Shown here: positions 1 through 64,000 of the stretch, piece by piece
Layout of the letters: every line of letters begins with the position of its first letter
Numbering within the stretch: position 1 is the stretch's first letter
The notes under the pieces: generated by a model
The model's database searches: none
What the model was told of the DNA's origin: nothing
Seen by the model: only the letters and a program-made list of their open reading frames with translations
Source of the DNA: Streptomyces zhihengii
Lineage (GTDB): Bacteria > Actinomycetota > Actinomycetes > Streptomycetales > Streptomycetaceae
Assembly (NCBI RefSeq): GCF_016919245.1
Contig: NZ_JAFEJA010000001.1
Location: 2,294,001-2,358,000, forward strand
Length of the DNA stretch: 64,000 nt
Reading direction: 5' to 3'
Program-made: the position numbers and the translations under genes

Positions 1-178
1 TGATCTCCCACAGGCAGTGCATCAGGCCGCGGCTGTCGGTGGACCCGATGTACATGCCGGGTCGCTTGCGGACCGCTTCGAGGCCTTCCAGGACGAGCAG
101 ATGCCGCGCGGTGTAGTTGGAGCCGTCACGGTCTGCGGTCAGCAGCGCCGTGGATGGCACGGACGTTTCGGCGGTCAC
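1..178 (-). CDS. parE: DNA topoisomerase IV / gyrase subunit B, N-terminal fragment (cut by window edge)
   Basis: Only the first 59 residues are inside the window. They run from a GTG at 178 through [20 protein letters not shown] and on to RGLMHC, the start of the GHKL ATPase domain of type IIA topoisomerase B subunits; the [10 protein letters not shown] stretch is a family hallmark. This subunit hydrolyses ATP while the partner A subunit passes one duplex through another. The start is set by GAGGAG about 8 nt upstream. In Streptomyces a second gyrB-like gene next to hrdB is the topoisomerase IV subunit parE. The fragment alone cannot exclude gyrB; neighbourhood favours parE. Confidence 0.85.
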
Positions 179-611
179 GCGGTTCGCTCCTCGCTGAATT
201 TCAGATGGGGCCAAGTGGGGTAAGGGCCCGGGCGTCGGTCGCCGCACAGAGCGTACCGAGGCCTGGTAGAGCCGATGTAACGCCACCCACATGATTTCTC
301 ATGCTAGTCCAGCATCGCATGCGTGTTCGATCCCTCGATGGGGTGACGTGAACATCACGTTCCCTTCGAGGCATGAACCATTTAGGCTCCGGGCACGTCC
401 TCATCAACAACCGGCAACCCAGCCGGGAGGGCCAAACGAGACAAGCAACGCGAAATCCGTAGAGCGAAGCAATACGGCTCATTCGCCGCCAACCGGCAAC
501 AGACAGCCACCTCGGGAAAAGTTTCGAGGAAAAGCCACGAGCGGGAACGTTTTCGGGCTGGTTGGATGTTGACCCTGGTACGACAGCTCGTCGAGCTAGA
601 GAAGAGGCGAC
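179..611. other. Divergent intergenic region parE / DUF7455 gene
   Basis: 433 bp without a gene, less GC-rich than its surroundings, as expected for a two-way promoter region. It contains the inverted repeat at 346-360 and a possible -10 (TAGGCT, 383-388) for the rightward gene with only a poor -35. I could not assign a convincing parE promoter. Confidence 0.6.
346..360. promoter_or_regulatory. Perfect inverted repeat, possible operator
   Basis: ACGTGA-ACA-TCACGT is a perfect 6+3+6 inverted repeat. It lies just upstream of a TAGGCT hexamer (383-388) that could be a -10 for the rightward gene. Its position suggests a regulator site, but no regulator can be named. Confidence 0.35.
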
Positions 612-842
612 GTGACTACTGTTCTGACCCCCGCGAGCCCGCTGACGGCCGCTGACCGCTGCGACCGCTGCGGCGCCCAGGCATACCTGCGCGTTGTTCT
701 GATCAGCGGCGGCGAACTGCTCTTCTGCGCCCACCACGGGCGCAAGTTCGAGCCGGAACTCAAGAAGATCGCCGCTGAGATACAGGACGAGACGGACCGG
801 CTGACGGTTGTGCCGACCGGCACCGGCGAAGAGGATCGCTGA
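612..842 (+). CDS. Small DUF7455-type zinc-ribbon-like protein
   Basis: 76 residues from a GTG preceded by GAAGAGG. After a 15-residue lead it has CDRCGAQA and, about 20 residues later, FCAHHGRKF; the CxxC pair plus C/H pair resembles a small zinc ribbon. The C-terminal third is a charged helix. Short proteins of this kind are conserved next to hrdB in Streptomyces and are annotated as a domain of unknown function (DUF7455). It is probably cytoplasmic, with no signal or membrane segment. A hairpin at 885-921 ends the transcript. Function is unknown; zinc binding is inferred from cysteine spacing. Confidence 0.85.
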   Translation: MTTVLTPASPLTAADRCDRCGAQAYLRVVLISGGELLFCAHHGRKFEPELKKIAAEIQDETDRLTVVPTGTGEEDR

Positions 843-884
843 CCCTCACCCGCGACGAGCCAAGGCCGGTCCCGGGACCGGCGA

Positions 885-921
885 CGGGCGGCCGCCCCTG
901 CACACCAGGAGCGGCCGCCCG
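885..921. terminator. Bidirectional hairpin terminator
   Basis: Perfect 11-bp arms (CGGGCGGCCGC and its complement) around a 15-nt loop, between the convergent DUF7455 and protease genes. There is no U-tract, as is common in Streptomyces. Confidence 0.75.
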
Positions 922-965
922 TTCTCGTACCGTCACCGCCCCGTGGGGGCGGCCCGGATCCGCGT

Positions 966-1811
966 TCAGTCCCCGCCGCCGGGCAGTACGCCCGGCACCG
1001 ACGGCAGCACGGCGGAGACCCGGGTGTAGACGCCCGGGCCGTCCGGGCGCCCGCAGCCGCTCCCCCAGGAGACCAGGCCGATGAGACGCCCCCCGGCCAC
1101 GAGCGGCCCTCCGCTGTCGCCCTGGCAGGCGTCGTGCCCGCCCGCGGTGTCACCGGCGCAGAGCATCGTGGCCGGCGTGTACCGCCCGTCCGCGCCGCCC
1201 GGATAGGCCGTGGCGCAGTTCTCGTCCGGGAGCACCGACACCCGTGCCGCCCGGAGCTTCGAGGCGTAACCGCCGGCCCCCGTGGTGTCACCCCAGCCGT
1301 AGACGACGGCCTCCGTGCCGGGCGTGTACGCCTCGTCCCCCGCCCGGGCGACGGGCAGCACCCGGGACGCCGGCAGAGCCTGGGAGAGGGTGAGCAGGGC
1401 CATGTCGGGGCTGTTCGCTTCGGGGTCGTACTCCGGCGGGATCCAGCTCGACCGCACGGCGACCTCCTGGCCGCCCTCGGCCTCCAGGTCGGCTCGGCCC
1501 GACACCACCCGCAGATCCCGCACCAGCCGCACATCCTTGCCCAGCACCGCCGGGCTGAGACAGTGGGCCGCCGTCATCACCGTGGTGGGCGAGACCACCA
1601 CACCCCCGCAGAACTGACCGGCACGCGCTGCGCCGAACCGGTCACGGCTGGACAGGGCCACCACCCACGGACTGCTCTCCGCACTCACCTCGTAACCGCC
1701 GATGACGACGCTGTCGGCCGCCGCGGGCGCCGCCACCACCAGTGGGGACGCGATCACGGCTGCGATCAGGGCCGACAGTCGGGCCGGGCCTCGGACGCTG
1801 GGACGACGCAT
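966..1811 (-). CDS. Secreted trypsin-like serine protease (S1 family)
   Basis: 281 residues from the ATG at 1811, chosen over an upstream in-frame ATG at 1844 because AGGAG lies 5 nt before it. A Sec-type signal peptide (MRRPSVRG, then a hydrophobic core ending AAPAAA) leads to a mature domain starting near VIGGYEV. The catalytic triad is visible: His83 in TAAHC, Asp136 in DMALL, Ser233 in GDSGGP. Asp227, six residues before the serine, predicts cleavage after Arg or Lys. It has no prodomain beyond the short segment before VIGG. It is monocistronic between two hairpins. The family is clear; the substrate is unknown. Confidence 0.92.
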   Translation of the reverse strand: MRRPSVRGPARLSALIAAVIASPLVVAAPAAADSVVIGGYEVSAESSPWVVALSSRDRFGAARAGQFCGGVVVSPTTVMTAAHCLSPAVLGKDVRLVRDLRVVSGRADLEAEGGQEVAVRSSWIPPEYDPEANSPDMALLTLSQALPASRVLPVARAGDEAYTPGTEAVVYGWGDTTGAGGYASKLRAARVSVLPDENCATAYPGGADGRYTPATMLCAGDTAGGHDACQGDSGGPLVAGGRLIGLVSWGSGCGRPDGPGVYTRVSAVLPSVPGVLPGGGD

Positions 1812-1899
1812 ACGCACTCCTGACTCTGCGTGACTCGGTTGCACTCAGCGTCGTGCAGCGGACCGGGGCCCGCACCCGCGCGGCCCTCCACGGCACGCC

Positions 1900-1935
1900 G
1901 AAGGGCCCGGCCCCCTCACGGGGTCCGGGCCCTTC
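1900..1935 (-). terminator. hrdB terminator hairpin
   Basis: GAAGGGCCCGG and its exact complement (11-bp arms) around a 14-nt loop, 42 nt past the hrdB stop. Confidence 0.8.
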
Positions 1936-1976
1936 GGTGTCGTCACGGCGCCCCTGCGGGCGCGGTGCGCGGCGGC

Positions 1977-3530
1977 CTAGTCGAGGTAGTCGCGCAGCAC
2001 CTGGGAACGCGACGGGTGGCGCAGCTTGGACATCGTCTTCGACTCGATCTGACGGATGCGCTCACGCGTCACGCCGTAGACCTTGCCGATCTCGTCCAGC
2101 GTCTTCGGCTGGCCGTCGGTGAGACCGAAGCGCATGGAGACCACGCCCGCCTCACGCTCGGACAGGGTGTCGAGCACCGAGTGGAGCTGCTCCTGGAGCA
2201 GGGTGAAGCTGACCGCGTCGGCCGGCACGACCGCCTCGGAGTCCTCGATGAGGTCACCGAACTCGCTGTCGCCGTCCTCGCCGAGCGGGGTGTGCAGCGA
2301 GATGGGCTCGCGGCCGTACTTCTGGACCTCGATGACCTTCTCCGGGGTCATGTCGAGCTCCTTGGCCAGCTCCTCCGGGGTGGGTTCGCGGCCCAGGTCC
2401 TGGAGCATCTGGCGCTGCACACGCGCGAGCTTGTTGATGACCTCGACCATGTGCACCGGGATACGGATGGTGCGGGCCTGGTCGGCCATGGCGCGGGTGA
2501 TCGCCTGACGGATCCACCAGGTGGCGTACGTGGAGAACTTGTAGCCCTTGGTGTAGTCGAACTTCTCGACCGCGCGGATCAGACCGAGGTTGCCCTCCTG
2601 AATCAGGTCCAGGAAGAGCATGCCGCGGCCGGTGTAGCGCTTGGCCAGCGAGACGACCAGCCGGAGGTTGGCCTCCAGCAGGTGGTTCTTGGCCCGGCGG
2701 CCGTCCTCGGCGATGATCTCCAGCTCGCGCTTGAGCTTCGGCGCCAGCTTGTCGGCGCTCGCCAGCTTGTCCTCGGCGAACAGACCGGCCTCGATGCGCT
2801 TGGCGAGCTCGACCTCCTGCTCGGCGTTGAGCAGGGGGACCTTGCCGATCTGCTTCAGGTAGTCCTTGACCGGGTCGGCGGTGGCACCGGCGACGGCGAC
2901 CTGCTGCGCGGGCGCGTCGTCCTCGTCGTCGTCGGAGAGGACGAAGCCCTTGCTCTCGCCTTCGGTCTCCTCCTCCTCGCCCTTGCCGCCGGGCTGGACG
3001 TCGTCGAGCAGCTCTTCGCCCTCGGCGAGCTCGTCGTCCTTCTTGCCCGCGGTCTTCTTCGCGGCGGTCTTCTTGGCGACGGTCTTCTTGACCGCGGTCT
3101 TCTTGGCCGCCGTCTTCTTGGCGGCGGCCTTCTTGGCAGGAGCGGCGGCCGCCGAGTCGTCCGCCGTGGCCTCGACGGTCTCGGCGGACGGCGCCGCGGT
3201 GGCGGCAACGGTCTTCGCCGTGGTCGTCTTGGCGGCGACGGTCTTGGTGGCGGTGCGCTTTGCCGGGCTCTTCGCTGCGACGCTCTTGCGGGCGCGCTTC
3301 GGCGACTCCGCTGCACTGACCATCAGCGTCACACCCTCTTCCTCGAGGATCTGGTTGAGGCTGCGCAGAACATTCTTCCACTGGGTTGGCGGAATCTGGT
3401 CAGCCTCGAAGGCCCGACGCACGTCATCGCCGGCGATCTGCCCATCAGCCTTTCCCCGCTCGATGAGCGCCATCACAGACTCGGACTCGGCGATCTCCGG
3501 CGGGAGCGTACGGGATGTGCTGGCCGACAC
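1977..3530 (-). CDS. hrdB: Principal RNA polymerase sigma factor HrdB
   Basis: 517 residues. The start is the GTG at 3530 ([16 protein letters not shown]), with GAGAGG 6 nt upstream; an in-frame ATG at 3599 is upstream of this site. It is the sigma-70 family housekeeping factor that directs RNA polymerase to most vegetative promoters. Order: region 1.1-like N-terminus; a long Lys/Ala-rich repeat segment (about 80-165) and an acidic stretch typical of actinobacterial principal sigmas; region 1.2 ([16 protein letters not shown]); regions 2.3-2.4 ([18 protein letters not shown]); region 3; region 4.2 helix-turn-helix ([13 protein letters not shown]) ending at the usual RDYLD. A sigma-R-like promoter may lie upstream. 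Confidence 0.98.
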
Positions 3531-3648
3531 GAACAACCTCTCGGAACGATGGAAACGGCTTCCGGCCCCGCCCATGATCGGGCCGGAGCCGACGACCACC
3601 GGGTCGCGGATGTACCGGTGGGCGCGGGCTGAACCTGGGAGCTGTCAC

Positions 3649-3675
3649 AGCGCCGTCCCCGGCGGCTGTATTCCC
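3649..3675 (-). promoter_or_regulatory. Possible sigma-R-type promoter of hrdB
   Basis: On the minus strand GGGAAT (3675-3670) is followed after 18 nt by GCT (3651-3649). The sigma-R consensus is GGGAAT-N18-GTT, so the -10 has one mismatch. In S. coelicolor hrdB is known to have a sigma-R-dependent promoter, which makes the match plausible. Confidence 0.45.
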
Positions 3676-3795
3676 TCTTCGGCTGTCACCTCTTAGGTCA
3701 TCGCAGCGTCTCGAGGAGTGTTACGCCCAATTCGCGTGGCCCGAGTCACACCTCGTAGGGGGCAAGTCCGGACGTAACGCGACAGACCACGTACA

Positions 3796-3833
3796 GCGTG
3801 TCGCCGGATCCCCTGCGGAATCCGGCGACACGC
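3796..3833 (-). terminator. whiH terminator hairpin
   Basis: Perfect 14-bp arms (GCGTGTCGCCGGAT and its complement) around a 10-nt loop, starting 34 nt past the whiH stop. Confidence 0.85.
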
Positions 3834-3866
3834 CGCACGGACGCCTCTCCCGCGCGCCCGCCGCGG

Positions 3867-4754
3867 TCAGTGCTCGCGCGGTGCGGGGACGACGCGGTCC
3901 ACGTCCGGATGCACCGTGAGGAGCTGCCGCATGGCGGATTCTGCCGCGTGCGGGTCGCCGGACGCGAGGGCGTCGGCGATCCGGGCGTGGTGCGCCACGG
4001 ACGCCTCGGTCGGACGGTCACAGCCGGTGACGGGACCTCCGGACACCTGGAGTGCCGAACCGACGATCCCGGAGAGGTGCTCCAGCATGCGGTTGCCGGC
4101 GAGCTGGATGAGCAGCGAGTGAAATTCGGCATCGGCCCGGGAGAAGGTGAGGCCGTCACCCTGGGCGAGGGCATGGCCCATGATCTCGACCATGTCGCCC
4201 AGCCGCTGCTGCACCTCGTCGCGGCCGTGCCCTGCCGCGAGCCGGGCCGCGAGCGGCTCGATCGTCCAGCGCAGCTCGCTGAGCTCGCGGCGCTGGTCGT
4301 CGCGCTGCGGACCGAAGGCGCGCCATTCGATGATGTCGGGGTCGAGGAGGTTCCAGTCGCTGACCGGCCGGACCCGCGTACCGACATTCGGGCGGGCGCT
4401 CACCAGCCCCTTGGCCTCCAGCACGCGCAGCGACTCCCGCACGACGGTGCGCGAGACCTCGAAACGCTGGCCGATCTCCTCGGGGACCAGCGGCCGGTCG
4501 GCCCCGAGGTCACCGGAGACGATCATCTGTCCGAGCTGCTGGACGAGTTGGCCGTGCAGCCCGCGGCCGCGGCTGCCGGCCGTACGACGGGGCGCCCGCC
4601 CCAGGTCCGCGTCCGCGCCCTGCCACGCGGGGGGCGGGACGCGGTCGGCGCCCGGCGACTCCGCATAGGGGTATCGGTCGAGTTCGCCCGGGCCGGTCAG
4701 GCCGGACTCGGCGGGACGGGCGGCGGTCATCATGGTGTGCGCAAGGGTACTCAC
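3867..4754 (-). CDS. whiH: Sporulation regulator WhiH (GntR/FadR family)
   Basis: 295 residues from the GTG at 4754 (VSTLAHTMMTAARP), which has AAAGGA 4 nt upstream. An Ala/Pro/Arg-rich N-terminus (1-65) precedes a GntR winged helix (about 68-135) with VSRTVVRESLRVLEAKGLV. A FadR-type all-helical FCD ligand domain (about 150-280) follows, including SRADAEFHSLLIQLAGN. The position directly upstream of hrdB on the same strand, the length and the domain layout are those of WhiH, which acts in aerial hyphae during sporulation septation. A WhiG-like promoter lies immediately upstream. The ligand of the FCD domain is unknown. Confidence 0.93.
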   Translation of the reverse strand: MSTLAHTMMTAARPAESGLTGPGELDRYPYAESPGADRVPPPAWQGADADLGRAPRRTAGSRGRGLHGQLVQQLGQMIVSGDLGADRPLVPEEIGQRFEVSRTVVRESLRVLEAKGLVSARPNVGTRVRPVSDWNLLDPDIIEWRAFGPQRDDQRRELSELRWTIEPLAARLAAGHGRDEVQQRLGDMVEIMGHALAQGDGLTFSRADAEFHSLLIQLAGNRMLEHLSGIVGSALQVSGGPVTGCDRPTEASVAHHARIADALASGDPHAAESAMRQLLTVHPDVDRVVPAPREH

Positions 4755-4761
4755 GCATCCT

Positions 4762-4789
4762 TTGTCGGCGCGGTTTCCGGACCCCTTGA
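4762..4789 (-). promoter_or_regulatory. WhiG-type promoter of whiH
   Basis: Minus strand: TCAA (4789-4786), 16 nt, then GCCGACAA (4769-4762). The sigma-WhiG consensus is TAAA-N15/16-GCCGATAA, so 3 of 4 and 7 of 8 bases match with correct spacing. whiH is a known sigma-WhiG target. Transcription would begin at or very near the GTG, implying a very short leader. Confidence 0.6.
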
Positions 4790-4913
4790 GGTCTTTGGTG
4801 AAAAGCACACGAAAGGGTGATCAGCGCCCGCTCCCCCATTGACGCCTCATCGGAAGGAATCGGGCCCTTTCACTGAAGTTGTGGCCACCGCGCCACGATG
4901 CGGTCCCGGACGA

Positions 4914-6932
4914 TCACCAAGTCGTCCTGCGCCGGAGCGCGATGAACAGATACGCGCAGATCAGAGCCGACAACGACAACACCATGGCGGCTCCGACCGG
5001 TTGGGCCACCAGCTCCAGGGCGCCGCGGATCCAGGGGTCCGCGCTCTCGGGAAGGCGGCCCTGCGCCACGGACCGAATTCGCCCGGGGAGACCGGCGATC
5101 GAACGGACGGCCGGTCCGAGCAGCGCGAACTCGACCAGCGGGGCGATCAGTACGGGGACGGCGAGCACGGCCGCCACCCCGGCGGCCGTGACCCGGAACA
5201 CGGCCGCGGCGAGCAGCCCCGCCCAGGCGCAGCCGACGCACAGCCCCAGCCAACGGATGCCGAGGTCGGCCCAGTTCGCCCGCAAGGCGCCCAAGTCTGC
5301 GCCGTGGACGAGGCGCAGGACCTGGGCGTCGGCGACGACGGCGAGCACCGCCAGGGTCACCGCCGCCACTGCCGTCACGGCCAGTTTGGCCACCAGCAGT
5401 CCGGGACGCCGCGGGGAGACCCCGCGCACCGCCGTGAGCGCGGGGAAGCGGAACTCCTCTCCGAAGGACAGCGCGCCGATCAGACCGGCACCGAAGGCGG
5501 CGGGCGGCAGCGGAAGGAAGCCCGGCCAGGCCACCAGGACCGAGGGCCGGGGAGCGGCCCCGCCCCGGGCGAGCAGGACGCACAGCGCCAGCGACGAGGC
5601 CACGACCACCGCCGCGATCAGGGGCGCGGTGCGGACGCCGAGCAGCCGCCGCACCTCGTACCGCAGCGCTCGGCGCGGACTCCGCGACCTCCCCGGCCGC
5701 ACCGCGGGCGCCTCGTCCGCGCCCCGGAGCGCGTCAACGGGGTCCGCCGGGGGCGCCGTGGCGGTCGCGGGGCGCGCCTGGGGAGCGGGGGCGTGGGGCG
5801 TCCGAGGGGCGGGGGCGTGGGGGTAGCCGGCCTGGGGTGCGGTCGCAGGGGGGGCGCCGCCGGGCTCAGGGGGCGCGATCCGGGGTGCGGACTCAGAGGC
5901 AGTGAGCCCGGGGGCGGCGGGGGCGGCAGCCGGCTCTGGAGGCGGGGTCGTCGTCGCCACGCGGGCCGGGGAGCCGGCGGACGCGGACTCGTGCGGCGGC
6001 ACCGCCTCGCCGCCTGCCGCGCGCGGGTGCGGCGCCACCGCCGTGCCGGTGTCGCCGACCTCCTCGGTCAGCCGGTGGACGAGCACCCCGTGCCGGAAGG
6101 CCGTCTCGCCGATCTCCGGGCAGCTGCTCCCGTACACCGACAGCAGGCTGCTGCTCTCGCTCACCACCTCCACCGAGCGCCTGGCGGCGCGCGCCTCCCT
6201 GCGCACGGCGTCCGAGAGCCGCGCGGCATGGGGTGTGCGGACGCTGACGCGCGGCCGGAGTCTGGTGCGCGCGAACGCCTCCACGTCCTGGTCGGCGGCG
6301 ACCCTTCCGCCGTCGACGGTGATCACATGATCGGCGAACCTGGCCGCCGCCTTCGGGTCGCGGGTCGCGCACAGGACGGTGCCGCCGGCAGTCGCGTGGT
6401 CCCTGATGCGCCCGAGGAGCCACGCGCCGTCACGTGCGGAGAGGTCCCGGCACGGCTCGTCGAAAATCAGGGTGTGCGGGTCGCCCAACAGCGCCGCGGC
6501 GAGGGCCAGTCGGCGGTCCATGCCCCGGGACAGCAGGCCCAGTCGCTCGTCCCGCAGGGCGCCGAGACCGACGGTGTCGAGCAGGTCGTCCGCGCGGGCT
6601 GCGGGCACTCCCACGGCGGCGCTCAGCATCCGCAGGTGCCCGCCCGCCGTGCGGGCGGGGTGTCCGGGCACCTCACCGAGGACCAGGCCCACCTCCCGCG
6701 CCGGGTCGGAGACGCGGTGGAGGGGGGTGCCGCGGAAGTAGGTCACGCCCCGGCCCGCGTCGAGCCCCGCGATCAGCCGGACCAGCGCCGTCTTCCCCGC
6801 GCCCCGCGCCCCGAGCAGGACGGTGACCTGGCCCGGCAGGCATTCGAACGAGATGTCGTCGACGGCCGGCCGGCCCTCGGCGCGGCGGACACTGGTCACT
6901 CCGACGGCCTGGAGCATCGCTTCTCTCGCCAT
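4914..6932 (-). CDS. ABC exporter: ATPase fused to a membrane domain
   Basis: 672 residues in three parts. Residues 1-225 are an ABC ATPase with Walker A GARGAGKT, a shortened signature LSRGMDRR, Walker B LIFDEP and a switch-region sequence TVLCATRD in place of the usual His. Residues about 330-440 are an Ala/Pro-rich linker. Residues about 450-672 hold roughly six hydrophobic segments, as in ABC-2-type permeases, ending with an Arg-rich tail. ATPase and permease are therefore one chain, and two copies would make a transporter. The ATG at 6932 has only a weak ribosome site; the ATG at 6917 is an alternative. Substrate unknown. It lies upstream of whiH on the same strand, with about 160 bp between. 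Confidence 0.8.
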   Translation of the reverse strand: MAREAMLQAVGVTSVRRAEGRPAVDDISFECLPGQVTVLLGARGAGKTALVRLIAGLDAGRGVTYFRGTPLHRVSDPAREVGLVLGEVPGHPARTAGGHLRMLSAAVGVPAARADDLLDTVGLGALRDERLGLLSRGMDRRLALAAALLGDPHTLIFDEPCRDLSARDGAWLLGRIRDHATAGGTVLCATRDPKAAARFADHVITVDGGRVAADQDVEAFARTRLRPRVSVRTPHAARLSDAVRREARAARRSVEVVSESSSLLSVYGSSCPEIGETAFRHGVLVHRLTEEVGDTGTAVAPHPRAAGGEAVPPHESASAGSPARVATTTPPPEPAAAPAAPGLTASESAPRIAPPEPGGAPPATAPQAGYPHAPAPRTPHAPAPQARPATATAPPADPVDALRGADEAPAVRPGRSRSPRRALRYEVRRLLGVRTAPLIAAVVVASSLALCVLLARGGAAPRPSVLVAWPGFLPLPPAAFGAGLIGALSFGEEFRFPALTAVRGVSPRRPGLLVAKLAVTAVAAVTLAVLAVVADAQVLRLVHGADLGALRANWADLGIRWLGLCVGCAWAGLLAAAVFRVTAAGVAAVLAVPVLIAPLVEFALLGPAVRSIAGLPGRIRSVAQGRLPESADPWIRGALELVAQPVGAAMVLSLSALICAYLFIALRRRTTW

Positions 6933-7065
6933 CTTTCGCGGAAGGTGAGACCGCTCAGCGGCAGCACGGGTACCGCAGCAAGATAACGCGACATTTCCGA
7001 CTTTTCGTGCATCGAATGCCGGTCGGGTGTGTGGGGTGCCGGGCGGGGGCGGGCGGCCGGGGCCG

Positions 7066-7827
7066 TCAGACCTCGGGGCGCAGCATCGGCGGGTTGAGCA
7101 GTGTCGCCCCGCCCGCCCTGAACAGCTGGGCCGGACGACCGCCCTGGCGGGTGGTGGTGCCGCCGGCGGGGACGAGGAAGCCGGGCGTCCCCGTCACCTT
7201 GCGGTGGAAGTTGCGGGGGTCGAGCGCCACACCCCACACCGCCTCGTACACGCGCCGCAGCTCCCCCACGGTGAACTCGGGCGGACAGAACGCCGTGGCC
7301 AGCGACGAGTACTCGATCTTGGAACGCGCCCGCTCCACCCCGTCCGCCAGGATCGTCGCGTGGTCGAAGGCGAGCGGCGCCTGCTCGCCCTCCTCCGCTC
7401 CGCCGGCGTCCCGCATCGCGAGCAGTTCCTCGACCGACGCCCAGCGCGCGCTGTTGGCGTCTCCTCCGGCGCGCGGTGCCGGGAGGTCGGGGGCGAGCAC
7501 CAGGTGGGCGACGCTGACCACGCGCATCCGCGGATCGCGGCGGGGGTCGCCGTAGGTGGCGAGCTGCTCCAGGTGGGCGCCGTTTCCCGTCGGCAGCGCC
7601 GGGTCGTGTGCGCTCAGGCCGGTCTCCTCGGCGAGCTCGCGTCCCGCCGCGCCCGCGAGGTCCTCGTCGTCACGGACGAATCCTCCGGGCAGCGCCCACC
7701 GCCCCTGGAACGGCGGCTCCCCTCGTCGGACGACGAGCGCGCACAGCGCGTGCCGTCGCACGGTGAGCACGACCAGGTCGACGGTGACGGCGAAGGGCGG
7801 GAAGGCCGACGGGTCGTAGGGCGACAT
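7066..7827 (-). CDS. nrtR: NrtR-like Nudix-fold transcriptional regulator
   Basis: 253 residues from the ATG at 7827. Residues about 10-150 are a Nudix domain with ALPGGFVRDDEDLAGAAGREL followed by AEETGL; this matches the Nudix box G-x5-E-x7-RE-x-E with the first Glu replaced by Asp. Residues about 165-250 are a C-terminal winged helix (EFTVGELRRVYEAVWGVALD, NFHRKVTG). That combination defines NrtR, which represses NAD biosynthesis genes and senses ADP-ribose; many members do not hydrolyse it. An operator-like repeat overlaps its own -10. No NAD gene is adjacent, so targets must be elsewhere. Confidence 0.83.
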   Translation of the reverse strand: MSPYDPSAFPPFAVTVDLVVLTVRRHALCALVVRRGEPPFQGRWALPGGFVRDDEDLAGAAGRELAEETGLSAHDPALPTGNGAHLEQLATYGDPRRDPRMRVVSVAHLVLAPDLPAPRAGGDANSARWASVEELLAMRDAGGAEEGEQAPLAFDHATILADGVERARSKIEYSSLATAFCPPEFTVGELRRVYEAVWGVALDPRNFHRKVTGTPGFLVPAGGTTTRQGGRPAQLFRAGGATLLNPPMLRPEV

Positions 7828-8112
7828 GCCGCGATCATAGTCGTCTGCCTGACGATAAAGACACCCTTCCTCGTGTGTTCGAGCGGTTCGCCCGAGCGCC
7901 GCCCGGCGGGCACGACGGGCCGCACGCCGCCCAGTTGCCACTCCGCGGCCGCTCGCGCCGCGCTCACGGGTGGCGCGGGCGGCGCGGAGTCACCTCTCCT
8001 GGGCCCGCGTGGCGCGCGGGCGGGCCGCGGGGACGGTGCCGGGCTCTCGCGGCGCGCTCACGAGCGTGCGGGGCGCCTCCGGACCCTCGCGGCGCGCGGG
8101 CGGGCCGCGGGA
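7828..8112. other. Low-complexity GC-rich spacer with direct repeats
   Basis: Besides the nrtR promoter it contains two exact 21-bp copies of a GC-only segment (8011-8031 and 8091-8111) and several variants of CTCGCGGCGCGC. The composition continues into the 3' end of the DUF4192 gene. Confidence 0.6.
7834..7861 (-). promoter_or_regulatory. nrtR promoter with overlapping inverted repeat; leaderless start
   Basis: An imperfect inverted repeat has 11-bp half-sites (7835-7845 and 7851-7861) around TGCCT; the inner TCGTC/GACGA is perfect. On the minus strand TATGAT (7839-7834) makes a good -10 ending 6 nt before the ATG at 7827, which would put the transcription start on the ATG. This explains the missing Shine-Dalgarno sequence and suggests autorepression. 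Confidence 0.5.
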
Positions 8113-9711
8113 TCACCTCCGGGCATGCGCGGCGCCGTCGGCGGTGCGCTCGCGGGGCGCCCGGCCCGGGTGCCGGCGCCCCGGGGTGCCGACGGCCGGG
8201 CGGCCGGTGCCACTCGCGATCCGGCGGGTGCGGCGGCGGAGACGCCTGGCGGAGGAACTGGACCTGCGTCCGGCGCCCGGGACGGGGCGGCCTCCTGGCA
8301 GGGTGCCCTCGCCCTGCCGGGGCTCCGCGCCCGAGGCCGCGCTCCCGCTCCCGCCCGGCCGCGGGAGCGGGGAGGCACCGGCCGGAGCCGCGCGGCGGCC
8401 GCGGCGGGTGCGGCGTGCGGACGGCCGGGGCAGCGGGCGCGGGGCGCCACCACGGGGCGGGCCTTCGCCCTCTGTGGCGCGGGCGCCTCGTGCGGCGGCC
8501 GCGCTCCCCGAGTCCGCCACGTCGCCCGGGGCCGCGGAGAGGTGCCGGGAGGTGTCGCCGGGGGCCGTGGGCCAGTCCTGGTCCTGGCGCAGACAGTGCC
8601 GCAGCGTCTCCGGGTCGATGCCCTCGTTGCAGGCCTGGTGCAGCAACTGGGCGAAGACGTAGCCCGGATCGGTGCGGAGGGCCAGCCCGAGGGCGACCCT
8701 GGCCGACGGCTCGTCGCCCGTCGCCCAGGAGACCCAGCCGGCCAGCGTCAGCGGGGCCGCCGCATGGGCCTGGTAGAGACCGGCGCACCGGCGGGCCAGG
8801 GCCCGCCACAGCCGCAGGGCGGGCGCGGCGTCGACGCCCTCCATCCATTGCGCCGCCCGGACCCGGGTCCGGCGGTCCTGGAGGCCGAGGATCAGCGCCG
8901 CGGCCTCGCGGGCAGAGATGACGCGGTCGTCCTCGGCATCGGCCGCGGCGGCGGAGACGCCGGCTCCCTCTCCGGGCGACGACCGCGCCAGGCGGTCCAT
9001 GAGGCGGCGCGCGAGGTCCAGCGTCTCGACGGCGATGGCGCGCCGACCGCTCTCCTCCAGGGCCCGGGACAGGAGCGCCGCCCCCGCGTCGTCCAGCGCT
9101 CGGGTCTGGGCGGCGACGCCGGAGAAGGCCCGGGGCGCGAGGCGTGCCTCCATCTCCTTCTGGCTGCCGCGCACCCGTACGCCCGCGTAGGCGGCAGCGG
9201 CGGCCATGACCGAGGTGCCCGGGAGGGCGAGCGGCGTCCCTTCGGGCGGGCAGCAGCGGGCATCGGGGCAGCAGTAGGACCAGAAGCGGCCGTCCGAGAC
9301 GCACAGGGCCTCCAGGACGGGGACGTCGAGCGCCCCGCAGGCGGTCCGCAGGCGCTGGGCGAGCGGCCGCAGCCGCTCCATGACCCGCTCGCCGCTCTCG
9401 CCGGGCTCCGGATCCCGGCAGAGGAAGACGACCATCCCGTCGGGGCGCTCCCCGCGCCGCTCGCTGCCGTGGACGAGACAGCCGGCGAGCTGCTCCGCGA
9501 CCGGCGACCACTCCGCCGGGGACCGTGGGATGCCGAGCCTGACGCGGCCCCCGAACCGGCCGCGGCGGCCGTGCAGGGCGACGAGCACGATCGAGTCGCT
9601 GGGCTGGAAGCCCATCATGTACGGAAGGGCGTCGGCGAGTTCGGCGGGGCTGCGCAGGGTGATCTGCTGGGCGTCCGGACGGCCGCTGAGTGATTCACGG
9701 TGCTTGCTCAT
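8113..9711 (-). CDS. DUF4192 domain protein with low-complexity tail
   Basis: 532 residues. The start [10 protein letters not shown] leads to [25 protein letters not shown], the typical beginning of DUF4192, a conserved actinobacterial family without assigned function. The domain extends to about residue 400 ([19 protein letters not shown]). Beyond that the chain is Arg/Gly/Pro/Ala-rich and reads through the GC-repeat tract, so the exact C-terminus may be poorly conserved or affected by repeat slippage. It has no signal peptide or membrane segment. It is divergent from the RecQ-like helicase, sharing a 110-bp promoter region that contains two DnaA boxes. Confidence 0.83.
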
Positions 9712-9751
9712 GGCATGACCGTCTCGCGTACTTCGCCCCGCCGCGACCCCC

Positions 9752-9770
9752 TGTGGATAACTTGTCCACA
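9752..9770. promoter_or_regulatory. Inverted pair of DnaA boxes
   Basis: TGTGGATAA (9752-9760, the complement of TTATCCACA), one base, then TTGTCCACA (9762-9770). Both are high-quality DnaA boxes; TTGTCCACA is the preferred Streptomyces form. Back to back they make a near-perfect palindrome between the divergent DUF4192 and recQ-like starts. Confidence 0.7.
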
Positions 9771-9821
9771 GGTAGCGGGTGCGGTTCGCGTGTTGTCGGT
9801 GCCATCGGGTTGCATGGGGGC

Positions 9822-11993
9822 ATGACCAACGCAGACCGGGCGGAGCTCAGGGCCGCCGCCGACTCCGTCCTCGCCCGACTCGTGTCCGACACCACGGGCA
9901 CCGCCCGCCTGCGCGAGGACCAGTGGCGGGCGATCGAGGCGCTCGTGGCCGACCGGCGGCGGGCCCTGGTCGTCCAGCGCACAGGCTGGGGCAAGTCCGC
10001 CGTGTACTTCGTCGCCACGTCGCTGCTGCGCGCCCAGGGCAGCGGCCCCACCGTGATCGTCTCCCCGCTGCTGGCCCTGATGCGCAACCAGGTGGAGGCC
10101 GCGGCGCGTGCGGGCATCCGCGCTCGGACGATCAACTCCTCCAACACCGAGGAGTGGGAGACGGTGCAGGCCGAGGTGGCCGCCGGGGAGGTGGACGTCC
10201 TCCTGGTGAGCCCCGAGCGGCTCAACAACCCCGACTTCCGCGACCAGGTACTGCCCAGTCTCGCGGCGGCCACCGGTCTGCTGGTGGTGGACGAGGCCCA
10301 CTGCATCTCCGACTGGGGCCACGACTTCCGCCCCGACTACCGCAGGCTGCGCACGATGCTCGCGGACCTCCCCCGGGGCGTTCCCGTCCTCGCCACCACC
10401 GCGACGGCCAACGCCCGGGTGACGGCCGACGTCGCCGAGCAGCTCGGCACCGGCGCGGGCACCGACGCCCTCGTGCTCCGCGGGCCGCTCGACCGGGAGA
10501 GCCTCAGCCTGTCGGTGCTGCAACTGCCCGACGCCGCCCACCGGCTGGCCTGGCTCGCCGACCACCTCGGCGAGCTCCCCGGCTCGGGAATCATCTACAC
10601 GCTCACCGTGGCGGCGGCCGAGGAGGTCACGGCGTATCTGCGTCAGTGCGGCCATGTGGTGGCGTCCTACACCGGCCGCACGGAGAACGCGGACCGGCAG
10701 CAGGCGGAGGACGACCTGATCGCCAACAGGGTGAAGGCACTTGTGGCGACGTCGGCGCTCGGCATGGGATTCGACAAGCCCGACCTCGGCTTCGTCGTGC
10801 ATCTCGGCTCGCCCTCCTCCCCCATCGCCTACTACCAGCAGGTGGGCCGCGCGGGCCGTGGCGTGGAGCATGCCGAGGTGCTCCTGCTGCCGGGCAAGGA
10901 GGACGAGGCGATCTGGAAGTACTTCGCCTCGGTGGCGTTCCCGCCCGAGGAGATGGTGCGGCGCACCCTGGACGCCCTCGCCGCCGCGGACCGTCCGCTC
11001 TCGCTCCCGGCGCTGGAACCGCTGGTCGAGCTCCGCCGCACCCGCCTGGAGACCATGCTGAAGGTCCTCGACGTGGACGGCGCGGTGCACCGGGTGAAGG
11101 GCGGCTGGACGTCGACGGGCCGCCCCTGGACCTACGACGCGGAGCGCTACGCGTGGGTGGCCCGCCAGCGGGAGGCCGAGCAGCAGGCGATGCGCGACTA
11201 CGCACGGTCCACCGGCTGCCGGATGGAGTTCCTGCGGCTCAGGCTGGACGACGACCAGGCCGCGCCCTGCGGCCGCTGCGACAACTGCGCGGGGGCGCGC
11301 TTCGGCGACAAGGTGTCGGCCGCGGCCCTGGACGCCGCCCGCGGGGAGCTCGGACGGCCGGGCGTGGACCTGGAGCCCCGCAAGATGTGGCCCACGGGGC
11401 TCACCGCCGTCGGCATCAACCTCAAGGGCCGTATCCCCGAGGGCGAACTGTCCTTCACCGGGCGGGCGCTGGGCAGGCTCTCCGACATCGGCTGGGGCAA
11501 CCGGCTGCGGCCCATGGTCGACGCCCGGGCGGCCGACGGCCCGGTGCCGGACGACATGCTCGGTGCGGTCGTCACGGTCCTGTCGGACTGGGCGAAGGGG
11601 CCGGGCGGGTGGGCCTCGGGAGCGGCCGACGCCCCGCCCCGGCCGGCCGGTGTGGTCACCGTCGCCTCCCGCTCGCGGCCGGTGCTGGTCGGCTCCCTCG
11701 GCAGCCGGATCGCCGAGGTGGGCCGGATGCCGCTGCTGGGCTCCGTGGAGTACGCGCCCGAGCAGGCGGACCGTCACTTCTCCCGCACCAACAGCGCCCA
11801 GCGGGTCCGGGCGCTGCACGAGGCATTCGTCCTCCCCGAGGGCCTGGCCGACGCGGTGTCGCAGGCCGCCGGCCCCGTGCTGCTGGTCGACGACTACGCG
11901 GACAGCGGCTGGACGCTGGCGGTGGCGTCCCGGCTGCTGCTCAAGGCAGGCGCCAAGGGGGTGTTCCCGCTGGTGCTCGCCGTCCAGTCCTGA
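9822..11993 (+). CDS. RecQ-type ATP-dependent DNA helicase with C-terminal phosphoribosyltransferase-like domain
   Basis: 723 residues from the ATG at 9822. SF2 motifs: motif [11 protein letters not shown], motif [18 protein letters not shown] (the RecQ DEAH box and aromatic-rich loop), motif [11 protein letters not shown], and motif [12 protein letters not shown] RecQ zinc-binding module follows, with Cys in STGCRMEF and CGRCDNC. Between it and the C-terminus are several hundred residues without an HRDC domain I recognise. The last 40 residues contain [13 protein letters not shown], which matches the PRPP-binding loop of type I phosphoribosyltransferases. The protein probably unwinds recombination or repair intermediates; the role of the PRT-like part is unknown. 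The ribosome site (GGGGG) is unusually close to the ATG. Confidence 0.88.
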
Positions 11994-12307
11994 TTTCTGA
12001 CGGACCGTCAAAGGAGGTTGCCTGCACACTGCTACCGCCCGGTCGCCCAGGGTCCCAAAGGGGGCGTTCCGATCCGGCCAGAGTGCGACGGGAGGGAGTG
12101 AATGCGCGTCGAGTGGGCAGGGATATGAGCCACATATCAACCGATTCCCGTCGGTCCCGCCAAATTGCTCGTTGCCGCAGGGTCATGCGACAGGAAGAAT
12201 TGAACTGCTCCCCGCTCGGGCCCGATCGGTCCTGATGGGCCCTGCTGCGGTGCGCCCTCACCCGACACCCCTGCCCGCTCTGTGGGCGCGTATGCGAAGG
12301 GAGGACC
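11994..12307. other. Intergenic region with two palindromes
   Basis: 314 bp without a gene. TGACGG-A-CCGTCA (11998-12010) begins right after the helicase stop. GATATG-AGCCA-CATATC (12122-12138) sits about 170 bp before the next start. Each could be a regulator site. No clear terminator or promoter was found. Confidence 0.55.
12122..12138. promoter_or_regulatory. Perfect inverted repeat upstream of 12308 gene
   Basis: GATATG and CATATC, 6-bp arms around AGCCA, in an AT-richer patch. It is a possible operator; no regulator can be named. Confidence 0.3.
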
Positions 12308-12937
12308 GTGACCTTCGGATTCGCTTCGTCCGCAGCCTCTTCGATCACCTCGTCGACAGGCTCCGCCAGCCGCCTTGCCCGCATGCTGGAGCCCGCCGAG
12401 TGGGCGGCGGCGGGGATCCCGCTGCTGCGCAACCCCCGCGAGGTGGTCAGTGGACTGCATGCCCGGCACAGTCCGGCGCCGGCGACCGCCGTCGTCGCCG
12501 TGCTCGACCACGAGGAGCGACTGGCCGCCAGCGCGTCGTTCTCCCGCCGCCCGGCTCCGGCGGACGGCTGGGACTTCCGCAACGCGCTGCTGGCCCACCT
12601 GCGCCGCGTCATCCCGCACGATCTGCGCCGCCGCACCCCGGTGCGGACCGCGGTACTGCTCTACTGCCGTGACGGCGACGAGCGCTGGACGGAGGAGGAC
12701 GGCGCCTGGATGTGGGGGCTGCGCGACGCGTGCACGCTCCACGGGCTCCGCTGCGGCGCCTACATCACGCTGACGCGGGGCGGCTGGCAGGTGCTGGGCG
12801 AAGGGCGCGGAGGCAGGCAGCCCAGCTCGACGACGAGACCGGGCCGCCTGTCGGACGCGTCGTTCGACAGTGCGCCGGCGCTCCTGCGCACCGCGGGCGG
12901 GGCGTCCGAGGCCCTGCGGCGCACCGCCGCCCGCTGA
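12308..12937 (+). CDS. Conserved hypothetical protein
   Basis: 209 residues from a GTG with GGGAGG 4 nt upstream. After a Ser/Thr-rich lead there is a folded-looking core (about 30-165): LEPAEWAAAGIPLLRNPREVVSG, then TAVVAVLDHEERLAA, LLAHLRRVIPHDLRRRTPV and TAVLLYCRDGDERWTEED. Alternating beta and alpha segments suggest a small cytoplasmic alpha/beta protein. The C-terminus is Ser/Arg-rich and probably disordered. It has no signal peptide or transmembrane helix. I do not recognise the family. A 213-bp gap follows before the convergent gene. Confidence 0.7.
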   Translation: MTFGFASSAASSITSSTGSASRLARMLEPAEWAAAGIPLLRNPREVVSGLHARHSPAPATAVVAVLDHEERLAASASFSRRPAPADGWDFRNALLAHLRRVIPHDLRRRTPVRTAVLLYCRDGDERWTEEDGAWMWGLRDACTLHGLRCGAYITLTRGGWQVLGEGRGGRQPSSTTRPGRLSDASFDSAPALLRTAGGASEALRRTAAR

Positions 12938-13149
12938 CCGCACCGGGCGAGCACCGGGCGCGGACGTCCGCGCCGTGCCCGCGCCCGCCCGGGACACCCA
13001 CGGCCGGCCCGGCCCGCCGGCTGCCCTGCGGGGCAGCCGGTACGCGGCGAGCCCGCTCCGGCGGACGGAGCCGGACGCCGTGCAGGGGCCGGAGGCCGCG
13101 GGGCCGGACAGGAGCCGAACGCCGGGCGGGGCCGGAGGCCGGCCGGCAG

Positions 13150-13776
13150 TCAGACGCCGGCGCCGGCGCCGAGGACCGCGTCGATCCGCTGGGGATCGCC
13201 GCAGACGATCAGCAGCGTCGCCGCCTTGGCCAGCGCCGCGGGCAGCACCCGGGCCGCAGCCTCGTCGGAGCCGCCGTTGACGGCCACGACGACCACCGGA
13301 CGGCCTGCCGCACGCTGCACGGCCACCCCGTCCGCGTAGAACACGTCGTCGCGGGCGACCTGCTGGGCCCAGTAGGCGGACTCGCCGAAGGAGAGTTCGT
13401 GGGCCGCCCACGGGTGCTGACCGCCGGTGGTGAGCACCAGCACCTCGCCGGGCGCACGGCCCGAGTCGAGCAGCAGGTCGACCGCCTCGTCGGCGGCGTC
13501 GAGGGCGCCGTCCTCCGGGGCGGGGATGAGCTGGATCTGCGGCGCGGAGGGCTTCTCCTCGCCGGGCCGCTGGGGCTTCCGTGCGGCGGGGGCGGGCCGC
13601 GGCGCGGAGGGTGCGGGCCGGGCCGGGCCGGGGCCCGGGTGTCCGGGACGCGGGGAGGCCGCGGAACGCGGACCGGGTACGGGACGGGGGGTCGGCGCGG
13701 TGCGGCCTGCGGCCGGAGTGACGCGGGGACCCTGGGCGCTCTCGTGAATCTGAGGCTCCTCGGGGATGAGAGGCAT
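13150..13776 (-). CDS. Hypothetical protein with degenerate helicase-C-like domain
   Basis: 208 residues if the ATG at 13776 (MPLIPEEPQIHES) is correct; the frame stays open far upstream and there is no strong ribosome site, so the start is uncertain. Residues 1-75 are Pro/Ala/Arg-rich and likely disordered. Residues 80-208 form an alpha/beta domain (APGEVLVLTTGGQHPWAAHEL, VVVVAVNGG, AAALAKAATLLIVCGDPQRID). That region recalls the C-terminal motor subdomain of UvrD-like SF1 helicases (the motif VI neighbourhood), but the catalytic Arg residues and any Walker A are absent. The resemblance is my inference. Function unknown. Confidence 0.65.
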   Translation of the reverse strand: MPLIPEEPQIHESAQGPRVTPAAGRTAPTPRPVPGPRSAASPRPGHPGPGPARPAPSAPRPAPAARKPQRPGEEKPSAPQIQLIPAPEDGALDAADEAVDLLLDSGRAPGEVLVLTTGGQHPWAAHELSFGESAYWAQQVARDDVFYADGVAVQRAAGRPVVVVAVNGGSDEAAARVLPAALAKAATLLIVCGDPQRIDAVLGAGAGV

Positions 13777-13859
13777 GAGTGGATGTCTATCAAATGCCGG
13801 TGCGCGGGGCACCGGCGGGTGGGCACACAAGTGCGAGTGGCTGCCGGGCGGCGTGCGGT

Positions 13860-14561
13860 TCAGAAGTCGAAGCCGAGCTGGCCCCCGCTTTCCAGTGCCG
13901 CCGCCTCCGGGGTGAGCCGGACCTTCTTCAGGTGCCGCCACCGCGGCAGCCCGTCGAGATACGCCCAGCTGAGCCGGTGGTGCGGGGTGGGCCCCAGCTC
14001 CGCGAGCGCCGCCTTGTGGACGGGCGAGGGGTACCCCGCGTTCTCGGCGAAGCCGAAGACGGAGAACTCGCCCTGCAGTTCGGCCATCATGGCGTCCCTG
14101 CGCACCTTGGCGATCACGGAGGCCGCCGCCACGGCCACGCAGGACTGGTCGCCCTTGATCACCGTGCGCACCTGCCACGGCACGCCGAGGTAGTCGTGCT
14201 TGCCGTCGAGGATGACCGCGTCGGGACGGACGGGCAGGGCGTCCAGCGCACGAACGGCGGCGAGCCGCAGCGCGGCCGTCATGCCGAGTTCGTCGATCTC
14301 CTCGGGTGAGGAGTGCCCGAGGGCGTACGCGGTGACCCAGGACTCCAGATGGTCCGCGAGTTCGGTGCGCCGCTTCGGGGTGATCAGCTTGGAGTCGGTG
14401 AGACCTGGGGGCGGGCGGCGCAGTCCGGTGATCGCCGCGCAGACGGTCACCGGTCCGGCCCAGGCCCCCCGGCCCACTTCGTCGACACCTGCGACGATCC
14501 TGGCTCCGGTGGTGGCCCGGATCGATCGCTCGACTGTGTGGGTGGGTGGTTCGTACGGCAT
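13860..14561 (-). CDS. rnhB: Ribonuclease HII
   Basis: 233 residues. It endonucleolytically removes RNA from RNA-DNA hybrids and single ribonucleotides left in DNA. The signature [20 protein letters not shown] (about 23-42) contains the first two catalytic acids, Asp27 and Glu28. The third is the Asp of ILDGKHDY, and the last acidic residue is in [10 protein letters not shown]. The C-terminal HHRLSWAY helix is typical. Length is normal for the family. It lies downstream of the tetR-like gene on the same strand, with 108 bp between, probably transcribed independently. Confidence 0.96.
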
Positions 14562-14669
14562 GGCGCCAGCAAGGGTACGCCGCCGGGGACGGCGGGCGAC
14601 ACCCGGATTCCGTCACGACTTCGACAGCCCCGCGCCGGGCGGCGCACCCCGGCGGGCGGGAACGGGCCG

Positions 14670-15296
14670 TCAGCCGTCCGCGGTGCGCAGCAGGGGGACC
14701 ATCACACGGTCCACCATCTCGGCGAGATCCTGGTCCGGCCATTCGCTTCCGCATACCTTGCTGCGGTACATCAGCAGCCCGGGGACCACGTCGAAGACCA
14801 GCTCGCAGACGGCGTCCGCCCGCACGTCGCCGCGCCGTACGCCGCGTTTCACCACGTCCCGGAAGAGCCGGGTGGACGGGTCGATCACCCGGCTCACGAT
14901 GACGCCCTGGAAGCGCTCGGCGGAGGCGGCGTCGCATTCGTGAAGCACGGCCCGCAGGGCCAGCCCCGACCGGGAGAACATCGCGTCGCGCACGTCCCGG
15001 CACACCTGGTACAGGTCCTCCCGGATGCAGCCGCGGTCGGCGGCCTCGTCCAGCACGGGGATGCCGGCCTTGAGGGCGTCCACGACCAGGTCCTCCTTGG
15101 AGGGCCAGCGGCGGTACACGGCCGCCTTGCCGGTCTGGGCCGCGGCGGCGACCCCCTCCATGGTGAGGCCGCTCCAGCCCACGGTGCTCAGCTGCTCCAG
15201 GGCGGCTTCCAGAATGGCGCGCTCCAGCACGGGTCCGCGCCGGCGCAGCGGCGCCGGCGGGGGCTGCCCGGCAGGAGCCCAGCGCGAAGTGACCAT
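14670..15296 (-). CDS. TetR-family repressor of the adjacent efflux pump
   Basis: 208 residues from the ATG at 15296, chosen because GGAGAG is 6 nt upstream; an in-frame ATG at 15302 abuts that site. The TetR helix-turn-helix spans about 25-75 (AILEAALEQLSTVGWSGLTMEG, then TGKAAVYRRWPSKEDLV). The helical C-terminal ligand domain contains GLALRAVLHECDA and FRDVVKRGVRRGDVR. It is divergent from an MFS exporter, and two copies of a GTGAACG palindrome lie between them. This is the standard arrangement for a drug-responsive local repressor. The inducer is unknown. Confidence 0.92.
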   Translation of the reverse strand: MVTSRWAPAGQPPPAPLRRRGPVLERAILEAALEQLSTVGWSGLTMEGVAAAAQTGKAAVYRRWPSKEDLVVDALKAGIPVLDEAADRGCIREDLYQVCRDVRDAMFSRSGLALRAVLHECDAASAERFQGVIVSRVIDPSTRLFRDVVKRGVRRGDVRADAVCELVFDVVPGLLMYRSKVCGSEWPDQDLAEMVDRVMVPLLRTADG

Positions 15297-15323
15297 GACC
15301 ATCTCTCCGTTGGGGACTGCGGA

Positions 15324-15351
15324 CGACAGTGAACGCTTGCGTTCACTGTCG
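15324..15351. promoter_or_regulatory. TetR operator 1
   Basis: A perfect inverted repeat with 13-bp arms around TT; the core is GTGAACGC-TT-GCGTTCAC. It begins 28 nt upstream of the tetR start. The second copy is centred 50 bp to the right. Confidence 0.82.
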
Positions 15352-15377
15352 GGGTTTCTCTACGGTTGACCGGCGAG

Positions 15378-15397
15378 AGTGAACGGATGCGTTCACT
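15378..15397. promoter_or_regulatory. TetR operator 2 at the MFS promoter
   Basis: AGTGAACG-GATG-CGTTCACT, 8-bp arms, sharing the half-site of operator 1. TTGACC (15366-15371) just upstream could be the MFS -35, which places the operator over the -10 region. Confidence 0.8.
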
Positions 15398-15420
15398 AAC
15401 TTTCCTGTGGGGGATACGAC

Positions 15421-16977
<1,557 letters not shown>

Positions 16978-17001
16978 CCTCCTCCGTGACGGGCCGTGCG
17001 G

Positions 17002-17048
17002 CCCGCCGCGGTACGGGCCGTGCGGGGGGCGGTCCGTACCGCGGCGGG
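17002..17048. terminator. Bidirectional hairpin terminator
   Basis: Perfect 15-bp arms (CCCGCCGCGGTACGG and its complement) around a 17-nt loop, between the convergent MFS and ADP-ribosylglycohydrolase genes. Confidence 0.85.
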
Positions 17049-17056
17049 TCCGGGGC

Positions 17057-17965
17057 TCAGGCGGCCGGGGCCCCGGGGAGCCAGTCCGGCAGTGCCTCGG
17101 TGCGCTCCAGCCACGCGGCGGGCGGGCGGCCCCCGGCGGCCGCCACCACACCGCAGGCGATCGCGCAGGTGGTGTCGACGTCGCCGCCGACCTGCGCGGT
17201 GGTCCAGAAGGTCTGCTCGAAGTCGCCGAGCGAGCGGGCCGCCGACCAGAGCGCGAACGGCACGGTGTCGTGGGCGCTGGTGCGCCGCCCGCTGCCGAGG
17301 ACCGCGGCGACCGTGCCCGCGTCCCCGTAGTCGAGCATGTCCCGGGCCCGGCGCAGCCCGGCGCCCACCGCACTGCGGGGCACCAGGGCGACCACGCCGT
17401 CGAGCAGTTCCCCGGGGCCCGGTGTGCCCGCCGGGTTCGCGGCGAGCGCCGCCGCGGCGGCCACGGCCATCGCGCCCACGACCGCCTCGCGGTGCTGGTG
17501 GGTGGTGTAGGAGGAGATCTCGGCCTGGTGGGTCGCCTGCTCCGGGTCGTCCGCGTACCAGGCGCCGAGCGGCGCGATCCGCATCGCCGAGCCGTTGCCC
17601 CAGGACCCCTGGCCGTTGAAGAGTCCGGAGGCGAGCACCCGCCAGTCGTCCCCTTCCCGGACCAGGCGCAGCAGCCGGTTGACCGCCGGCCCGTAGCCGC
17701 GGTCGAAGTCGTGGTGCTCGGCGAACGACAGGGCGAGGGCGTCCTGGTCGACCCGGCCGTGGCGGGCGAGCACGGCCAGTACGGAGCAGGCCATCTCGGT
17801 GTCGTCGGTCCACTGCCACGGGGACGGCGGCAGTTCACGCCGTTTGAGCAGGGGATAGTGCGAAGGAACGAAGAACTGGGAGCCCAGTGCGTCTCCCACG
17901 GACAGTCCGCGCAGGCTGTCCAGGGCGCGTGCGAAGCGCCGCTCGGATGAGGAATCAGCGGTCAT
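17057..17965 (-). CDS. ADP-ribosylglycohydrolase family protein
   Basis: 302 residues. It has the DraG/ARH fold: LRGLSVGDALGSQFF near the N-terminus, WQWTDDTEMACSVL (metal-binding TDDT) at about 50-65, and GGDVDTTCAIACGVVAA near the C-terminus, carrying the second metal-binding acidic cluster. Family members remove ADP-ribose from proteins, DNA or small molecules using two Mg ions; the target here cannot be read from sequence. It starts 13 nt after the histidine phosphatase gene ends, so the two are likely cotranscribed. Cytoplasmic, with no signal sequence. Confidence 0.92.
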   Translation of the reverse strand: MTADSSSERRFARALDSLRGLSVGDALGSQFFVPSHYPLLKRRELPPSPWQWTDDTEMACSVLAVLARHGRVDQDALALSFAEHHDFDRGYGPAVNRLLRLVREGDDWRVLASGLFNGQGSWGNGSAMRIAPLGAWYADDPEQATHQAEISSYTTHQHREAVVGAMAVAAAAALAANPAGTPGPGELLDGVVALVPRSAVGAGLRRARDMLDYGDAGTVAAVLGSGRRTSAHDTVPFALWSAARSLGDFEQTFWTTAQVGGDVDTTCAIACGVVAAAGGRPPAAWLERTEALPDWLPGAPAA

Positions 17966-17977
17966 CTTCCCGCCACT

Positions 17978-18637
17978 CTAGCCGGTGGCCCCGTACGGCT
18001 CCGGGGTCCGCCACCGCTCGAAGGGCCGGTCCAGCGCGTAGCGGCCGTGGCTCTGGAGCTCCAGCACCCGCGTCTCACCGTTGTCCGGATTGGACAGCGA
18101 CTCGAATTCGGCCACGGACCAGTGGAACCAGCGCATGCAGAACAGCCGCATGGTGAGTCCGTGGGTGACCAGCAGCACGTTCGGCGGGTGGTCGGGCGAC
18201 TCGAAGGAGCGGTGCAGGCTCTCCAGGAACGCCCCGACCCGGTCGTAGACGTCCGCCCCGGACTCGCCCTGCGCGAAGCGGTAGAAGAAGTGCCCGTAGG
18301 CGTCCCGGTACGCCTTCTGCAGGCGTACGTCCTCGCGGTCCTGCCAGTTGCCCCAGTCCTGCTCCCGCAGCCGGGGCTCCTCGCGGACCCGTACCCGGTC
18401 CGGGGCGAGGCCGAAGGCGCGGAACGTCTGGTGGGTGCGGCGGTAGGGGGAGATGTAGACGCTGACCCGCTCGTCGCCGAAGAGTTCGCGCAGCCGGCCG
18501 CCGGTCTCCGCGGCCTGCTCCTGTCCCCGGCCGGTCAGCCGGAGCGCGTGGTCCGGCTCGCGTTCGTAGACCGTGTCGTCGGCGTTGCCCACCGATTCCC
18601 CGTGCCGGACAAGGACGATGCGTCGCGGTCGTGCCAT
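17978..18637 (-). CDS. Histidine phosphatase family protein (phosphoglycerate mutase-like)
   Basis: 219 residues. The N-terminal IVLVRHGESVGNADD holds the RHG phospho-acceptor motif (His12). SPYRRTHQTFRAF carries the second conserved Arg, and LLVTHGLTMRLF the distal catalytic His. GNWQDRED and GESGADVYDRVG match phosphatase members rather than glycolytic mutases. It probably dephosphorylates a small metabolite, unidentified. It is the first gene of a two-gene unit with the ADP-ribosylglycohydrolase; a joint role in clearing ADP-ribose products is only a guess. Confidence 0.92.
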   Translation of the reverse strand: MARPRRIVLVRHGESVGNADDTVYEREPDHALRLTGRGQEQAAETGGRLRELFGDERVSVYISPYRRTHQTFRAFGLAPDRVRVREEPRLREQDWGNWQDREDVRLQKAYRDAYGHFFYRFAQGESGADVYDRVGAFLESLHRSFESPDHPPNVLLVTHGLTMRLFCMRWFHWSVAEFESLSNPDNGETRVLELQSHGRYALDRPFERWRTPEPYGATG

Positions 18638-18721
18638 ACCCCGACCTTAGGGCCTCGCATCCGGATCACGCCGGGCGCACCCCTGCGCCGCGGTGTCCGC
18701 TCCCGCGGGCGGGCGCGCTGG

Positions 18722-19327
18722 TCAGACCGTCCAGGAGGGTTCGAGCTCCACCACGTCCCCGGCCAGGGCGGTGACATCGGCCTCCGTCTGGGCCCGCAGC
18801 AGCAGCCGCTCGATGCGTTCCGTGCGGTACTTGCCGTGCTCGCCCGCGGACGCCCACATCGACATGATCAGGAACTCGTTGCCCGGGGCCTCTCCGAACA
18901 CCCCGCGCACCATTCCGGGAGAACCGGCCATCGCCGGGTTCCACACCTTCTCCTGCATCAGCGAGAAGTGCTCCACCCGTTCGTCGCGGACCCGGCAGTG
19001 CGCGACGCGCAGCACGTCCGCGTCGGTGAACCGGGGCTCGAAGCCGGTCTTCACGTCGAAGCGGTAGTCGAACAGCTTGGTCTGGATGTCCTTGTACGTG
19101 CCCGACTGCCCGGCGGCGAGCCGGTCGTGGGACCGGGCCATGAAGGAGTCGTAGAAGGGACGGCTCTCCCAGAACGCAACGACATGGGCGACATTCGGCC
19201 GTATCCGGCTCCAGCCGCCGCCCTGCCCGCGGAATCCCGGCTCACCCGGGAGCCCCGCCCACTTCCGCTGCCCCCGCTCGAAACCGCGTCGGTCGACGAC
19301 GGTGCAGCGAATCCACTTGACCAGCAC
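18722..19327 (-). CDS. YdbC/DUF4937-type antibiotic-biosynthesis-monooxygenase-fold protein
   Basis: 201 residues from a GTG (VLVKWIRCTVVDR) with no strong ribosome site. The first half (WAGLPGEPGFRGQGGGW, AHVVAFWESRPFYDSFMARSHD) matches the DUF4937/YdbC domain, a dimeric alpha+beta-barrel-like fold. A second related half starts near DVLRVAHCRVRDERVEHF and contains a similar FLIMSMWAS segment, suggesting an internal duplication. It is divergent from the DUF1152 gene. No catalytic residues can be assigned; biochemical function unknown. Confidence 0.75.
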   Translation of the reverse strand: MLVKWIRCTVVDRRGFERGQRKWAGLPGEPGFRGQGGGWSRIRPNVAHVVAFWESRPFYDSFMARSHDRLAAGQSGTYKDIQTKLFDYRFDVKTGFEPRFTDADVLRVAHCRVRDERVEHFSLMQEKVWNPAMAGSPGMVRGVFGEAPGNEFLIMSMWASAGEHGKYRTERIERLLLRAQTEADVTALAGDVVELEPSWTV

Positions 19328-19523
19328 CGCGCCATCGTACGGCGCGGAACGTGGCGCCGGTCACTGTCCCGCGGGACCCGCCCCGGTGTGCGACGGTGCG
19401 CCGGGCATGCGCCAGGGGCACCGTGCGGACGCCCCACCGGTGTCCGGCACCCCGAGGCGCCGAAGCCGCCGGATCCGCCCGATCCGCTGTCCGCGCGGCC
19501 CGGCCGCCGGGACAATGATCTCC

Positions 19524-20483
19524 ATGACGGCTCTGCACTCCCATCCGCTGTTCTCCCGGCTCGAGTCGGCCCGGCGCGTCCTGGTGGCGGGCGCCGGCGG
19601 CGGGTTCGACGTCTACGCGGGTCTGCCGGTGGCCCTGTCCCTGATGCACCAGGGCAAGGACGTCACCCTCGCCAATCTGACCTTCAGCGCCGTCGAGGGA
19701 CTGCCGCTGGACGCGTGGCTCGCCCCGGACGTCGCCCGGGTGACTCCCGGGACCTCCCTCCACCAGAGCTACTTCCCCGAGCGCACCCTCGCCTCCTGGC
19801 TGGAACTGCACGGCTACCCGAGCACCGTCCACGCGTTCGCGCGGGTCGGTGTGCAGCCGCTGCGCGCCGCCTACCGCGCGCTGATCGAGGCGCACGACAT
19901 CGAGGCCGTGGTGCTCGTCGACGGCGGCACCGACATCCTGATGCGCGGCGACGAGACGGGGCTGGGCACGCCGGAGGAGGACATGACGAGCGTCGCCGCC
20001 CTGGCCGGAATCGAGCTGCCGGAGCGCCTGGTGGTCTCCGTGGGGTTCGGCGTCGACGCCTACCACGGGGTCAGTCACGGCCTCGTGCTGGAGAACATCG
20101 CGGCGCTGGAGACCGAGGGTGCCTACCTGGGCGCGTTCTCGGTGTCCCGGACCACCCGGGAGGGCGCGCTGTTCCTCGACGCGGTGGCGCACGCCCAGGC
20201 GCACACGCCCGACCACCCCAGCATCGTCAACGGTTCGATCGCCGCGGCGGTGCGCGGGCTGTTCGGCGACATCCAGTTCACCACGCGTACCCGCGGCAGC
20301 GAGCTGTTCATCAACCCGCTGATGTCCCTGTGCTTCACCTTCGAACTGGAGGGGATAGCGCGCCGCTGCCTCTATCTGGACCGCATCGAGGACACCCATC
20401 TGATGCGCCAGGTCAGCAGCGCGATCGCGGAGTTCCGCGACGGGGTCGCCGCACCCCGGCCGCCTCGCCGCATCCCGCACTGA
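19524..20483 (+). CDS. DUF1152 domain protein
   Basis: 319 residues from the ATG at 19524; an in-frame ATG at 19515 is equally possible because GGGA (19509-19512) sits 2 nt from one and 11 nt from the other. The N-terminus ARRVLVAGAGGGFDVYAGLPVALSL is a glycine-rich nucleotide-binding-like loop characteristic of DUF1152. AVVLVDGGTDILMRGDE is a second conserved acidic loop. The family is found in actinobacteria and archaea without known activity. The terD-like gene follows 68 bp downstream on the same strand. Confidence 0.85.
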   Translation: MTALHSHPLFSRLESARRVLVAGAGGGFDVYAGLPVALSLMHQGKDVTLANLTFSAVEGLPLDAWLAPDVARVTPGTSLHQSYFPERTLASWLELHGYPSTVHAFARVGVQPLRAAYRALIEAHDIEAVVLVDGGTDILMRGDETGLGTPEEDMTSVAALAGIELPERLVVSVGFGVDAYHGVSHGLVLENIAALETEGAYLGAFSVSRTTREGALFLDAVAHAQAHTPDHPSIVNGSIAAAVRGLFGDIQFTTRTRGSELFINPLMSLCFTFELEGIARRCLYLDRIEDTHLMRQVSSAIAEFRDGVAAPRPPRRIPH

Positions 20484-20551
20484 GCGGATACGGTCGACCT
20501 TCGAGCCTTCAACACACAAGGCGAGCAAGCCAGTTACGGGGAGGAGATCCG

Positions 20552-21076
20552 GTGAGCAGCAGCCTCAGCAAGGGCGTCCGGAAGGCCGAGGTGTCGCTGA
20601 AATGGGACCCGAGCCCGCTGGGCGAGGCGGCCCATGACCTCGATCTGGTCGCGGCGACGTACGAGGGGCAGGGCCCGGGCGGCGCGCCCGCCTACGCCGT
20701 GCACTTCGACAGCCGGTCGCCGGACGGGACGATCACCCTGACCCGCGACAGCAGGACCGGGCAGGGGTTCGGCGCCGACGAGGTCATGACGCTGGAGTTC
20801 GAGCGGCTGGCGCCCGTGTACCAGCGGGTCGTGGTCGGCGTGGTCATCCAGCAGGGTTCCGGGCGCCGCACGTTCGGCGACATACGGAACGTCTCGGCGC
20901 GGATCGCGGAGGGTTACACGGAGCTCGCGGCGACCGACTTCGCGGGCGTCGCCGGCAGCACCGCGGCGGTGCTGTGCGAGTTCCGCCGGGACGCGGCGGG
21001 AGCCTGGCAGCTGACCGGCGGGCCGCGTGGCTTCGACGCGGATCCGGAGTCGTTCCTCGGCCTGATGGGCGGCTGA
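20552..21076 (+). CDS. TerD family protein
   Basis: 174 residues from a GTG with GGGGAGGAG 6 nt upstream, one of the best ribosome sites in the window. The TerD domain fills the protein. Acidic segments at DLDLVAATYEG (about 30) and DADPESFLGL (C-terminus), with ITLTRDSRTGQGFGADEVM between, fit the Ca-binding sheet fold of the tellurium-resistance/stress family. Streptomyces genomes carry many terD paralogues, often linked to differentiation; a specific tellurite role should not be assumed. A strong hairpin ends the unit. Confidence 0.9.
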   Translation: MSSSLSKGVRKAEVSLKWDPSPLGEAAHDLDLVAATYEGQGPGGAPAYAVHFDSRSPDGTITLTRDSRTGQGFGADEVMTLEFERLAPVYQRVVVGVVIQQGSGRRTFGDIRNVSARIAEGYTELAATDFAGVAGSTAAVLCEFRRDAAGAWQLTGGPRGFDADPESFLGLMGG

Positions 21077-21107
21077 TCCGAGACCGGACCGCCCGCCCGT
21101 ACGGACG

Positions 21108-21149
21108 CCGGAGGGCGGCGGAGCTGTTTCCCGTTCCGCCGCCCTCCGG
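21108..21149. terminator. Bidirectional hairpin terminator
   Basis: Perfect 15-bp arms (CCGGAGGGCGGCGGA and its complement) around a 12-nt loop, between convergent terD-like and nrdJ genes. Confidence 0.88.
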
Positions 21150-21176
21150 GGGTTCACACCCTGACGGTGCCCGTGA

Positions 21177-24059
21177 TCAGCTGCAGCCGCTGGTCGAGCC
21201 GCAGCCCTCGCAGATGTAGCAGGAGCCGGCCCGCTGCATCTTCGTCCCGCAGGAGAAGCAGAGCGGGGCGTCGGCGCTGATGCCGAGCTGCATCTCGACC
21301 AGTTCGGCCGAGGTGTGCGCCTGCTTCGGGGCCGGGACCTCGGCCACCGGGGCGGCGACGGCCTTCAGCTCCTGCTGGAGCGGCGCCGACTGGGCCAGGC
21401 CCTCCACGTCGAGCTCGTCCTCCGACGGCTCGTAGGAACCGGTCTCCAGGTGGCGCTGACGCTCCTCGGCCGAGTGGATGCCGAGCGCGGAGCGCGTCTC
21501 GAAGGGCAGGAAGTCCAGCGCCAGGCGGCGGAAGATGTAGTCGACGATCGACTGCGCCATCCGCACGTCCGGGTCGTCCGTCATACCGGCCGGCTCGAAG
21601 CGCATGTTGGTGAACTTCGAGACGTAGGTCTCCAGCGGCACGCCGTACTGGAGGCCGACCGACACGGCGATCGAGAAGGCGTCCATCATGCCCGCGAGGG
21701 TGGAGCCCTGCTTCGACATCTTCAGGAAGACCTCGCCGAGACCGTCGTCCGGGTAGGAGTTGGCGGTCATGTAGCCCTCGGCGCCGCCGACGGTGAAGGA
21801 GGTGGTGATCCCGGGGCGGCCCTTGGGGAGGCGCTTGCGGACCGGGCGGTACTCGACGACCTTCTCGACCGCGGACCGGATGGTCTCCTCGGCCTTGGCG
21901 GTCACCTCCGCCTTCTCCTTCTCCTTGGTCTTGGCGGAGAGCGGCTGGCCGACCTTGCAGTTGTCGCGGTAGATGGCGAGCGCCTTGACGCCCAGCTTCC
22001 ACGCCTCGAAGTAGATCTCCTCGACCTCTTCGACGGTCGCCGACTCCGGCATGTTGACCGTCTTGGAGAGGGCGCCCGAGATCCAGGGCTGGATCGCGGC
22101 CATCATCCGGACGTGGCCCATCGCGGAGATGGAGCGCTCGCCCATGGCGCAGTCGAAGACCTCGTAGTGCTCGGTCTTCAGGCCGGGCGCGTCGATCACG
22201 TTCCCGTGCTCGGCGATGTGGGCGACGACGGCCTCGATCTGCTCCGGCTGGTAGCCGAGGCGGCGCAGCGCCTGCGGCACGGTGCCGTTGACGATCTGCA
22301 TGGAGCCGCCGCCGACGAGCTTCTTGAACTTGACCAGCGCGAGGTCCGGCTCCAGGCCGGTGGTGTCGCAGGACATCGCCAGACCGATGGTGCCGGTCGG
22401 GGCGATGACGGACGCCTGGGCGTTGCGGAAGCCGTTCTTCTCGCCGAGGCGGATCACGTCCTGCCATGCCTCGGTGGCCGCGGCCCAGATCGGGGAGTCC
22501 AGGTCGTCCATGCGCACGGCCGCCGTGTTGGCGTCGGCGTGCTGCTTCATGACCCGCAGGTGCGGGGTCGCGTTGCGGGCGTAGCCGTCGTACGGGCCGA
22601 CGACCGCGGCCAGCTCGGCGGAGCGCCGGTAGGAGGTGCCGGTCATCAGCGAGCTGATGGCACCGGCGAGCGCGCGGCCGCCGTCGGAGTCGTAGGCGTG
22701 GCCGGTCGCCATCAGCAGGGCGCCGAGGTTGGCGTAGCCGATGCCGAGCTGGCGGAAGGCGCGGGTGTTCTCGCCGATCTTCTGGGTCGGGAAGTCGGCG
22801 AAGCAGATGGAGATGTCCATCGCGGTGATGACCAGCTCGACGACCTTGGCGAAGCGCTCGACGTCGAAGGACTGGTTGCCCTTGCCGTCGTCCTTGAGGA
22901 ACTTCATCAGGTTCAGCGAGGCCAGGTTGCACGAGGTGTTGTCCAGGTGCATGTACTCGCTGCACGGGTTCGAGCCGTTGATGCGGCCGGACTCGGGGCA
23001 GGTGTGCCAGTGGTTGATCGTGTCGTCGTACTGGATGCCCGGGTCGGCACACGCCCACGCCGCCTGCGCCATCTTGCGGAAGAGCGCCTTGGCGTCGACC
23101 TCCTCGATGATCTCGCCCGTCATCCGGGCGCGCAGGCCGAACTTCCCGCCGCTCTCGACGGCCTTCATGAACTCGTCGTTCACGCGGACCGAGTTGTTGG
23201 CGTTCTGGTACTGGACGGACGTGATGTCGTCGCCGCCCAGGTCCATGTCGAAGCCCGCGTCGCGCAGGGCGCGGATCTTCTCCTCTTCCTTCACCTTGGT
23301 CTCGATGAAGCCCTCGATGTCGGGGTGGTCGACGTCGAGGATGACCATCTTCGCCGCGCGGCGGGTGGCGCCGCCCGACTTGATCGTGCCCGCGGAGGCG
23401 TCCGCGCCCCGCATGAAGGAGACCGGCCCGGAGGCGTTGCCGCCGGAAGAGAGCAGTTCCTTGGAGGAGCGGATGCGGGACAGGTTCAGGCCGGCGCCGG
23501 AGCCGCCCTTGAAGATCATGCCCTCTTCCTTGTACCAGTCGAGGATCGACTCCATGGAGTCGTCGACGGACAGGATGAAGCAGGCGGAGACCTGCTGGGG
23601 CTGGGGCGTGCCGACGTTGAACCACACCGGGGAGTTGAAGCTGAAGATCTGGTGCAGCAGGGCGTAGGCGAGCTCGTGCTCGAAGATCTCGGCGTCGGCG
23701 GGCGAGGCGAAGTAGGCGTAGTCCTCGCCGGCCTTGCGGTAGGTCTTCACAATCCGGTCGATGAGCTGCCGCAGACCGGTCTCGCGCTGCGGCGTGCCGA
23801 CCGCGCCGCGGAAGTACTTGCTGGTGACGATGTTGACCGCGTTCACCGACCAGAAGTCGGGGAACTCGACGCCACGCTGCTCGAAGTTCACCGAGCCGTC
23901 ACGCCAGTTGGTCATGACGACGTCACGGCGCTCCCAGGCCACCTCGTCGTACGGATGCACTCCGGGGGTGGTGTGGATGCGCTCGACACGCAGGCCCTTG
24001 TTCGCCTTGGCTCCCTTGGTGCGGGACCCTCGTGCGGGGCCGCTCGTCGTCTCGGTCAT
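21177..24059 (-). CDS. nrdJ: Adenosylcobalamin-dependent class II ribonucleotide reductase
   Basis: 960 residues from the ATG at 24059 with GGGAGG 5 nt upstream. It reduces ribonucleotides to deoxyribonucleotides using a B12-derived thiyl radical, independent of oxygen. Visible features are the substrate-binding FNSPVWFNVG, the active-site region GSNPCSEYMHLDNTSCNLASL, NGTVPQALRRLG, and the C-terminal Cys-rich tail (CFSCGTKMQRAGSCYICEGC), a metal-ribbon or thiol-relay element. Length matches Streptomyces NrdJ. It is cotranscribed with nrdR, 172 bp upstream, and is presumably repressed by it through the NrdR boxes. Confidence 0.97.
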   Translation of the reverse strand: MTETTSGPARGSRTKGAKANKGLRVERIHTTPGVHPYDEVAWERRDVVMTNWRDGSVNFEQRGVEFPDFWSVNAVNIVTSKYFRGAVGTPQRETGLRQLIDRIVKTYRKAGEDYAYFASPADAEIFEHELAYALLHQIFSFNSPVWFNVGTPQPQQVSACFILSVDDSMESILDWYKEEGMIFKGGSGAGLNLSRIRSSKELLSSGGNASGPVSFMRGADASAGTIKSGGATRRAAKMVILDVDHPDIEGFIETKVKEEEKIRALRDAGFDMDLGGDDITSVQYQNANNSVRVNDEFMKAVESGGKFGLRARMTGEIIEEVDAKALFRKMAQAAWACADPGIQYDDTINHWHTCPESGRINGSNPCSEYMHLDNTSCNLASLNLMKFLKDDGKGNQSFDVERFAKVVELVITAMDISICFADFPTQKIGENTRAFRQLGIGYANLGALLMATGHAYDSDGGRALAGAISSLMTGTSYRRSAELAAVVGPYDGYARNATPHLRVMKQHADANTAAVRMDDLDSPIWAAATEAWQDVIRLGEKNGFRNAQASVIAPTGTIGLAMSCDTTGLEPDLALVKFKKLVGGGSMQIVNGTVPQALRRLGYQPEQIEAVVAHIAEHGNVIDAPGLKTEHYEVFDCAMGERSISAMGHVRMMAAIQPWISGALSKTVNMPESATVEEVEEIYFEAWKLGVKALAIYRDNCKVGQPLSAKTKEKEKAEVTAKAEETIRSAVEKVVEYRPVRKRLPKGRPGITTSFTVGGAEGYMTANSYPDDGLGEVFLKMSKQGSTLAGMMDAFSIAVSVGLQYGVPLETYVSKFTNMRFEPAGMTDDPDVRMAQSIVDYIFRRLALDFLPFETRSALGIHSAEERQRHLETGSYEPSEDELDVEGLAQSAPLQQELKAVAAPVAEVPAPKQAHTSAELVEMQLGISADAPLCFSCGTKMQRAGSCYICEGCGSTSGCS

Positions 24060-24183
24060 GCCGCCTCCCATATACGGGCAAAAACGCCCTGATGTGCCCA
24101 GATCTTCCCGTGGCACGGTTTGTGTCTGTCGCCCCGGACGCCGCACGGCGGTGCCCCGGACAGGTATGTGTGCCGCCCCGGTC

Positions 24184-24220
24184 GGCCGGGGAGACTGCCT
24201 GGCAGTCTCCGACCCGGCCG
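24184..24220 (-). other. Hairpin in the nrdR-nrdJ spacer
   Basis: GGAGACTGCC-T-GGCAGTCTCC (24190-24210) is a perfect palindrome flanked by further GGCCGG/CCGGCC pairing. It lies 131 nt before nrdJ and could be an attenuator, a processing site or an mRNA stabiliser. Confidence 0.5.
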
Positions 24221-24231
24221 GCCGCTGTCCC

Positions 24232-24744
24232 TCAGTCGGCGGCGGTGGCGGGGACGGGGACCTCGGCGGCCCCCGTGCTCCCGCGCTCGTTCCCAGGTGG
24301 CCGCCCCCCGCGGAGCTCCGCGATGGCGGCCTCGAAGTCCTCGAGCGAGTCGAACGCCCGGTAGACGGACGCGAACCGCAGGTACGCGACGAGGTCGAGT
24401 TCCTGCAGGGGGCCGAGTATGGCCAGACCCACGTCGTGGGTGGTCAGCTCGGCGCTGCCGGTGGCGCGCACCGCCTCCTCGACCCGCTGGCCGAGCTGGG
24501 CGAGGGCGTCCTCGGTGACCGGCCGCCCCTGGCACGCCTTGCGCACGCCGGAGATGACCTTGGTACGGCTGAAGGGCTCGGTGACGCCGCTGCGCTTGAC
24601 GACCATGAGCGACGCGGTCTCCACCGTGGTGAAACGGCGGGAGCAGTCCGGGCACTGCCGGCGGCGTCGGATGGACGTGCCGTCGTCGGTCGTACGGCTG
24701 TCGACGACGCGGCTGTCGGGGTGCCTGCAGAAGGGACAGTGCAT
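24232..24744 (-). CDS. nrdR: Transcriptional repressor NrdR
   Basis: 170 residues. The N-terminal zinc ribbon [17 protein letters not shown] ... [12 protein letters not shown] (Cys3, Cys6, Cys31, Cys34) binds DNA. The ATP-cone (about 48-140: [20 protein letters not shown]) senses ATP/dATP. It represses ribonucleotide reductase operons when dATP is high. It is first in the operon with nrdJ, and two NrdR boxes lie upstream (24855-24901). The C-terminal 20 residues are a low-complexity tail. Confidence 0.97.
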
Positions 24745-24854
24745 TGGTTCCCAACCCCTCCTTCACAGCATGGCGACATGGCCCCATCAGGCCCGCCGAG
24801 CCCCCCGAAGCAGCCACAAGCATAGGCGATGCCCGCAGCACCGAAGACCGGGGG

Positions 24855-24901
24855 ACCACAACTTCTGGGCGGTCGGCACAATCCAACCACTAGATCTGGG
24901 G
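24855..24901. promoter_or_regulatory. Tandem NrdR boxes
   Basis: Two 16-bp boxes, ACCACAACTTCTGGGC (24855-24870) and ACCACTAGATCTGGGG (24886-24901), share 11 identical positions. They are spaced exactly 31 bp start to start, three helical turns. Paired boxes at this distance are the hallmark of NrdR control of nrdRJ. Confidence 0.85.
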
Positions 24902-25219
24902 TTTGGCCGACCAAACACCCCCAGCGCGTGTCGCGCGGCGCGGCACCGGGCACACGGTGTGCGGCAGCGTTCCACGGAGCGCACACGGCGACCACGGACG
25001 GCCATGGACGAGCGCGGAGAGATACGACCCCGCGCACGGGCGGAGCCCGGTGCGCGTCCACGGCTCGGCGGGGACGGCGGAGCCGTCCGGCGCGGCCACC
25101 GTGACCGCCCACGGCGGCGAAGGCTACCGTAGTCGCCACGCGCCCACGGTGATCCCGGTAGGCCGTTCGCACATACACCCTGATGAGCGGGCACCTCAAG
25201 GAATCCGCACTTTTTCACT

Positions 25220-25233
25220 CGAACGTGTGTTTG
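25220..25233. promoter_or_regulatory. LexA (SOS) box of lexA
   Basis: CGAAC-GTGT-GTTTG fits the actinobacterial box CGAAC-N4-GTTCG with one mismatch. It overlaps the -35 below and supports autoregulation. Confidence 0.85.
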
Positions 25234-25260
25234 GCGCAACCTTTCGAAAGCTACTACCGT
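25231..25260 (+). promoter_or_regulatory. lexA promoter
   Basis: TTGGCG (25231-25236), 18 nt, TACCGT (25255-25260), 35 nt before the GTG. The SOS box covers the -35; the palindrome CTTTCGAAAG lies in the spacer. Confidence 0.6.
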
Positions 25261-25295
25261 TGTCCAGCTAGGGAGACCATTCGAGAGGGGCCGAC

Positions 25296-26081
25296 GTGAC
25301 CACCACCGCTGACAGTGCCGCCATCACTGCCCAGGACCGCTCCCAGAGCCGATACGAGCCGGTGCATGCCATGAATGACGCAGCCACGCCCCCGGAGGGC
25401 CCCCAGCCCACCCGCTCGCTGCCCGGCAGGCCCCCAGGGATCCGGGCCGACAGCTCCGGCCTCACGGACCGGCAGCGGCGCGTCATCGAGGTGATCCGCG
25501 ACTCCGTGCAGCGCCGGGGATACCCGCCGTCGATGCGCGAGATCGGCCAGGCGGTCGGCCTGTCCAGCACCTCCTCCGTCGCCCACCAGCTCATGGCGCT
25601 GGAGCGCAAGGGCTTCCTGCGCAGGGACCCGCACCGCCCCCGGGCGTACGAGGTCCGCGGATCCGACCAGCCGAGCACCCAGCCCACGGACACCACCGGC
25701 AAGCCTGCGGCCTCCTATGTGCCGCTCGTCGGCCGTATCGCGGCCGGCGGCCCGATCCTCGCCGAGGAATCCGTCGAGGACGTCTTCCCCCTCCCCCGCC
25801 AGCTCGTCGGCGACGGCGAGCTGTTCGTGCTCAAGGTCGTCGGCGACTCGATGATCGAGGCGGCCATCTGCGACGGCGACTGGGTCACCGTCCGCCGCCA
25901 GCCCGTCGCGGAGAACGGCGACATCGTCGCCGCCATGCTGGACGGCGAGGCCACCGTGAAGCGCTTCAAGCGGGAGAACGGCCATGTCTGGCTGCTCCCG
26001 CACAACGCGGCCTACCAGCCCATCCCCGGTGACGAGGCCACGATCCTCGGCAAGGTGGTGGCGGTGCTCCGGCGGGTCTGA
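25296..26081 (+). CDS. lexA: SOS repressor LexA
   Basis: 261 residues from a GTG at 25296. An N-terminal extension (1-55) typical of Streptomyces precedes the winged helix ([40 protein letters not shown]). The self-cleavage site is the Ala-Gly bond in [14 protein letters not shown]. The catalytic Ser is in [11 protein letters not shown] and the Lys in [11 protein letters not shown]. It represses DNA-damage genes until RecA filaments trigger cleavage; recA is in this window with its own box. Two consecutive hairpins follow. Confidence 0.97.
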
Positions 26082-26100
26082 CCACCCACCGGCCTCGACC

Positions 26101-26135
26101 GGACCCCGGGACCCACTGCGCCGGTCCCGGGGTCC
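26101..26135 (+). terminator. lexA terminator hairpin
   Basis: GGACCCCGGGACC and its complement (13-bp arms), 9-nt loop, 20 nt past the stop. Confidence 0.85.
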
Positions 26136-26148
26136 TGACGTGTGCGCG

Positions 26149-26183
26149 CGAGCCCGGGCCGCCCCGAAGGCGGCCCGGGCTCG
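26149..26183. terminator. Second strong hairpin after lexA
   Basis: Perfect 15-bp arms (CGAGCCCGGGCCGCC and its complement) around CCGAA. It probably reinforces termination. Confidence 0.7.
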
Positions 26184-26296
26184 CCGGGCGTGGTCCGGTC
26201 TCGGTTGCCCGGCGCAGGCCGCCGACGGCTGCCGGACGTGGTCCGCTCTCGGGTGCCGGGCGTCGTCGGCCTTCCGGCGCCAGGCGCCGGCCGGCC

Positions 26297-26477
26297 CTAG
26301 GCCTTGTCTGACAAATGGCGCCGTCCGCCCGCAGGGCGGGGCGCGCGGCGTCCGGTGCGTGCAATCGCAAGGCGGAGGATCACCCTCGTACTGGGCGTAC
26401 TCGGATGACTCCGACAACGCGGCGAGTGTGCGTGCCGGGCGTCGCGCGCCAGGCGGGATTTGTCAGACACGGCCTAG
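26297..26477. mobile_element. MITE-like element, 181 bp
   Basis: The terminal inverted repeats GCCTTGTCTGACAAAT (26301-26316) and ATTTGTCAGACACGGC (26458-26473) match at 15 of 16 positions. Each is flanked on its outer side by CTAG, a candidate 4-bp target duplication of the YTAR type seen with IS5-like transposases. The interior has no transposase and no long frame of its own. The right CTAG overlaps the dinG stop codon. Confidence 0.75.
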
Positions 26478-28444
26478 ACGCCCGCCGCCTTCGACGCCGC
26501 GTCGATCGCGGCCAGCGACCGCCGGGCCTGGTTGCGGTCGGTGGTGTACCAGAAGTCCGGCAGCGAGGCCCGCAGATAGCTGCCGTACCGCGCGTTGGCC
26601 AGCCGAGGGTCGAGCACCGCGACGACGCCGCGGTCCCCCGTGGCCCGCACCAGCCGTCCGGCGCCCTGGGCCATCAGCAGCGCCGCGTGCGTCGCCGCGA
26701 CGGCCATGAAGCCGTTGCCGCCGGCCTCCTCCACGGCCTTCTGCCGCGCGCTCATCAGCGGGTCGTCGGGCCGCGGGAACGGAATGCGGTCCATGACCAC
26801 GAGCTGGCAGCTCGGCCCCGGCACGTCCACGCCCTGCCACAGCGACAAGGTGCCGAACAGGCAGGTCTGCGGATCGGCGGCGAAATTCTTGATCAGCTCG
26901 CCGAGCGTCTCCTCGCCCTGGAGCAGGATCGGATTGTCCAGCCGCCCCCGCAGCTCCTCCGCCGCCGCCTGCGCCGCCCGCATCGACGAGAACAGCCCGA
27001 GGGTGCGGCCGCCGGCGGCCTCCACCAGCTCGGCCAGTTCGTCCATCATGTCGCCGCGCGAGCCCTCCCGGCCCGGCGTCGCCAGATGGCGGGCCACATA
27101 GAGGATGCCCTGCTTCGGGTAGTCGAACGGGGAACCGACGTCCAGCCCCTTCCACTGGGGCACGTCCTCTCCCCCGGTGCCCTCGGGGGCCAGCCCGAGG
27201 GAGGCGCCGACACCGTTGAAGTCGCCGCCGAGCTTCAGGGTCGCGGAGGTGAGCACCACCGACCGCTCGGTGAAGAGCTTCTCCCGCAGCAGCCCGGACA
27301 CCGACAGCGGCGCCACCCGCAGCGAGGCCCCGAAGCGGTCGTGGCGCTCGTACCAGACGACGTCGTACTCGGAGCCATGGGTGATCCGCTCCGCCACGGC
27401 GTGGATGCTCTCCACCGACGCCAGCGCCTGCTTGCGCACGGCGTCCTCGTCCTGGACCGACTTGTCGCGGGTGGAGCCCATCGCGGAGATCACCGTACGG
27501 GCGGCGTCGCGCAGCGCCATCAGCGCGTAGCCGAGGTCCTCGGGGACGGTCTCCAGGCGGCCCGGCAGGGCCAGCTCCATGACGCGTTCGAACCCCTCGG
27601 AAGCGGTCTGGAGGGCGTCCGCGGCCTTCTCGTTGACCAGCTTCGCGGCACGGCGGACCGCGCGGTTGACCTGGCCCGGGGTGAGCTCGCCCGTGGCGAC
27701 GCCCGTCACCCGGGAGACCAGCTCATGGGCCTCGTCGACGATCAGCACCTCGTGCTGGGGCAGCACCGGAGCGCCCTCGATCGCGTCGATCGCGAGCAGG
27801 GCGTGGTTGGTGACCACGACGTCCGCGAGCTTGGCGCGCTCACGGGCCATCTCCGCGAAGCACTCCGCCCCGTAGGCGCACTTGGAGGCGCCGAGGCACT
27901 CCCGGGAGGAGACCGAGACCTGGCTCCAGGCGCGGTCCGAGACGCCCGGGGTCAGGTCGTCGCGGTCGCCGGTCTCGGTCTCGTCGGCCCAGTCGCGCAT
28001 CCGCAGCAGGTCCTGGCCGAGCTTGCTCGTCGGGGCGGCGGCCTCGAACTGGTCGAAGAGGCCCTCCTCCTCGTCCTGCGGAGCGCCCTCGTGCAGCCGG
28101 TGGAGGCACAGGTAGTTCGACCGGCCCTTGAGCATGGCGAACTCGGGGCGCCGTCGCAGCAGCGGGTGCAGGGCGTCCACCGTGCGCGGCAGGTCGCGCT
28201 CGACGAGCTGGCGCTGGAGCGCCAGGGTGGCCGTGGCGACCACCACCCGCTCGCCGTGCGCCAGGGCCGGCACCAGGTAGCCGAGCGACTTGCCGGTGCC
28301 GGTGCCGGCCTGCACCAGGAGGTGGGAGCTGTCGTCGATGACTCCGGCAACGGCCTCGGCCATGCTGGCCTGTCCGGGCCGTTCCACACCGCCCACGGCG
28401 GTGACGGCGGCGTGCAGGAGCTCGGGGAGGGATGGCTTCGTCAT
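26474..28444 (-). CDS. dinG: DinG/XPD-type ATP-dependent DNA helicase
   Basis: 656 residues. SF2 helicase of the XPD/DinG group. Walker A is LVQAGTGTGKSLGYLV (about 35-50) and the DEAH box is VLIVDEAHELVSR. Between them are four spaced cysteines (NYLCLHRLHE, SSRECLGASKCAYGAECFAEMA) able to hold a 4Fe-4S cluster. C-terminal motifs include LFGTLSLWQGVDVPG and MAQGAGRLVRATGDRG. It unwinds DNA 5'-3' and acts on R-loops or damaged forks. I see no LexA box in front. Its TAG stop lies in the CTAG at the end of the MITE-like element, so the element may have altered the last codons. Confidence 0.92.
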   Translation of the reverse strand: MTKPSLPELLHAAVTAVGGVERPGQASMAEAVAGVIDDSSHLLVQAGTGTGKSLGYLVPALAHGERVVVATATLALQRQLVERDLPRTVDALHPLLRRRPEFAMLKGRSNYLCLHRLHEGAPQDEEEGLFDQFEAAAPTSKLGQDLLRMRDWADETETGDRDDLTPGVSDRAWSQVSVSSRECLGASKCAYGAECFAEMARERAKLADVVVTNHALLAIDAIEGAPVLPQHEVLIVDEAHELVSRVTGVATGELTPGQVNRAVRRAAKLVNEKAADALQTASEGFERVMELALPGRLETVPEDLGYALMALRDAARTVISAMGSTRDKSVQDEDAVRKQALASVESIHAVAERITHGSEYDVVWYERHDRFGASLRVAPLSVSGLLREKLFTERSVVLTSATLKLGGDFNGVGASLGLAPEGTGGEDVPQWKGLDVGSPFDYPKQGILYVARHLATPGREGSRGDMMDELAELVEAAGGRTLGLFSSMRAAQAAAEELRGRLDNPILLQGEETLGELIKNFAADPQTCLFGTLSLWQGVDVPGPSCQLVVMDRIPFPRPDDPLMSARQKAVEEAGGNGFMAVAATHAALLMAQGAGRLVRATGDRGVVAVLDPRLANARYGSYLRASLPDFWYTTDRNQARRSLAAIDAASKAAGV

Positions 28445-28497
28445 AGCGCGCCCAGCCTACGGGTCGCCACTGACAGCACGATCACTTCGCGCCGTCC

Positions 28498-30360
28498 TCA
28501 CGGTGCCGCCAGCGGATTGGGCACCGTGCCGTGGACGGCCGCGTGGGGCCGGTGCGGGCGGTCGCGGTAGCCGTCGAGGTGGAGGCGGTTGCGGTTGAGA
28601 CAGAGCCGGTCGATGCGTTCCGTGAGCAGGTCGAACAGTTCGTAGCGCTCCTTCAGGTCGGGGAAGAGCGCCTGGTGGCGCAGGATCTCCTCCCTGACCA
28701 GGGCGAAGAACTGCTCCTCGGGGACGCCGAGCTGGTCCTCGGCGAGCGGGGCGAGGTAGCGGAAGACGCCCACGAAGAGCCCGGAGTGGATGAACTGGGT
28801 GAGGAAGGCGGGCTCCTCCGTCAGCAGCACCCCGCGCACCTCGGCCGGCATGGTGTCGTGCTCGGGCAGCGGCCGGGCGCTGATGTTCACGTCGTCGACG
28901 AAGTCCTTGATCGCCAGCCGCACCGGGACGTCGTGCTCGTCGTAGACCACGATGGCGTTCTCTCCGTGCGGGGAGAAGACCGTCCCGTAGCGGTAGAGGA
29001 AGCGCAGCAGCGGCGGCAGCAGCGCCGCGAACAGCCGCCGGAGCCAGACGGCGGGCGCCAGGCCCGAACGCTCCACCAGCTCGGCGACGAAGGCGCGGCC
29101 CGCCGGGTCGGTGTGCAGCAGCGAGGCGAGGGTGCGCGCCCGCTCCCCGGGGTCGAGACGGGGGACGAGGGGCTCGCGCCAGATGGCTCCCAGCAGCTCC
29201 TTGTACTGGTACGGGACGTCGTCGAGCCGGTCGTACAGCGGATGCTCGACCGTCACCGATGCGACCTCGCCGAGCAGGATCACCCGGCACTCGTCGCGCA
29301 GGAAGGCGTCCGCGTCGCGCAGGCCCTGCACCCAGGCGGTGACCGCGGGGGCGGCGAGCGTGCGCTCGGTCGGCAGCCCGCGCCAGACCAGGGTGTTGAG
29401 GACGGACAGCGGCAGCTTGACGGTGTGCCGTTCGGGCCGGCCGGTGTTCACGAAGGTGCGCACCGACTGCTGCGGCAGGCGCAGGTCCCCGTCGGTGGGC
29501 AGCGGCACGATCTCCCGGCGGGCGACGGCGGGCGCGTAGAGCGGGAGCAGCACCTCGTCCCACTGCCAGGGGTGCACCGGCAGGAGCAGATAGGCGGACG
29601 GGTCCAGGCCCTGCTCGCGCAGCGCCGCGTCGAACCGGGCGCGGGTGGCGTCGTCGAGTTCCCGGGCGTACAGGTCCGGCGGCAGCGCGAGGGCGGGGAC
29701 GCCCCGGTAGGCGGCGAGGCGGGTGCTGACCGCGATCCAGGGCAGGGCGGCGGGGCGGCGGGACTCCGGGGCCCAGCGCGCGGTGTCGGACGCGGAGAAG
29801 CCGATGCGGCCCTTGTTCAGGACGATCCACGGGTGTCCGGTCTGGTGGCCCTCCAGTTCGGCGTAGCCGAGTCCGGCCAGCTCGGCGGCGGTGAGGGCGG
29901 TGTGGTCGAGCGCGGTGTCGGCGGTGAGGGTGACGGAGAGCTCGCGCAGCAGGTGGCCGAGGGTGGCGCCGTCGATGCCGAGCGTCTCGCGGGCCCGGGA
30001 GAGGAAGGCCAGCGGGTCGGTGAAGGGCCGCCCGTCCCAGGCGACGGAGTCCGCCTCGACGCGCCAGCTCCCGTAGGCGCCCCGGCGGGCCCGGAAGGTG
30101 AGGCGGCCGGCGTCGCCGAGGCCGAGGACGTACGGGGCGGCGGCCGCGGCCCCGCCGGGGCCCGCGGGACCGGCGGTGTCGTCGTCGGGGCGCGGGGTGA
30201 GGATCTCCTCGTACGCGAACTCGCCGATCATCTTGGCCAGCAGCCGGCTCCCGGCGCGTTCCCAGTTCCGCGCGGTCAGCCCGGGCGGAGTGCCGAGCAC
30301 GGTGGGCGGCGGGGCGCCGGGCGCGGTGGTGGCGTCACGACGGGCGGGGGTCTTCGGCAC
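28498..30360 (-). CDS. NRPS-independent siderophore synthetase (IucA/IucC family), second in operon set
   Basis: 620 residues from the GTG at 30360, with GAGGAG 6 nt upstream. An IucA/IucC core (about 120-420) includes LEGHQTGHPWIVLNKGRIGFS-like family signature residues (GHP-x4-K-x-RIGF). A C-terminal FhuF-like part contains YRYGTVFSPHGENAIVVYDE and IKDFVDDVNISARPLP. Such enzymes adenylate a carboxylate, often citrate, and condense it with an amine. It is the last of four genes transcribed together (aminotransferase, NIS synthetase, acyltransferase, this gene). It probably carries out the second condensation, as IucC or RhbF do. Confidence 0.92.
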   Translation of the reverse strand: MPKTPARRDATTAPGAPPPTVLGTPPGLTARNWERAGSRLLAKMIGEFAYEEILTPRPDDDTAGPAGPGGAAAAAPYVLGLGDAGRLTFRARRGAYGSWRVEADSVAWDGRPFTDPLAFLSRARETLGIDGATLGHLLRELSVTLTADTALDHTALTAAELAGLGYAELEGHQTGHPWIVLNKGRIGFSASDTARWAPESRRPAALPWIAVSTRLAAYRGVPALALPPDLYARELDDATRARFDAALREQGLDPSAYLLLPVHPWQWDEVLLPLYAPAVARREIVPLPTDGDLRLPQQSVRTFVNTGRPERHTVKLPLSVLNTLVWRGLPTERTLAAPAVTAWVQGLRDADAFLRDECRVILLGEVASVTVEHPLYDRLDDVPYQYKELLGAIWREPLVPRLDPGERARTLASLLHTDPAGRAFVAELVERSGLAPAVWLRRLFAALLPPLLRFLYRYGTVFSPHGENAIVVYDEHDVPVRLAIKDFVDDVNISARPLPEHDTMPAEVRGVLLTEEPAFLTQFIHSGLFVGVFRYLAPLAEDQLGVPEEQFFALVREEILRHQALFPDLKERYELFDLLTERIDRLCLNRNRLHLDGYRDRPHRPHAAVHGTVPNPLAAP

Positions 30361-30419
30361 GGGGACTCCTCGGGTGGGTCCGATGCGGGGCGGACGGTGG
30401 AGGGAACGCGGCGGCACGG

Positions 30420-31157
30420 TCACAGCACCCCGCGCAGCGCGCGCTCCCGGATCATGAGCGCGGCCCGCTTCCCGGGCAGGGCGACCTCGGCGGAGAAGCG
30501 GAACCCGGCGGCCAGGAAGGCGGACACGGAGGGGGTGTTGCGCACATCGGGTTCGGCGACGACCCGTGCGCAGCGCGGGCGGAGATCCAGCACGAGGTCG
30601 GCGACGGCCCGCAGGAGCACGGACCCGACCCCCCGCCCGCGGTCCCGGGAGCCGCCGATCAGGACGTGCACGCCGGTGTCGTGCGGACGCGCCGGGTAGT
30701 GCCGGGCCAGTGGATCGAGGTCGGCCCGGTAGATCTCGAAGTAGCTCATCGCGGTGCCGTCGAGGACGCCCAGGCAGGGCGTGCTGTGGCCGGTGGCGAG
30801 CTGCTCGCGCAGATGGGCGAGGGTCACGGACTCGGGGCCCGCGAGCTCCCAGTAGGCCGCCACGGCCGGGTCGTTCATCCAGCCGGCCAGCAGGCCGAGG
30901 TCCCGTTCCGGGACGACGGGCACCAGCCGCAGGTCACCGGCGGAGGTGGCGACGGGCCCCCAGGGGGATGCACCGGCCGCGGGCGGCACCCCGCCGGGAG
31001 CCACGGCGTCACCGGCGGCGGGCCCCCAGGGGGATGCACCGGCCGCGGGCGGCACCCCGCCGGGAGCCACGGCGTCACCGGCGGCGGGCTCGTCGGGCCG
31101 GGGGCCGCCGGAGTGCGCGGCGGCGCCGTCGGCGCCGCGCGCTGCGGGTATGGGCAC
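30420..31157 (-). CDS. GNAT acyltransferase, siderophore type (IucB/RhbD-like)
   Basis: 245 residues from a GTG with GGAGACC upstream. The C-terminal 180 residues are a GNAT domain of the siderophore lysine/diamine N-acyltransferase type: LAGWMNDPAVAAYWELAG, TPCLGVLDGTAMSYFEIYRAD, HVLIGGSRDRGRGVGSVLL (acyl-CoA loop) and AEPDVRNTPSVSAFLAAGF. It presumably acylates an amine that the flanking synthetases couple. The first 65 residues are low complexity and contain a perfect 22-residue tandem duplication from a 66-bp DNA repeat (30954-31085). It sits between the two NIS synthetase genes. Confidence 0.88.
   Translation of the reverse strand: MPIPAARGADGAAAHSGGPRPDEPAAGDAVAPGGVPPAAGASPWGPAAGDAVAPGGVPPAAGASPWGPVATSAGDLRLVPVVPERDLGLLAGWMNDPAVAAYWELAGPESVTLAHLREQLATGHSTPCLGVLDGTAMSYFEIYRADLDPLARHYPARPHDTGVHVLIGGSRDRGRGVGSVLLRAVADLVLDLRPRCARVVAEPDVRNTPSVSAFLAAGFRFSAEVALPGKRAALMIRERALRGVL
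30954..31085. repeat. Perfect 66-bp tandem duplication
   Basis: Copies at 30954-31019 and 31020-31085 are identical and in frame, adding 22 residues to the acyltransferase N-terminus. Perfect identity suggests recent slippage. Confidence 0.95.
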
Positions 31158-31188
31158 GGGGGTGGTCTCCTCTCGTCGGCCGCGCCGC

Positions 31189-33249
31189 TCAGGAGTGGAG
31201 CGGGTTGGCGAGGGCGACGTAGACGGACTGGGTGTCGACGGGGCCGACGAGTTCGTCGAGGCCCCGCAGCCGGGTCAGCAGGTTCGCCTTGGAGCGGAGC
31301 ACGTCCGCGTCGAGGAGCCGGCCGGGCAGCGGGGAGCCCAGGGCCGTGTGGGCCGCGAGGAAACGGCGCAGGGCGGCGAGGAGCACCCGCTCGTCGGCGA
31401 GGCCCTGGGAACCGAACGCGCCGACGAGACCGAGGATGTTGTTGATCCCGAGGTAGTAGGCGAAGCGCTCGTCCGTGACGGCGTCGGAGACGAAGGTGTC
31501 GCTGGCGGTGCCGATGCCGGGCAGCCTGCGGTCGAGCGCCTCGCGGTGCGACTCGCGGAAGTAGTAGCCCTGGTTGTCCCGGTAGCGCCCGCCGGCCGGC
31601 CAGCCCTGCGCGTCGAGGAGGACCAGCGTGTTCTGCTGGTGGGCCTCCAGGGCGATGCCCGCGGTGGCGTCGAGCCACAGCACCGGCAGCACGACCTTGT
31701 CGAGGTAGCGCAGGAACCACTCGGCGGACACGGCCGCGCGGGGGCGGCCGGTGCGGGCGGCGAGGGTGTCGACGACGTCGGCGAGCCGCGAGTACGTCCC
31801 CTCCCGGCCCGGCATGGGGCGGGGCGAGGTGAGGGCGGCGACGCAGACCGCGTCGTCGCCGGGACCGAAGGGGTTGTGGCGCAGCACGACGTCGAGGCCG
31901 GCGACGGGGCCGCCGCCGGGGGCGTCGGCCCCGAGCCAGGCCGGGTCGCGGACGATGTCGAACCCGGGGTGGACGGCGCGCCACCGGTCGCCGAGCCCGG
32001 TGCGCAGCAGCCGGTGCACCTCGACGCCGCGGTGCAGCTCCTTGCGGAGGTTCTCCCGGCGGGAGTTGGTGATCCGCACACCGAGCGAGAGCTTGAGCAT
32101 CACCGGCGCACCGGGCCGGTGGACGGTGCGGACGGAGGAGGTGGGGTACCAGTCCTCGCCGTGCGCCCCCAGGTCGTGCAGCAGTCCGGCGTCGAGGAGG
32201 GCGGCCACGGCGGGGCGGTGCGCCAGGTCGCGCGCCTGCCAGGGGTGGAGCGGGAGGGCGGCGCACCCCTCGGGGACGGCGAGGCCCCCGGCGAGCCGGG
32301 CGGTGAGCCGCTCGGCGGGGAGCGGGCGGCCCTGCTCGGTCCAGGCGGAGTCGGTGGCGAGGACGGAGCGGTCGACGGCCATCCAGTGGAGGGCGAACGC
32401 GCCGTGCAGCTCCGGCGAGTAGCGCCGCACCTCGGACTCCGAGAGGCCCTCCCGGCTCTTCGGCGCGGGGTGCAGGGGGTGGCCGAGGAGCAGCGACTGC
32501 TCGGCGGCGAGGAAGTGGTCGGCGTGGGCGGGCGGCGCCGGGCGGCGGCGGCGCTCGGCGAGGAAGAGCGCGGTGTGCCGCACCGAGTCGGCGACGCGCC
32601 CCACGAGGTCGGCGCCCTCGGCCTGACCGGCCTCCCGGCCGAGCAGGGCGGCGACGGTGACCGCGTCGGCGGTGCCGGCCCCGCGCGGGCTGCCCTCCAG
32701 GACGGGGGGCCCGAAGCGGTGCCATCCGGCGGCGGACCAGTGGCGGACGGGGACGCGCAGCGCGGTGCCGCTGGCGTCGAGGGGGATGCGCAGGGTGTCG
32801 CCTGCGGGGGCGGGGATGCCGCGCTCCCGTACCCAGCAGCGCACCAGGTTCTCGCAGGCCGCGCCGTCCGCCGCCCGGTAGGGGTCCGGGTCGTCGAGAT
32901 GGTCCCCGGCGGCCGTGGCGGGACGGGGGCCGGTGCTCTCCGCGGCGGGGTCCACGGCCGCCGGGCGGGGAGCCTCGGGCACGGGGGCCGTCACGCCGGG
33001 AGCCTCGGGCACAGGCCCGGTCACCGGTTCCGGACGGGGGGCCTCCGCGGCGGGGTCCACGGCCGCAGGCCCCCTGCCGGGTGCGTCGCCCGGCCCCCTG
33101 CCGGGTGCGTCGTCGAGGCCGCCGCCCGACTGGCGGGGCACCGTCGGCGCCTCGCACGCGAGCGGGCCGCCCGTCGTGCCTCGGTCGTGGGGCGCGGCGG
33201 CGGGGCGGCCGTGGGCCTCGGGCACTTCGGGGGCGGGGGTGGGATTCAC
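31189..33249 (-). CDS. NRPS-independent siderophore synthetase (IucA/IucC family), first of two
   Basis: 686 residues from a GTG with GAGGAA 6 nt upstream. Residues 1-115 are a Pro/Ala/Gly-rich extension made of repeats (DAPGRGP twice, AAVDPAAE twice, VPEAPR variants). The core starts near DDPDPYRAADGAACENLVRC, has LLLGHPLHPAPKSREGL (substrate/ATP signature), VMLKLSLGVRITNSRRENLR (NIS motif), and a C-terminal FhuF-like region (ALEAHQQNTLVLLD, RDNQGYYFRESHRE). It should couple a citrate-like carboxylate to the amine made by the upstream aminotransferase branch. A later start that removes the extension is possible. Confidence 0.9.
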   Translation of the reverse strand: MNPTPAPEVPEAHGRPAAAPHDRGTTGGPLACEAPTVPRQSGGGLDDAPGRGPGDAPGRGPAAVDPAAEAPRPEPVTGPVPEAPGVTAPVPEAPRPAAVDPAAESTGPRPATAAGDHLDDPDPYRAADGAACENLVRCWVRERGIPAPAGDTLRIPLDASGTALRVPVRHWSAAGWHRFGPPVLEGSPRGAGTADAVTVAALLGREAGQAEGADLVGRVADSVRHTALFLAERRRRPAPPAHADHFLAAEQSLLLGHPLHPAPKSREGLSESEVRRYSPELHGAFALHWMAVDRSVLATDSAWTEQGRPLPAERLTARLAGGLAVPEGCAALPLHPWQARDLAHRPAVAALLDAGLLHDLGAHGEDWYPTSSVRTVHRPGAPVMLKLSLGVRITNSRRENLRKELHRGVEVHRLLRTGLGDRWRAVHPGFDIVRDPAWLGADAPGGGPVAGLDVVLRHNPFGPGDDAVCVAALTSPRPMPGREGTYSRLADVVDTLAARTGRPRAAVSAEWFLRYLDKVVLPVLWLDATAGIALEAHQQNTLVLLDAQGWPAGGRYRDNQGYYFRESHREALDRRLPGIGTASDTFVSDAVTDERFAYYLGINNILGLVGAFGSQGLADERVLLAALRRFLAAHTALGSPLPGRLLDADVLRSKANLLTRLRGLDELVGPVDTQSVYVALANPLHS

Positions 33250-33313
33250 GGGGCTTCCTCGGGGGGTGGGCCGGGGGGCGGCGGAAGGCGGTGACGGGCG
33301 CGGACGGGGTGGC

Positions 33314-34681
33314 TCAGCGGGGCGGGGCCGCCCCGGCCCCGGCGGTGCGCTCCGCTGCGGCGAGGGCGTCGGCGAAGCGGTCGAGGACGGCGGCGGCCTG
33401 CTCGTCGGTGAGGGTCAGCGGGGGCAGCAGCCGCACCACGGACGACTCCCGGCCGCCCAGTTCGACGATGAGCCCGCGCTCCAGGCAGGCCCGGCGGACG
33501 GCGACGGCGAGGCGGGGGGCCGGGGGCGGCACCGGCAGGTCGGGCGACTGGGACGCGGGGTCGACCAGTTCGACGCCGATCATCAGCCCCCGGCCGCGGA
33601 CGTCGCCGATGCAGGCGTGCGCGGCGGCGAGTCCCTGGAGGCTCGCGAGCATCCGGGCGCCGAGGCTCGCGGCGCGCTCGGCGAGGCCGTTCTCGCGGAC
33701 GTAGGCCAGAGTGGCGGCGCCCGCGGCCATGGCGAGCTGGTTGCCGCGGAACGTTCCGGCGTGGGCGCCGGGCTGCCAGGCGTCGAGCCCGGAGCGGTAG
33801 ACGATCACGGCGAGCGGGAGGGAGCCGCCGATCGCCTTCGACATGACCATCACGTCGGGCACCACGCCGCTGTGCTCGACGGCCCAGAACCTGCCGGTGC
33901 GCCCGACGCCCGTCTGCACCTCGTCGGCGATCAGCGGGATGGAGCGGTCGGCGGTCAGGACGCGCATCCGCCGAAGCCAGTCGTCGGGCGCCGGGATCAC
34001 CCCGCCCTCGCCCTGCACCGGCTCCAGGATCATGCCCGCCGGTGCGGGGACGCCGCCCCGGGGGTCGTCGAGGAGGTTCTCGGTCCACCGGGCGGCCAGT
34101 TCGGCGCCGCGGCCCCCGCCGGCCCCGAACGGGCAGCGGTAGTCGTACGGGTAGGGCAGCCGGGTCACCCCCCGGACGCCGGTGGCGCCGCCGGAGACGT
34201 CGAGGGCGCCGGCCGTCATGCCGTGGTAGGCGCCGGTGAAGGCGAGCATGCCCTGCCGGCCGGTCGCGGTGCGCACCAGCTTGAGGGCGGCCTCGACGGC
34301 GTCGGTGCCCGCCGGGCCGCAGAACTGGATCCGGGCGTCGTCGGCGAACCGCGGCGGCAGCGTGGCGAACAGCTCCGTGGTGAAGGCGTCCTTGACGGGT
34401 GTGGCCAGGTCGAGGACATGCAGCGGTGCGCCCGACGCGAGGACCTTCTTGATGGCCTCCAGGACGACCGGGTGGTTGTGCCCGAGGGCCAGGGTGCCCG
34501 CGCCGGACAGGCAGTCGAGGTAGCGGCGGCCGTCGGCGCCCTCGATCGTGAGGCCCCGGGCGCGTACGGGCACGATCGGCAGCGAGCGCGCGTAGGTGCG
34601 GGCCGCGGACTCGCGGAGCGACTGCCGGTGCAGGATCCCCTCGTGCGCGGTGGTCGGTGCCGTCGGGGCTGGTTCGGTCAC
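33314..34681 (-). CDS. Diaminobutyrate-2-oxoglutarate-type aminotransferase, class III (RhbA-like)
   Basis: 455 residues from the GTG at 34681. A TTG at 34687 is two codons earlier and better spaced from GGAGG (10 versus 16 nt), so the start is uncertain. It is a PLP enzyme: CLSGAGTLALGHNHPVV, FCGPAGTDAVEAALKL, AYHGMTAGALDVSG, LIADEVQTGVGRTG, and the PLP lysine in VMSKAIGGSLPLA. It moves an amino group between glutamate and aspartate semialdehyde to make 2,4-diaminobutyrate, as RhbA and EctB do. As first gene of the NIS operon it most likely supplies the diamine precursor. No ectoine genes are nearby. Confidence 0.9.
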   Translation of the reverse strand: MTEPAPTAPTTAHEGILHRQSLRESAARTYARSLPIVPVRARGLTIEGADGRRYLDCLSGAGTLALGHNHPVVLEAIKKVLASGAPLHVLDLATPVKDAFTTELFATLPPRFADDARIQFCGPAGTDAVEAALKLVRTATGRQGMLAFTGAYHGMTAGALDVSGGATGVRGVTRLPYPYDYRCPFGAGGGRGAELAARWTENLLDDPRGGVPAPAGMILEPVQGEGGVIPAPDDWLRRMRVLTADRSIPLIADEVQTGVGRTGRFWAVEHSGVVPDVMVMSKAIGGSLPLAVIVYRSGLDAWQPGAHAGTFRGNQLAMAAGAATLAYVRENGLAERAASLGARMLASLQGLAAAHACIGDVRGRGLMIGVELVDPASQSPDLPVPPPAPRLAVAVRRACLERGLIVELGGRESSVVRLLPPLTLTDEQAAAVLDRFADALAAAERTAGAGAAPPR

Positions 34682-34687
34682 GGCCAA

Positions 34688-35002
34688 GGCTGTCGGTCCT
34701 CCCGCTGGTGCGCCTGCTGGTCTCCCCCGGGCCCCGGCCCGCCGCGCCAACCCGGGGGCGGGCGGCGGCCGTTGTCCCGCTGGTACCAACGACGCGGGGC
34801 GCGGCGGATCACGGGGTGACGGGAAGATCCTTGGCGCGGCGGAACCGCGGACCTGCTGCACGCCGTCCCCAACGGCACCGGCATAGTGGGGGCCGCACCC
34901 GGTCACCGGGTGGTGCCGGAGACGGCACGCGACACCGACATGTACGACACGCTGCGACGTTCCCGACGAAGCGCGGCACCGAAGTCCCAGGGGGATCACG
35001 AG
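34688..35002. other. Divergent promoter region siderophore operon / protease 1
   Basis: 315 bp without a gene. I looked for the Streptomyces DmdR iron box (TTAGG-type 19-bp palindrome) on both strands and found none. No clear promoter hexamers were identified. Confidence 0.55.
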
Positions 35003-36178
35003 ATGCGACCCATTCGCCCGACGCTCGCGGCGGCATCGCTGGCCGCCGTGCTGGCGCTCACCGCCACCGCGTGCGGTCCGACGGAGGACAGCGCGGGCGA
35101 CAAGCCGAGCGCTCCGGCCAGCCAGTCCACGGACGGCGCAATCACCATTCCGGACGATCTGAAGGACCGGCTCAAGGAGCACGGGATCGACCTGGACAAG
35201 TGGCGGGACGGGGAGTGGAAGAACTGGGACCGCGACAAGTGGCTGCGCGAGGCGCAGGACTTCGTCAACCCGATCATCGAGGACCTGTGGAACCCGGACC
35301 GGATGCGGGACGCCGAGAAGCCGCCGGCCGAGCCGGTCGCGCCGGACATCTCCGGTGACGAGGGTGTCACCGACCCGACGCCCGCGCCGGTGGACGCGGC
35401 CGCGGTGAAGGCGCCGTACCACTCCAGCGCGGCGGAGGCCGGGAAGGTCTTCTTCGACGGCCCGCAGGGCTCGATGGTCTGCTCGGCGACCGTGGTGAAG
35501 GACCCGGCCAACCCGGGCAAGTCCAACATGGTCTGGACGGCCGGCCACTGCGTCCACGCGGGCAAGAGCGGCGGCTGGTACCGCAACATCGCCTTCGTCC
35601 CCGCGTACAACGACGGCGCCAAGCCGACGGCCGACCTGGAGAACGCGCCCAAGGAGCAGATCGCTCCGCACGGCGTGTGGTGGGGCGACTGGGCGCAGAC
35701 CTCCGAGCAGTGGATCTCGCAGGGTGCCGCGACCGGCGGCCAGGGTGCTCCGTACGACTTCGCCGTCATCCATGTCACGCCCGAGAAGGGCGGCAGCGGC
35801 AAGTCCCTGGAGGAGACGGTCGGCGCCGCGCTGCCCGTCGACTTCAACGCCCCGGCCGTGCCGGAGATCGCGACCATGACGGCGACCGGCTACCCGGCCG
35901 CGCCGCCGTACGACGGCCAGAAGATGTTCCAGTGCGCCGACAAGCCGGGCCGTCTGTCGCTCAAGGCCGAGCAGCCGACCATGTACCGCATCGGCTGCAC
36001 GATGACCGGCGGTTCGTCCGGCGGCGGCTGGGTGGCCGCGGGTGCGGACGGCAAGCCCGCGCTGGTCTCGAACACCTCCATCGGCCCGGTGACGGCCGGC
36101 TGGCTCGCGGGTCCGCGGCTCGGCAAGGAGGCCAAGGGCATCTACGACGCGGTCAGCAAGAAGTTCGCCGGCCGGTGA
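35003..36178 (+). CDS. Lipoprotein trypsin-like serine protease, copy 1
   Basis: 391 residues from an ATG with GGGGGA upstream. The signal peptide ends in a lipobox LTATAC (Cys24), so it is an extracellular membrane-anchored lipoprotein. A helical region (about 50-115: DDLKDRLKEHGIDLDKWRDG) precedes a glutamyl-endopeptidase/V8-like domain. The triad is visible: His182 in TAGHC, Asp252 in YDFAVIH and Ser339 in GGSSGGG. It is a tandem paralogue of the gene at 36605, which has the same length. A 91-bp stretch around the active-site His is identical in both. Substrate unknown. Confidence 0.9.
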   Translation: MRPIRPTLAAASLAAVLALTATACGPTEDSAGDKPSAPASQSTDGAITIPDDLKDRLKEHGIDLDKWRDGEWKNWDRDKWLREAQDFVNPIIEDLWNPDRMRDAEKPPAEPVAPDISGDEGVTDPTPAPVDAAAVKAPYHSSAAEAGKVFFDGPQGSMVCSATVVKDPANPGKSNMVWTAGHCVHAGKSGGWYRNIAFVPAYNDGAKPTADLENAPKEQIAPHGVWWGDWAQTSEQWISQGAATGGQGAPYDFAVIHVTPEKGGSGKSLEETVGAALPVDFNAPAVPEIATMTATGYPAAPPYDGQKMFQCADKPGRLSLKAEQPTMYRIGCTMTGGSSGGGWVAAGADGKPALVSNTSIGPVTAGWLAGPRLGKEAKGIYDAVSKKFAGR

Positions 36179-36208
36179 GCCGGTGACGCGCACGCCGCGT
36201 CCCGACCG

Positions 36209-36239
36209 GGAGGGCGTCCGGCCACGCCGGGCGCCCTCC
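36209..36239 (+). terminator. Hairpin after protease 1
   Basis: GGAGGGCG and its complement (8-bp arms) with inner CCGG/CCGG pairing, 31 nt past the stop. Confidence 0.6.
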
Positions 36240-36440
36240 GGCACGTGAACACCGGAATCCACGCGGCACATGAACAGCGGCACGTGAACACCGGGGATCC
36301 ACGCGGCACATGAACACCGGGGATCCGCGCGGCACATGAACACCAGCGGTCGCCGCGGCACATGAGGCCGCCGGAGACCCCGGGCACGTGAACGAGCCGG
36401 GCGCCCCCGGCTCGTGAAGACGCCGGGCGCCCGTGAAGAC
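36239..36440. repeat. Degenerate tandem array, about 26-bp period
   Basis: The motif CGGCACRTGAACACCGG or near variants starts at 36239, 36264, 36278, 36304, 36330, 36356, about 36381, and more loosely 36408 and 36428. Five consecutive spacings are 25-27 bp. The array fills the gap between the tandem proteases, ends about 165 bp before the second start, and is absent before the first. Confidence 0.8.
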
Positions 36441-36604
36441 TCCGTGCAGTGACGCCGTCCGCGGCCCTCCGAGCCGCTCCGGCGTGACACGATCATGGCA
36501 AGCTGCCCCGGGCGCCGCACCCGTTCGCACGGTGCCCCGCCGTCCCGTCGAGGACCGCGGCCCGGCGCAGCCTTCGCACAACGCATTCCAGGGGGAAGAT
36601 TTCC

Positions 36605-37780
36605 ATGCGATCCATACGCCCGTTGCTCACCGCCGCCGCCTTGGCGTCGGCCCTCGTCCTGACGGCGACCGCCTGCGGACCGGGTGAGGACGAGGCCGGC
36701 GGCGAGCCGTCCGCCTCGGCCTCCGCCGGCCAGGACGGCGCCGGCAAGGGGGCCCTCCCCGCCGACCTGGCCGACCGCCTCAAGGAGCGCGGCATCGACC
36801 TGGACAAGTGGCGGGACGGCGAGTGGAAGAACTGGGACCGCGACACGTGGCTCCGTGAGGCCAAGGACTTCGTCAACCCGGTGATCGAGGGCCTGTGGAA
36901 GCCCGAGCGGATGACGACGGCCTCGGCGCCGACCCGGACGCTCGCCGCCGGCGACATCACCGGCGACCAGGACGTGACCGACCCCGAACCGCGCCCGGTC
37001 CGGGCGGTTCCGGAGAAGAAGCCGTACCACCGCAACGCCGCTCCGGTCGGCAAGGTCTTCTTCGACTCGCCCAAGGGCTCCATGGTCTGCTCGGCGACCG
37101 TGGTGAAGGACCCGGCCAACCCGGGCAAGTCCAACATGGTCTGGACGGCCGGCCACTGCGTCCACGCGGGCAGGGACGGCGGCTGGTACCGCAACATCGC
37201 CTTCGTCCCGGCGTACAACGACACCGGCAAGTCCCCGGCCGCGCTGGAGAACGCGCAGCCGCACGAGGTCGCCCCGTACGGCGTGTACTGGGCGGACTGG
37301 GTGGCCACGTCGGGCGGGTGGATCGACCAGGGCGGCCCGACGGGCGGCACCGGGGCCGCGTACGACTACGCCGTCATGCACGTGAAGCCGGAGCGCGGGA
37401 CCAAGTCGCTGGAGGAGACGGTGGGCGCGGCGCTCGACGTCGACTTCGCCGCCCCCGAGGCACGGAGCATCGGCACCATCGGCGCCTGGGGCTACCCGGC
37501 GGCGCCGCCGTACGACGGCGCGATCATGCACAAGTGCCTCGACACGGCGAGCCGGCTGTCCATCGCACCGGGCACGCCGACGATGTGGCGCATCGGCTGC
37601 ACCATGACCGGCGGGTCCTCCGGTGGCGGCTGGTTCGTGCAGCAGCCGGGCGGCAAGACGGTGCTGGTGTCCAACACGTCGATCGGCCCGGTCACCTCGG
37701 GCTGGCTGGCGGGGCCCCGGCTGGACCGTGACGCCGAGCAGGTGTTCACGATGATGAGCGAGAAGTTCGCCGGACGCTGA
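36605..37780 (+). CDS. Lipoprotein trypsin-like serine protease, copy 2
   Basis: 391 residues from an ATG with AGGGGGAAG upstream. The layout is the same as copy 1: lipobox LTATAC at Cys24, helical region with RLKERGIDLDKWRDGEWKNW, then the protease domain with TAGHC, YDYAVMH and GGSSGGG. Divergence is highest in the linker (residues about 105-140) and around the Asp loop, so the substrates may differ. Because the intergenic region carries its own hairpin and a repeat array, the two copies are probably separately transcribed. A 46-bp palindrome ends this gene. Confidence 0.9.
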   Translation: MRSIRPLLTAAALASALVLTATACGPGEDEAGGEPSASASAGQDGAGKGALPADLADRLKERGIDLDKWRDGEWKNWDRDTWLREAKDFVNPVIEGLWKPERMTTASAPTRTLAAGDITGDQDVTDPEPRPVRAVPEKKPYHRNAAPVGKVFFDSPKGSMVCSATVVKDPANPGKSNMVWTAGHCVHAGRDGGWYRNIAFVPAYNDTGKSPAALENAQPHEVAPYGVYWADWVATSGGWIDQGGPTGGTGAAYDYAVMHVKPERGTKSLEETVGAALDVDFAAPEARSIGTIGAWGYPAAPPYDGAIMHKCLDTASRLSIAPGTPTMWRIGCTMTGGSSGGGWFVQQPGGKTVLVSNTSIGPVTSGWLAGPRLDRDAEQVFTMMSEKFAGR

Positions 37781-37790
37781 CGCCGCGCGC

Positions 37791-37836
37791 ACGCACGAGG
37801 GCCCGCCCCCTTCGAAGGGGGCGGGCCCTCGTGCGT
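37791..37836. terminator. 46-bp perfect palindrome, bidirectional terminator
   Basis: A completely self-complementary sequence centred on TTCGAA, from ACGCACGAGGG to CCCTCGTGCGT. It separates the convergent protease 2 and hflX. Confidence 0.9.
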
Positions 37837-37853
37837 GTCCGGCGCGGACGCCG

Positions 37854-39344
37854 TCAGTGCGCCGCGGGTGTGCAGGACGCCAGCGCGGACGCCAGCTCCT
37901 CGTGCACCAGCGCCTTGAGCAGGGTGCCCTCCGTGGTGTGCTCCTCGGAGATCACCTCGCCCTCCGCGTGGACGCGGGAGACGAGTCCGCCCTGGGTGTA
38001 CGGGACGAGTGCCTCGATCTCCACCTCGGGCCGCGGCAGCTCGGCGTCGATCAGCTCCAGGAGCCGGGCGATGCCCGCGCCGGTGCGCGCCGAGACGGCG
38101 ATCGCGCGGCGCTCGATCCGCAGCAGCCGCTGGAGGACCAGCGGGTCGGCCGCGTCGGCCTTGTTGATCACCACGATCTCGGGCACGTCGACCGCGCCCA
38201 CGTCGCGGATGACCTCGCGCACGGCCGCGAGCTGCTCCTCCGGAGCCGGGTGCGCGCCGTCCACCACGTGGAGGATCAGGTCGGCGTCGCCGACCTCCTC
38301 CATGGTGGAGCGGAACGCCTCGACCAGGTGGTGCGGCAGGTGCCGGACGAATCCGACGGTGTCGGCCAGCGTGTAGAGGCGGCCGCCCGGGGTCTCGGCC
38401 CGCCGCACGGTCGGGTCCAGGGTGGCGAACAGGGCGTTCTCCACCAGGACACCGGCTCCGGTGAGGCGGTTGAGCAGGGACGACTTGCCCGCGTTGGTGT
38501 ATCCGGCGATGGCGACCGAGGGGACCTTGTTGCGCCGGCGTTCCTGGCGCTTGATCTCGCGGCCCGTCTTCATCTCCGCGATCTCCCGGCGCATCTTCGC
38601 CATCTTCTCGCGGATCCGGCGCCGGTCCGTCTCGATCTTGGTCTCACCGGGACCACGGGTGGCCATGCCGCCACCGCCGCCGCCGCCCATCTGACGGGAC
38701 AGCGACTGACCCCAGCCGCGCAGCCGCGGCAGCATGTACTGCATCTGCGCGAGCGCGACCTGCGCCTTGCCCTCACGGGACTTGGCGTGCTGGGCGAAGA
38801 TGTCGAGGATCAGGGCGGTCCGGTCGACCACCTTCACCTTGACGACGTCCTCGAGGTGGATGAGCTGGCCCGGGCTGAGCTCACCGTCGCAGACGACGGT
38901 GTCGGCGCCGGACTCCAGGACGATGTCCCGCAGTTCCTGCGCCTTGCCCGAACCGATGTAGGTGGCCGGGTCCGGCTTGTCGCGCCGCTGGACGACGCCG
39001 TCGAGCACCATGGCTCCGGCCGTCTCGGCGAGCGCGGCGAGCTCCGCGAGGCTGTTCTCCGCGTCCTGCACGGTGCCCGAGGTCCAGACACCGACGAGCA
39101 CCACACGCTCCAGGCGGAGCTGCCGGTACTCGACCTCGGTGACGTCCTCGAGCTCGGTGGAGAGGCCCGCCACACGCCGCAGCGCCGCACGCTCGGAGCG
39201 GTCGAGCTGCTCGCCGTCCCGCTCCGTGTCGATCTCGTGGCTCCAGGCGACGTCCTCTTCCATCAGGGCATCGGCCCGAAGGCTGTCGGTGCGCGTGTCC
39301 GCGAAGCTCTGCTCGGCCTGGGAAGGGGATGAAGAGGAGGTCAT
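37854..39344 (-). CDS. hflX: Ribosome-associated GTPase HflX
   Basis: 496 residues from the ATG at 39344 with AAGGA 6 nt upstream. The HflX N-terminal domain (EVEYRQLRLERVVLVGVW, ATYIGSGKAQEL) is followed by the coiled linker and glycine-rich loop (RQMGGGGGGGMATRGPGETK). Then comes the G domain with G1 GYTNAGKSS, G3 DTVGF, G4 NKAD and G5 SARTG. It splits stalled 70S ribosomes during stress. The position before rshA and dapF is standard for actinobacteria. A Ser/Asp/Glu-rich 75-residue N-terminus is longer than in E. coli. Confidence 0.96.
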   Translation of the reverse strand: MTSSSSPSQAEQSFADTRTDSLRADALMEEDVAWSHEIDTERDGEQLDRSERAALRRVAGLSTELEDVTEVEYRQLRLERVVLVGVWTSGTVQDAENSLAELAALAETAGAMVLDGVVQRRDKPDPATYIGSGKAQELRDIVLESGADTVVCDGELSPGQLIHLEDVVKVKVVDRTALILDIFAQHAKSREGKAQVALAQMQYMLPRLRGWGQSLSRQMGGGGGGGMATRGPGETKIETDRRRIREKMAKMRREIAEMKTGREIKRQERRRNKVPSVAIAGYTNAGKSSLLNRLTGAGVLVENALFATLDPTVRRAETPGGRLYTLADTVGFVRHLPHHLVEAFRSTMEEVGDADLILHVVDGAHPAPEEQLAAVREVIRDVGAVDVPEIVVINKADAADPLVLQRLLRIERRAIAVSARTGAGIARLLELIDAELPRPEVEIEALVPYTQGGLVSRVHAEGEVISEEHTTEGTLLKALVHEELASALASCTPAAH

Positions 39345-39522
39345 TGGATCCTTGTCGTCGATGGGGTGAAGCGGTGGGGGTCCACAGGCAGTGTTCCCCT
39401 TGTTCCACAGGTCACAACGTGCGGCGGGACGGGAAGATTCCCCCGGATCGCCGGGGCGGCCCCGTGGGCGCCGCCGACCGGACGATGGTCGCACGCGCCC
39501 TGCGGGGCCGTCACGCGGGTTT

Positions 39523-40986
39523 TCACCCCGCCCCGCGGGCTCCGGGCGCCTCGCTGCGCCAGTCCGGGTGGCCCGGCATCGGGGGTGTCTTGGTGCCGTG
39601 CAGCCAGCCGTCGAAGAAGGCGTCGAGGTCACGCCCCGCGACGCGGGAGGCGAGGGCGGTGAAGTCCGCCGTGCCCGCGGTGCCGTCCTTGTGGACGGCC
39701 ACCCACTCGCGTTCCAGCCGCTCGAAGGCGCTCGCGCCGATCGTCTGGCGCAGCGCGTACAGCACCAGGGCGCTGCCGTCGTAGACCACGGGCCGGAAGA
39801 GGCTCAGCTTCTCGCCGGGCGCGGGCAGCGCCGGCGCGGCGGGCGGTCCGCCGGCGGCGCGCCAGCCGTCGGAGAGGCGGTACGCCTGGCGCATCCGGTC
39901 GACGAGGGGCTGACCGGCCCGCTCCTCGGCGTACAGGGCCTCGTACCAGGTGGCGTGGCCCTCGTTCAGCCACAGGTCGGACCAGGTGCGGGGCGAGACG
40001 CTGTTGCCGAACCACTGGTGGGCGAGCTCGTGCACCATGACCGAGTCCACGTACCAGTCGGGGTAGGCGGAGTCCGTGAACAGCGAGCGCTCGAACAGCG
40101 ACAGGGTCTGGGTCTCCAGCTCGAAGCCGGTGTCGGCGTCGGCCACGAGCACGCCGTAGGTGTCGAAGGGGTACCGGCCGACCTTGCGTTCCATCCACTG
40201 CACCTGGCCGGGGGTCTTCGCCAGCCAGGGCTCCAGCGCGGCGCGGTCCGCGGCCGGCACCACGTCGCGGATCGGCAGACCGTGCGGGCCCCGGCGCTCG
40301 ACGACGGCGGACCGGCCGATGGCGACCTGGGCGAGCTCGGTGGCCATCGGCTGCCCCGTGCGGTAGACCCACGCGGTTTCCGTGCCCTGGACGGTGCGGG
40401 ACACCCGGCGGCCGTTGGCGACGACGGTGGTGTCCTTCGGGGCGCTCACCCGGAAGGTGAAGTACGCCTTGTCGGCGGGGTGGTCGTTGCAGGGGAAGAC
40501 GCGGTGCGCCGCGTCCGCCTGGTTGGCCATGACGAGGCCGTCGCCGGTGCGCACCCAGCCGCCGGCGGACGCGGGCCCGCGCGGGTCGCTGGTGTGGTCG
40601 ACGGTGATCCGCATCCGGGAGCCGGCCGCCGGGGCCTCGGCGGGCTCCACCACGAGGTCCTCGCCCGCGCTCGCGAACTCGGCGGGCCGGCCGTTCACAC
40701 GCACGGAGCGGACGGTGCCGTGGGTGAAGTCCAGGTTGACGCGCTCCAGCCGCCGGCCGGCCACGGCGTCGATGGTGGTGACGGCGTCCAGCGGACGGTC
40801 GTTGGCGCCCCGGTAGGCGAGGGCGATGTCGTACGCGATGACGTCGTAGCCGGGGTTGCCCAGCTCGGGGAAGAGACGGTCGCCGATCCCGAGGGCCGTC
40901 GGCTCGGGCAGCGTCGCGGCCACGAGGGTGGCCGACACGGCGGCGAGCAGGACGGCACGCGGACGGCGCCGGGGAGTGTGCAGCAT
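39523..40986 (-). CDS. Secreted M1-family metallopeptidase
   Basis: 487 residues. A signal-like N-terminus (RRPRAVLLAAVSATLVAATL) is followed by an M1 beta-saddle domain and the gluzincin active site: HELAHQWFGN (about 318) and, 19 residues after the second His, NEGHATWYE, giving HEXXH-x18-E. No GAMEN motif is seen; the equivalent region reads FELETQTLS, as in short bacterial M1 peptidases. It is about half the length of full aminopeptidase N and lacks the C-terminal helical domain. It probably cleaves peptides outside the cell. It stands alone between hflX and rshA. Confidence 0.92.
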   Translation of the reverse strand: MLHTPRRRPRAVLLAAVSATLVAATLPEPTALGIGDRLFPELGNPGYDVIAYDIALAYRGANDRPLDAVTTIDAVAGRRLERVNLDFTHGTVRSVRVNGRPAEFASAGEDLVVEPAEAPAAGSRMRITVDHTSDPRGPASAGGWVRTGDGLVMANQADAAHRVFPCNDHPADKAYFTFRVSAPKDTTVVANGRRVSRTVQGTETAWVYRTGQPMATELAQVAIGRSAVVERRGPHGLPIRDVVPAADRAALEPWLAKTPGQVQWMERKVGRYPFDTYGVLVADADTGFELETQTLSLFERSLFTDSAYPDWYVDSVMVHELAHQWFGNSVSPRTWSDLWLNEGHATWYEALYAEERAGQPLVDRMRQAYRLSDGWRAAGGPPAAPALPAPGEKLSLFRPVVYDGSALVLYALRQTIGASAFERLEREWVAVHKDGTAGTADFTALASRVAGRDLDAFFDGWLHGTKTPPMPGHPDWRSEAPGARGAG

Positions 40987-41061
40987 GTGCTACCGCTACC
41001 AGCGCGCCCGGTCGCGGCCGCCGGGCACGCGCCGGGAGCCGCGCGGCCCACCCGAAAGAGA

Positions 41062-43146
41062 TCAGCCGCTTCCCGCCGGATGCTGTGTCCGGCTGACGTC
41101 GAACACCCCGGGGACGTCGCGCATGGCGCGCATCAGGGCGGGAAGTCCGGCGGCGTCCGGGAGTTGGAGCGTGTAGGTGTGCCGTACCCGCTGCTGGGTG
41201 GGCGGCTCCACGGTCGCCGACACCACGGCGGCGCCCTCGGCGGCGATCGCCTCGGTGAGGTCGGCCAGCAGCCGCGGCCGGCCGAACGACTCGGCGACGA
41301 GGGTGACCCGGCACTCGGGTGCGTCGCCCCAGCGCACCTCGACCGGCACCCGCCCCGCGCCCTCCATCCGCGCCACGGCGGGACACTCGCGCCGGTGCAC
41401 GGTGACGGCCCCGCCGCGGACGGGGATCCCCGTCACGGTGTCGGGCGGCACCGGCGTGCAGCAGCCGGCGAGCCGCACGGTGGCCCCGGGCCGGTCGACG
41501 ACCGCGTTGGCCGACGCCGGCCTGTCGGCGGTGCGCTGCCTGGGGCGGCGGGGGGCGGCGTCCTGGGCGCCCGCGCCCTCGGGGTGGGCGTCGAGCCAGC
41601 CGGTGATCGCGATCCGCGCGGCGGGCGTGCGGACGTGGTCGAGCCAGTCGGCGGACGGGCCGGACGCGGCGTCCTGCGCGAGCAGCACATGCACCGTGTC
41701 GCCGTCCCCCAGCTGGGTGCTCAGTGTGGCGAGCCGCCCGTTGACACGGGCGCCGATACAGGTGTGCGCCCGCTCGCCGTACTGGGCGTAGGCCGCGTCC
41801 ACGCAACTGGCTCCGGCCGGCAGGCCGAGCGCGCGGCCGTCGGCGCGGAAGACGGTGATCTCCCTGTCCTGCGCGAGGTCGGCCCGCAGCGAGGTCCAGA
41901 AGGTGTCCGGATCGGGGGTGGACTGCTGCCACTCCAGCAGCCGCGAGAGCCAGCCCGGCCTGGTCGGGTCGGCGCGCTCGCCGTCCTCCGGCGGTTCGGC
42001 GCCCTCGGTCGCCGCCGGGTACGGGTTGCCGAGGGCGACCACGCCCGCCTCGGCCACCTTGTGCATCTGATGGGTGCGGATGAGGACTTCGGCCACGGCA
42101 CCGTCGGGGCCCGCCACGGCGGTGTGCAGCGACTGGTACAGGTTGAACTTGGGGGCGGCGATGAAGTCCTTGAACTCGGAGATCACCGGGGTGAAGCAGG
42201 TGTGCAGCTCACCGAGGACGGCGTAGCAGTCGGCGTCGTCGCCGACCAGGACGAGCAGCCGCCCGAAGTCGGTGCTGCGCAGTTCGGCGCGTTTGAGGCA
42301 GACCCGGTGGACGGAGACGAAGTGCCGCGGCCTGATGAGCACTTCGGCGCTGATGCCGGCCTCCCGGAGCACCTTGCGGAACTCCTCGGCGATGGCCTCC
42401 AGCGCGGTGCAGGCGCCCGCATTATCGGCGATCAGTGCGCGGGTGCGCTCGTACTCCCCGGGGTGGAGGATGGCGAAGACCAGGTCCTCCAGCTCGGTCT
42501 TGAGCGCCTGTACGCCCAGCCGTTCGGCGAGCGGGATGAGGACGTCCCGGGTGACCTTGGCGATACGCGCCTGTTTCTCGGGGCGCATCACCCCGAGGGT
42601 GCGCATGTTGTGCAGCCGGTCGGCGAGTTTGATCGACATCACGCGGACGTCGTTGCCGGTGGCGACGAGCATCTTGCGGAAGGTCTCCGGCTCGGCGGCG
42701 GCCCCGTAGTCGACCTTCTCCAGCTTGGTGACGCCGTCGACGATGTAGGCGACCTCGGCGCCGAACTCCGTCCTGACCTGATCGAGCGTCACCTCGGTGT
42801 CCTCGACGGTGTCGTGGAGCACGGAGGCGATCAAGGTGGTGGTCTCGGCGCCCAGTTCGGCGAGGATCAGCGTCACGGCGAGCGGGTGGGTGATGTACGG
42901 CTCGCCGCTCTTGCGGAACTGGCCCCGGTGGGACGACTCCGCGAGCACGTACGCCCGGTGCAGTTCGGCGAGCCGGGCGTCGGGGTGGTGGGCCCGGTGG
43001 GCGTCGACGACATGACCGATCGCGTCGGGCAGCCGGTCACGTCCGGCCGGGCCCATCAGTGCGGCGCGGCCCAGCCTGCGGAGGTCGATCCTCGGGCGGC
43101 CGCGCCGGCGGCTGTGGGCACCTGGATTGGCGGCCTCTGCACTCAT
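41062..43146 (-). CDS. rshA: RelA/SpoT homologue RshA with intact hydrolase and altered synthetase motifs
   Basis: 694 residues from the ATG at 43146 with GGAGGTG upstream. Order: N-terminal helix; (p)ppGpp hydrolase HD domain (SSHRGQFRKSGEPYITHP, LHDTVEDTE, IKLADRLHNMRTL), with all metal residues present; synthetase domain (RPRHFVSVHR, SEFKDFIAAPKFNLYQSLHT, EVLIRTHQMHKVAEAGVVALG); TGS domain (ITVFRADGRALGLP); and a C-terminal ACT domain. In the synthetase the usual ExQIRT reads EVLIRT and GxAAHW reads GVVALG, so synthesis may be weak or lost. It corresponds to the second Streptomyces RSH beside RelA. Confidence 0.92.
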   Translation of the reverse strand: MSAEAANPGAHSRRRGRPRIDLRRLGRAALMGPAGRDRLPDAIGHVVDAHRAHHPDARLAELHRAYVLAESSHRGQFRKSGEPYITHPLAVTLILAELGAETTTLIASVLHDTVEDTEVTLDQVRTEFGAEVAYIVDGVTKLEKVDYGAAAEPETFRKMLVATGNDVRVMSIKLADRLHNMRTLGVMRPEKQARIAKVTRDVLIPLAERLGVQALKTELEDLVFAILHPGEYERTRALIADNAGACTALEAIAEEFRKVLREAGISAEVLIRPRHFVSVHRVCLKRAELRSTDFGRLLVLVGDDADCYAVLGELHTCFTPVISEFKDFIAAPKFNLYQSLHTAVAGPDGAVAEVLIRTHQMHKVAEAGVVALGNPYPAATEGAEPPEDGERADPTRPGWLSRLLEWQQSTPDPDTFWTSLRADLAQDREITVFRADGRALGLPAGASCVDAAYAQYGERAHTCIGARVNGRLATLSTQLGDGDTVHVLLAQDAASGPSADWLDHVRTPAARIAITGWLDAHPEGAGAQDAAPRRPRQRTADRPASANAVVDRPGATVRLAGCCTPVPPDTVTGIPVRGGAVTVHRRECPAVARMEGAGRVPVEVRWGDAPECRVTLVAESFGRPRLLADLTEAIAAEGAAVVSATVEPPTQQRVRHTYTLQLPDAAGLPALMRAMRDVPGVFDVSRTQHPAGSG

Positions 43147-43340
43147 GGGGCACCTCCGGCGGCTTCGACCGGCGGTGGGGAAGGATCGGGTCACGCCTCC
43201 CGGGCCGGTGCTTGATGCTACCGACCCCACCACGCGGTGAAGTCCCGCTCTCGCCCAGCGTGAAACGGATCACCCATTCGAGCGAAGCGCGGCGCGTCCC
43301 CGTTCGGGCCGCGGCCGCGCTCCGATGCGAACGCGGGCCC

Positions 43341-44237
43341 CTACGACTGGGGTTCGAGCAGCGCGGGTTCGATGCGGCCCTCGGCGACGATGACCGCGGG
43401 GCCGGACATCTCCACGACCCCGTCCGGGCGCTCGGTGATGACCAGTCTGCCGCCGGGCACGTCCACGGTGTAGGAGACCGGGACGCCCGTCACGGCCGGG
43501 TCGGCGCCGTCCCTGCGGGCCGCCGCCACGGCGACCGCGCAGGCGCCGGTGCCGCAGGACCGGGTCTCGCCGGATCCGCGCTCGTGGACCCGCATGGCGA
43601 CGTGCCGCTCGCCCCGGTCGGCGACGAACTCCACGTTCACCCCGCGCGGGTAGACGGTGGCGGGGGCGTAGCCGGGCTCCTCGTACAGGGTGCCCGCGTG
43701 GTCCAGGTCCTCGACGAAGGCGACGGCGTGCGGGTTGCCCATGTCGACGTTGGTCGCGGGCCAGCTCCGGGCGCCGACGGTGACGCGCACGCCGTCCGCG
43801 GGGAGCACGGCGCGCCCCATGACGACCGTGACGTCGCCCTCCTCGGATCCCTGTCCGGGCTTGGCGATGTGGACGTTCTTGACGCCGCCGCGGGTGGCGA
43901 CCGCGATCTCGCCGGCCTCGGCGTGGCCGGCGCGCTGGAGGTAGCGGGCGAAGACCCGGACGCCGTTGCCGCACATCTCGGCGACGGAGCCGTCGGAGTT
44001 GCGGTAGTCCATGAACCACTCGGCCTCGCCGGCCATGTGCCGGGCGTCCGGGTGGGCGGCGGAGCGCACGACGTGCAGCACCCCGTCGGCGCCGATGCCG
44101 GCCCGGCGGTCGCACAGCCGGGCGACGGCCGCCACGGACAGCTCGACGGCGTTGTCCGGGTCGGGGACGATCACGAAGTCGTTCTCGGTGCCGTGGCCCT
44201 TGAGGAAGGCGACGCCCGAGGTCTGCGCAGTGGTCAC
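43341..44237 (-). CDS. dapF: Diaminopimelate epimerase
   Basis: 298 residues from the GTG at 44237 (VTTAQTSGVAFLKGHGTEND). It converts LL- to meso-diaminopimelate for lysine and peptidoglycan. The first catalytic Cys is in DGSVAEMCGNGVRVFARY; the second is in SGETRSCGTGACAVAVAA. NSDGS and RGSGETRSCG are the substrate loops. Length is normal. It lies between rshA and the membrane protein and miaA, as in other actinobacteria, with a 52-nt gap from the gene upstream. The ribosome site is weak. Confidence 0.96.
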   Translation of the reverse strand: MTTAQTSGVAFLKGHGTENDFVIVPDPDNAVELSVAAVARLCDRRAGIGADGVLHVVRSAAHPDARHMAGEAEWFMDYRNSDGSVAEMCGNGVRVFARYLQRAGHAEAGEIAVATRGGVKNVHIAKPGQGSEEGDVTVVMGRAVLPADGVRVTVGARSWPATNVDMGNPHAVAFVEDLDHAGTLYEEPGYAPATVYPRGVNVEFVADRGERHVAMRVHERGSGETRSCGTGACAVAVAAARRDGADPAVTGVPVSYTVDVPGGRLVITERPDGVVEMSGPAVIVAEGRIEPALLEPQS

Positions 44238-44289
44238 ACGCCCATCGTACGAGGTCGCCGGTATCGCGACCGGCGCGGTGCGGCCCGCC

Positions 44290-44736
44290 TCAGCGCAGCC
44301 GGGCGACCCGCCAGACCGCGAGGGCGACGAGCACGGCCGCCACACCCACGTAGAGGACGACGACCCGCCAGTCGGGGCGCTCGCCCGAGCCACGGCCGGG
44401 CAGCCCGGGCCAGGTGTGGCCGACTCGGCTGGCGGCCATGACGCCCCAGCCCGCGGCGCAGCAGCTGATCAGCAGGCCGAGCATGGCGACGACGGCGCCG
44501 CCGTCACCGCTGCCGAAGGCGAGCGGGAAGGCGAACATCAGCGAACCGAGTGCGGCGAGTCCCACGATGGGGGCGAGCTGCCAGATCCGCAGGCGCCGCT
44601 GCGGGCGGAGCTCGACCTCGACCTCGTCCGCGAGCATGCTCTGCTCGTCGGGACCGTCCGGGGTCAGCGCGGGAGCGGCTTCGTCCGCGTCCCGGTGTTC
44701 CCGTTCGGTGTCGCGAGGGCCGGCCTCCATCGCCAC
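44290..44736 (-). CDS. Hypothetical membrane protein
   Basis: 148 residues from the GTG at 44736, chosen for GGAGGG 4 nt upstream; a longer frame goes to 44817. An acidic cytoplasmic-type N-terminus (about 45 residues) precedes three hydrophobic segments: QLAPIVGLAALGSLMFAFPL, AVVAMLGLLISCCAAGWGVM and VVVLYVGVAAVLVALAVWRV. It has no recognised domain. It sits between miaA and dapF on the same strand and may be cotranscribed with them. Function unknown. Confidence 0.75.
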   Translation of the reverse strand: MAMEAGPRDTEREHRDADEAAPALTPDGPDEQSMLADEVEVELRPQRRLRIWQLAPIVGLAALGSLMFAFPLAFGSGDGGAVVAMLGLLISCCAAGWGVMAASRVGHTWPGLPGRGSGERPDWRVVVLYVGVAAVLVALAVWRVARLR

Positions 44737-44835
44737 GTGCCCTCCCCACTCGGACTCAACAGTCGATCGATGCTCGATGATGGCACGCTCCCGAGGCCGA
44801 AATGACGGCCGGAGCATCCCGATGCCATGACGTGA

Positions 44836-45774
44836 TCAGGCTGTGACCGCTCGTTCGATCAACGACAGCGCGCGGCGCGGAAGTTCCGCCCGGTCCTCGG
44901 CGGCGCCGCTCAGCCAGCACACCCGAGGGTCGCGCCGGAACCAGGAGTCCTGGCGGCGCGCGAACCGCTTCGTGGTGCGCACGGTGTCCTCGCGCGCCTG
45001 CTGGTCGGAGCACTCCCCGGCGAGCGCGGCGAGCACCTGCTGGTAGCCGAGCGCACGCGAGGCGGTGCGTCCCTCGCGCAGTCCGGCGGCCTCCAGCGCG
45101 CGGACCTCGTCGACGAGTCCCGCCTCCCACATCCGGTCCACCCGGTCGGCGATACGGGTGTCGAGTTCGGGGCGTCCGACGTCCACACCGATCTGCACGG
45201 TGTCGTAGACGGAGTCGTGGCCGGGGAGGTTGGCGGTGAAGGGCCGGCCGGTGATCTCGATGACCTCCAGGGCCCTGACGATGCGGCGCCCGTTGCCGGG
45301 CAGGATGGCGCGGCCGGCCTCGGGGTCGGCGGCGGCGAGGCGGGCGTGCAGGGCGCCGGGGCCGTCGGCCTCCAGCTCCTCCTCCAGGCGGGCGCGCACG
45401 GCGGGATCGGTGCCGGGGAACTCCAGGGCGTCGATCGCGCCGCGGACGTACAGCCCGGATCCGCCGACCAGCACGGGGGTGCGTCCCTCGGCGAGCAGCC
45501 GGTCGATCTCGGCGCGCGCGAGGCGCTGGTACTCGGCGACGCTCGCGGCCTCGGTGACGTCCCAGATGTCCAGCAGCCGGTGGGGGACGCCGTCGCGCTC
45601 CTCGACCGTCAGCTTGGCGGTGCCGATGTCCATCCCCCGGTAGAGCTGCATGGAGTCGGCGTTGACGACTTCGCCGTCCAGCTGCTGGGCGAGGAAAACA
45701 CCCAGATCGGACTTTCCGGCCGCGGTGGGGCCGACGACGGCGATGACCCGCGGTGCGGGAGCTGCACTTCTCAC
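44836..45774 (-). CDS. miaA: tRNA dimethylallyltransferase
   Basis: 312 residues from the GTG at 45774. It transfers dimethylallyl to N6 of A37 in tRNAs reading UNN codons; MiaB, also in this window, then methylthiolates the base. P-loop VGPTAAGKSDLGV (about 13-25), NADSMQLYRGMDIGTAK (catalytic Asp), VLVGGSGLYVRGAIDAL, and the tRNA-binding TTKRFARRQDSWFRRD are all typical. The frame continues upstream to 46272, but similarity begins at VRSAAPAPRVIAVVG. It is the first gene of the leftward miaA / membrane protein / dapF run. Confidence 0.96.
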   Translation of the reverse strand: MRSAAPAPRVIAVVGPTAAGKSDLGVFLAQQLDGEVVNADSMQLYRGMDIGTAKLTVEERDGVPHRLLDIWDVTEAASVAEYQRLARAEIDRLLAEGRTPVLVGGSGLYVRGAIDALEFPGTDPAVRARLEEELEADGPGALHARLAAADPEAGRAILPGNGRRIVRALEVIEITGRPFTANLPGHDSVYDTVQIGVDVGRPELDTRIADRVDRMWEAGLVDEVRALEAAGLREGRTASRALGYQQVLAALAGECSDQQAREDTVRTTKRFARRQDSWFRRDPRVCWLSGAAEDRAELPRRALSLIERAVTA

Positions 45775-45956
45775 CGCCCCAGTCTCGCAAACCTCCCGGC
45801 GCGAACCCGAACGAGCGAGGTGACGGGCCGTGTCCGGGTTCGTTGCCTGTTGCGAGGTCGCCCGCGTCCTGCCGCCGATGGCGGGCGCCGGCTCCTGAGG
45901 GGGGCGTTCCGGGGCGGTGTGCGGCACCACCCCGCCGAGTACGCTATGGAGGAGAA

Positions 45957-46250
45957 ATGGGCGTTTTTTCATGGTTCCGCAGCAAGCCCGCGGCACCCGT
46001 CGAGGCGCCGGAGCAGGAGGACCCCGCCGCCGCGGCGGCCGTCCCCCCGTCCGGCGCCGCATCCGGCTCCGAGGCCGGGGAACCGGCCGCGACGGCCGGC
46101 GGCGACGGCCCGGCGGAGCCGGCACCGGCCGCCGGGACGGACGCTGCGTCCGCCGCACCGGCCGAAGCCGACGCCGGCGCGGAGATCCCGCGCCAGCAGG
46201 CGCCGTCCCAGGCGGCGGACAGTGGGACCGGCGAAGGCGTCCGCGCGTAA
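45957..46250 (+). CDS. Small Ala/Pro-rich hypothetical protein
   Basis: 97 residues from an ATG with GGAGGAG 3 nt upstream. The N-terminus MGVFSWFRSKPAAP is the only ordered-looking part; the rest is Ala/Glu/Pro/Gly-rich and probably disordered. It has no signal or membrane helix. The MT0933-type antitoxin-like gene follows 45 nt downstream on the same strand, so they are likely cotranscribed. Divergent from miaA. Function unknown. The strong ribosome site and conserved-looking start support it being real. Confidence 0.7.
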   Translation: MGVFSWFRSKPAAPVEAPEQEDPAAAAAVPPSGAASGSEAGEPAATAGGDGPAEPAPAAGTDAASAAPAEADAGAEIPRQQAPSQAADSGTGEGVRA

Positions 46251-46295
46251 CGAGCTGGTGCCCGACCCCCACCGGGCTCGGAGAGAAGGTGCGTC

Positions 46296-46556
46296 ATGGG
46301 CTTCCTGGACACCGTGAAGGCCAGGCTCGCGCCGGCCGGGGAGAAGGTCGCCGACCTCGCCCGGCAGCACGAGGGCAGGATCGGGCACGGACTGGACAAG
46401 GCCGCGAGGTCGGTCGACCACCGGACCAAGGGCAAGTACAGCGAACGGATCGAGACGGGCGCGGGCAAGGCCAAGGAGGCCCTCGGCCGCATCGCCCACC
46501 CCAAGGACGACGGCGGCGAGGGCGGCACGCCTCCCCCGCCGCCGCCCGCCTCCTGA
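46296..46556 (+). CDS. MT0933-like antitoxin family protein
   Basis: 86 residues. MGFLDTVKARLAPAGEKVAD, then HGLDKAARSVDHRTKGKYSERIETGAGKAKEAL matches the MT0933/Rv0909 antitoxin-like family, an amphipathic helical protein rich in Lys and Ala. The tail is Gly/Pro. In mycobacteria the family member is paired with a toxin. Here neither neighbour looks like a toxin, so the antitoxin label is a family name rather than evidence of activity. AGAAGG precedes the ATG. A 19-bp-arm hairpin ends the two-gene unit. Confidence 0.82.
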   Translation: MGFLDTVKARLAPAGEKVADLARQHEGRIGHGLDKAARSVDHRTKGKYSERIETGAGKAKEALGRIAHPKDDGGEGGTPPPPPPAS

Positions 46557-46590
46557 CCACCGGCCCCGTGCGGGCACCGGTGCCGAATCC

Positions 46591-46651
46591 GGCCCGGTGC
46601 GCGTGAGTGTCGCGAAGCGGCCTGCTCCGCGGCACTCACGCGCACCGGGCC
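46591..46651 (+). terminator. Long hairpin terminator
   Basis: Perfect 19-bp arms (GGCCCGGTGCGCGTGAGTG and its complement) around a 23-nt loop, 34 nt past the antitoxin-like gene. Confidence 0.85.
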
Positions 46652-47028
46652 GACGGCCGTACGAGGACCCCCGAGGGGGCCGGGCGGTGTTCGGGTGCCC
46701 GGGCGCCGGAGCGCCCGGGGCCGGGCGGCGTCGGGGTGACCTGACGCCGGAGAGCCGGGGCCGGGCGGAGTGCCGGTGGCCCGGTGCCGGGCCGCGTTCC
46801 GGGGCCTGAGGCTGTTGGCACGGGACCGGCCCTGTTCCGGGGTGGCCTGACGCCGGAGAGCCGGTGCCCCGGGGCCGGGCCGCGCCGGGCGGCTCTCGGC
46901 TGCCCCGGTGCCGGGCCGCGTTCCGGTGGCCTGACGCCGGAGAGCCGGGGCCGGGCCCCGTTCCGGTACCCCGGCGTCGGAGCGCCCGGGGCCGGGCGGC
47001 GGCCCGTGGGCGCGCGGGAGGTCCGGGA
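46652..47028. repeat. GC-rich interspersed repeats
   Basis: There is no gene in this stretch. CTGACGCCGGAGAGCCGG occurs exactly three times (46741-46758, 46847-46864, 46931-46948). A 24-bp GC-rich unit beginning CGGAGCGCCCGG occurs twice (46708, 46978), and a CCGGTGCCGGGCCGCGTTCC unit twice (near 46781 and 46905). The copies are shuffled rather than tandem. Confidence 0.8.
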
Positions 47029-47733
47029 TCAGGACCAGGCGGCCACCATGTACCCCACGCCGTACGGCGCGTCCTCGAACAGCAGGCGCCCGTCCATGCC
47101 GCGGTCCTCCGCCGCGCCCGCGAGCACCTGCCAGGGCGCGCGGCCCGCGGCCTTCAGCTCCCGTGCGAGCGCCTCGTCCAGGGCGCCCAGCGCCCCGGTG
47201 TCGGCGGCGCCGAGTGCCCGGGCGGCCTCCTGGTCGAAGGCGGCGGCGCGCTCGTCGAGGTAGCCGGGGGCCTTGAGGGTCCGGCAGGCGCTGCCGTCGC
47301 CCATCACCAGCAGGGCGACCCGCCCGGCCCGTGCGGCCAGGGCCCGGCCCGCGTCGGCGCAGTCGGCGGCCGTGCGGGTGTCCGCGACCGCCAGGCCCTC
47401 GACCGGGCAGGCCGACCAGTGCGCGTGGTCCAGCAGCCAGGCGGCCACGGCGAGCGAGGGTGGCAGTTCGGGGCCGGCGCGGCCTTCGCCGAGCCGTACC
47501 CGGGTGTCGACGCCGAAGCCCCGGAAGGACCCGCCGCTGCCGGGCGGGTACGTGCCGGCGGCTTCGGCTTCCGAGGGCCCGACCACCAGCAGGAGATCGG
47601 GCCGGGCCGCGGCGAGCAGCCCCACGGCGTCGGCGCACGCGTCGCGGGCGGCGTCCAGCTCGGGGGCGGCACCGGCCGCGACCTCGGGCACGAGCAGCGG
47701 AGGACAGGGGCACACGGCGGCGGCGACAAGCAT
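47029..47733 (-). CDS. LigB-like class III extradiol dioxygenase-fold protein
   Basis: 234 residues from the ATG at 47733. The fold signature is VAAAVCPCPPLLVPEVAAG at the N-terminus, PDLLLVVGPSEAEAAG and VALLVMGDGSACRT. The His residues that bind iron in true extradiol dioxygenases are not clearly placed, since few His are present, so ring-cleaving activity is doubtful. Homologues next to miaB-miaA-dapF are common in actinobacteria with no known role. It begins 53 nt after miaB ends and is probably in the same transcript. The ribosome site is weak. Confidence 0.78.
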   Translation of the reverse strand: MLVAAAVCPCPPLLVPEVAAGAAPELDAARDACADAVGLLAAARPDLLLVVGPSEAEAAGTYPPGSGGSFRGFGVDTRVRLGEGRAGPELPPSLAVAAWLLDHAHWSACPVEGLAVADTRTAADCADAGRALAARAGRVALLVMGDGSACRTLKAPGYLDERAAAFDQEAARALGAADTGALGALDEALARELKAAGRAPWQVLAGAAEDRGMDGRLLFEDAPYGVGYMVAAWS

Positions 47734-47786
47734 GATCGCCAGCCTAGGGCCTATCCGTACCGTCCGGGCCGGGCCGGGGCCGGGTG

Positions 47787-49277
47787 TCAGTCGCAGCCGC
47801 AGCCGGGGGCGGCGGCCGCGGGCAGCGGGGCGGGGGCGCCGATGCCGGGCAGGCCCAGCATCACACCGGCGGGCTTGACGGCCTCGGCGGCGTTCCGCTT
47901 CTCCCACGCGTCGCCGGACCGGGTGCGCCGGACGGCCTGCACGGCGCCCTCGGCGAGCAGATGGTGCGGGGCGGCGTAGGTGATCTCGACCGTGACCACG
48001 TCACCGGGGCGGACCCCGGCGTCGGGCCTGGTGAAGTGGACGAGCCGGTTGTCGGGGGCGCGGCCGGAGAGGCGGTGGGTGGCGCCGTCCTTGCGGCCCT
48101 CGCCCTCGGCGACCATGACCTCCAGGGTGCGGCCGACCTGCTTCTTGTTCTCCTCCCAGGAGATCTCCTCCTGGAGCGCGACCAGGCGCATGTAGCGGTC
48201 CTGGACGACCTCCTTCGGGATCTGGCCGTCCATGGTCGCCGCGGGGGTGCCGGGGCGCTTGGAGTACTGGAAGGTGAAGGCGTTCGCGAAGCGGGCCTCG
48301 CGGACGGTGTGCATCGTCTGCTCGAAGTCCTCCTCGGTCTCGCCGGGGAAGCCCACGATGATGTCCGTCGAGATGGCGGCGTGCGGGATCGCGGCGCGCA
48401 CCTTCTCGATGATCCCGAGGAAACGCTCCTGCCGGTAGGAGCGCCGCATCGCCTTCAGCACGGTGTCCGAGCCGGACTGGAGCGGCATGTGGAGCTGCGG
48501 CATCACGTTCGGCGTCTCGGCCATGGCCGCGATCACGTCGTCGGTGAAGTCCCGCGGGTGCGGCGAGGTGAAGCGGACCCGCTCCAGGCCCTCGATCGCG
48601 CCGCAGGCGCGCAGCAGCTTGCTGAACGCCTCCCGGTCGCCGATGTCGGAGCCGTAGGCGTTGACGTTCTGGCCGAGGAGGGTGATCTCCGAGACGCCCT
48701 CGGCGACCAGCGCCTCGATCTCGGCGAGGATGTCGCCGGGCCGGCGGTCCTTCTCCTTGCCGCGCAGGGCGGGGACGATGCAGAAGGTGCAGGTGTTGTT
48801 GCAGCCGACCGAGATCGACACCCACGCCGCGTACGCGGACTCGCGGCGGGTGGGCAGCGTCGAGGGGAACGCCTCCAGCGACTCGGCGATCTCGACCTGC
48901 GCCTCCTCCTGCACGCGGGCGCGTTCGAGGAGCACGGGAAGCTTGCCGATGTTGTGCGTGCCGAACACGACGTCGACCCAGGGCGCCCTGGTGACGATCG
49001 TGTCGCGGTCCTTCTGCGCGAGGCAGCCGCCGACGGCGATCTGCATCCCCGGGCGCCGCGTCTTCATGGGCGCGAGGCGGCCGAGATTGCCGTACAGCTT
49101 GTTGTCGGCGTTCTCCCGCACCGCGCAGGTGTTGAAGACGACGACATCCGCGTCGCCGTCGGCACCCTCGGGCGCGCGCACGTAACCGGCGTCCTCCAGC
49201 AGGCCGGAGAGGCGCTCGGAGTCGTGGACGTTCATCTGGCACCCGTAGGTGCGCACCTCGTAGGTTTTGGCACTCAT
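47787..49277 (-). CDS. miaB: tRNA-2-methylthio-N6-dimethylallyladenosine synthase
   Basis: 496 residues from the ATG at 49277. It is a radical-SAM enzyme that adds the methylthio group to i6A37 made by MiaA. The N-terminal methylthiotransferase domain ([38 protein letters not shown]) supplies three Cys for the auxiliary cluster. The radical-SAM motif is [13 protein letters not shown] (CxxxCxxC). The TRAM domain lies near [15 protein letters not shown]. After TRAM there is an actinobacterial tail ending APGCGCD. It is followed by the LigB-like gene. Confidence 0.96.
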
Positions 49278-49404
49278 CGCGCCCACCAGGGTACGGGGTC
49301 GACACGCCGTCCCGCGCCGGGCCGGGGGCCTCCCGCGGGGCCGGCGGGGCGCCCGCCGGGGACGGGCCTGGCCAGCACGGCGGGTGACCTGGCAGGATCG
49401 CGCC

Positions 49405-50403
49405 ATGTTCCCGGGCACCTTGCGCACCAGCCGCCGCCGGGCCCTCGCGGCCGCGGCGGCCCTCCTGGTCGTCCTGGGGCTGCTGGCATGGTGGCTGGTT
49501 CCGTTCGGCCGCACCTCGCCCAGCGGGGAGCTGACCTTCAGCACGGGATCGCGCAGCGGCGTCTACCAGCGGTACGGGGTGCTGCTGGAGAAGGCGCTCG
49601 CCGAGAGCATGCCCGACGTCGACATAGAGCTGCGGACGAGCGAGGGATCGCAGCAGAACCTCGCGCGCCTGGCCGCCGGTGAGGCGGACTTCACCATCGC
49701 CACCGCGGACGCCGTCGCCACCTACAAGCGGGACGGACTGCCGGGCGCGGAGCGGCTGCGCGGCTGCGCCCGGCTCTACGACGACTACGTCCACCTCATC
49801 GTGCCCCGGAGCTCGCCGGTGAAGTCGGTGGCCGACCTGCGCGGCAAGGTGGTGGGCGTCGGCCAGCCCGGATCGGGTGTCCGGCTGGTCGCCGACCGGC
49901 TGATGACGGCAGCGGGGCTCGACCCGCGGCACGACATCACCCCCGTCCCCGCGGGCATCGACTCGATGCCGGGACGGCTGGAGAGCGGCGGTCTCGACGC
50001 CTTCTTCTGGTCCGGCGGCCTGCCCACCAACACGGTGCGCGAGCTCTCGGAGCGGTTCGAGATCCGGCTGGTCCCGCTGGAGCCCGAGCTCGTCGGCAAG
50101 CTGCACGCCACCGGCGGCTCCACCAGCTACTACCGCTCCGCGGTGATGCCGGCCGACGCCTACCTCAAGGCGCAGGGCGGTGTGCCGGTGCCGACGGTGG
50201 CCGTCGCCAATCTGCTGGTCACCACCGACCGCGCCGATCCCGCGCTGACCGAGGGCTTCACCCGGGCCGTGATCGACAGCCGCGACCGGATCGGCAAGAC
50301 GGTGCACCCCGCCCAGCTCGTGGACCTGCGCACGGCCGTCTACACCGAGCCGCTCCCGCTGCACGAGGGCGCGCGCCGCTACTACCGCTCCGCGAAGCCC
50401 TGA
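49405..50403 (+). CDS. TAXI-family TRAP-type solute-binding protein (orphan)
   Basis: 332 residues from an ATG with AGGA 7 nt upstream. One N-terminal hydrophobic segment ([20 protein letters not shown]) has no lipobox and is more like an anchor than a cleaved signal. The binding domain starts at [20 protein letters not shown], the TAXI hallmark, with [36 protein letters not shown] and [19 protein letters not shown] proteins capture small organic anions such as glutamate for TRAP permeases. No TRAP membrane subunit is in the window. It is convergent with a two-component kinase gene. Confidence 0.88.
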
Positions 50404-50555
50404 GGGCTGTCCCGCATTCCCCGGACCGGCCGGGGAGGCCGGTGCGCTCCTGCCCGGTCCCGTCCGCGAAGCCGTCGGATTCCCGCCCTGCCCGGCCGCC
50501 AGGGCCGTCGCGCTCCCGCCCGGGAAGGCCGTCGTCCCCCGGCCCGCCCCGCGGC

Positions 50556-51947
50556 TCAGGTGCCGGGGTTGCGGGGCACCGTGACGGTCACCTTCAGCCC
50601 GTGCGGCTCGTTGGCGGCGTAGCCGATCGATCCGCCGCCGGCCGTGAGCAGGGCCCGGGAGATCGACAGCCCGAGCCCCGACCCCCTGACGTTCTGATGG
50701 CGCCCGCTGCGCCAGAAGCGGTCGCCGATGCGGGCCAGCTCGTCGTCGGTGAGGCCGGGCCCGTGGTCGGCGACGACGACGCAGGCGGTGTCGCCGGACG
50801 CCCCCGCCTCGACGGTGACCGTCTCGCCGCGCGGGGTGAACTTGAGCGCGTTGTCGATCACCGCGTCCAGCGCGCTGGAGAGCGCGATGGGGTCCGCCCA
50901 GGCGGTCACCGCACCGGTGTCGCCGGTGAGCCGCACCCCCTTCTCCTCGGCCAGCGGCCGCCAGGCGCCGACCCGCTCGGCGGCGAGCGCGCCGATGTCC
51001 GTCAGCCGCAGATCGGCGGAGGCGTGCTCCGCGAGCGCCAGGTCGAGCAGGTCGTCGAGGACCTGGGCGAGGCGCTTGCCCTCGGTGCGCACCGAGGCGA
51101 TCTCCGCGTTGCCCTCGGGCAGTTCGAGCGCGAGCAGCTCGATCCGCAGCAGCAGCGCGGCCAGCGGGTTGCGCAGTTGGTGGGAGGCGTCGGCGACGAA
51201 GGCCCGCTGCTGCTCCAGCACCTCTTCGACGTTGTCGGCCATCTCGTTGAACGAGCGGGCCAGACGGCGCAGTTCGGGCGGGCCGCCGGCCGCGGCGACC
51301 CGGGAGTTCATCCGGCCCGTGGCGATGTCGTGGGTGGCCGCGTCGAGGACGCGCACCGGCTTGAGCACCCAGCCGGTGAGGCGGAACGCCGCCCCGACGG
51401 CGACCAGCATGGCCGCGGCCTCGCCGGCCGCGATCAGCAGCCAGCCCCGCAGCACCTCCGAGCGGAGCTGCCCGGTGGGCGAGTCGGTGAAGACGACCGC
51501 GACGACGTCCCCGTCGCGCACCACGGGCGAGGCGACGACCAGACGGCGGTTGCCCTGCCAGGGCCAGACCTGCGGCGGGTCCTCGCTGCGGCGGCCGGTG
51601 AGCGCCTCTTCGAACGCCGCGAGCCCCTCGCCCTCCGAGGGGATGCTCCACTCCAGCGGGGCGCGCGCCATGGAGTTGCGCTCCCGGTAGAAGACGCCCG
51701 CCCGGATCCCGTAGATGTCGTGGTAGCGGTCGAGCTGCTCCTGGAGCGTGGCGCGCCGCTCGTCGCTGCCGTCCGGACCGTCCGTGACGAACTGGGCCAG
51801 CGCGGCGAACCGCACGGTGTCGTCGATGCGGTCCACCACGACCTGCTGCTGCTGAGCGGCCGCGAGGCTCACCGCGAGGGGGAAGCCGAGCGCGAGCAGC
51901 ACACCGGCCATCAGGACGATGAGGAGCGGGAGGAGGCGGGTACGCAC
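50556..51947 (-). CDS. Sensor histidine kinase
   Basis: 463 residues from a GTG. A transmembrane segment (about 4-30) and a second (about 165-190) enclose an extracellular sensor of roughly 135 residues with no recognised fold. A HAMP domain follows (WVLKPVRVLDAATHDIATGR). The DHp box is FVADASHQLRNPLAALLLRIE, with the phospho-acceptor His. The ATP-binding domain has N box DNALKFTPRG, G1 DHGPGLTDDEL and G2 GSGLGLSIS. It begins 15 nt after the response regulator ends, forming one operon. By position it may be the orthologue of the S. coelicolor SCO5784/5785 system, which affects antibiotic timing; that link is from memory. Confidence 0.93.
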   Translation of the reverse strand: MRTRLLPLLIVLMAGVLLALGFPLAVSLAAAQQQQVVVDRIDDTVRFAALAQFVTDGPDGSDERRATLQEQLDRYHDIYGIRAGVFYRERNSMARAPLEWSIPSEGEGLAAFEEALTGRRSEDPPQVWPWQGNRRLVVASPVVRDGDVVAVVFTDSPTGQLRSEVLRGWLLIAAGEAAAMLVAVGAAFRLTGWVLKPVRVLDAATHDIATGRMNSRVAAAGGPPELRRLARSFNEMADNVEEVLEQQRAFVADASHQLRNPLAALLLRIELLALELPEGNAEIASVRTEGKRLAQVLDDLLDLALAEHASADLRLTDIGALAAERVGAWRPLAEEKGVRLTGDTGAVTAWADPIALSSALDAVIDNALKFTPRGETVTVEAGASGDTACVVVADHGPGLTDDELARIGDRFWRSGRHQNVRGSGLGLSISRALLTAGGGSIGYAANEPHGLKVTVTVPRNPGT

Positions 51948-51962
51948 CGGGGCGCTCGGACC

Positions 51963-52673
51963 TTATGCCGCGCCGGGCGCGACGAGCCGGTAGCCCACGC
52001 CGCGCACCGTCTCGATCAGCGCCGGCATGCGGAGCTTGGAGCGCAGGGAGGCCACGTGCACCTCCAGGGTGCGGCCGGTGCCCTCCCAGCTCGTGCGCCA
52101 GACCTCGCTGATGATCTGCTCGCGCCGGAAGACCACGCCCGGCCGCTGCGCCAGCAGGGCCAGCAGGTCGAACTCCTTGCGGGTGAGCTGCACGGCGGAG
52201 CCGTCGACGGTGACCTGCCGGGTGGACAGTTCGATCACCACCGCGCCGAACCGCAGGGCGTCGTCGCCCGCGCCGCCCTGCGCGCTGTCCTCCGGCGCTC
52301 CGGTGCGCCGGCTGACGGCGTGGATCCGGGCCAGCAACTCACCGGTGTCGTACGGCTTCACCACGTAGTCGTCGGCGCCGAGGTTGAGACCGTGGATGCG
52401 CGAGCGCACGTCGGAACGCGCGGTGACCATGATCACGGGGGTCGAGGTCAGCGTGCGCAGCTTGCCGCAGACCTGGTAGCCGTCCTGGTCGGGCAGCCCG
52501 AGGTCGAGCAGGACCACGCCGAAGGGCGGCTTGTCGGGGTGGGTGTCCGGCAGCACGGCGCGCAGCGCCTCCTCGCCGTTGCGGGCGTGGACGACCTGGA
52601 AGCCGTGCTTGGCCAGCACCGCGGACAGGGCGGCGGCGACGTGGTCGTCGTCCTCGACGAGGAGCAGCCTCAT
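51963..52673 (-). CDS. OmpR/PhoB-family response regulator
   Basis: 236 residues from the ATG at 52673 with GGGAGG 8 nt upstream. The receiver domain has MRLLLVEDDDHVAAAL (acidic pocket), LLDLGLPDQDGYQVC (phospho-acceptor Asp), VTARSD and KPYDTGELLARI. The winged helix (about 140-232) has LTRKEFDLLALLAQRPG, RREQIISEVW and LEVHVASLRSKL ending TVRGVGYRLV. It is the first gene of the two-component operon and is divergent from gluA across 276 bp. Confidence 0.95.
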   Translation of the reverse strand: MRLLLVEDDDHVAAALSAVLAKHGFQVVHARNGEEALRAVLPDTHPDKPPFGVVLLDLGLPDQDGYQVCGKLRTLTSTPVIMVTARSDVRSRIHGLNLGADDYVVKPYDTGELLARIHAVSRRTGAPEDSAQGGAGDDALRFGAVVIELSTRQVTVDGSAVQLTRKEFDLLALLAQRPGVVFRREQIISEVWRTSWEGTGRTLEVHVASLRSKLRMPALIETVRGVGYRLVAPGAA

Positions 52674-52886
52674 GGACCCGCCTCCCTTCGGTTTCTCGTG
52701 CGGCGGTGGGATGCATTGTTGCGAAATCTCCAACAGGGCATGAACGCCGATGGCCGCGCTCTCAGTCAAGGGGCCACTTGTTGCACGGAGGTTTCCGTTA
52801 CCCACCCGGTACGCTGATCATCGTCCTGTTCACGCATAGTGTCCGGTTGCAGCCATATCGTTATGCTCAATTTCCGCTCAGATGTG

Positions 52887-52916
52887 ATGACGCTGGTCGC
52901 ACTGCGTGATTAGGGT
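52887..52916 (+). promoter_or_regulatory. gluABCD promoter (HrdB type)
   Basis: ATGACG (52887-52892), 18 nt, TAGGGT (52911-52916), 34 nt before the gluA ATG. The -10 is a good match to the Streptomyces housekeeping TAGRNT form. Confidence 0.6.
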
Positions 52917-52949
52917 CCTCCCAACCGAGGAGGATGGAGCAAGAGGCCG

Positions 52950-53735
<786 letters not shown>

Positions 53736-53792
53736 GACCTGGATCCCACCCCCGATCCATCACTTCGCTCCAACTCTAGGGAAGTCATCATC

Positions 53793-54638
53793 ATGAAGCT
53801 TCGCAAGGTCACCGCCGCCTCGGCCGCCGTGCTCGCGATCACCCTGACGGCCACCGCCTGCGGCGGCGGCGAGAAGGACAGCGCCGACACCGGCTCGTCC
53901 GGCGGCGGCGAGAAGGTCACCATCGGCATCAAGATCGACCAGCCCGGTCTCGGCCTGAAGACCCCCGACGGCTCGTACTCGGGCTTCGACGTGGACGTCG
54001 CCAAGTACGTGGCCAAGGAGCTCGGCTACGACGAGAAGAACATCGAGTTCAAGGAGACGAAGAGCGCCGACCGCGAGACCGCGCTCTCCCGCGGCGACGT
54101 CGACTTCATCGCCGCCACCTACTCGATCACCGACGAGCGCAAGCAGAAGGTCGACTTCGCCGGCCCCTACCTGCTCGCCCACCAGGACCTGCTGATCCGC
54201 GCCGACGAGGACGTCAAGGACGGCGAGGACCTCAACGGCAAGAAGCTCTGCTCGGTCACCGGCTCGACCTCCGCGCAGAACGTCAAGAAGGACTTCGCCC
54301 CGAAGGCCCAGCTCAAGCAGGTCGGCACCTACTCCGAGTGCCTCGCCGCGCTGCAGAGCGGTGCCGTCGACGCCCTGACCACGGACGACTCGATCCTCGC
54401 GGGCTACGCCTCGCAGGACCAGTACAAGGGCAAGTTCAAGCTGGCCGGCCTCAAGCTGAGCAACGAGAACTACGGCATCGGCGTGAAGAAGGGCGACCAG
54501 GAGATGGTCGACAAGATCAACGCCGCCCTGGAGAAGATGGTCCAGGACAAGTCGTGGGACAAGGCTGTCCAGGCCAACTTCGGCCCGGCCAACTACCAGA
54601 ACGAGCCCGCGCCGAAGATCGGCAACATCGTCCAGTGA
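53793..54638 (+). CDS. gluB: Glutamate-binding lipoprotein
   Basis: 281 residues. The signal peptide carries the lipobox LTATAC (Cys23), so it is a lipid-anchored extracellular receptor. The SBP_bac_3 fold is evident: GIKIDQPGLGLKTPDGSYSGFDVDVAKYVA, SRGDVDFIAATYSITDERK and LCSVTGSTSAQNVKKDF. It delivers glutamate to GluCD. It starts 57 nt after gluA. A 10-bp-arm hairpin after it (54654-54678) may raise its level relative to the permeases. Confidence 0.95.
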   Translation: MKLRKVTAASAAVLAITLTATACGGGEKDSADTGSSGGGEKVTIGIKIDQPGLGLKTPDGSYSGFDVDVAKYVAKELGYDEKNIEFKETKSADRETALSRGDVDFIAATYSITDERKQKVDFAGPYLLAHQDLLIRADEDVKDGEDLNGKKLCSVTGSTSAQNVKKDFAPKAQLKQVGTYSECLAALQSGAVDALTTDDSILAGYASQDQYKGKFKLAGLKLSNENYGIGVKKGDQEMVDKINAALEKMVQDKSWDKAVQANFGPANYQNEPAPKIGNIVQ

Positions 54639-54653
54639 AGTACGGCCGCACGG

Positions 54654-54678
54654 CGCGCCGCCCGCTGAGGGCGGCGCG
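54654..54678 (+). other. Intra-operon hairpin between gluB and gluC
   Basis: CGCGCCGCCC and its complement (10-bp arms) with a 5-nt loop, 16 nt past gluB. Such structures often stabilise or partly terminate mRNA after a binding-protein gene. Confidence 0.6.
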
Positions 54679-54713
54679 TCCGGCCTTCCCCACACGCGGA
54701 AGCACGGGAGATC

Positions 54714-55382
54714 GTGTTCGACATTTTTGAAGGCTACGACCTGCTCGGGGCGTTCTGGGTCACGGTGAAGCTCACCGTCTTCTCCGGGATCGGTGCCCTG
54801 GTCCTCGGGACCGTGCTGGCCGCGATGCGTGTCAGTCCCGTCCCGCTGATGCGCGGCTTCGCCACCGTCTACGTCAATGTGGTCCGGAACATTCCGCTGA
54901 CCGTCATCATCGTCTTCTGCTCGCTCGGTCTCGCCGACATCTTCGGCATGACCCTGGGTGCGTCGGACGACTTCGACGAACTGGCGTTCCGGCTGGCCGT
55001 CCTCGGCCTGGCGGCCTACACCGCGGTCTTCGTCTGCGAGGCCGTGCGCTCGGGCATCAACACGGTGCCGGTGGGCCAGGCGGAGGCGGCGCGCGCGATC
55101 GGGCTGAGCTTCACCCAGGTCCTGAGGCACATCGTGCTTCCGCAGGCATTCCGCTCCGTGATCGGCCCGCTGACCAACGTGCTGATCGCCCTCACCAAGA
55201 ACACCACGGTCGCGTCGGCCATCGGCGTGGCCGAGGCGGCTCTCCTGATGAAGGAGATGATCGAGAACGAGGCGCAGCTCCTGCTGATCTCGGCGGTGTT
55301 CGCCCTCGGGTTCGTGATCCTGACCCTGCCCACCGGTCTCATCCTCGGCTGGGTCGGCAAGCGCATGGCGGTGAAGCGATGA
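54714..55382 (+). CDS. gluC: Glutamate ABC importer permease GluC
   Basis: 222 residues from a GTG with GGGAGA 3 nt upstream. HisM-type inner-membrane permease with about five hydrophobic helices. The cytoplasmic loop EAARAIGLSFTQVLRHIVLPQAFR (EAA motif, about 125-147) docks with GluA. NIPLTVIIVF and LTKNTTVASAIGVAE are typical of polar amino-acid permeases. It overlaps gluD by 4 nt (ATGA), implying coupled translation. Confidence 0.94.
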   Translation: MFDIFEGYDLLGAFWVTVKLTVFSGIGALVLGTVLAAMRVSPVPLMRGFATVYVNVVRNIPLTVIIVFCSLGLADIFGMTLGASDDFDELAFRLAVLGLAAYTAVFVCEAVRSGINTVPVGQAEAARAIGLSFTQVLRHIVLPQAFRSVIGPLTNVLIALTKNTTVASAIGVAEAALLMKEMIENEAQLLLISAVFALGFVILTLPTGLILGWVGKRMAVKR

Positions 55383-56284
55383 CCTCCGTCCTCTACGACG
55401 CCCCCGGCCCCCGGGCCAAGCGGCGCAACATCTTCTACACCGCGGCCTTCGTCGTCCTGCTGGCGCTGGGCCTGTGGTGGATCTTCTCGGTGATGAGCGA
55501 CAAGGGCCAGCTCGAGTGGTCCCTCTGGGAGCCGTTCGTCACCGCCCAGGCGTGGACCACCTATCTGCTGCCCGGTCTGGGGAACACGCTCAAGGCGGCG
55601 GCCCTCTCGCTGGTGATCGCCCTGCCGCTGGGCGCGGTCTTCGGCATCGCCCGCATGTCCGACCACCGCTGGGTGCGGGTGCCGGCCGGTGTGATCGTCG
55701 AGTTCTTCCGCGCGATCCCGGTCCTGCTGCTGATGCTGTTCGCGAACGAGTTCTACTCGGCCTACACGGGCGTGAGCACGGAGGTCCGCCCGCTGTACGC
55801 GGTGGTCACCGGTCTGGTGCTCTACAACGCCTCGGTCATCGCCGAGATCGTGCGGGCCGGCATCCTCTCGCTGCCGAAGGGGCAGTCGGAGGCGGCCAAG
55901 GCGATCGGTCTGCGCAAGGGCCAGACGATGACGAGCATCCTGCTGCCGCAGGCCGTGACCGCGATGCTGCCGGCCCTGGTCAGCCAGCTCGTCGTCATCG
56001 TGAAGGACACCACGCTCGGCGGCGCGCTGCTGGCCTTCCCCGAGCTGCTGAACGCCCGCGGGACGCTGGCCGCGAACTACGCCAACGTCATCCCGAGCTT
56101 CATCATCGTCGCGATCATCTTCATCGTCCTGAACCTGCTGCTCACGACCTTCGCCTCGTGGCTGGAGCGCCGCCTGCGGCGCGCCAAGCGCAGCAGCGGC
56201 GCGGTGCTCGCGGCGGACACCGCGGGCGCCGAGGAGCCGGTCGCCGAGCCCGGCGTCAAGACCGACGACGGACGCGGTACCTGA
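55379..56284 (+). CDS. gluD: Glutamate ABC importer permease GluD
   Basis: 301 residues. Second HisM-type permease; it pairs with GluC. It has an N-terminal hydrophobic segment (YTAAFVVLLALGLWWIFS) beyond the core, then TTYLLPGLGNTLKAAALSLV, the EAA loop EAAKAIGLRKGQTMTSILLPQAV and KDTTLGGALLAFPELL. A charged C-terminal tail of about 40 residues is cytoplasmic. It is the last gene of the operon, followed by a 16-bp-arm terminator. Confidence 0.94.
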   Translation: MTSVLYDAPGPRAKRRNIFYTAAFVVLLALGLWWIFSVMSDKGQLEWSLWEPFVTAQAWTTYLLPGLGNTLKAAALSLVIALPLGAVFGIARMSDHRWVRVPAGVIVEFFRAIPVLLLMLFANEFYSAYTGVSTEVRPLYAVVTGLVLYNASVIAEIVRAGILSLPKGQSEAAKAIGLRKGQTMTSILLPQAVTAMLPALVSQLVVIVKDTTLGGALLAFPELLNARGTLAANYANVIPSFIIVAIIFIVLNLLLTTFASWLERRLRRAKRSSGAVLAADTAGAEEPVAEPGVKTDDGRGT

Positions 56285-56306
56285 CGGATCGTCCGATGTT
56301 CGACAC

Positions 56307-56342
56307 CCGAGGGGCGGTGGCCGTGCGGCCACCGCCCCTCGG
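56307..56342 (+). terminator. gluABCD terminator
   Basis: Perfect 16-bp arms (CCGAGGGGCGGTGGCC and its complement) with a GTGC loop, 22 nt past the gluD stop. Confidence 0.92.
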
Positions 56343-56485
56343 CGCACATGGTGTCGCTTGACGCGGGCACTCGCAGTGAGTTGCATACGTTCTGTGATCG
56401 CGCACCGGGCTTGTTCCGCAGCTCCCCGCCCGCCCCATGAGCCCCAGGCCGCCCCGTCGGCCGCCGTCCTTGGGGGAGCCGTCCC

Positions 56486-58087
56486 GTGGACCCGGTGATC
56501 GTGGTCGGGGCGGGCCCCGCCGGGCTCGCTCTCGCCCTCTCCCTCGCCGCCCAGGACGTGCCGTCCGTGGTGCTCGACGAGACCGGCGGCAAGGACGAGT
56601 CCCGCCCGGCCCGCACCGTCGTCCTGCGCGCGGACACCGCGGCGGCGGCCGAACGCCTCGGCTGCGCCACGCTTCGTGACGAGGGAGTCCGCTGGACGGG
56701 CTGGCGTTCGATGCTGCGCCGCCAGGAGATGCGGCGGCTGCCCCTCGGCGACGCCGTCACGCCCGCCCCGCTGCACGTCCCCCAGCACGCCCTCGCCCGG
56801 GGCCTGCGGGAGGCCGTCGCGGCCGAGCGGCTGGTCAAGCTGGTCACCGACAGCCGCCTCGACACCCTGGAACAGGACCGCACCGGGGTCACCGCCCACA
56901 CCCGCGGCCCGTCGGGGACCTGGTGGCGGGGCAGCTATCTGGTCGGCTGCGACGGGGCCCGGTCCACCGTGCGCAAGCTCCTCGGCATCCGCTTCCCCGG
57001 CCGCACCGCGGTCGAACGCCACGCGGTGGCCGCGCTGCGCACCGAACTGCCCTGGCCCGGGGAGGCGTTGCTGCACCGGCGGCCGCCGTGGCTGCCGGGC
57101 ACGGAGGAGGTCACGGCCCGGCCGCTGGCGGACGGGCTGTGGCGTCTGGACTGGCTGCTGCCGCCCCGGGGGGACCTGGTCACCCCGGAGAGCCTGGTGG
57201 CCCGGGTGCGCGACACCCTCGCCGGCTGGTGCGGCGAGACGCCGGCGTACGAACTGCTCGACACCGGCGTGCACACCATCCACCACCGGCTGGCCAGGCG
57301 CTGGCGGGTGGACCGGACCTTCCTCGCCGGCGACGCCGCCCATCTGCTGGGCGCCCTCGGCACCCAGGGCGTCGACGAAGGACTCCGCGACGTCGGCAAC
57401 CTGGCGTGGAAGCTGGCACACGCCTGGCACCACGGTGCGTCGTCCGTGCTGCTGGACAGCTACCAGGACGAGCGGCGCACGGCCGTCGCGGCGCGGCTGC
57501 GGGCCGCCGACCAGTCGCTGCCGATACTGCGCAGCGGAGGCGGGCTGCGGACCTATCTGCCGGGCGCGGCCCGGGGACACGACGCCATGCTCACCGACGG
57601 TCACCTCGGGCACGGGCCGCTCGGCGCACCGCCCGTCCACACCCACTCACCGCTCGCCCCGGAGCCCACGGCGAGCTGGGCGCCGGTGGCCACCCGGACC
57701 GGCGCGCCGGTCGAGGACGTGCGGGTGACGGCGCCGGACGGCACCACCGGCACCCTGCGCGGGCGGCTCGGCCGGGGGCTGCTCGTGGTGCTGGTCGCCC
57801 CCGGCACCGGGGTGTGGGACCGGCGGCACTGGGTCAGCGCGGGGGTGATGCCCCGGCTGGCGACGGCGGTGGACGGTCTTCCCGTACGGGCCGAACTGCT
57901 GGTGACCGAGGCCTATCCGGGCGCCTCCGCGCACACCGTGCTGCTCGTCCGGCCCGACGGGCATCTCGCGGCCGCGTTCGCCGGGGTCCGTCCCGGCGAA
58001 CTGCACGCGGCCGCGGACGCCGTGCGCGGCGGCGCGCCCGCGGCGGACCGCGCCGGCCGGGGCGCCCGCACCGCGGACGTCGATTGA
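56486..58087 (+). CDS. FAD-dependent aromatic-type monooxygenase
   Basis: 533 residues from a GTG with GGGGGAG upstream. Class A flavoprotein hydroxylase: Rossmann motif VIVVGAGPAGLALALSL (about 4-20), YLVGCDGARSTVRKLLGI (DG fingerprint for NADPH/FAD, about 155), and RTFLAGDAAHLLGALGTQGVDEG (GD motif, about 275). The C-terminal 120 residues are a thioredoxin-like domain (VTAPDGTTGTLRGRLGRGLLVVLV), as in phenol or polyketide hydroxylases. Substrate unknown. It is a single gene between the glu terminator and the cysteine dioxygenase unit, with no biosynthetic cluster around it. Confidence 0.88.
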   Translation: MDPVIVVGAGPAGLALALSLAAQDVPSVVLDETGGKDESRPARTVVLRADTAAAAERLGCATLRDEGVRWTGWRSMLRRQEMRRLPLGDAVTPAPLHVPQHALARGLREAVAAERLVKLVTDSRLDTLEQDRTGVTAHTRGPSGTWWRGSYLVGCDGARSTVRKLLGIRFPGRTAVERHAVAALRTELPWPGEALLHRRPPWLPGTEEVTARPLADGLWRLDWLLPPRGDLVTPESLVARVRDTLAGWCGETPAYELLDTGVHTIHHRLARRWRVDRTFLAGDAAHLLGALGTQGVDEGLRDVGNLAWKLAHAWHHGASSVLLDSYQDERRTAVAARLRAADQSLPILRSGGGLRTYLPGAARGHDAMLTDGHLGHGPLGAPPVHTHSPLAPEPTASWAPVATRTGAPVEDVRVTAPDGTTGTLRGRLGRGLLVVLVAPGTGVWDRRHWVSAGVMPRLATAVDGLPVRAELLVTEAYPGASAHTVLLVRPDGHLAAAFAGVRPGELHAAADAVRGGAPAADRAGRGARTADVD

Positions 58088-58158
58088 CCGGCGGAGATCC
58101 ACATGGTGTACTCCGGAGCGTGACCGACACCTATGCGCGCCTGTGGCGGAGGGTCCAT

Positions 58159-58206
58159 ATGGACCTCGTCCGCTACGCGGGCTGCGTGTGTCGACCGTCC
58201 TGCTGA
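58159..58206 (+). CDS. Cysteine-rich leader peptide upstream of cysteine dioxygenase
   Basis: 15 codons: MDLVRYAGCVCRPSC. GGAGGG lies 5-6 nt before the ATG. Three of the last seven codons are Cys (TGC, TGT, TGC), and the stop is 66 nt before the cysteine dioxygenase GTG. Actinobacterial leader peptides with Cys near the end are known to sense cysteinyl-tRNA supply for sulfur genes. An in-frame GTG at 58120 would give a 28-residue form; the ATG has the better ribosome site. Confidence 0.7.
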   Translation: MDLVRYAGCVCRPSC

Positions 58207-58272
58207 CTCGCCTCCCCCGCGCCACGGCCCGCTGCGCCGTCGCGCCCTCCCGCGAACTCAGGACGGTTTCCC

Positions 58273-58839
58273 GTGTCCCAGCCCGCCCAGCCGCTCTCCC
58301 CTCCCGCCGCTCCGCATGCGGACGGCGAGGGGGCGTCCCGCTCGTCCGGCCCCAGTGCGGCCGAACTCCTCGACTTCGTGCGCCGCGCCGCCGCCGACAG
58401 GGAACTGATCGCCTCGCTCCCCCGCGACCCCGAGGGGCGCACCTGGCTGCGGCTCGACGGTCCGCGGGGCAGCGAGGCATGGCTCATCGGCTGGCCGCCC
58501 GGCACGGGCACCGGCTGGCACGACCACGCCGAGTCGCTGGGCGCGTTCGCCACCGCTGAGGGCGAACTGACCGAGTACTCGCTCGCCGTCCGGCTGCCGT
58601 CGAGCGGCTGGCGCAGCCTGGAGCTGAACGAGGGCGTGGACCGGGAGCGGCGGCTGCCCGGCGGGAGCGCCCGCGCGTTCGGCGCCCACCATGTGCACGA
58701 GGTGCTCAACGAATCGGCTACCGAGCACGCCGTCTCCGTCCACGCGTACTATCCGCCGCTGCCGCTGATGCGGCGCTTCAGCCGGTCCGGCGCGGTGCTG
58801 CGGCTGGAGCAGGTGGAGCGCCCGGAGGACTGGCAGTGA
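58273..58839 (+). CDS. Cysteine dioxygenase family protein
   Basis: 188 residues from a GTG with AGGA upstream. Cupin iron enzyme that oxidises the cysteine thiol to cysteine sulfinate. TGWHDHAESLGAF supplies the two His of the 3-His iron site and HHVHEVLNESATEHAVSVHAYYPPL the third; the SVHAYYPP strand is strongly conserved. A roughly 30-residue disordered N-terminus precedes the cupin. It overlaps the rhodanese gene by 4 nt and is preceded by a Cys-rich leader peptide, which suggests the pair responds to cysteine. Confidence 0.92.
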   Translation: MSQPAQPLSPPAAPHADGEGASRSSGPSAAELLDFVRRAAADRELIASLPRDPEGRTWLRLDGPRGSEAWLIGWPPGTGTGWHDHAESLGAFATAEGELTEYSLAVRLPSSGWRSLELNEGVDRERRLPGGSARAFGAHHVHEVLNESATEHAVSVHAYYPPLPLMRRFSRSGAVLRLEQVERPEDWQ

Positions 58840-59309
58840 GCGCGCGGCCGGGCATCGACGCACTGCTGGAGCGGATACGCGAGGGCTTCGAGCGGGTCGG
58901 TCCGCGCGAGGCGTACGAGGCGGCCGGGGACGGCGCGCTGCTGGTGGACATCCGCTACCAGGCGCTGCGGGAGCGCGACGGGCTGATCCCGGGCGCCGTG
59001 GTGGTGGAACGCAACGAGTTGGAGTGGCGGCTCGACCCGACGGGCAGCCACCGCCTGGCGGAGGTCTCGGGCCCGGGGCTGCGCGTCGTGGTGATCTGCA
59101 ACGAGGGGTACGCCTCCTCGCTCGCCGCGGAGTCGCTGCACCGGCTCGGGCTGCACCGGGCGACGGACCTGACCGGCGGCTTCCAGGCGTGGCGCGCCGC
59201 GGGCCTGCCGGTCGCCGGCTGGACCCCGGAGACGGGCGCCCCCGCGCTGCCCGCCGTGCACCGCGAGCACTCGGCCCCGCCCGCCACGGGCACCCCCGGC
59301 CGGGACTGA
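58836..59309 (+). CDS. Rhodanese-like sulfurtransferase
   Basis: 157 residues from a GTG overlapping the previous stop (GTGA). Single rhodanese domain: LLVDIRYQALRERDGLIPGAVVVERN, then the active-site loop VVICNEGYASSLAAESLHRLG with Cys in CNEGYAS, and DLTGGFQAWRAAGLPV at the end. It transfers sulfane sulfur, for example to cyanide, sulfite or thiols. Translational coupling to cysteine dioxygenase implies a shared role in cysteine oxidation or persulfide removal, as in other bacteria where these genes are paired. Confidence 0.93.
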   Translation: MSARPGIDALLERIREGFERVGPREAYEAAGDGALLVDIRYQALRERDGLIPGAVVVERNELEWRLDPTGSHRLAEVSGPGLRVVVICNEGYASSLAAESLHRLGLHRATDLTGGFQAWRAAGLPVAGWTPETGAPALPAVHREHSAPPATGTPGRD

Positions 59310-59322
59310 CGGCAGCGGTCCT

Positions 59323-59354
59323 GCGTGCCGCCGGCGGCGCCCTTCGGGGCACGC
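59323..59354. terminator. Weak hairpin between convergent genes
   Basis: GCGTGCC and GGCACGC (7-bp arms) around an 18-nt loop, between rhodanese and recX. Weaker than the other terminators here. Confidence 0.35.
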
Positions 59355-59380
59355 CCGCGGTACGGGGGGCGGCGGCCCCG

Positions 59381-59950
59381 TCAGAAGCCGGTGTCCTCCA
59401 GGTCGTCCACGTCCTCGCCCTCTTCCTCCAGGGCGCGCCGCACCACGCGCAGGGACATGCCCTCCGGGTATCCCTTGCGGGCGAGCATCCCGGCCAGGCG
59501 CCGTATCCGGCGGTCCCGGTCGAGGCCCCGGGTGGACCGGAGCCGGCGTGCCACCAGCTCCCGGGCCGTCTCCTCCTCCTGGTCGGAGTCGAGCCGGCCC
59601 ACGGCCTCGTCGATCAGGGAGGAGTCGACTCCCTTGGTGCGCAGCTCGCGTGCCAGCGCCCGCCGGGCGAGTCCGCGCCCGTGGTGGCGGGACTCGACCC
59701 ACGCGCCGGCGAAGGCGGCGTCGTCGATCAGGCCCACGTCCTCGAAACGGGAGAGGACCTCCTCCGCGACCTCCGGAGGGATCTCCCGCTTGTGCAGGGC
59801 GTCCGCGAGCTGCTTGCGGGTGCGGGGGGTCCCGGTGAGCAGGCGCAGGCAGATCGCCCGCGCCCGCTCGACCGGGTCCTGCGGCGGCAGCGCCTGCCCG
59901 GCCCTCGACGGGTCGGCGCTGTCGCCCGGCCATGGGGTACGCCGGGCCAT
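59381..59950 (-). CDS. recX: RecA regulator RecX
   Basis: 189 residues. Three tandem three-helix repeats: RARAICLRLLTGTPRTRKQLADAL, then EEVLSRFEDVGLIDDAAFAGAW with HHGRGLARRALARELRTKG, then a C-terminal repeat RIRRLAGMLARKGYPEGMSLRVV. It binds the RecA filament and limits its activity. The start lies 3 nt after the recA stop, so both come from one transcript and share the LexA-controlled promoter. Length is typical for actinobacteria. Confidence 0.95.
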   Translation of the reverse strand: MARRTPWPGDSADPSRAGQALPPQDPVERARAICLRLLTGTPRTRKQLADALHKREIPPEVAEEVLSRFEDVGLIDDAAFAGAWVESRHHGRGLARRALARELRTKGVDSSLIDEAVGRLDSDQEEETARELVARRLRSTRGLDRDRRIRRLAGMLARKGYPEGMSLRVVRRALEEEGEDVDDLEDTGF

Positions 59951-59953
59951 GGA

Positions 59954-61078
59954 TCAGGCCTTGGCCGCCGCCGTCTTGGCCGACTTGGCCTTGGTCGCGG
60001 GCGCCGGCACGGACTTCGCCGCGTCGTCGGCCGCGGCGGTGGCCGCCGGCTCGGCTCCGGGCTCGGCCGCGGCGTCCTCCGGGCGGACACCCACGCCGAG
60101 CTTGTCCTTGATCTTCTTCTCGATCTCGTCGGCGAGGTCGGGGTTGTCCTTGAGGAAGTTGCGGGCGTTCTCCTTGCCCTGGCCGAGCTGGTCGCCCTCG
60201 TACGTGTACCAGGCGCCGGCCTTGCGGACGAAGCCGTGCTCAACGCCCATGTCGATCAGACCGCCCTCGCGGCTGATGCCCTGGCCGTAGAGGATGTCGA
60301 ACTCGGCCTGCTTGAAGGGCGGGGCGACCTTGTTCTTCACGACCTTGCAGCGGGTGCGGTTGCCGACCGCGTCCGTGCCGTCCTTCAGGGTCTCGATACG
60401 GCGGATGTCGATGCGCACCGAGGCGTAGAACTTGAGCGCGCGGCCACCGGTCGTGGTCTCCGGCGAGCCGAACATCACACCGATCTTCTCGCGGAGCTGG
60501 TTGATGAAGATCGCGGTGGTCTTGGACTGGTTGAGCGCGCTGGTGATCTTGCGGAGCGCCTGGCTCATCAGCCGGGCCTGGAGGCCGACGTGGGAGTCGC
60601 CCATCTCGCCCTCGATCTCCGCACGGGGCACCAGGGCCGCCACGGAGTCGATGACGATGAGGTCGAGGGCGCCGGAACGGACCAGCATGTCCACGATCTC
60701 GAGGGCCTGCTCGCCGTTGTCCGGCTGGGAGAGGATGAGGTTGTCGATGTCGACGCCGAGCTTCTTGGCGTACTCCGGGTCGAGCGCGTGCTCGGCGTCC
60801 ACGAAGGCCACCTGGCCGCCCGCGCGCTGGGCGTTGGCGACGGCGTGCAGGGTCAGGGTCGTCTTGCCGGAGGACTCGGGGCCGTAGACCTCCACCACGC
60901 GGCCGCGCGGCAGGCCGCCGACGCCGAGGGCGACGTCCAGAGCGGTCGACCCGGTGGGGATGACCTCGATGGGCTCGTTCGGCCGCTCGCCGAGGCGCAT
61001 GACGGCGCCCTTGCCGAATTGCCGTTCAATCTGTGCGAGCGCGGCGTCGAGCGCCTTCTCGCGGTCGGTTCCTGCCAT
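59954..61078 (-). CDS. recA: Recombinase RecA
   Basis: 374 residues from the ATG at 61078 with GGTGGA upstream, the same length as known Streptomyces RecA proteins. Walker [11 protein letters not shown] (about 66-75), catalytic Glu in [17 protein letters not shown], Walker [21 protein letters not shown], and DNA-binding loop L2 with [18 protein letters not shown]. The C-terminus is an Ala/Lys/Pro-rich tail. It performs strand exchange and activates LexA self-cleavage. A LexA box inside a TTGACA promoter lies about 150 bp upstream. Confidence 0.98.
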
Positions 61079-61167
61079 GGGTTCCACCCGATTTGCTTGA
61101 GTCGATCGCTTCACGTCAAAGACGCTAACCCCTGCCACTGACAACGGGCCCCGACGTCCCTCCGGCC

Positions 61168-61176
61168 TGTGGACAA
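61168..61176. promoter_or_regulatory. DnaA box in recA leader
   Basis: TGTGGACAA, the exact complement of TTGTCCACA, 90 bp upstream of the recA start and downstream of its LexA-controlled promoter. Confidence 0.5.
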
Positions 61177-61228
61177 CTCATGGCCGCTCCGGGGATCCGG
61201 ACGGCGCCGCGGGGCCGGAATCCCATAA

Positions 61229-61254
61229 GAATGGATGTTCGATTTTCGTGTCAA
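61229..61254 (-). promoter_or_regulatory. recA promoter with embedded LexA box
   Basis: Minus strand: TTGACA at 61254-61249, then the box CGAAC-ATCC-ATTC at 61241-61229 (one mismatch to the CGAAC-N4-GTTC core). The box lies in the -35/-10 spacer, where LexA would block polymerase. The same GAACATCCATTC has been reported before recA in other Streptomyces. Confidence 0.82.
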
Positions 61255-61277
61255 GCGCACCACGCGGGGACCGGCGC

Positions 61278-62750
61278 TCAGGCCTCGCCGCCCCCCGCCC
61301 GGCCGCCGCGACGGGCCGCCAGCACCCGCCGCATCCGCGCCACTGCCCGGCCGCCGTGCCTGCTGTGCCCGTGCACCCGCGGGTCGTCCGTCACGTCGTA
61401 CCGCCGCACGTACGCCCCCAGGAAGGCCTGCAGCGTCGCCACCGCGGGGATCGCGATCAGCGCGCCGACGGCACCGAGCAGGGCCGTTCCCGCGACCACG
61501 GAACCGAAGGCGACGGCGGGGTGGATGTCGACGGTCCGGGAGGTCAGCTTGGGCTGGAGCATGTAGTTCTCGAACTGCTGGTAGATCACGACGAACCCGA
61601 GGACCCACAGGGCGTACCAGGGGTTCACGGTGAAGGCGATCAGCATCGGCAGCGCGCCGGCGAGGTAGGTGCCGATCGTCGGGATGAACTGCGACACCAG
61701 CCCCACCCAGACGGCGAGCGCCGGGGCGTAGGGCACCCCGAGGACCTCCAGCAGGACGAAATGGGCGACACCGGAGATCAGGGCCATCAGTCCGCGCGAG
61801 TACAGGTAGCCGCCGGTCTTGTCGACGGCGATCTCCCAGGCGCGCAGCACCTCGGCCTGCCGGGCCGGCGGCAGCACGGAGCACAGGGTCCGGCGCAGCC
61901 GGGGCCCGTCGGCCGCGAAGTAGAACGAGAACAGGAAGATCGTCAGCAGCTTGAAGAGGCCGCCGAGCACCTGGGCGGAGATGTCCAGCACGCCCGAGGC
62001 GCTGTTCTGCACGTACCTGCGCAGCCAGTCGGAGCGCAGCAGGCTGTCCTGGACCTCGACGCGCGAGAGTTCGGTGTGGAAGGTGCTGTTGACCCAGCGG
62101 ATCACCGAGTCCAGGTAGGCGGGGAAGTCCTCGACCATCTCCACGATCTGGCCGGCCAGCATCGAGCCCAGCAGCACCACGAAGCCGACGCCCGCCACCA
62201 GCACCGCGAAGAAGACCAGGAAGGTGGCGAGCCCCCTGCGCATGCCGCGGGCGGCCATCCGGCCGACCGCGGGCTCCACGGCGAGGGCGAGGAAGAACGC
62301 GATCAGGATGTTGATCAGCAGTCCGATGAGCTGATGGAACGCCCAGCTGCCGAGCTGGAAGCAGGCGTACAGGGCCAGCGCGAGCAGCATGGCGCGCGGC
62401 AGCCAGCGCGGCATTCCGCCCAGGCCGCCGGCGGCGCCGGGCGCGGGCTCCCGCGGCGGGGCGGCGGCCGCCGCCCCGGCAGGGTCCTCGGGCCGCGCGC
62501 GGGTGGCCCCCAGCGAGACGCTTCCGGTGTTCACCGCCCCGCCGCGGACGTCCGTCTCCGGCGAGGGCTCGCCGCCCGCGCCCCGCACGGGAGCGCCGCC
62601 GGCATCGCGGAAGTCGCCCGGGTCCCGCGCACCGCCCGGGTCGCGGGAGCCGAGCGGGCCGCCCGGGTCGCGGGAGCCGCCCCGGTCGCGGGAATCGCGG
62701 GAAGGGGTGCCGTCGGGATCCTGGGAGGGTGTGCTGTCGGTCCGGTCCAC
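61278..62750 (-). CDS. AI-2E family transporter / membrane protein
   Basis: 490 residues from a GTG (weak ribosome site). Residues 1-110 are a repetitive Asp/Arg/Gly/Pro linker (SRDPGG, RDPGD variants), probably disordered and cytoplasmic. Then about eight membrane segments follow (LLALALYACFQLGSW, LLINILIAFFLALAVEP, ATFLVFFAVLVAGVGFVV), with the PF01594 core LTIFLFSFYFAADGPRLRR, SQFIPTIGTYLAGALPML and QQFENYMLQPKLTSRTVDIH. Proposed roles range from AI-2 export to ion or quorum-signal transport; none is assigned here. It lies upstream of recA on the same strand but recA has its own promoter. Confidence 0.9.
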   Translation of the reverse strand: MDRTDSTPSQDPDGTPSRDSRDRGGSRDPGGPLGSRDPGGARDPGDFRDAGGAPVRGAGGEPSPETDVRGGAVNTGSVSLGATRARPEDPAGAAAAAPPREPAPGAAGGLGGMPRWLPRAMLLALALYACFQLGSWAFHQLIGLLINILIAFFLALAVEPAVGRMAARGMRRGLATFLVFFAVLVAGVGFVVLLGSMLAGQIVEMVEDFPAYLDSVIRWVNSTFHTELSRVEVQDSLLRSDWLRRYVQNSASGVLDISAQVLGGLFKLLTIFLFSFYFAADGPRLRRTLCSVLPPARQAEVLRAWEIAVDKTGGYLYSRGLMALISGVAHFVLLEVLGVPYAPALAVWVGLVSQFIPTIGTYLAGALPMLIAFTVNPWYALWVLGFVVIYQQFENYMLQPKLTSRTVDIHPAVAFGSVVAGTALLGAVGALIAIPAVATLQAFLGAYVRRYDVTDDPRVHGHSRHGGRAVARMRRVLAARRGGRAGGGEA

Positions 62751-62799
62751 CGGCCAAGTGTGGCCTACCCCGGTGGCCGGAGTCCGTCCGGCGGGTGAC

Positions 62800-62994
62800 T
62801 CAGCGCTTGTCGGCGGGAACGTCCACGGCGGCGCAGACGGCCCGCCACACGTCCTTGGTCTCCCAGCCCGCGTCCAGCGCCTGGTGGACGGTACGGCCGC
62901 CCAGTTCCGTCATCACGTGATCGCGCGCGAAGGAGTCCGCGTAGGCGGGACCGAAGTGATCGGCCATCCGTTCCCAGAAAATCGTCAACCGCAT
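62800..62994 (-). CDS. DUF3046 domain protein
   Basis: 64 residues: MRLTIFWERMADHFG, then DSFARDHVMTELGGRTVHQALDAG and KDVWRAVCAAVDVP. It is a full-length match to the actinobacterial DUF3046 family, small helical proteins commonly found beside recA-recX. Function unknown; a link to recombination is only by location. Cytoplasmic. Weak ribosome site. Confidence 0.88.
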   Translation of the reverse strand: MRLTIFWERMADHFGPAYADSFARDHVMTELGGRTVHQALDAGWETKDVWRAVCAAVDVPADKR

Positions 62995-63074
62995 GACGCC
63001 AGTATCCCGCCCCCGAGGGTGCTGACCCGTTCGGCGGACTTGCCGAAAGCCCTTTCCGCCCTACGGTTCGCTCC

Positions 63075-64000
63075 ATGGCTGGAACCGGAGTATCCACCGA
63101 GGCGCCGACCGCGTCCTCCCTCGCCCGCGCCGAGCACTTCGTCTGGCTGACCGCCCGCGTCCTCGAACAGCGGCGGTTCGCCTACCACTTCCTGGGCGGC
63201 GGGGCCGATCCCGTCGAGACCGCCCTCTTCGCCTACCTCAACGACGACGGCGGCTACGGCCACGCCCTCGAACCCGATCTCCGCGGCCCCGTCAGCCAGC
63301 CCCTGCACACCGCGCACGCGCTGCGGGTCCTGGACTCGATCGGGCGCTGCGGCGGTCTGCGGGTGGAACGGATGTGCCGCTACCTGACGGAGGTGTCCAC
63401 GGCCGACGGCGCGCTGCCCGCGATCCACCCGTCGCAGCGGGGCTACCCCCACGCGCCGTTCCTGCCCGTGGTGGACGCCCCCCGCAGCGAGCTGCTGGCG
63501 ACCGGCCCGGTCGTCGGGCTGCTGCACCGCAACCAGGTGTGGCACGCGTGGCTCTTCCGGGCCACCGACTTCTGCTGGGCCGCGATCGACGCGCTGGAGA
63601 CCTCGCACCCGCACGAGGCCGAGGCGGCGGTCGCGTTCCTCGACAGCGTGCCCGACCGGTCGCGCGCCGAGGCGGCGGCGGACCGGCTCGGCCGGCTGGT
63701 CAGGGACCGGCGGCTGGTCGCCCTGGACCCGGCGCGCACCGCCGAGCTGCCCCTCGCGCCCGGCTACGCGCCGGGCGAGCACCACTTCCCGCACCACTAC
63801 GCCCCGACACCGGGCTCGCTCGCCCGCCGCTGGTTCACCGACGACGAGATGGCCGTCTCGCTCGACCATCTCGCCGGGCAGCAGCAGGCGGACGGCGGCT
63901 GGCCGCTGTCCTGGCGGGAGTGGGCCCCGGGCACCGCACTGGAGTCCCGGCCGCTGGTGACGATCGAGGCGCTGCGCACCCTCCAGGCGTACGGCCGTCC
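63075..64000 (+). CDS. Prenyltransferase/terpene-cyclase-toroid-like protein (cut by window edge)
   Basis: 308 residues are present and the frame is open at the right edge. NDDGGYGHALEPDLRGP and HLAGQQQADGGWPLSW are QxDGGW-type repeats of the alpha/alpha toroid found in squalene cyclases and prenyltransferase beta subunits. LARAEHFVWLTARVLEQRRFAYHF begins the helical bundle. The DxDD motif of class II cyclases is not seen in this part, so enzymatic cyclisation is doubtful. It is divergent from the DUF3046 gene across 80 bp. Confidence 0.75.
   Translation, partial: MAGTGVSTEAPTASSLARAEHFVWLTARVLEQRRFAYHFLGGGADPVETALFAYLNDDGGYGHALEPDLRGPVSQPLHTAHALRVLDSIGRCGGLRVERMCRYLTEVSTADGALPAIHPSQRGYPHAPFLPVVDAPRSELLATGPVVGLLHRNQVWHAWLFRATDFCWAAIDALETSHPHEAEAAVAFLDSVPDRSRAEAAADRLGRLVRDRRLVALDPARTAELPLAPGYAPGEHHFPHHYAPTPGSLARRWFTDDEMAVSLDHLAGQQQADGGWPLSWREWAPGTALESRPLVTIEALRTLQAYGR

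Follow-up and report, generated by a model that had tools for sequence, protein, structure and literature searches.

The window analysed here, a stretch of 64,000 nucleotides (C1:2294001-2358000), carries a four-gene NIS siderophore operon, csbABCD, and the question is how such an operon could work without a decarboxylase and an N-hydroxylase. The earlier note left two readings side by side: the missing steps come from elsewhere, or the product is a different ligand, perhaps for a metal other than iron. From comparison of sequences and loci, we consider it likely that csbABCD and a distant decarboxylase and hydroxylase pair (DDC-NMO) are the two halves of a split rhizobactin/schizokinen-type pathway, whose product is most likely schizokinen.

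Genes and distribution of csb

All four csb genes lie on the reverse strand. The csbA gene (33314..34687) is predicted to encode an RhbA-like L-2,4-diaminobutyrate (Dab)--2-oxoglutarate aminotransferase, with a PF00202 (aminotransferase class III) match of 294 bits. A longer ORF containing csbA matched the NCBIfam model dat (TIGR00709) at 478 bits, above the cut-off. CsbA was 55% identical to both RhbA of pSymA and the aminotransferase of Picosynechococcus PCC 7002 pAQ7. The csbB product (31189..33249) is a putative type A NIS synthetase of the RhbC/IucA kind (IucA_IucC PF04183, 229 bits, and PF06276), with a low-complexity N-terminal part and conservation from about residue 122. Its best solved relative was IucA (5jm7), and its identities to RhbC and the PCC 7002 synthetase were 40% and 38%, respectively. 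The csbC gene (30420..31157) encodes a putative GNAT N-acyltransferase (RhbD/IucB-like; PF13523, 164 bits) with repeats in an N-terminal extension; MbtK was the best solved relative, and the protein was 39% identical to RhbD and 36% to the PCC 7002 GNAT. A type C NIS synthetase (RhbF/IucC-like; PF04183, 245 bits, and PF06276) is predicted from csbD (28498..30423), which has a second possible start at 30360. Its best solved relatives were DesD, DfoC, AlcC, and IucC, and it showed identities of 47%, 38%, and 35% to the PCC 7002 type C synthetase, RhbF, and the DesD of its own genome, respectively. CsbB, CsbC, and CsbD were much closer to their rhb or pAQ7 counterparts than to the Des proteins. 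The rhbA, C, D, and F functions that the earlier note gave to the four genes are borne out by 38-55% identity to the Rhb proteins. The coordinates leave 64 bp, 31 bp, and a 4-bp overlap between successive genes from csbA to csbD, as in one operon.

The syntenic boundary is formed on one side by lexA (25296..26081, forward strand; PF00717, PF01726) and a dinG-type helicase gene (26474..28444, reverse strand; PF13307), and on the opposite side by hflX (37854..39344, reverse strand, from Pfam). Beyond hflX lies dapF (43341-44237, from Pfam), followed by miaA (44836-45651). In Streptomyces and other genera dinG adjoins csb or a larger six-gene operon. The genes called between 21177 and 44237, all Pfam-scanned, comprised NrdJ, NrdR, LexA, DinG, csbD to csbA, two ORFs without a match, HflX, an M1 peptidase, a RelA/SpoT-like protein, and DapF; there was no uptake gene among them, as had been noted earlier. 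The Pfam scan covered 27 of the 50 genes called in the whole window, and among these 27 the ABC importer nearest to csbA was 18 kb off (52950-56284, SBP_bac_3 family), with an MFS gene at 15502-16977. No match of the genome to PF13434 (hydroxylase) or PF00282 (decarboxylase) fell within the window, which agrees with the reported lack of both steps.

These genes are the published cryptic csb cluster (PMC9600172). The cluster of Streptomyces sp. YIM 121038 has the same four genes in the same order, DinG, LexA, and NrdR as neighbours, and no hydroxylase; as far as the accessible text of that paper goes, neither a product nor a decarboxylase/hydroxylase partner is named. The cryptic siderophore cluster was thus known already; the partner locus and the product class are proposed here. 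The S. coelicolor counterpart is sco5799-5801, matched by annotation and not by sequence.

A CsbB match with an E-value of 1e-60 or lower was present in 283 of 295 Streptomyces genomes, so the grouping of the csb genes is far beyond chance; identity was 71-80% among the matches listed. All four genes were present in 57 of the 63 long named loci, and csbD was absent from five. Losses and partial losses in several lineages would suit a decaying relic whose conservation is incidental. We find this hardly credible, given the frequency and identity of CsbB, the intact motif residues, an upstream element retained in 62 of 66 loci, and the failed attempts to disrupt csbC in YIM 121038 that PMC9600172 describes.

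A distant decarboxylase and hydroxylase pair

The genome search that the earlier note had suggested found a two-gene operon, DDC-NMO, at C1:6182974-6185786, 3.85 Mb from csb. Its neighbours are pepN on one side and a 2',3'-cyclic-nucleotide phosphodiesterase gene on the other, and neither an NIS synthetase nor a GNAT is encoded nearby. DDC (L133:7975-9348, unlinked to csb) resembles Dab decarboxylases: its closest PDB entry was 2qma, a Dab decarboxylase, and its closest NCBIfam model was that of RhbB (NF052646; 274 bits, below the cut-off of 900). It was about equally close to DesA and RhbB, and scored 242 bits to the pAQ7 decarboxylase vs 232 to DesA of its own genome. In the portion of the literature available, the name Dab decarboxylase is also given to lysine decarboxylases of the DesA type, and homology does not fix the substrate of the putative enzyme. 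NMO (L133:9348-10787, unlinked to csb; PF13434, 373 bits) was closest to the FAD N-hydroxylases 6xbb, 5o8p (DfoA-type), and 7us3 (putrescine) and 42% identical to RhbE. By homology it is a putative diamine N-hydroxylase gene, with a small margin over DesB (343 vs 302).

The same genome has a separate desferrioxamine cluster, desABCD (C1:5277466-5282510), whose decarboxylase, hydroxylase, GNAT, and type C synthetase belong to the same families as those of csb and DDC-NMO. It lacks an aminotransferase and a type A synthetase, both of which csb has. DesA and DesB of this complete cluster could supply the missing steps, with cadaverine replacing diaminopropane, and a csb-positive genome without DDC (G196) could live by such a route. 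We consider this very unlikely as CsbA, a predicted Dab aminotransferase, would be pointless with cadaverine, and iron boxes were seen at des and none at csb. In addition, a search for desD found none in the fetched genomes of S. mutomycini and S. halstedii, both of which carry csb. DesA and DesB were set aside as main suppliers because of these csb-positive, desD-negative genomes and the dedicated DDC-NMO pair.

The gene order indicates where this pair may have come from. The rhizobactin 1021 operon rhbABCDEF (S. meliloti pSymA) shares all six functions, and the csb order is that of rhbABCDEF minus B and E; in Streptomyces these two genes are 3.85 Mb away. Both pSymA rhb and the pAQ7 cluster read A-DDC-B-C-NMO-D. 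Three Streptomycetaceae genera besides Streptomyces have this order in one operon at the lexA-dinG site (L257, L258, and L260, three of 20 loci from such genera). Three further loci (L253-L255) have the whole operon except D, and in seven of the 20 the pair is split away from csb. In another family, locus L200 reads LexA, DinG, D, NMO, C, B, DDC, and then HflX, DapF, and MiaA, these last three being upstream of the operon. Six genes in one cluster is the usual arrangement, which function does not need; neither DDC nor NMO occurred in any of the 80 named csb loci (0/80) within the fetched stretches, 63 of which exceeded 18 kb. In quick trees the split NMO rows formed one clade (100), as did the split DDC rows (100), and both clades stood beside the operonic copies and apart from DesA/DesB. 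Judged by gene order, synteny, and phylogeny, DDC-NMO seems to descend from the B and E genes of the operon that also gave rise to csb. An ancestor probably carried the six genes as a single operon at the lexA-dinG site, which B and E would have left together in the lineage of Streptomyces and several sister genera.

DDC-NMO also tends to be lost together with csb. DDC was missing in 11 of 12 csbB-negative vs 13 of 283 csbB-positive genomes (Fisher 9e-13), and after removal of four contig-end artefacts among the 12 (G027, G136, G201, and G271) in 8 of 8 (Fisher 2e-10). Contig ends also affected two DDC-negative, csbB-positive genomes (G078 and G255). The raw presence-absence pattern looks cleaner than reality. 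The thresholds were chosen after the tables had been viewed and were read by hand, and DDC E-values from 1e-88 to 1e-125 were scored present without individual inspection, among them that of G011, a rearranged genome whose DDC and NMO are partial only. In G026, G089, and G129, read directly, the pair had been cleanly deleted and csb was lost as well; the reading left out G094, G118, G128, G149, and G191 and left G096 and G236 undecided. A pepN tree gave about four losses, three on starred branches, too few for significance (sign test p 0.25). In this test the DDC state was entered as equal to the csb state, per the deletions read at both sites, and the count was made without G007, G027, G078, G136, G197, and G271; G196 is absent from the tree, and hence no counter-example is included.

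Two genomes are true counter-examples: G196 lost DDC and kept csbB, and G007 kept the csb genes with no pair beside pepN. In G009 csb was present, no DDC was found, and NMO was only divergent, while G212, G013, and G049 kept NMO after DDC loss and some csb-less genomes retained NMO. Such cases would fit a csb operon that by itself yields a citrate-Dab carboxylate or amide ligand devoid of hydroxamates, an orphan DDC-NMO serving another purpose, and likewise no hydroxamate product was found in YIM 121038 (PMC9600172). The gene order, common site, tree grouping, and associated loss speak against this, as does the lack of any other NIS synthetase or GNAT beside DDC-NMO, and we regard it as improbable. 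Of the two readings in the earlier note, supply from elsewhere gained from the order, synteny, phylogeny, and co-loss of the pair. A different ligand or another metal found no support. We set these readings aside, since the missing functions do have genes, which cluster with the operonic copies and tend to disappear where csb does. The same note had held that a decarboxylase/hydroxylase pair acting with the operon from elsewhere would overturn its view; the pair found here comes close to this, its joint action with csb being suggested by genomic evidence.

Proposed pathway and product

We propose a schizokinen-type pathway because the six functions equal the schizokinen-type set. A Dab aminotransferase, an N-hydroxylase gene (by homology), an IucB/RhbD-type GNAT, and type A and type C synthetases were all found. 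CsbA would form L-2,4-diaminobutyrate, DDC would decarboxylate it to 1,3-diaminopropane, and NMO would hydroxylate one amine of the latter. CsbC may then acylate the hydroxylamine to a hydroxamate, after which CsbB would couple a first such unit to citrate and CsbD would add another. The route would end in a citrate siderophore with two hydroxamates, schizokinen being the most likely one, with acetyl as the acyl group. Among the references, the pAQ7 cluster had the top bit score for all six proteins, its lead over DesA for DDC and DesB for NMO being small. It is a single cluster in which an MFS gene precedes a type C synthetase fused to a GNAT, and its product is synechobactin, a schizokinen relative.

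Acetyl schizokinen has been reported by LC-MS in three Streptomyces strains, none of them the source strain of the present genome; one report, in S. mutomycini SL02, is tentative. The fetched draft S. mutomycini genome has two NIS synthetases, both of csb, and none outside it. These reports stand against a succinyl variant of the split pathway, in which the product would be bis(N-succinyl-N-hydroxy-diaminopropane) citrate. This variant is possible but rather unlikely. In its favour, CsbC of YIM 121038 takes succinyl-CoA and N-succinylates several amines in vitro, including antibiotics, while acetylating poorly; the substrates assayed, in the accessible text, were antibiotics and not the hydroxylamine, and no csb product was found in that strain (PMC9600172).

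Should the split be confirmed, one of the most common NIS clusters of Streptomyces would gain an enzyme set and a testable product, and the published Streptomyces schizokinen assignments would be explained. It would also be a clear case of an operon from which two internal genes have gone to a stable site far away, with selection seemingly still acting on the pathway, and a warning that components of a pathway may lie hidden beyond gene-cluster boundaries.

The region upstream of csbA

A split pathway would also raise the question of why the csb siderophore lacks the iron box of other siderophores. We scanned the own genome and the upstream regions of 66 csbA and 43 DDC genes with a 19-base DmdR-type consensus. 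The scan scored 19/19 and 17/19 at the des cluster of the genome and at most 9/19 upstream of csbA, the best match in the window (13/19) being far from csbA. No box of at least 14/19 was found at any of the 66 csbA or 43 DDC regions; the best scores were 13/19, in two of the 66, and at most 12/19 in the 43. The absence reported earlier is therefore confirmed, and the DmdR site that the earlier note might have missed did not appear at csbA in the own genome or the 66 regions. As the iron box is missing in the own genome and nearly all 66 named csb loci, csb regulation does seem to differ from that of other Streptomyces siderophores.

The conserved element upstream of csbA is promoter-like and not an iron box. 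It reads CGTGAT-N16-CGTTGG at 34786..34813 (reverse strand) and occurs once in the window. The pattern CGTG[AT]T-N14-18-CGTTGG was present in 62 of the 66 named Streptomyces loci and in none of 20 shuffles of the set. The -10-like CGTTGR and the 16-base spacing are reminiscent of BldN promoters. A BldN-type sigma factor as csb regulator remains an idea, and no BldN consensus was found in the parts of the literature available. No regulator site shared by the csb and DDC-NMO loci was proved. Tentatively, a near-universal split schizokinen pathway, free of DmdR iron control, might be driven from an ECF-sigma-like promoter in late development and serve aerial hyphae or spores rather than an ordinary iron-starvation response; we hold this broader view with little confidence.

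A weak iron-box-like palindrome (12-13/19) was common to three loci of one subclade (L086, L092, and L096).

The csb cluster and the distant decarboxylase–hydroxylase pair

The csb genes lie on the reverse strand of the window, which spans G000:C1:2294001–2358000 of the 9.73 Mb source Streptomyces genome, and encode a Dab aminotransferase (csbA, 33314–34687), a type A NIS synthetase (csbB, 31189–33249), a GNAT protein (csbC, 30420–31157), and a type C NIS synthetase (csbD, 28498–30423). They are flanked by dinG-lexA on one side and hflX on the other. The own-genome searches placed no PF13434 hydroxylase and no PF00282 decarboxylase in the window; the earlier note, which had described these four genes without either enzyme, was correct in everything it observed. 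The N-terminal extension of CsbC showed a 66-base tandem repeat (30948–31089), and that of CsbB showed shorter repeats (32968–33106). The CsbC extension, about 80 residues, is described as proline-rich in the available text of PMC9600172. IucA_IucC places in the genome numbered five: csbB, csbD, desD, and a further two on C2, which belong to a cluster of their own.

The genome search for a decarboxylase and an N-hydroxylase, which the same note had suggested, found both side by side at C1:6183136–6185447, 3.85 Mb from csbA. In the fetched locus (L133), gene calling gave a Dab-decarboxylase-like gene (DDC, 7975–9348, 457 aa) and an N-hydroxylase gene (NMO, 9348–10787, 479 aa) overlapping by one base, with pepN on one side and a gene for a cyclic-nucleotide phosphodiesterase on the other. 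The own-genome searches put no NIS synthetase and no GNAT nearby. NMO adjoined DDC in all 30 best DDC loci (own genome counted) and in all 20 further loci.

The closest solved structure to DDC was the Dab decarboxylase 2qma, and its top NCBIfam model was RhbB at 274 bits, far under the cut-off of 900. NMO showed a putative histamine N-monooxygenase as its top model (396 bits, cut-off 700); its closest structures were 6xbb, 5o8p (a desferrioxamine-type L-lysine 6-monooxygenase), and a putrescine N-hydroxylase. The PLP-lysine and nucleotide-binding motifs are intact. Against pAQ7/rhb and Des references the margins were slight, at 242 versus 232 bits for DDC and 343 versus 302 bits for NMO, respectively. 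The DDC substrate is not fixed by homology alone, because DesA-type enzymes also carry Dab decarboxylase annotation (parts of PMC6011815 and PMC9854754).

Predicted product and earlier reports

Schizokinen consists of citrate and two N-acetyl-N-hydroxy-1,3-diaminopropane arms. As read from the sequence, the six functions of csbABCD and DDC-NMO would be those of schizokinen, and together the genes probably form a split schizokinen/rhizobactin-type pathway, which is predicted to work like the known one. CsbB, CsbC, and CsbD were much closer matches to pAQ7 or rhb proteins than to Des proteins, and CsbA had no Des counterpart. According to the text available, Streptomyces anulatus RLA103 gave schizokinen by LC-MS, attributed to its BGC 1.15 (PMC11865988), and S. 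mutomycini SL02 and Streptomyces sp. SL03 gave schizokinen by LC-MS that was termed tentative or putative (PMC13136089). The S. mutomycini genome fetched here (behind L068), a draft of another strain searched for NIS synthetases only, held exactly two, on one contig. Since both sit at the csbB and csbD places, csb is the only NIS candidate in that draft.

The csb cluster itself is already published as a cryptic cluster. For Streptomyces sp. YIM 121038, the available text of PMC9600172 gives csbABCD the neighbours DinG, LexA, and NrdR and remarks that an iucD-like gene is absent; CsbC acted in vitro as an N-succinylating enzyme on desertomycin A and further amines, csbC disruption attempts were unsuccessful, and no csb product was found. 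Parts of the S. coelicolor papers list sco5799-5801 as a putative siderophore cluster, to which we matched csb by annotation order rather than by sequence. In the literature found on schizokinen and Dab decarboxylase in Streptomyces, with subscription journals mostly outside, no title or abstract named the partner locus. What is new here is the probable completion by a remote decarboxylase–hydroxylase pair, the finding that some relatives keep the unsplit form at the csb site, and the proposed schizokinen link.

Gene order, descent and loss

Searching the family with NMO took in 121 genomes; 93 belonged to other genera, and 91 of these gave a match. Loci were fetched for 20 of the matching genomes, spanning 14 genera. 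Three (L257, L258, L260) showed the order A-DDC-B-C-NMO-D adjoining dinG-lexA, with two extra genes before dinG in L257 and L258. This six-gene order recurs in the pSymA rhizobactin operon and in the PCC 7002 cluster on pAQ7, and csb has it minus the decarboxylase and hydroxylase. Three loci (L253–L255) lacked D, one (L256) lacked A and D, and four (L249–L252) carried B-C-NMO without A and DDC, D being present in three. Those three (L249, L250, L252; genus g135) hold B-C-NMO-D at the lexA-dinG site, a different subset of the operon that perhaps means another diamine or another split. A-DDC-NMO arrangements stood at other sites in two loci (L259, L261). The remaining seven (L262–L268, pair alone read) had DDC-NMO as a split pair, adjoined as in Streptomyces by pepN or the phosphodiesterase gene in six and by neither in L266.

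Outside the family, L200 read LexA, DinG, D, NMO, C, B, DDC, HflX, DapF, MiaA, a flank resembling that of the window, in a genome with 6% contamination per its table entry. Seven loci of family f17 (L211–L216, L219) showed six genes in rhb order, some partial. The related L201 and L206 clusters had no GNAT called and, by Pfam, a glutamine-synthetase-like gene after the type C synthetase; L205, L207, L209, and L210 looked alike, judged by position only.

Quick trees of NMO (52 rows) and DDC (48 rows) each gathered the 19 split-pair rows in one clade (support 100 in both), joined by L261 in the NMO tree and by L261 and L202 in the DDC tree. The NMO clade fell inside the operonic rows of Streptomycetaceae (92) and away from DesB; the DDC clade joined operonic DDC rows at 99, apart from DesA, RhbB, and f17 rows.

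Across 295 Streptomyces genomes, each from a different species, CsbB was present in 283 (E 1e-60 or better), DDC in 271 (1e-80), and NMO in 285 (1e-110). DDC was absent in 11/12 csbB-negative versus 13/283 csbB-positive genomes (Fisher 9e-13, genomes taken as independent), and NMO in 5/12 versus 5/283. For 20 exceptional genomes we inspected the dinG site, and for 16 of them the pepN site as well. Four (G027, G136, G201, G271) were contig ends rather than losses; after dropping them the DDC comparison was 8/8 versus 13/283 (2e-10, again with genomes taken as independent). No csb genes remained between dinG and the genes next to it in G013, G026, G031, G127, G129, G139, and G212, nor in G089 except for a CsbA-like frame; in G049, C and D were missing along with the greater part of A. 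DDC was absent in all nine, in G031 and G127 as no match in fragmented assemblies. The pepN–phosphodiesterase gap was only 70–82 bp, with the pair gone, in G026, G089, and G129, and no pair adjoined pepN in G139. In G212, G013, and G049 (L343, L344, L345) NMO was retained at the pepN site with DDC gone and csb deleted or decayed, so NMO may have a second use. Placed on a pepN tree, the seven of these nine genomes with pepN imply some four losses, of which three fall on starred branches, so few that the pair test could not reach significance.

Exceptions were also seen. G196 kept csbB and NMO and lost DDC; G007 kept csbB and csbD with no pair adjoining pepN; G009 kept all four csb genes, with no DDC match and only a divergent NMO. 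csbD was absent in 5/63 long named loci and csbA in 2/63. Beside dinG, csbD was absent with csbB and csbC kept in scattered Streptomyces (L085, L098, L117, L131, L132; G096, G197, G236), and likewise in L253–L256 of another genus. At csbD-less loci the second condensation may come from another enzyme or not occur, and the exceptional genomes may be losing the pathway or using another partner.

Upstream regions and expression

With a 19-base DmdR-type consensus, the best iron box upstream of csbA reached 13/19, in 2/66 regions, and that upstream of DDC at most 12/19 in 43 regions, both similar to shuffled sequence; four other siderophore-type loci of the source genome showed 16–19 of 19. A CGTG[AT]T-N14-18-CGTTGG block preceded csbA in 62/66 loci and in no shuffle (34786–34813 in the window). 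The DDC upstream block was different, with CTTTCG[AG]GT in 31/50 and TCGTTG in 27/50. A reading in which csb is free of DmdR control and is read from an ECF-sigma-like promoter in late development, to serve aerial hyphae or spores, seems unlikely as a whole. In S. coelicolor, the text available reports SCO5799 and SCO5801 up in MII at 48 and 72 h (log2 1.3 to 1.8), and desA up 1.1 at 24 h, then down 3.7 and 3.2 (PMC3610822); in copper-loaded spores SCO5800 was down and desB and desD were up (parts of PMC6414726). Counting against separate control, SCO3201 over-expression lowered both sco5799-5801 and des (parts of PMC7324645), and the available text of a sediment study gives significant siderophore amounts only in the one medium without added iron (PMC13136089). 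Three loci (L086, L092, L096) had a common GGTAAGGCGAACCTTG upstream of csbA, a weak iron-box-like palindrome (12–13 of 19) whose core is absent from the other 63 regions, so iron control is possible there. This palindrome, the SCO3201 result, and the DDC substrate question slightly temper our confidence in both the split pathway and DmdR-free control.

The second NIS cluster of the genome, at G000:C2:918062–924065 (L134:8063–14066), comprised an ATP-grasp enzyme, a pair of IucA/IucC synthetases, and a PLP decarboxylase of fold III; a FhuF-like gene adjoined it, and there was an iron box of 16/19.
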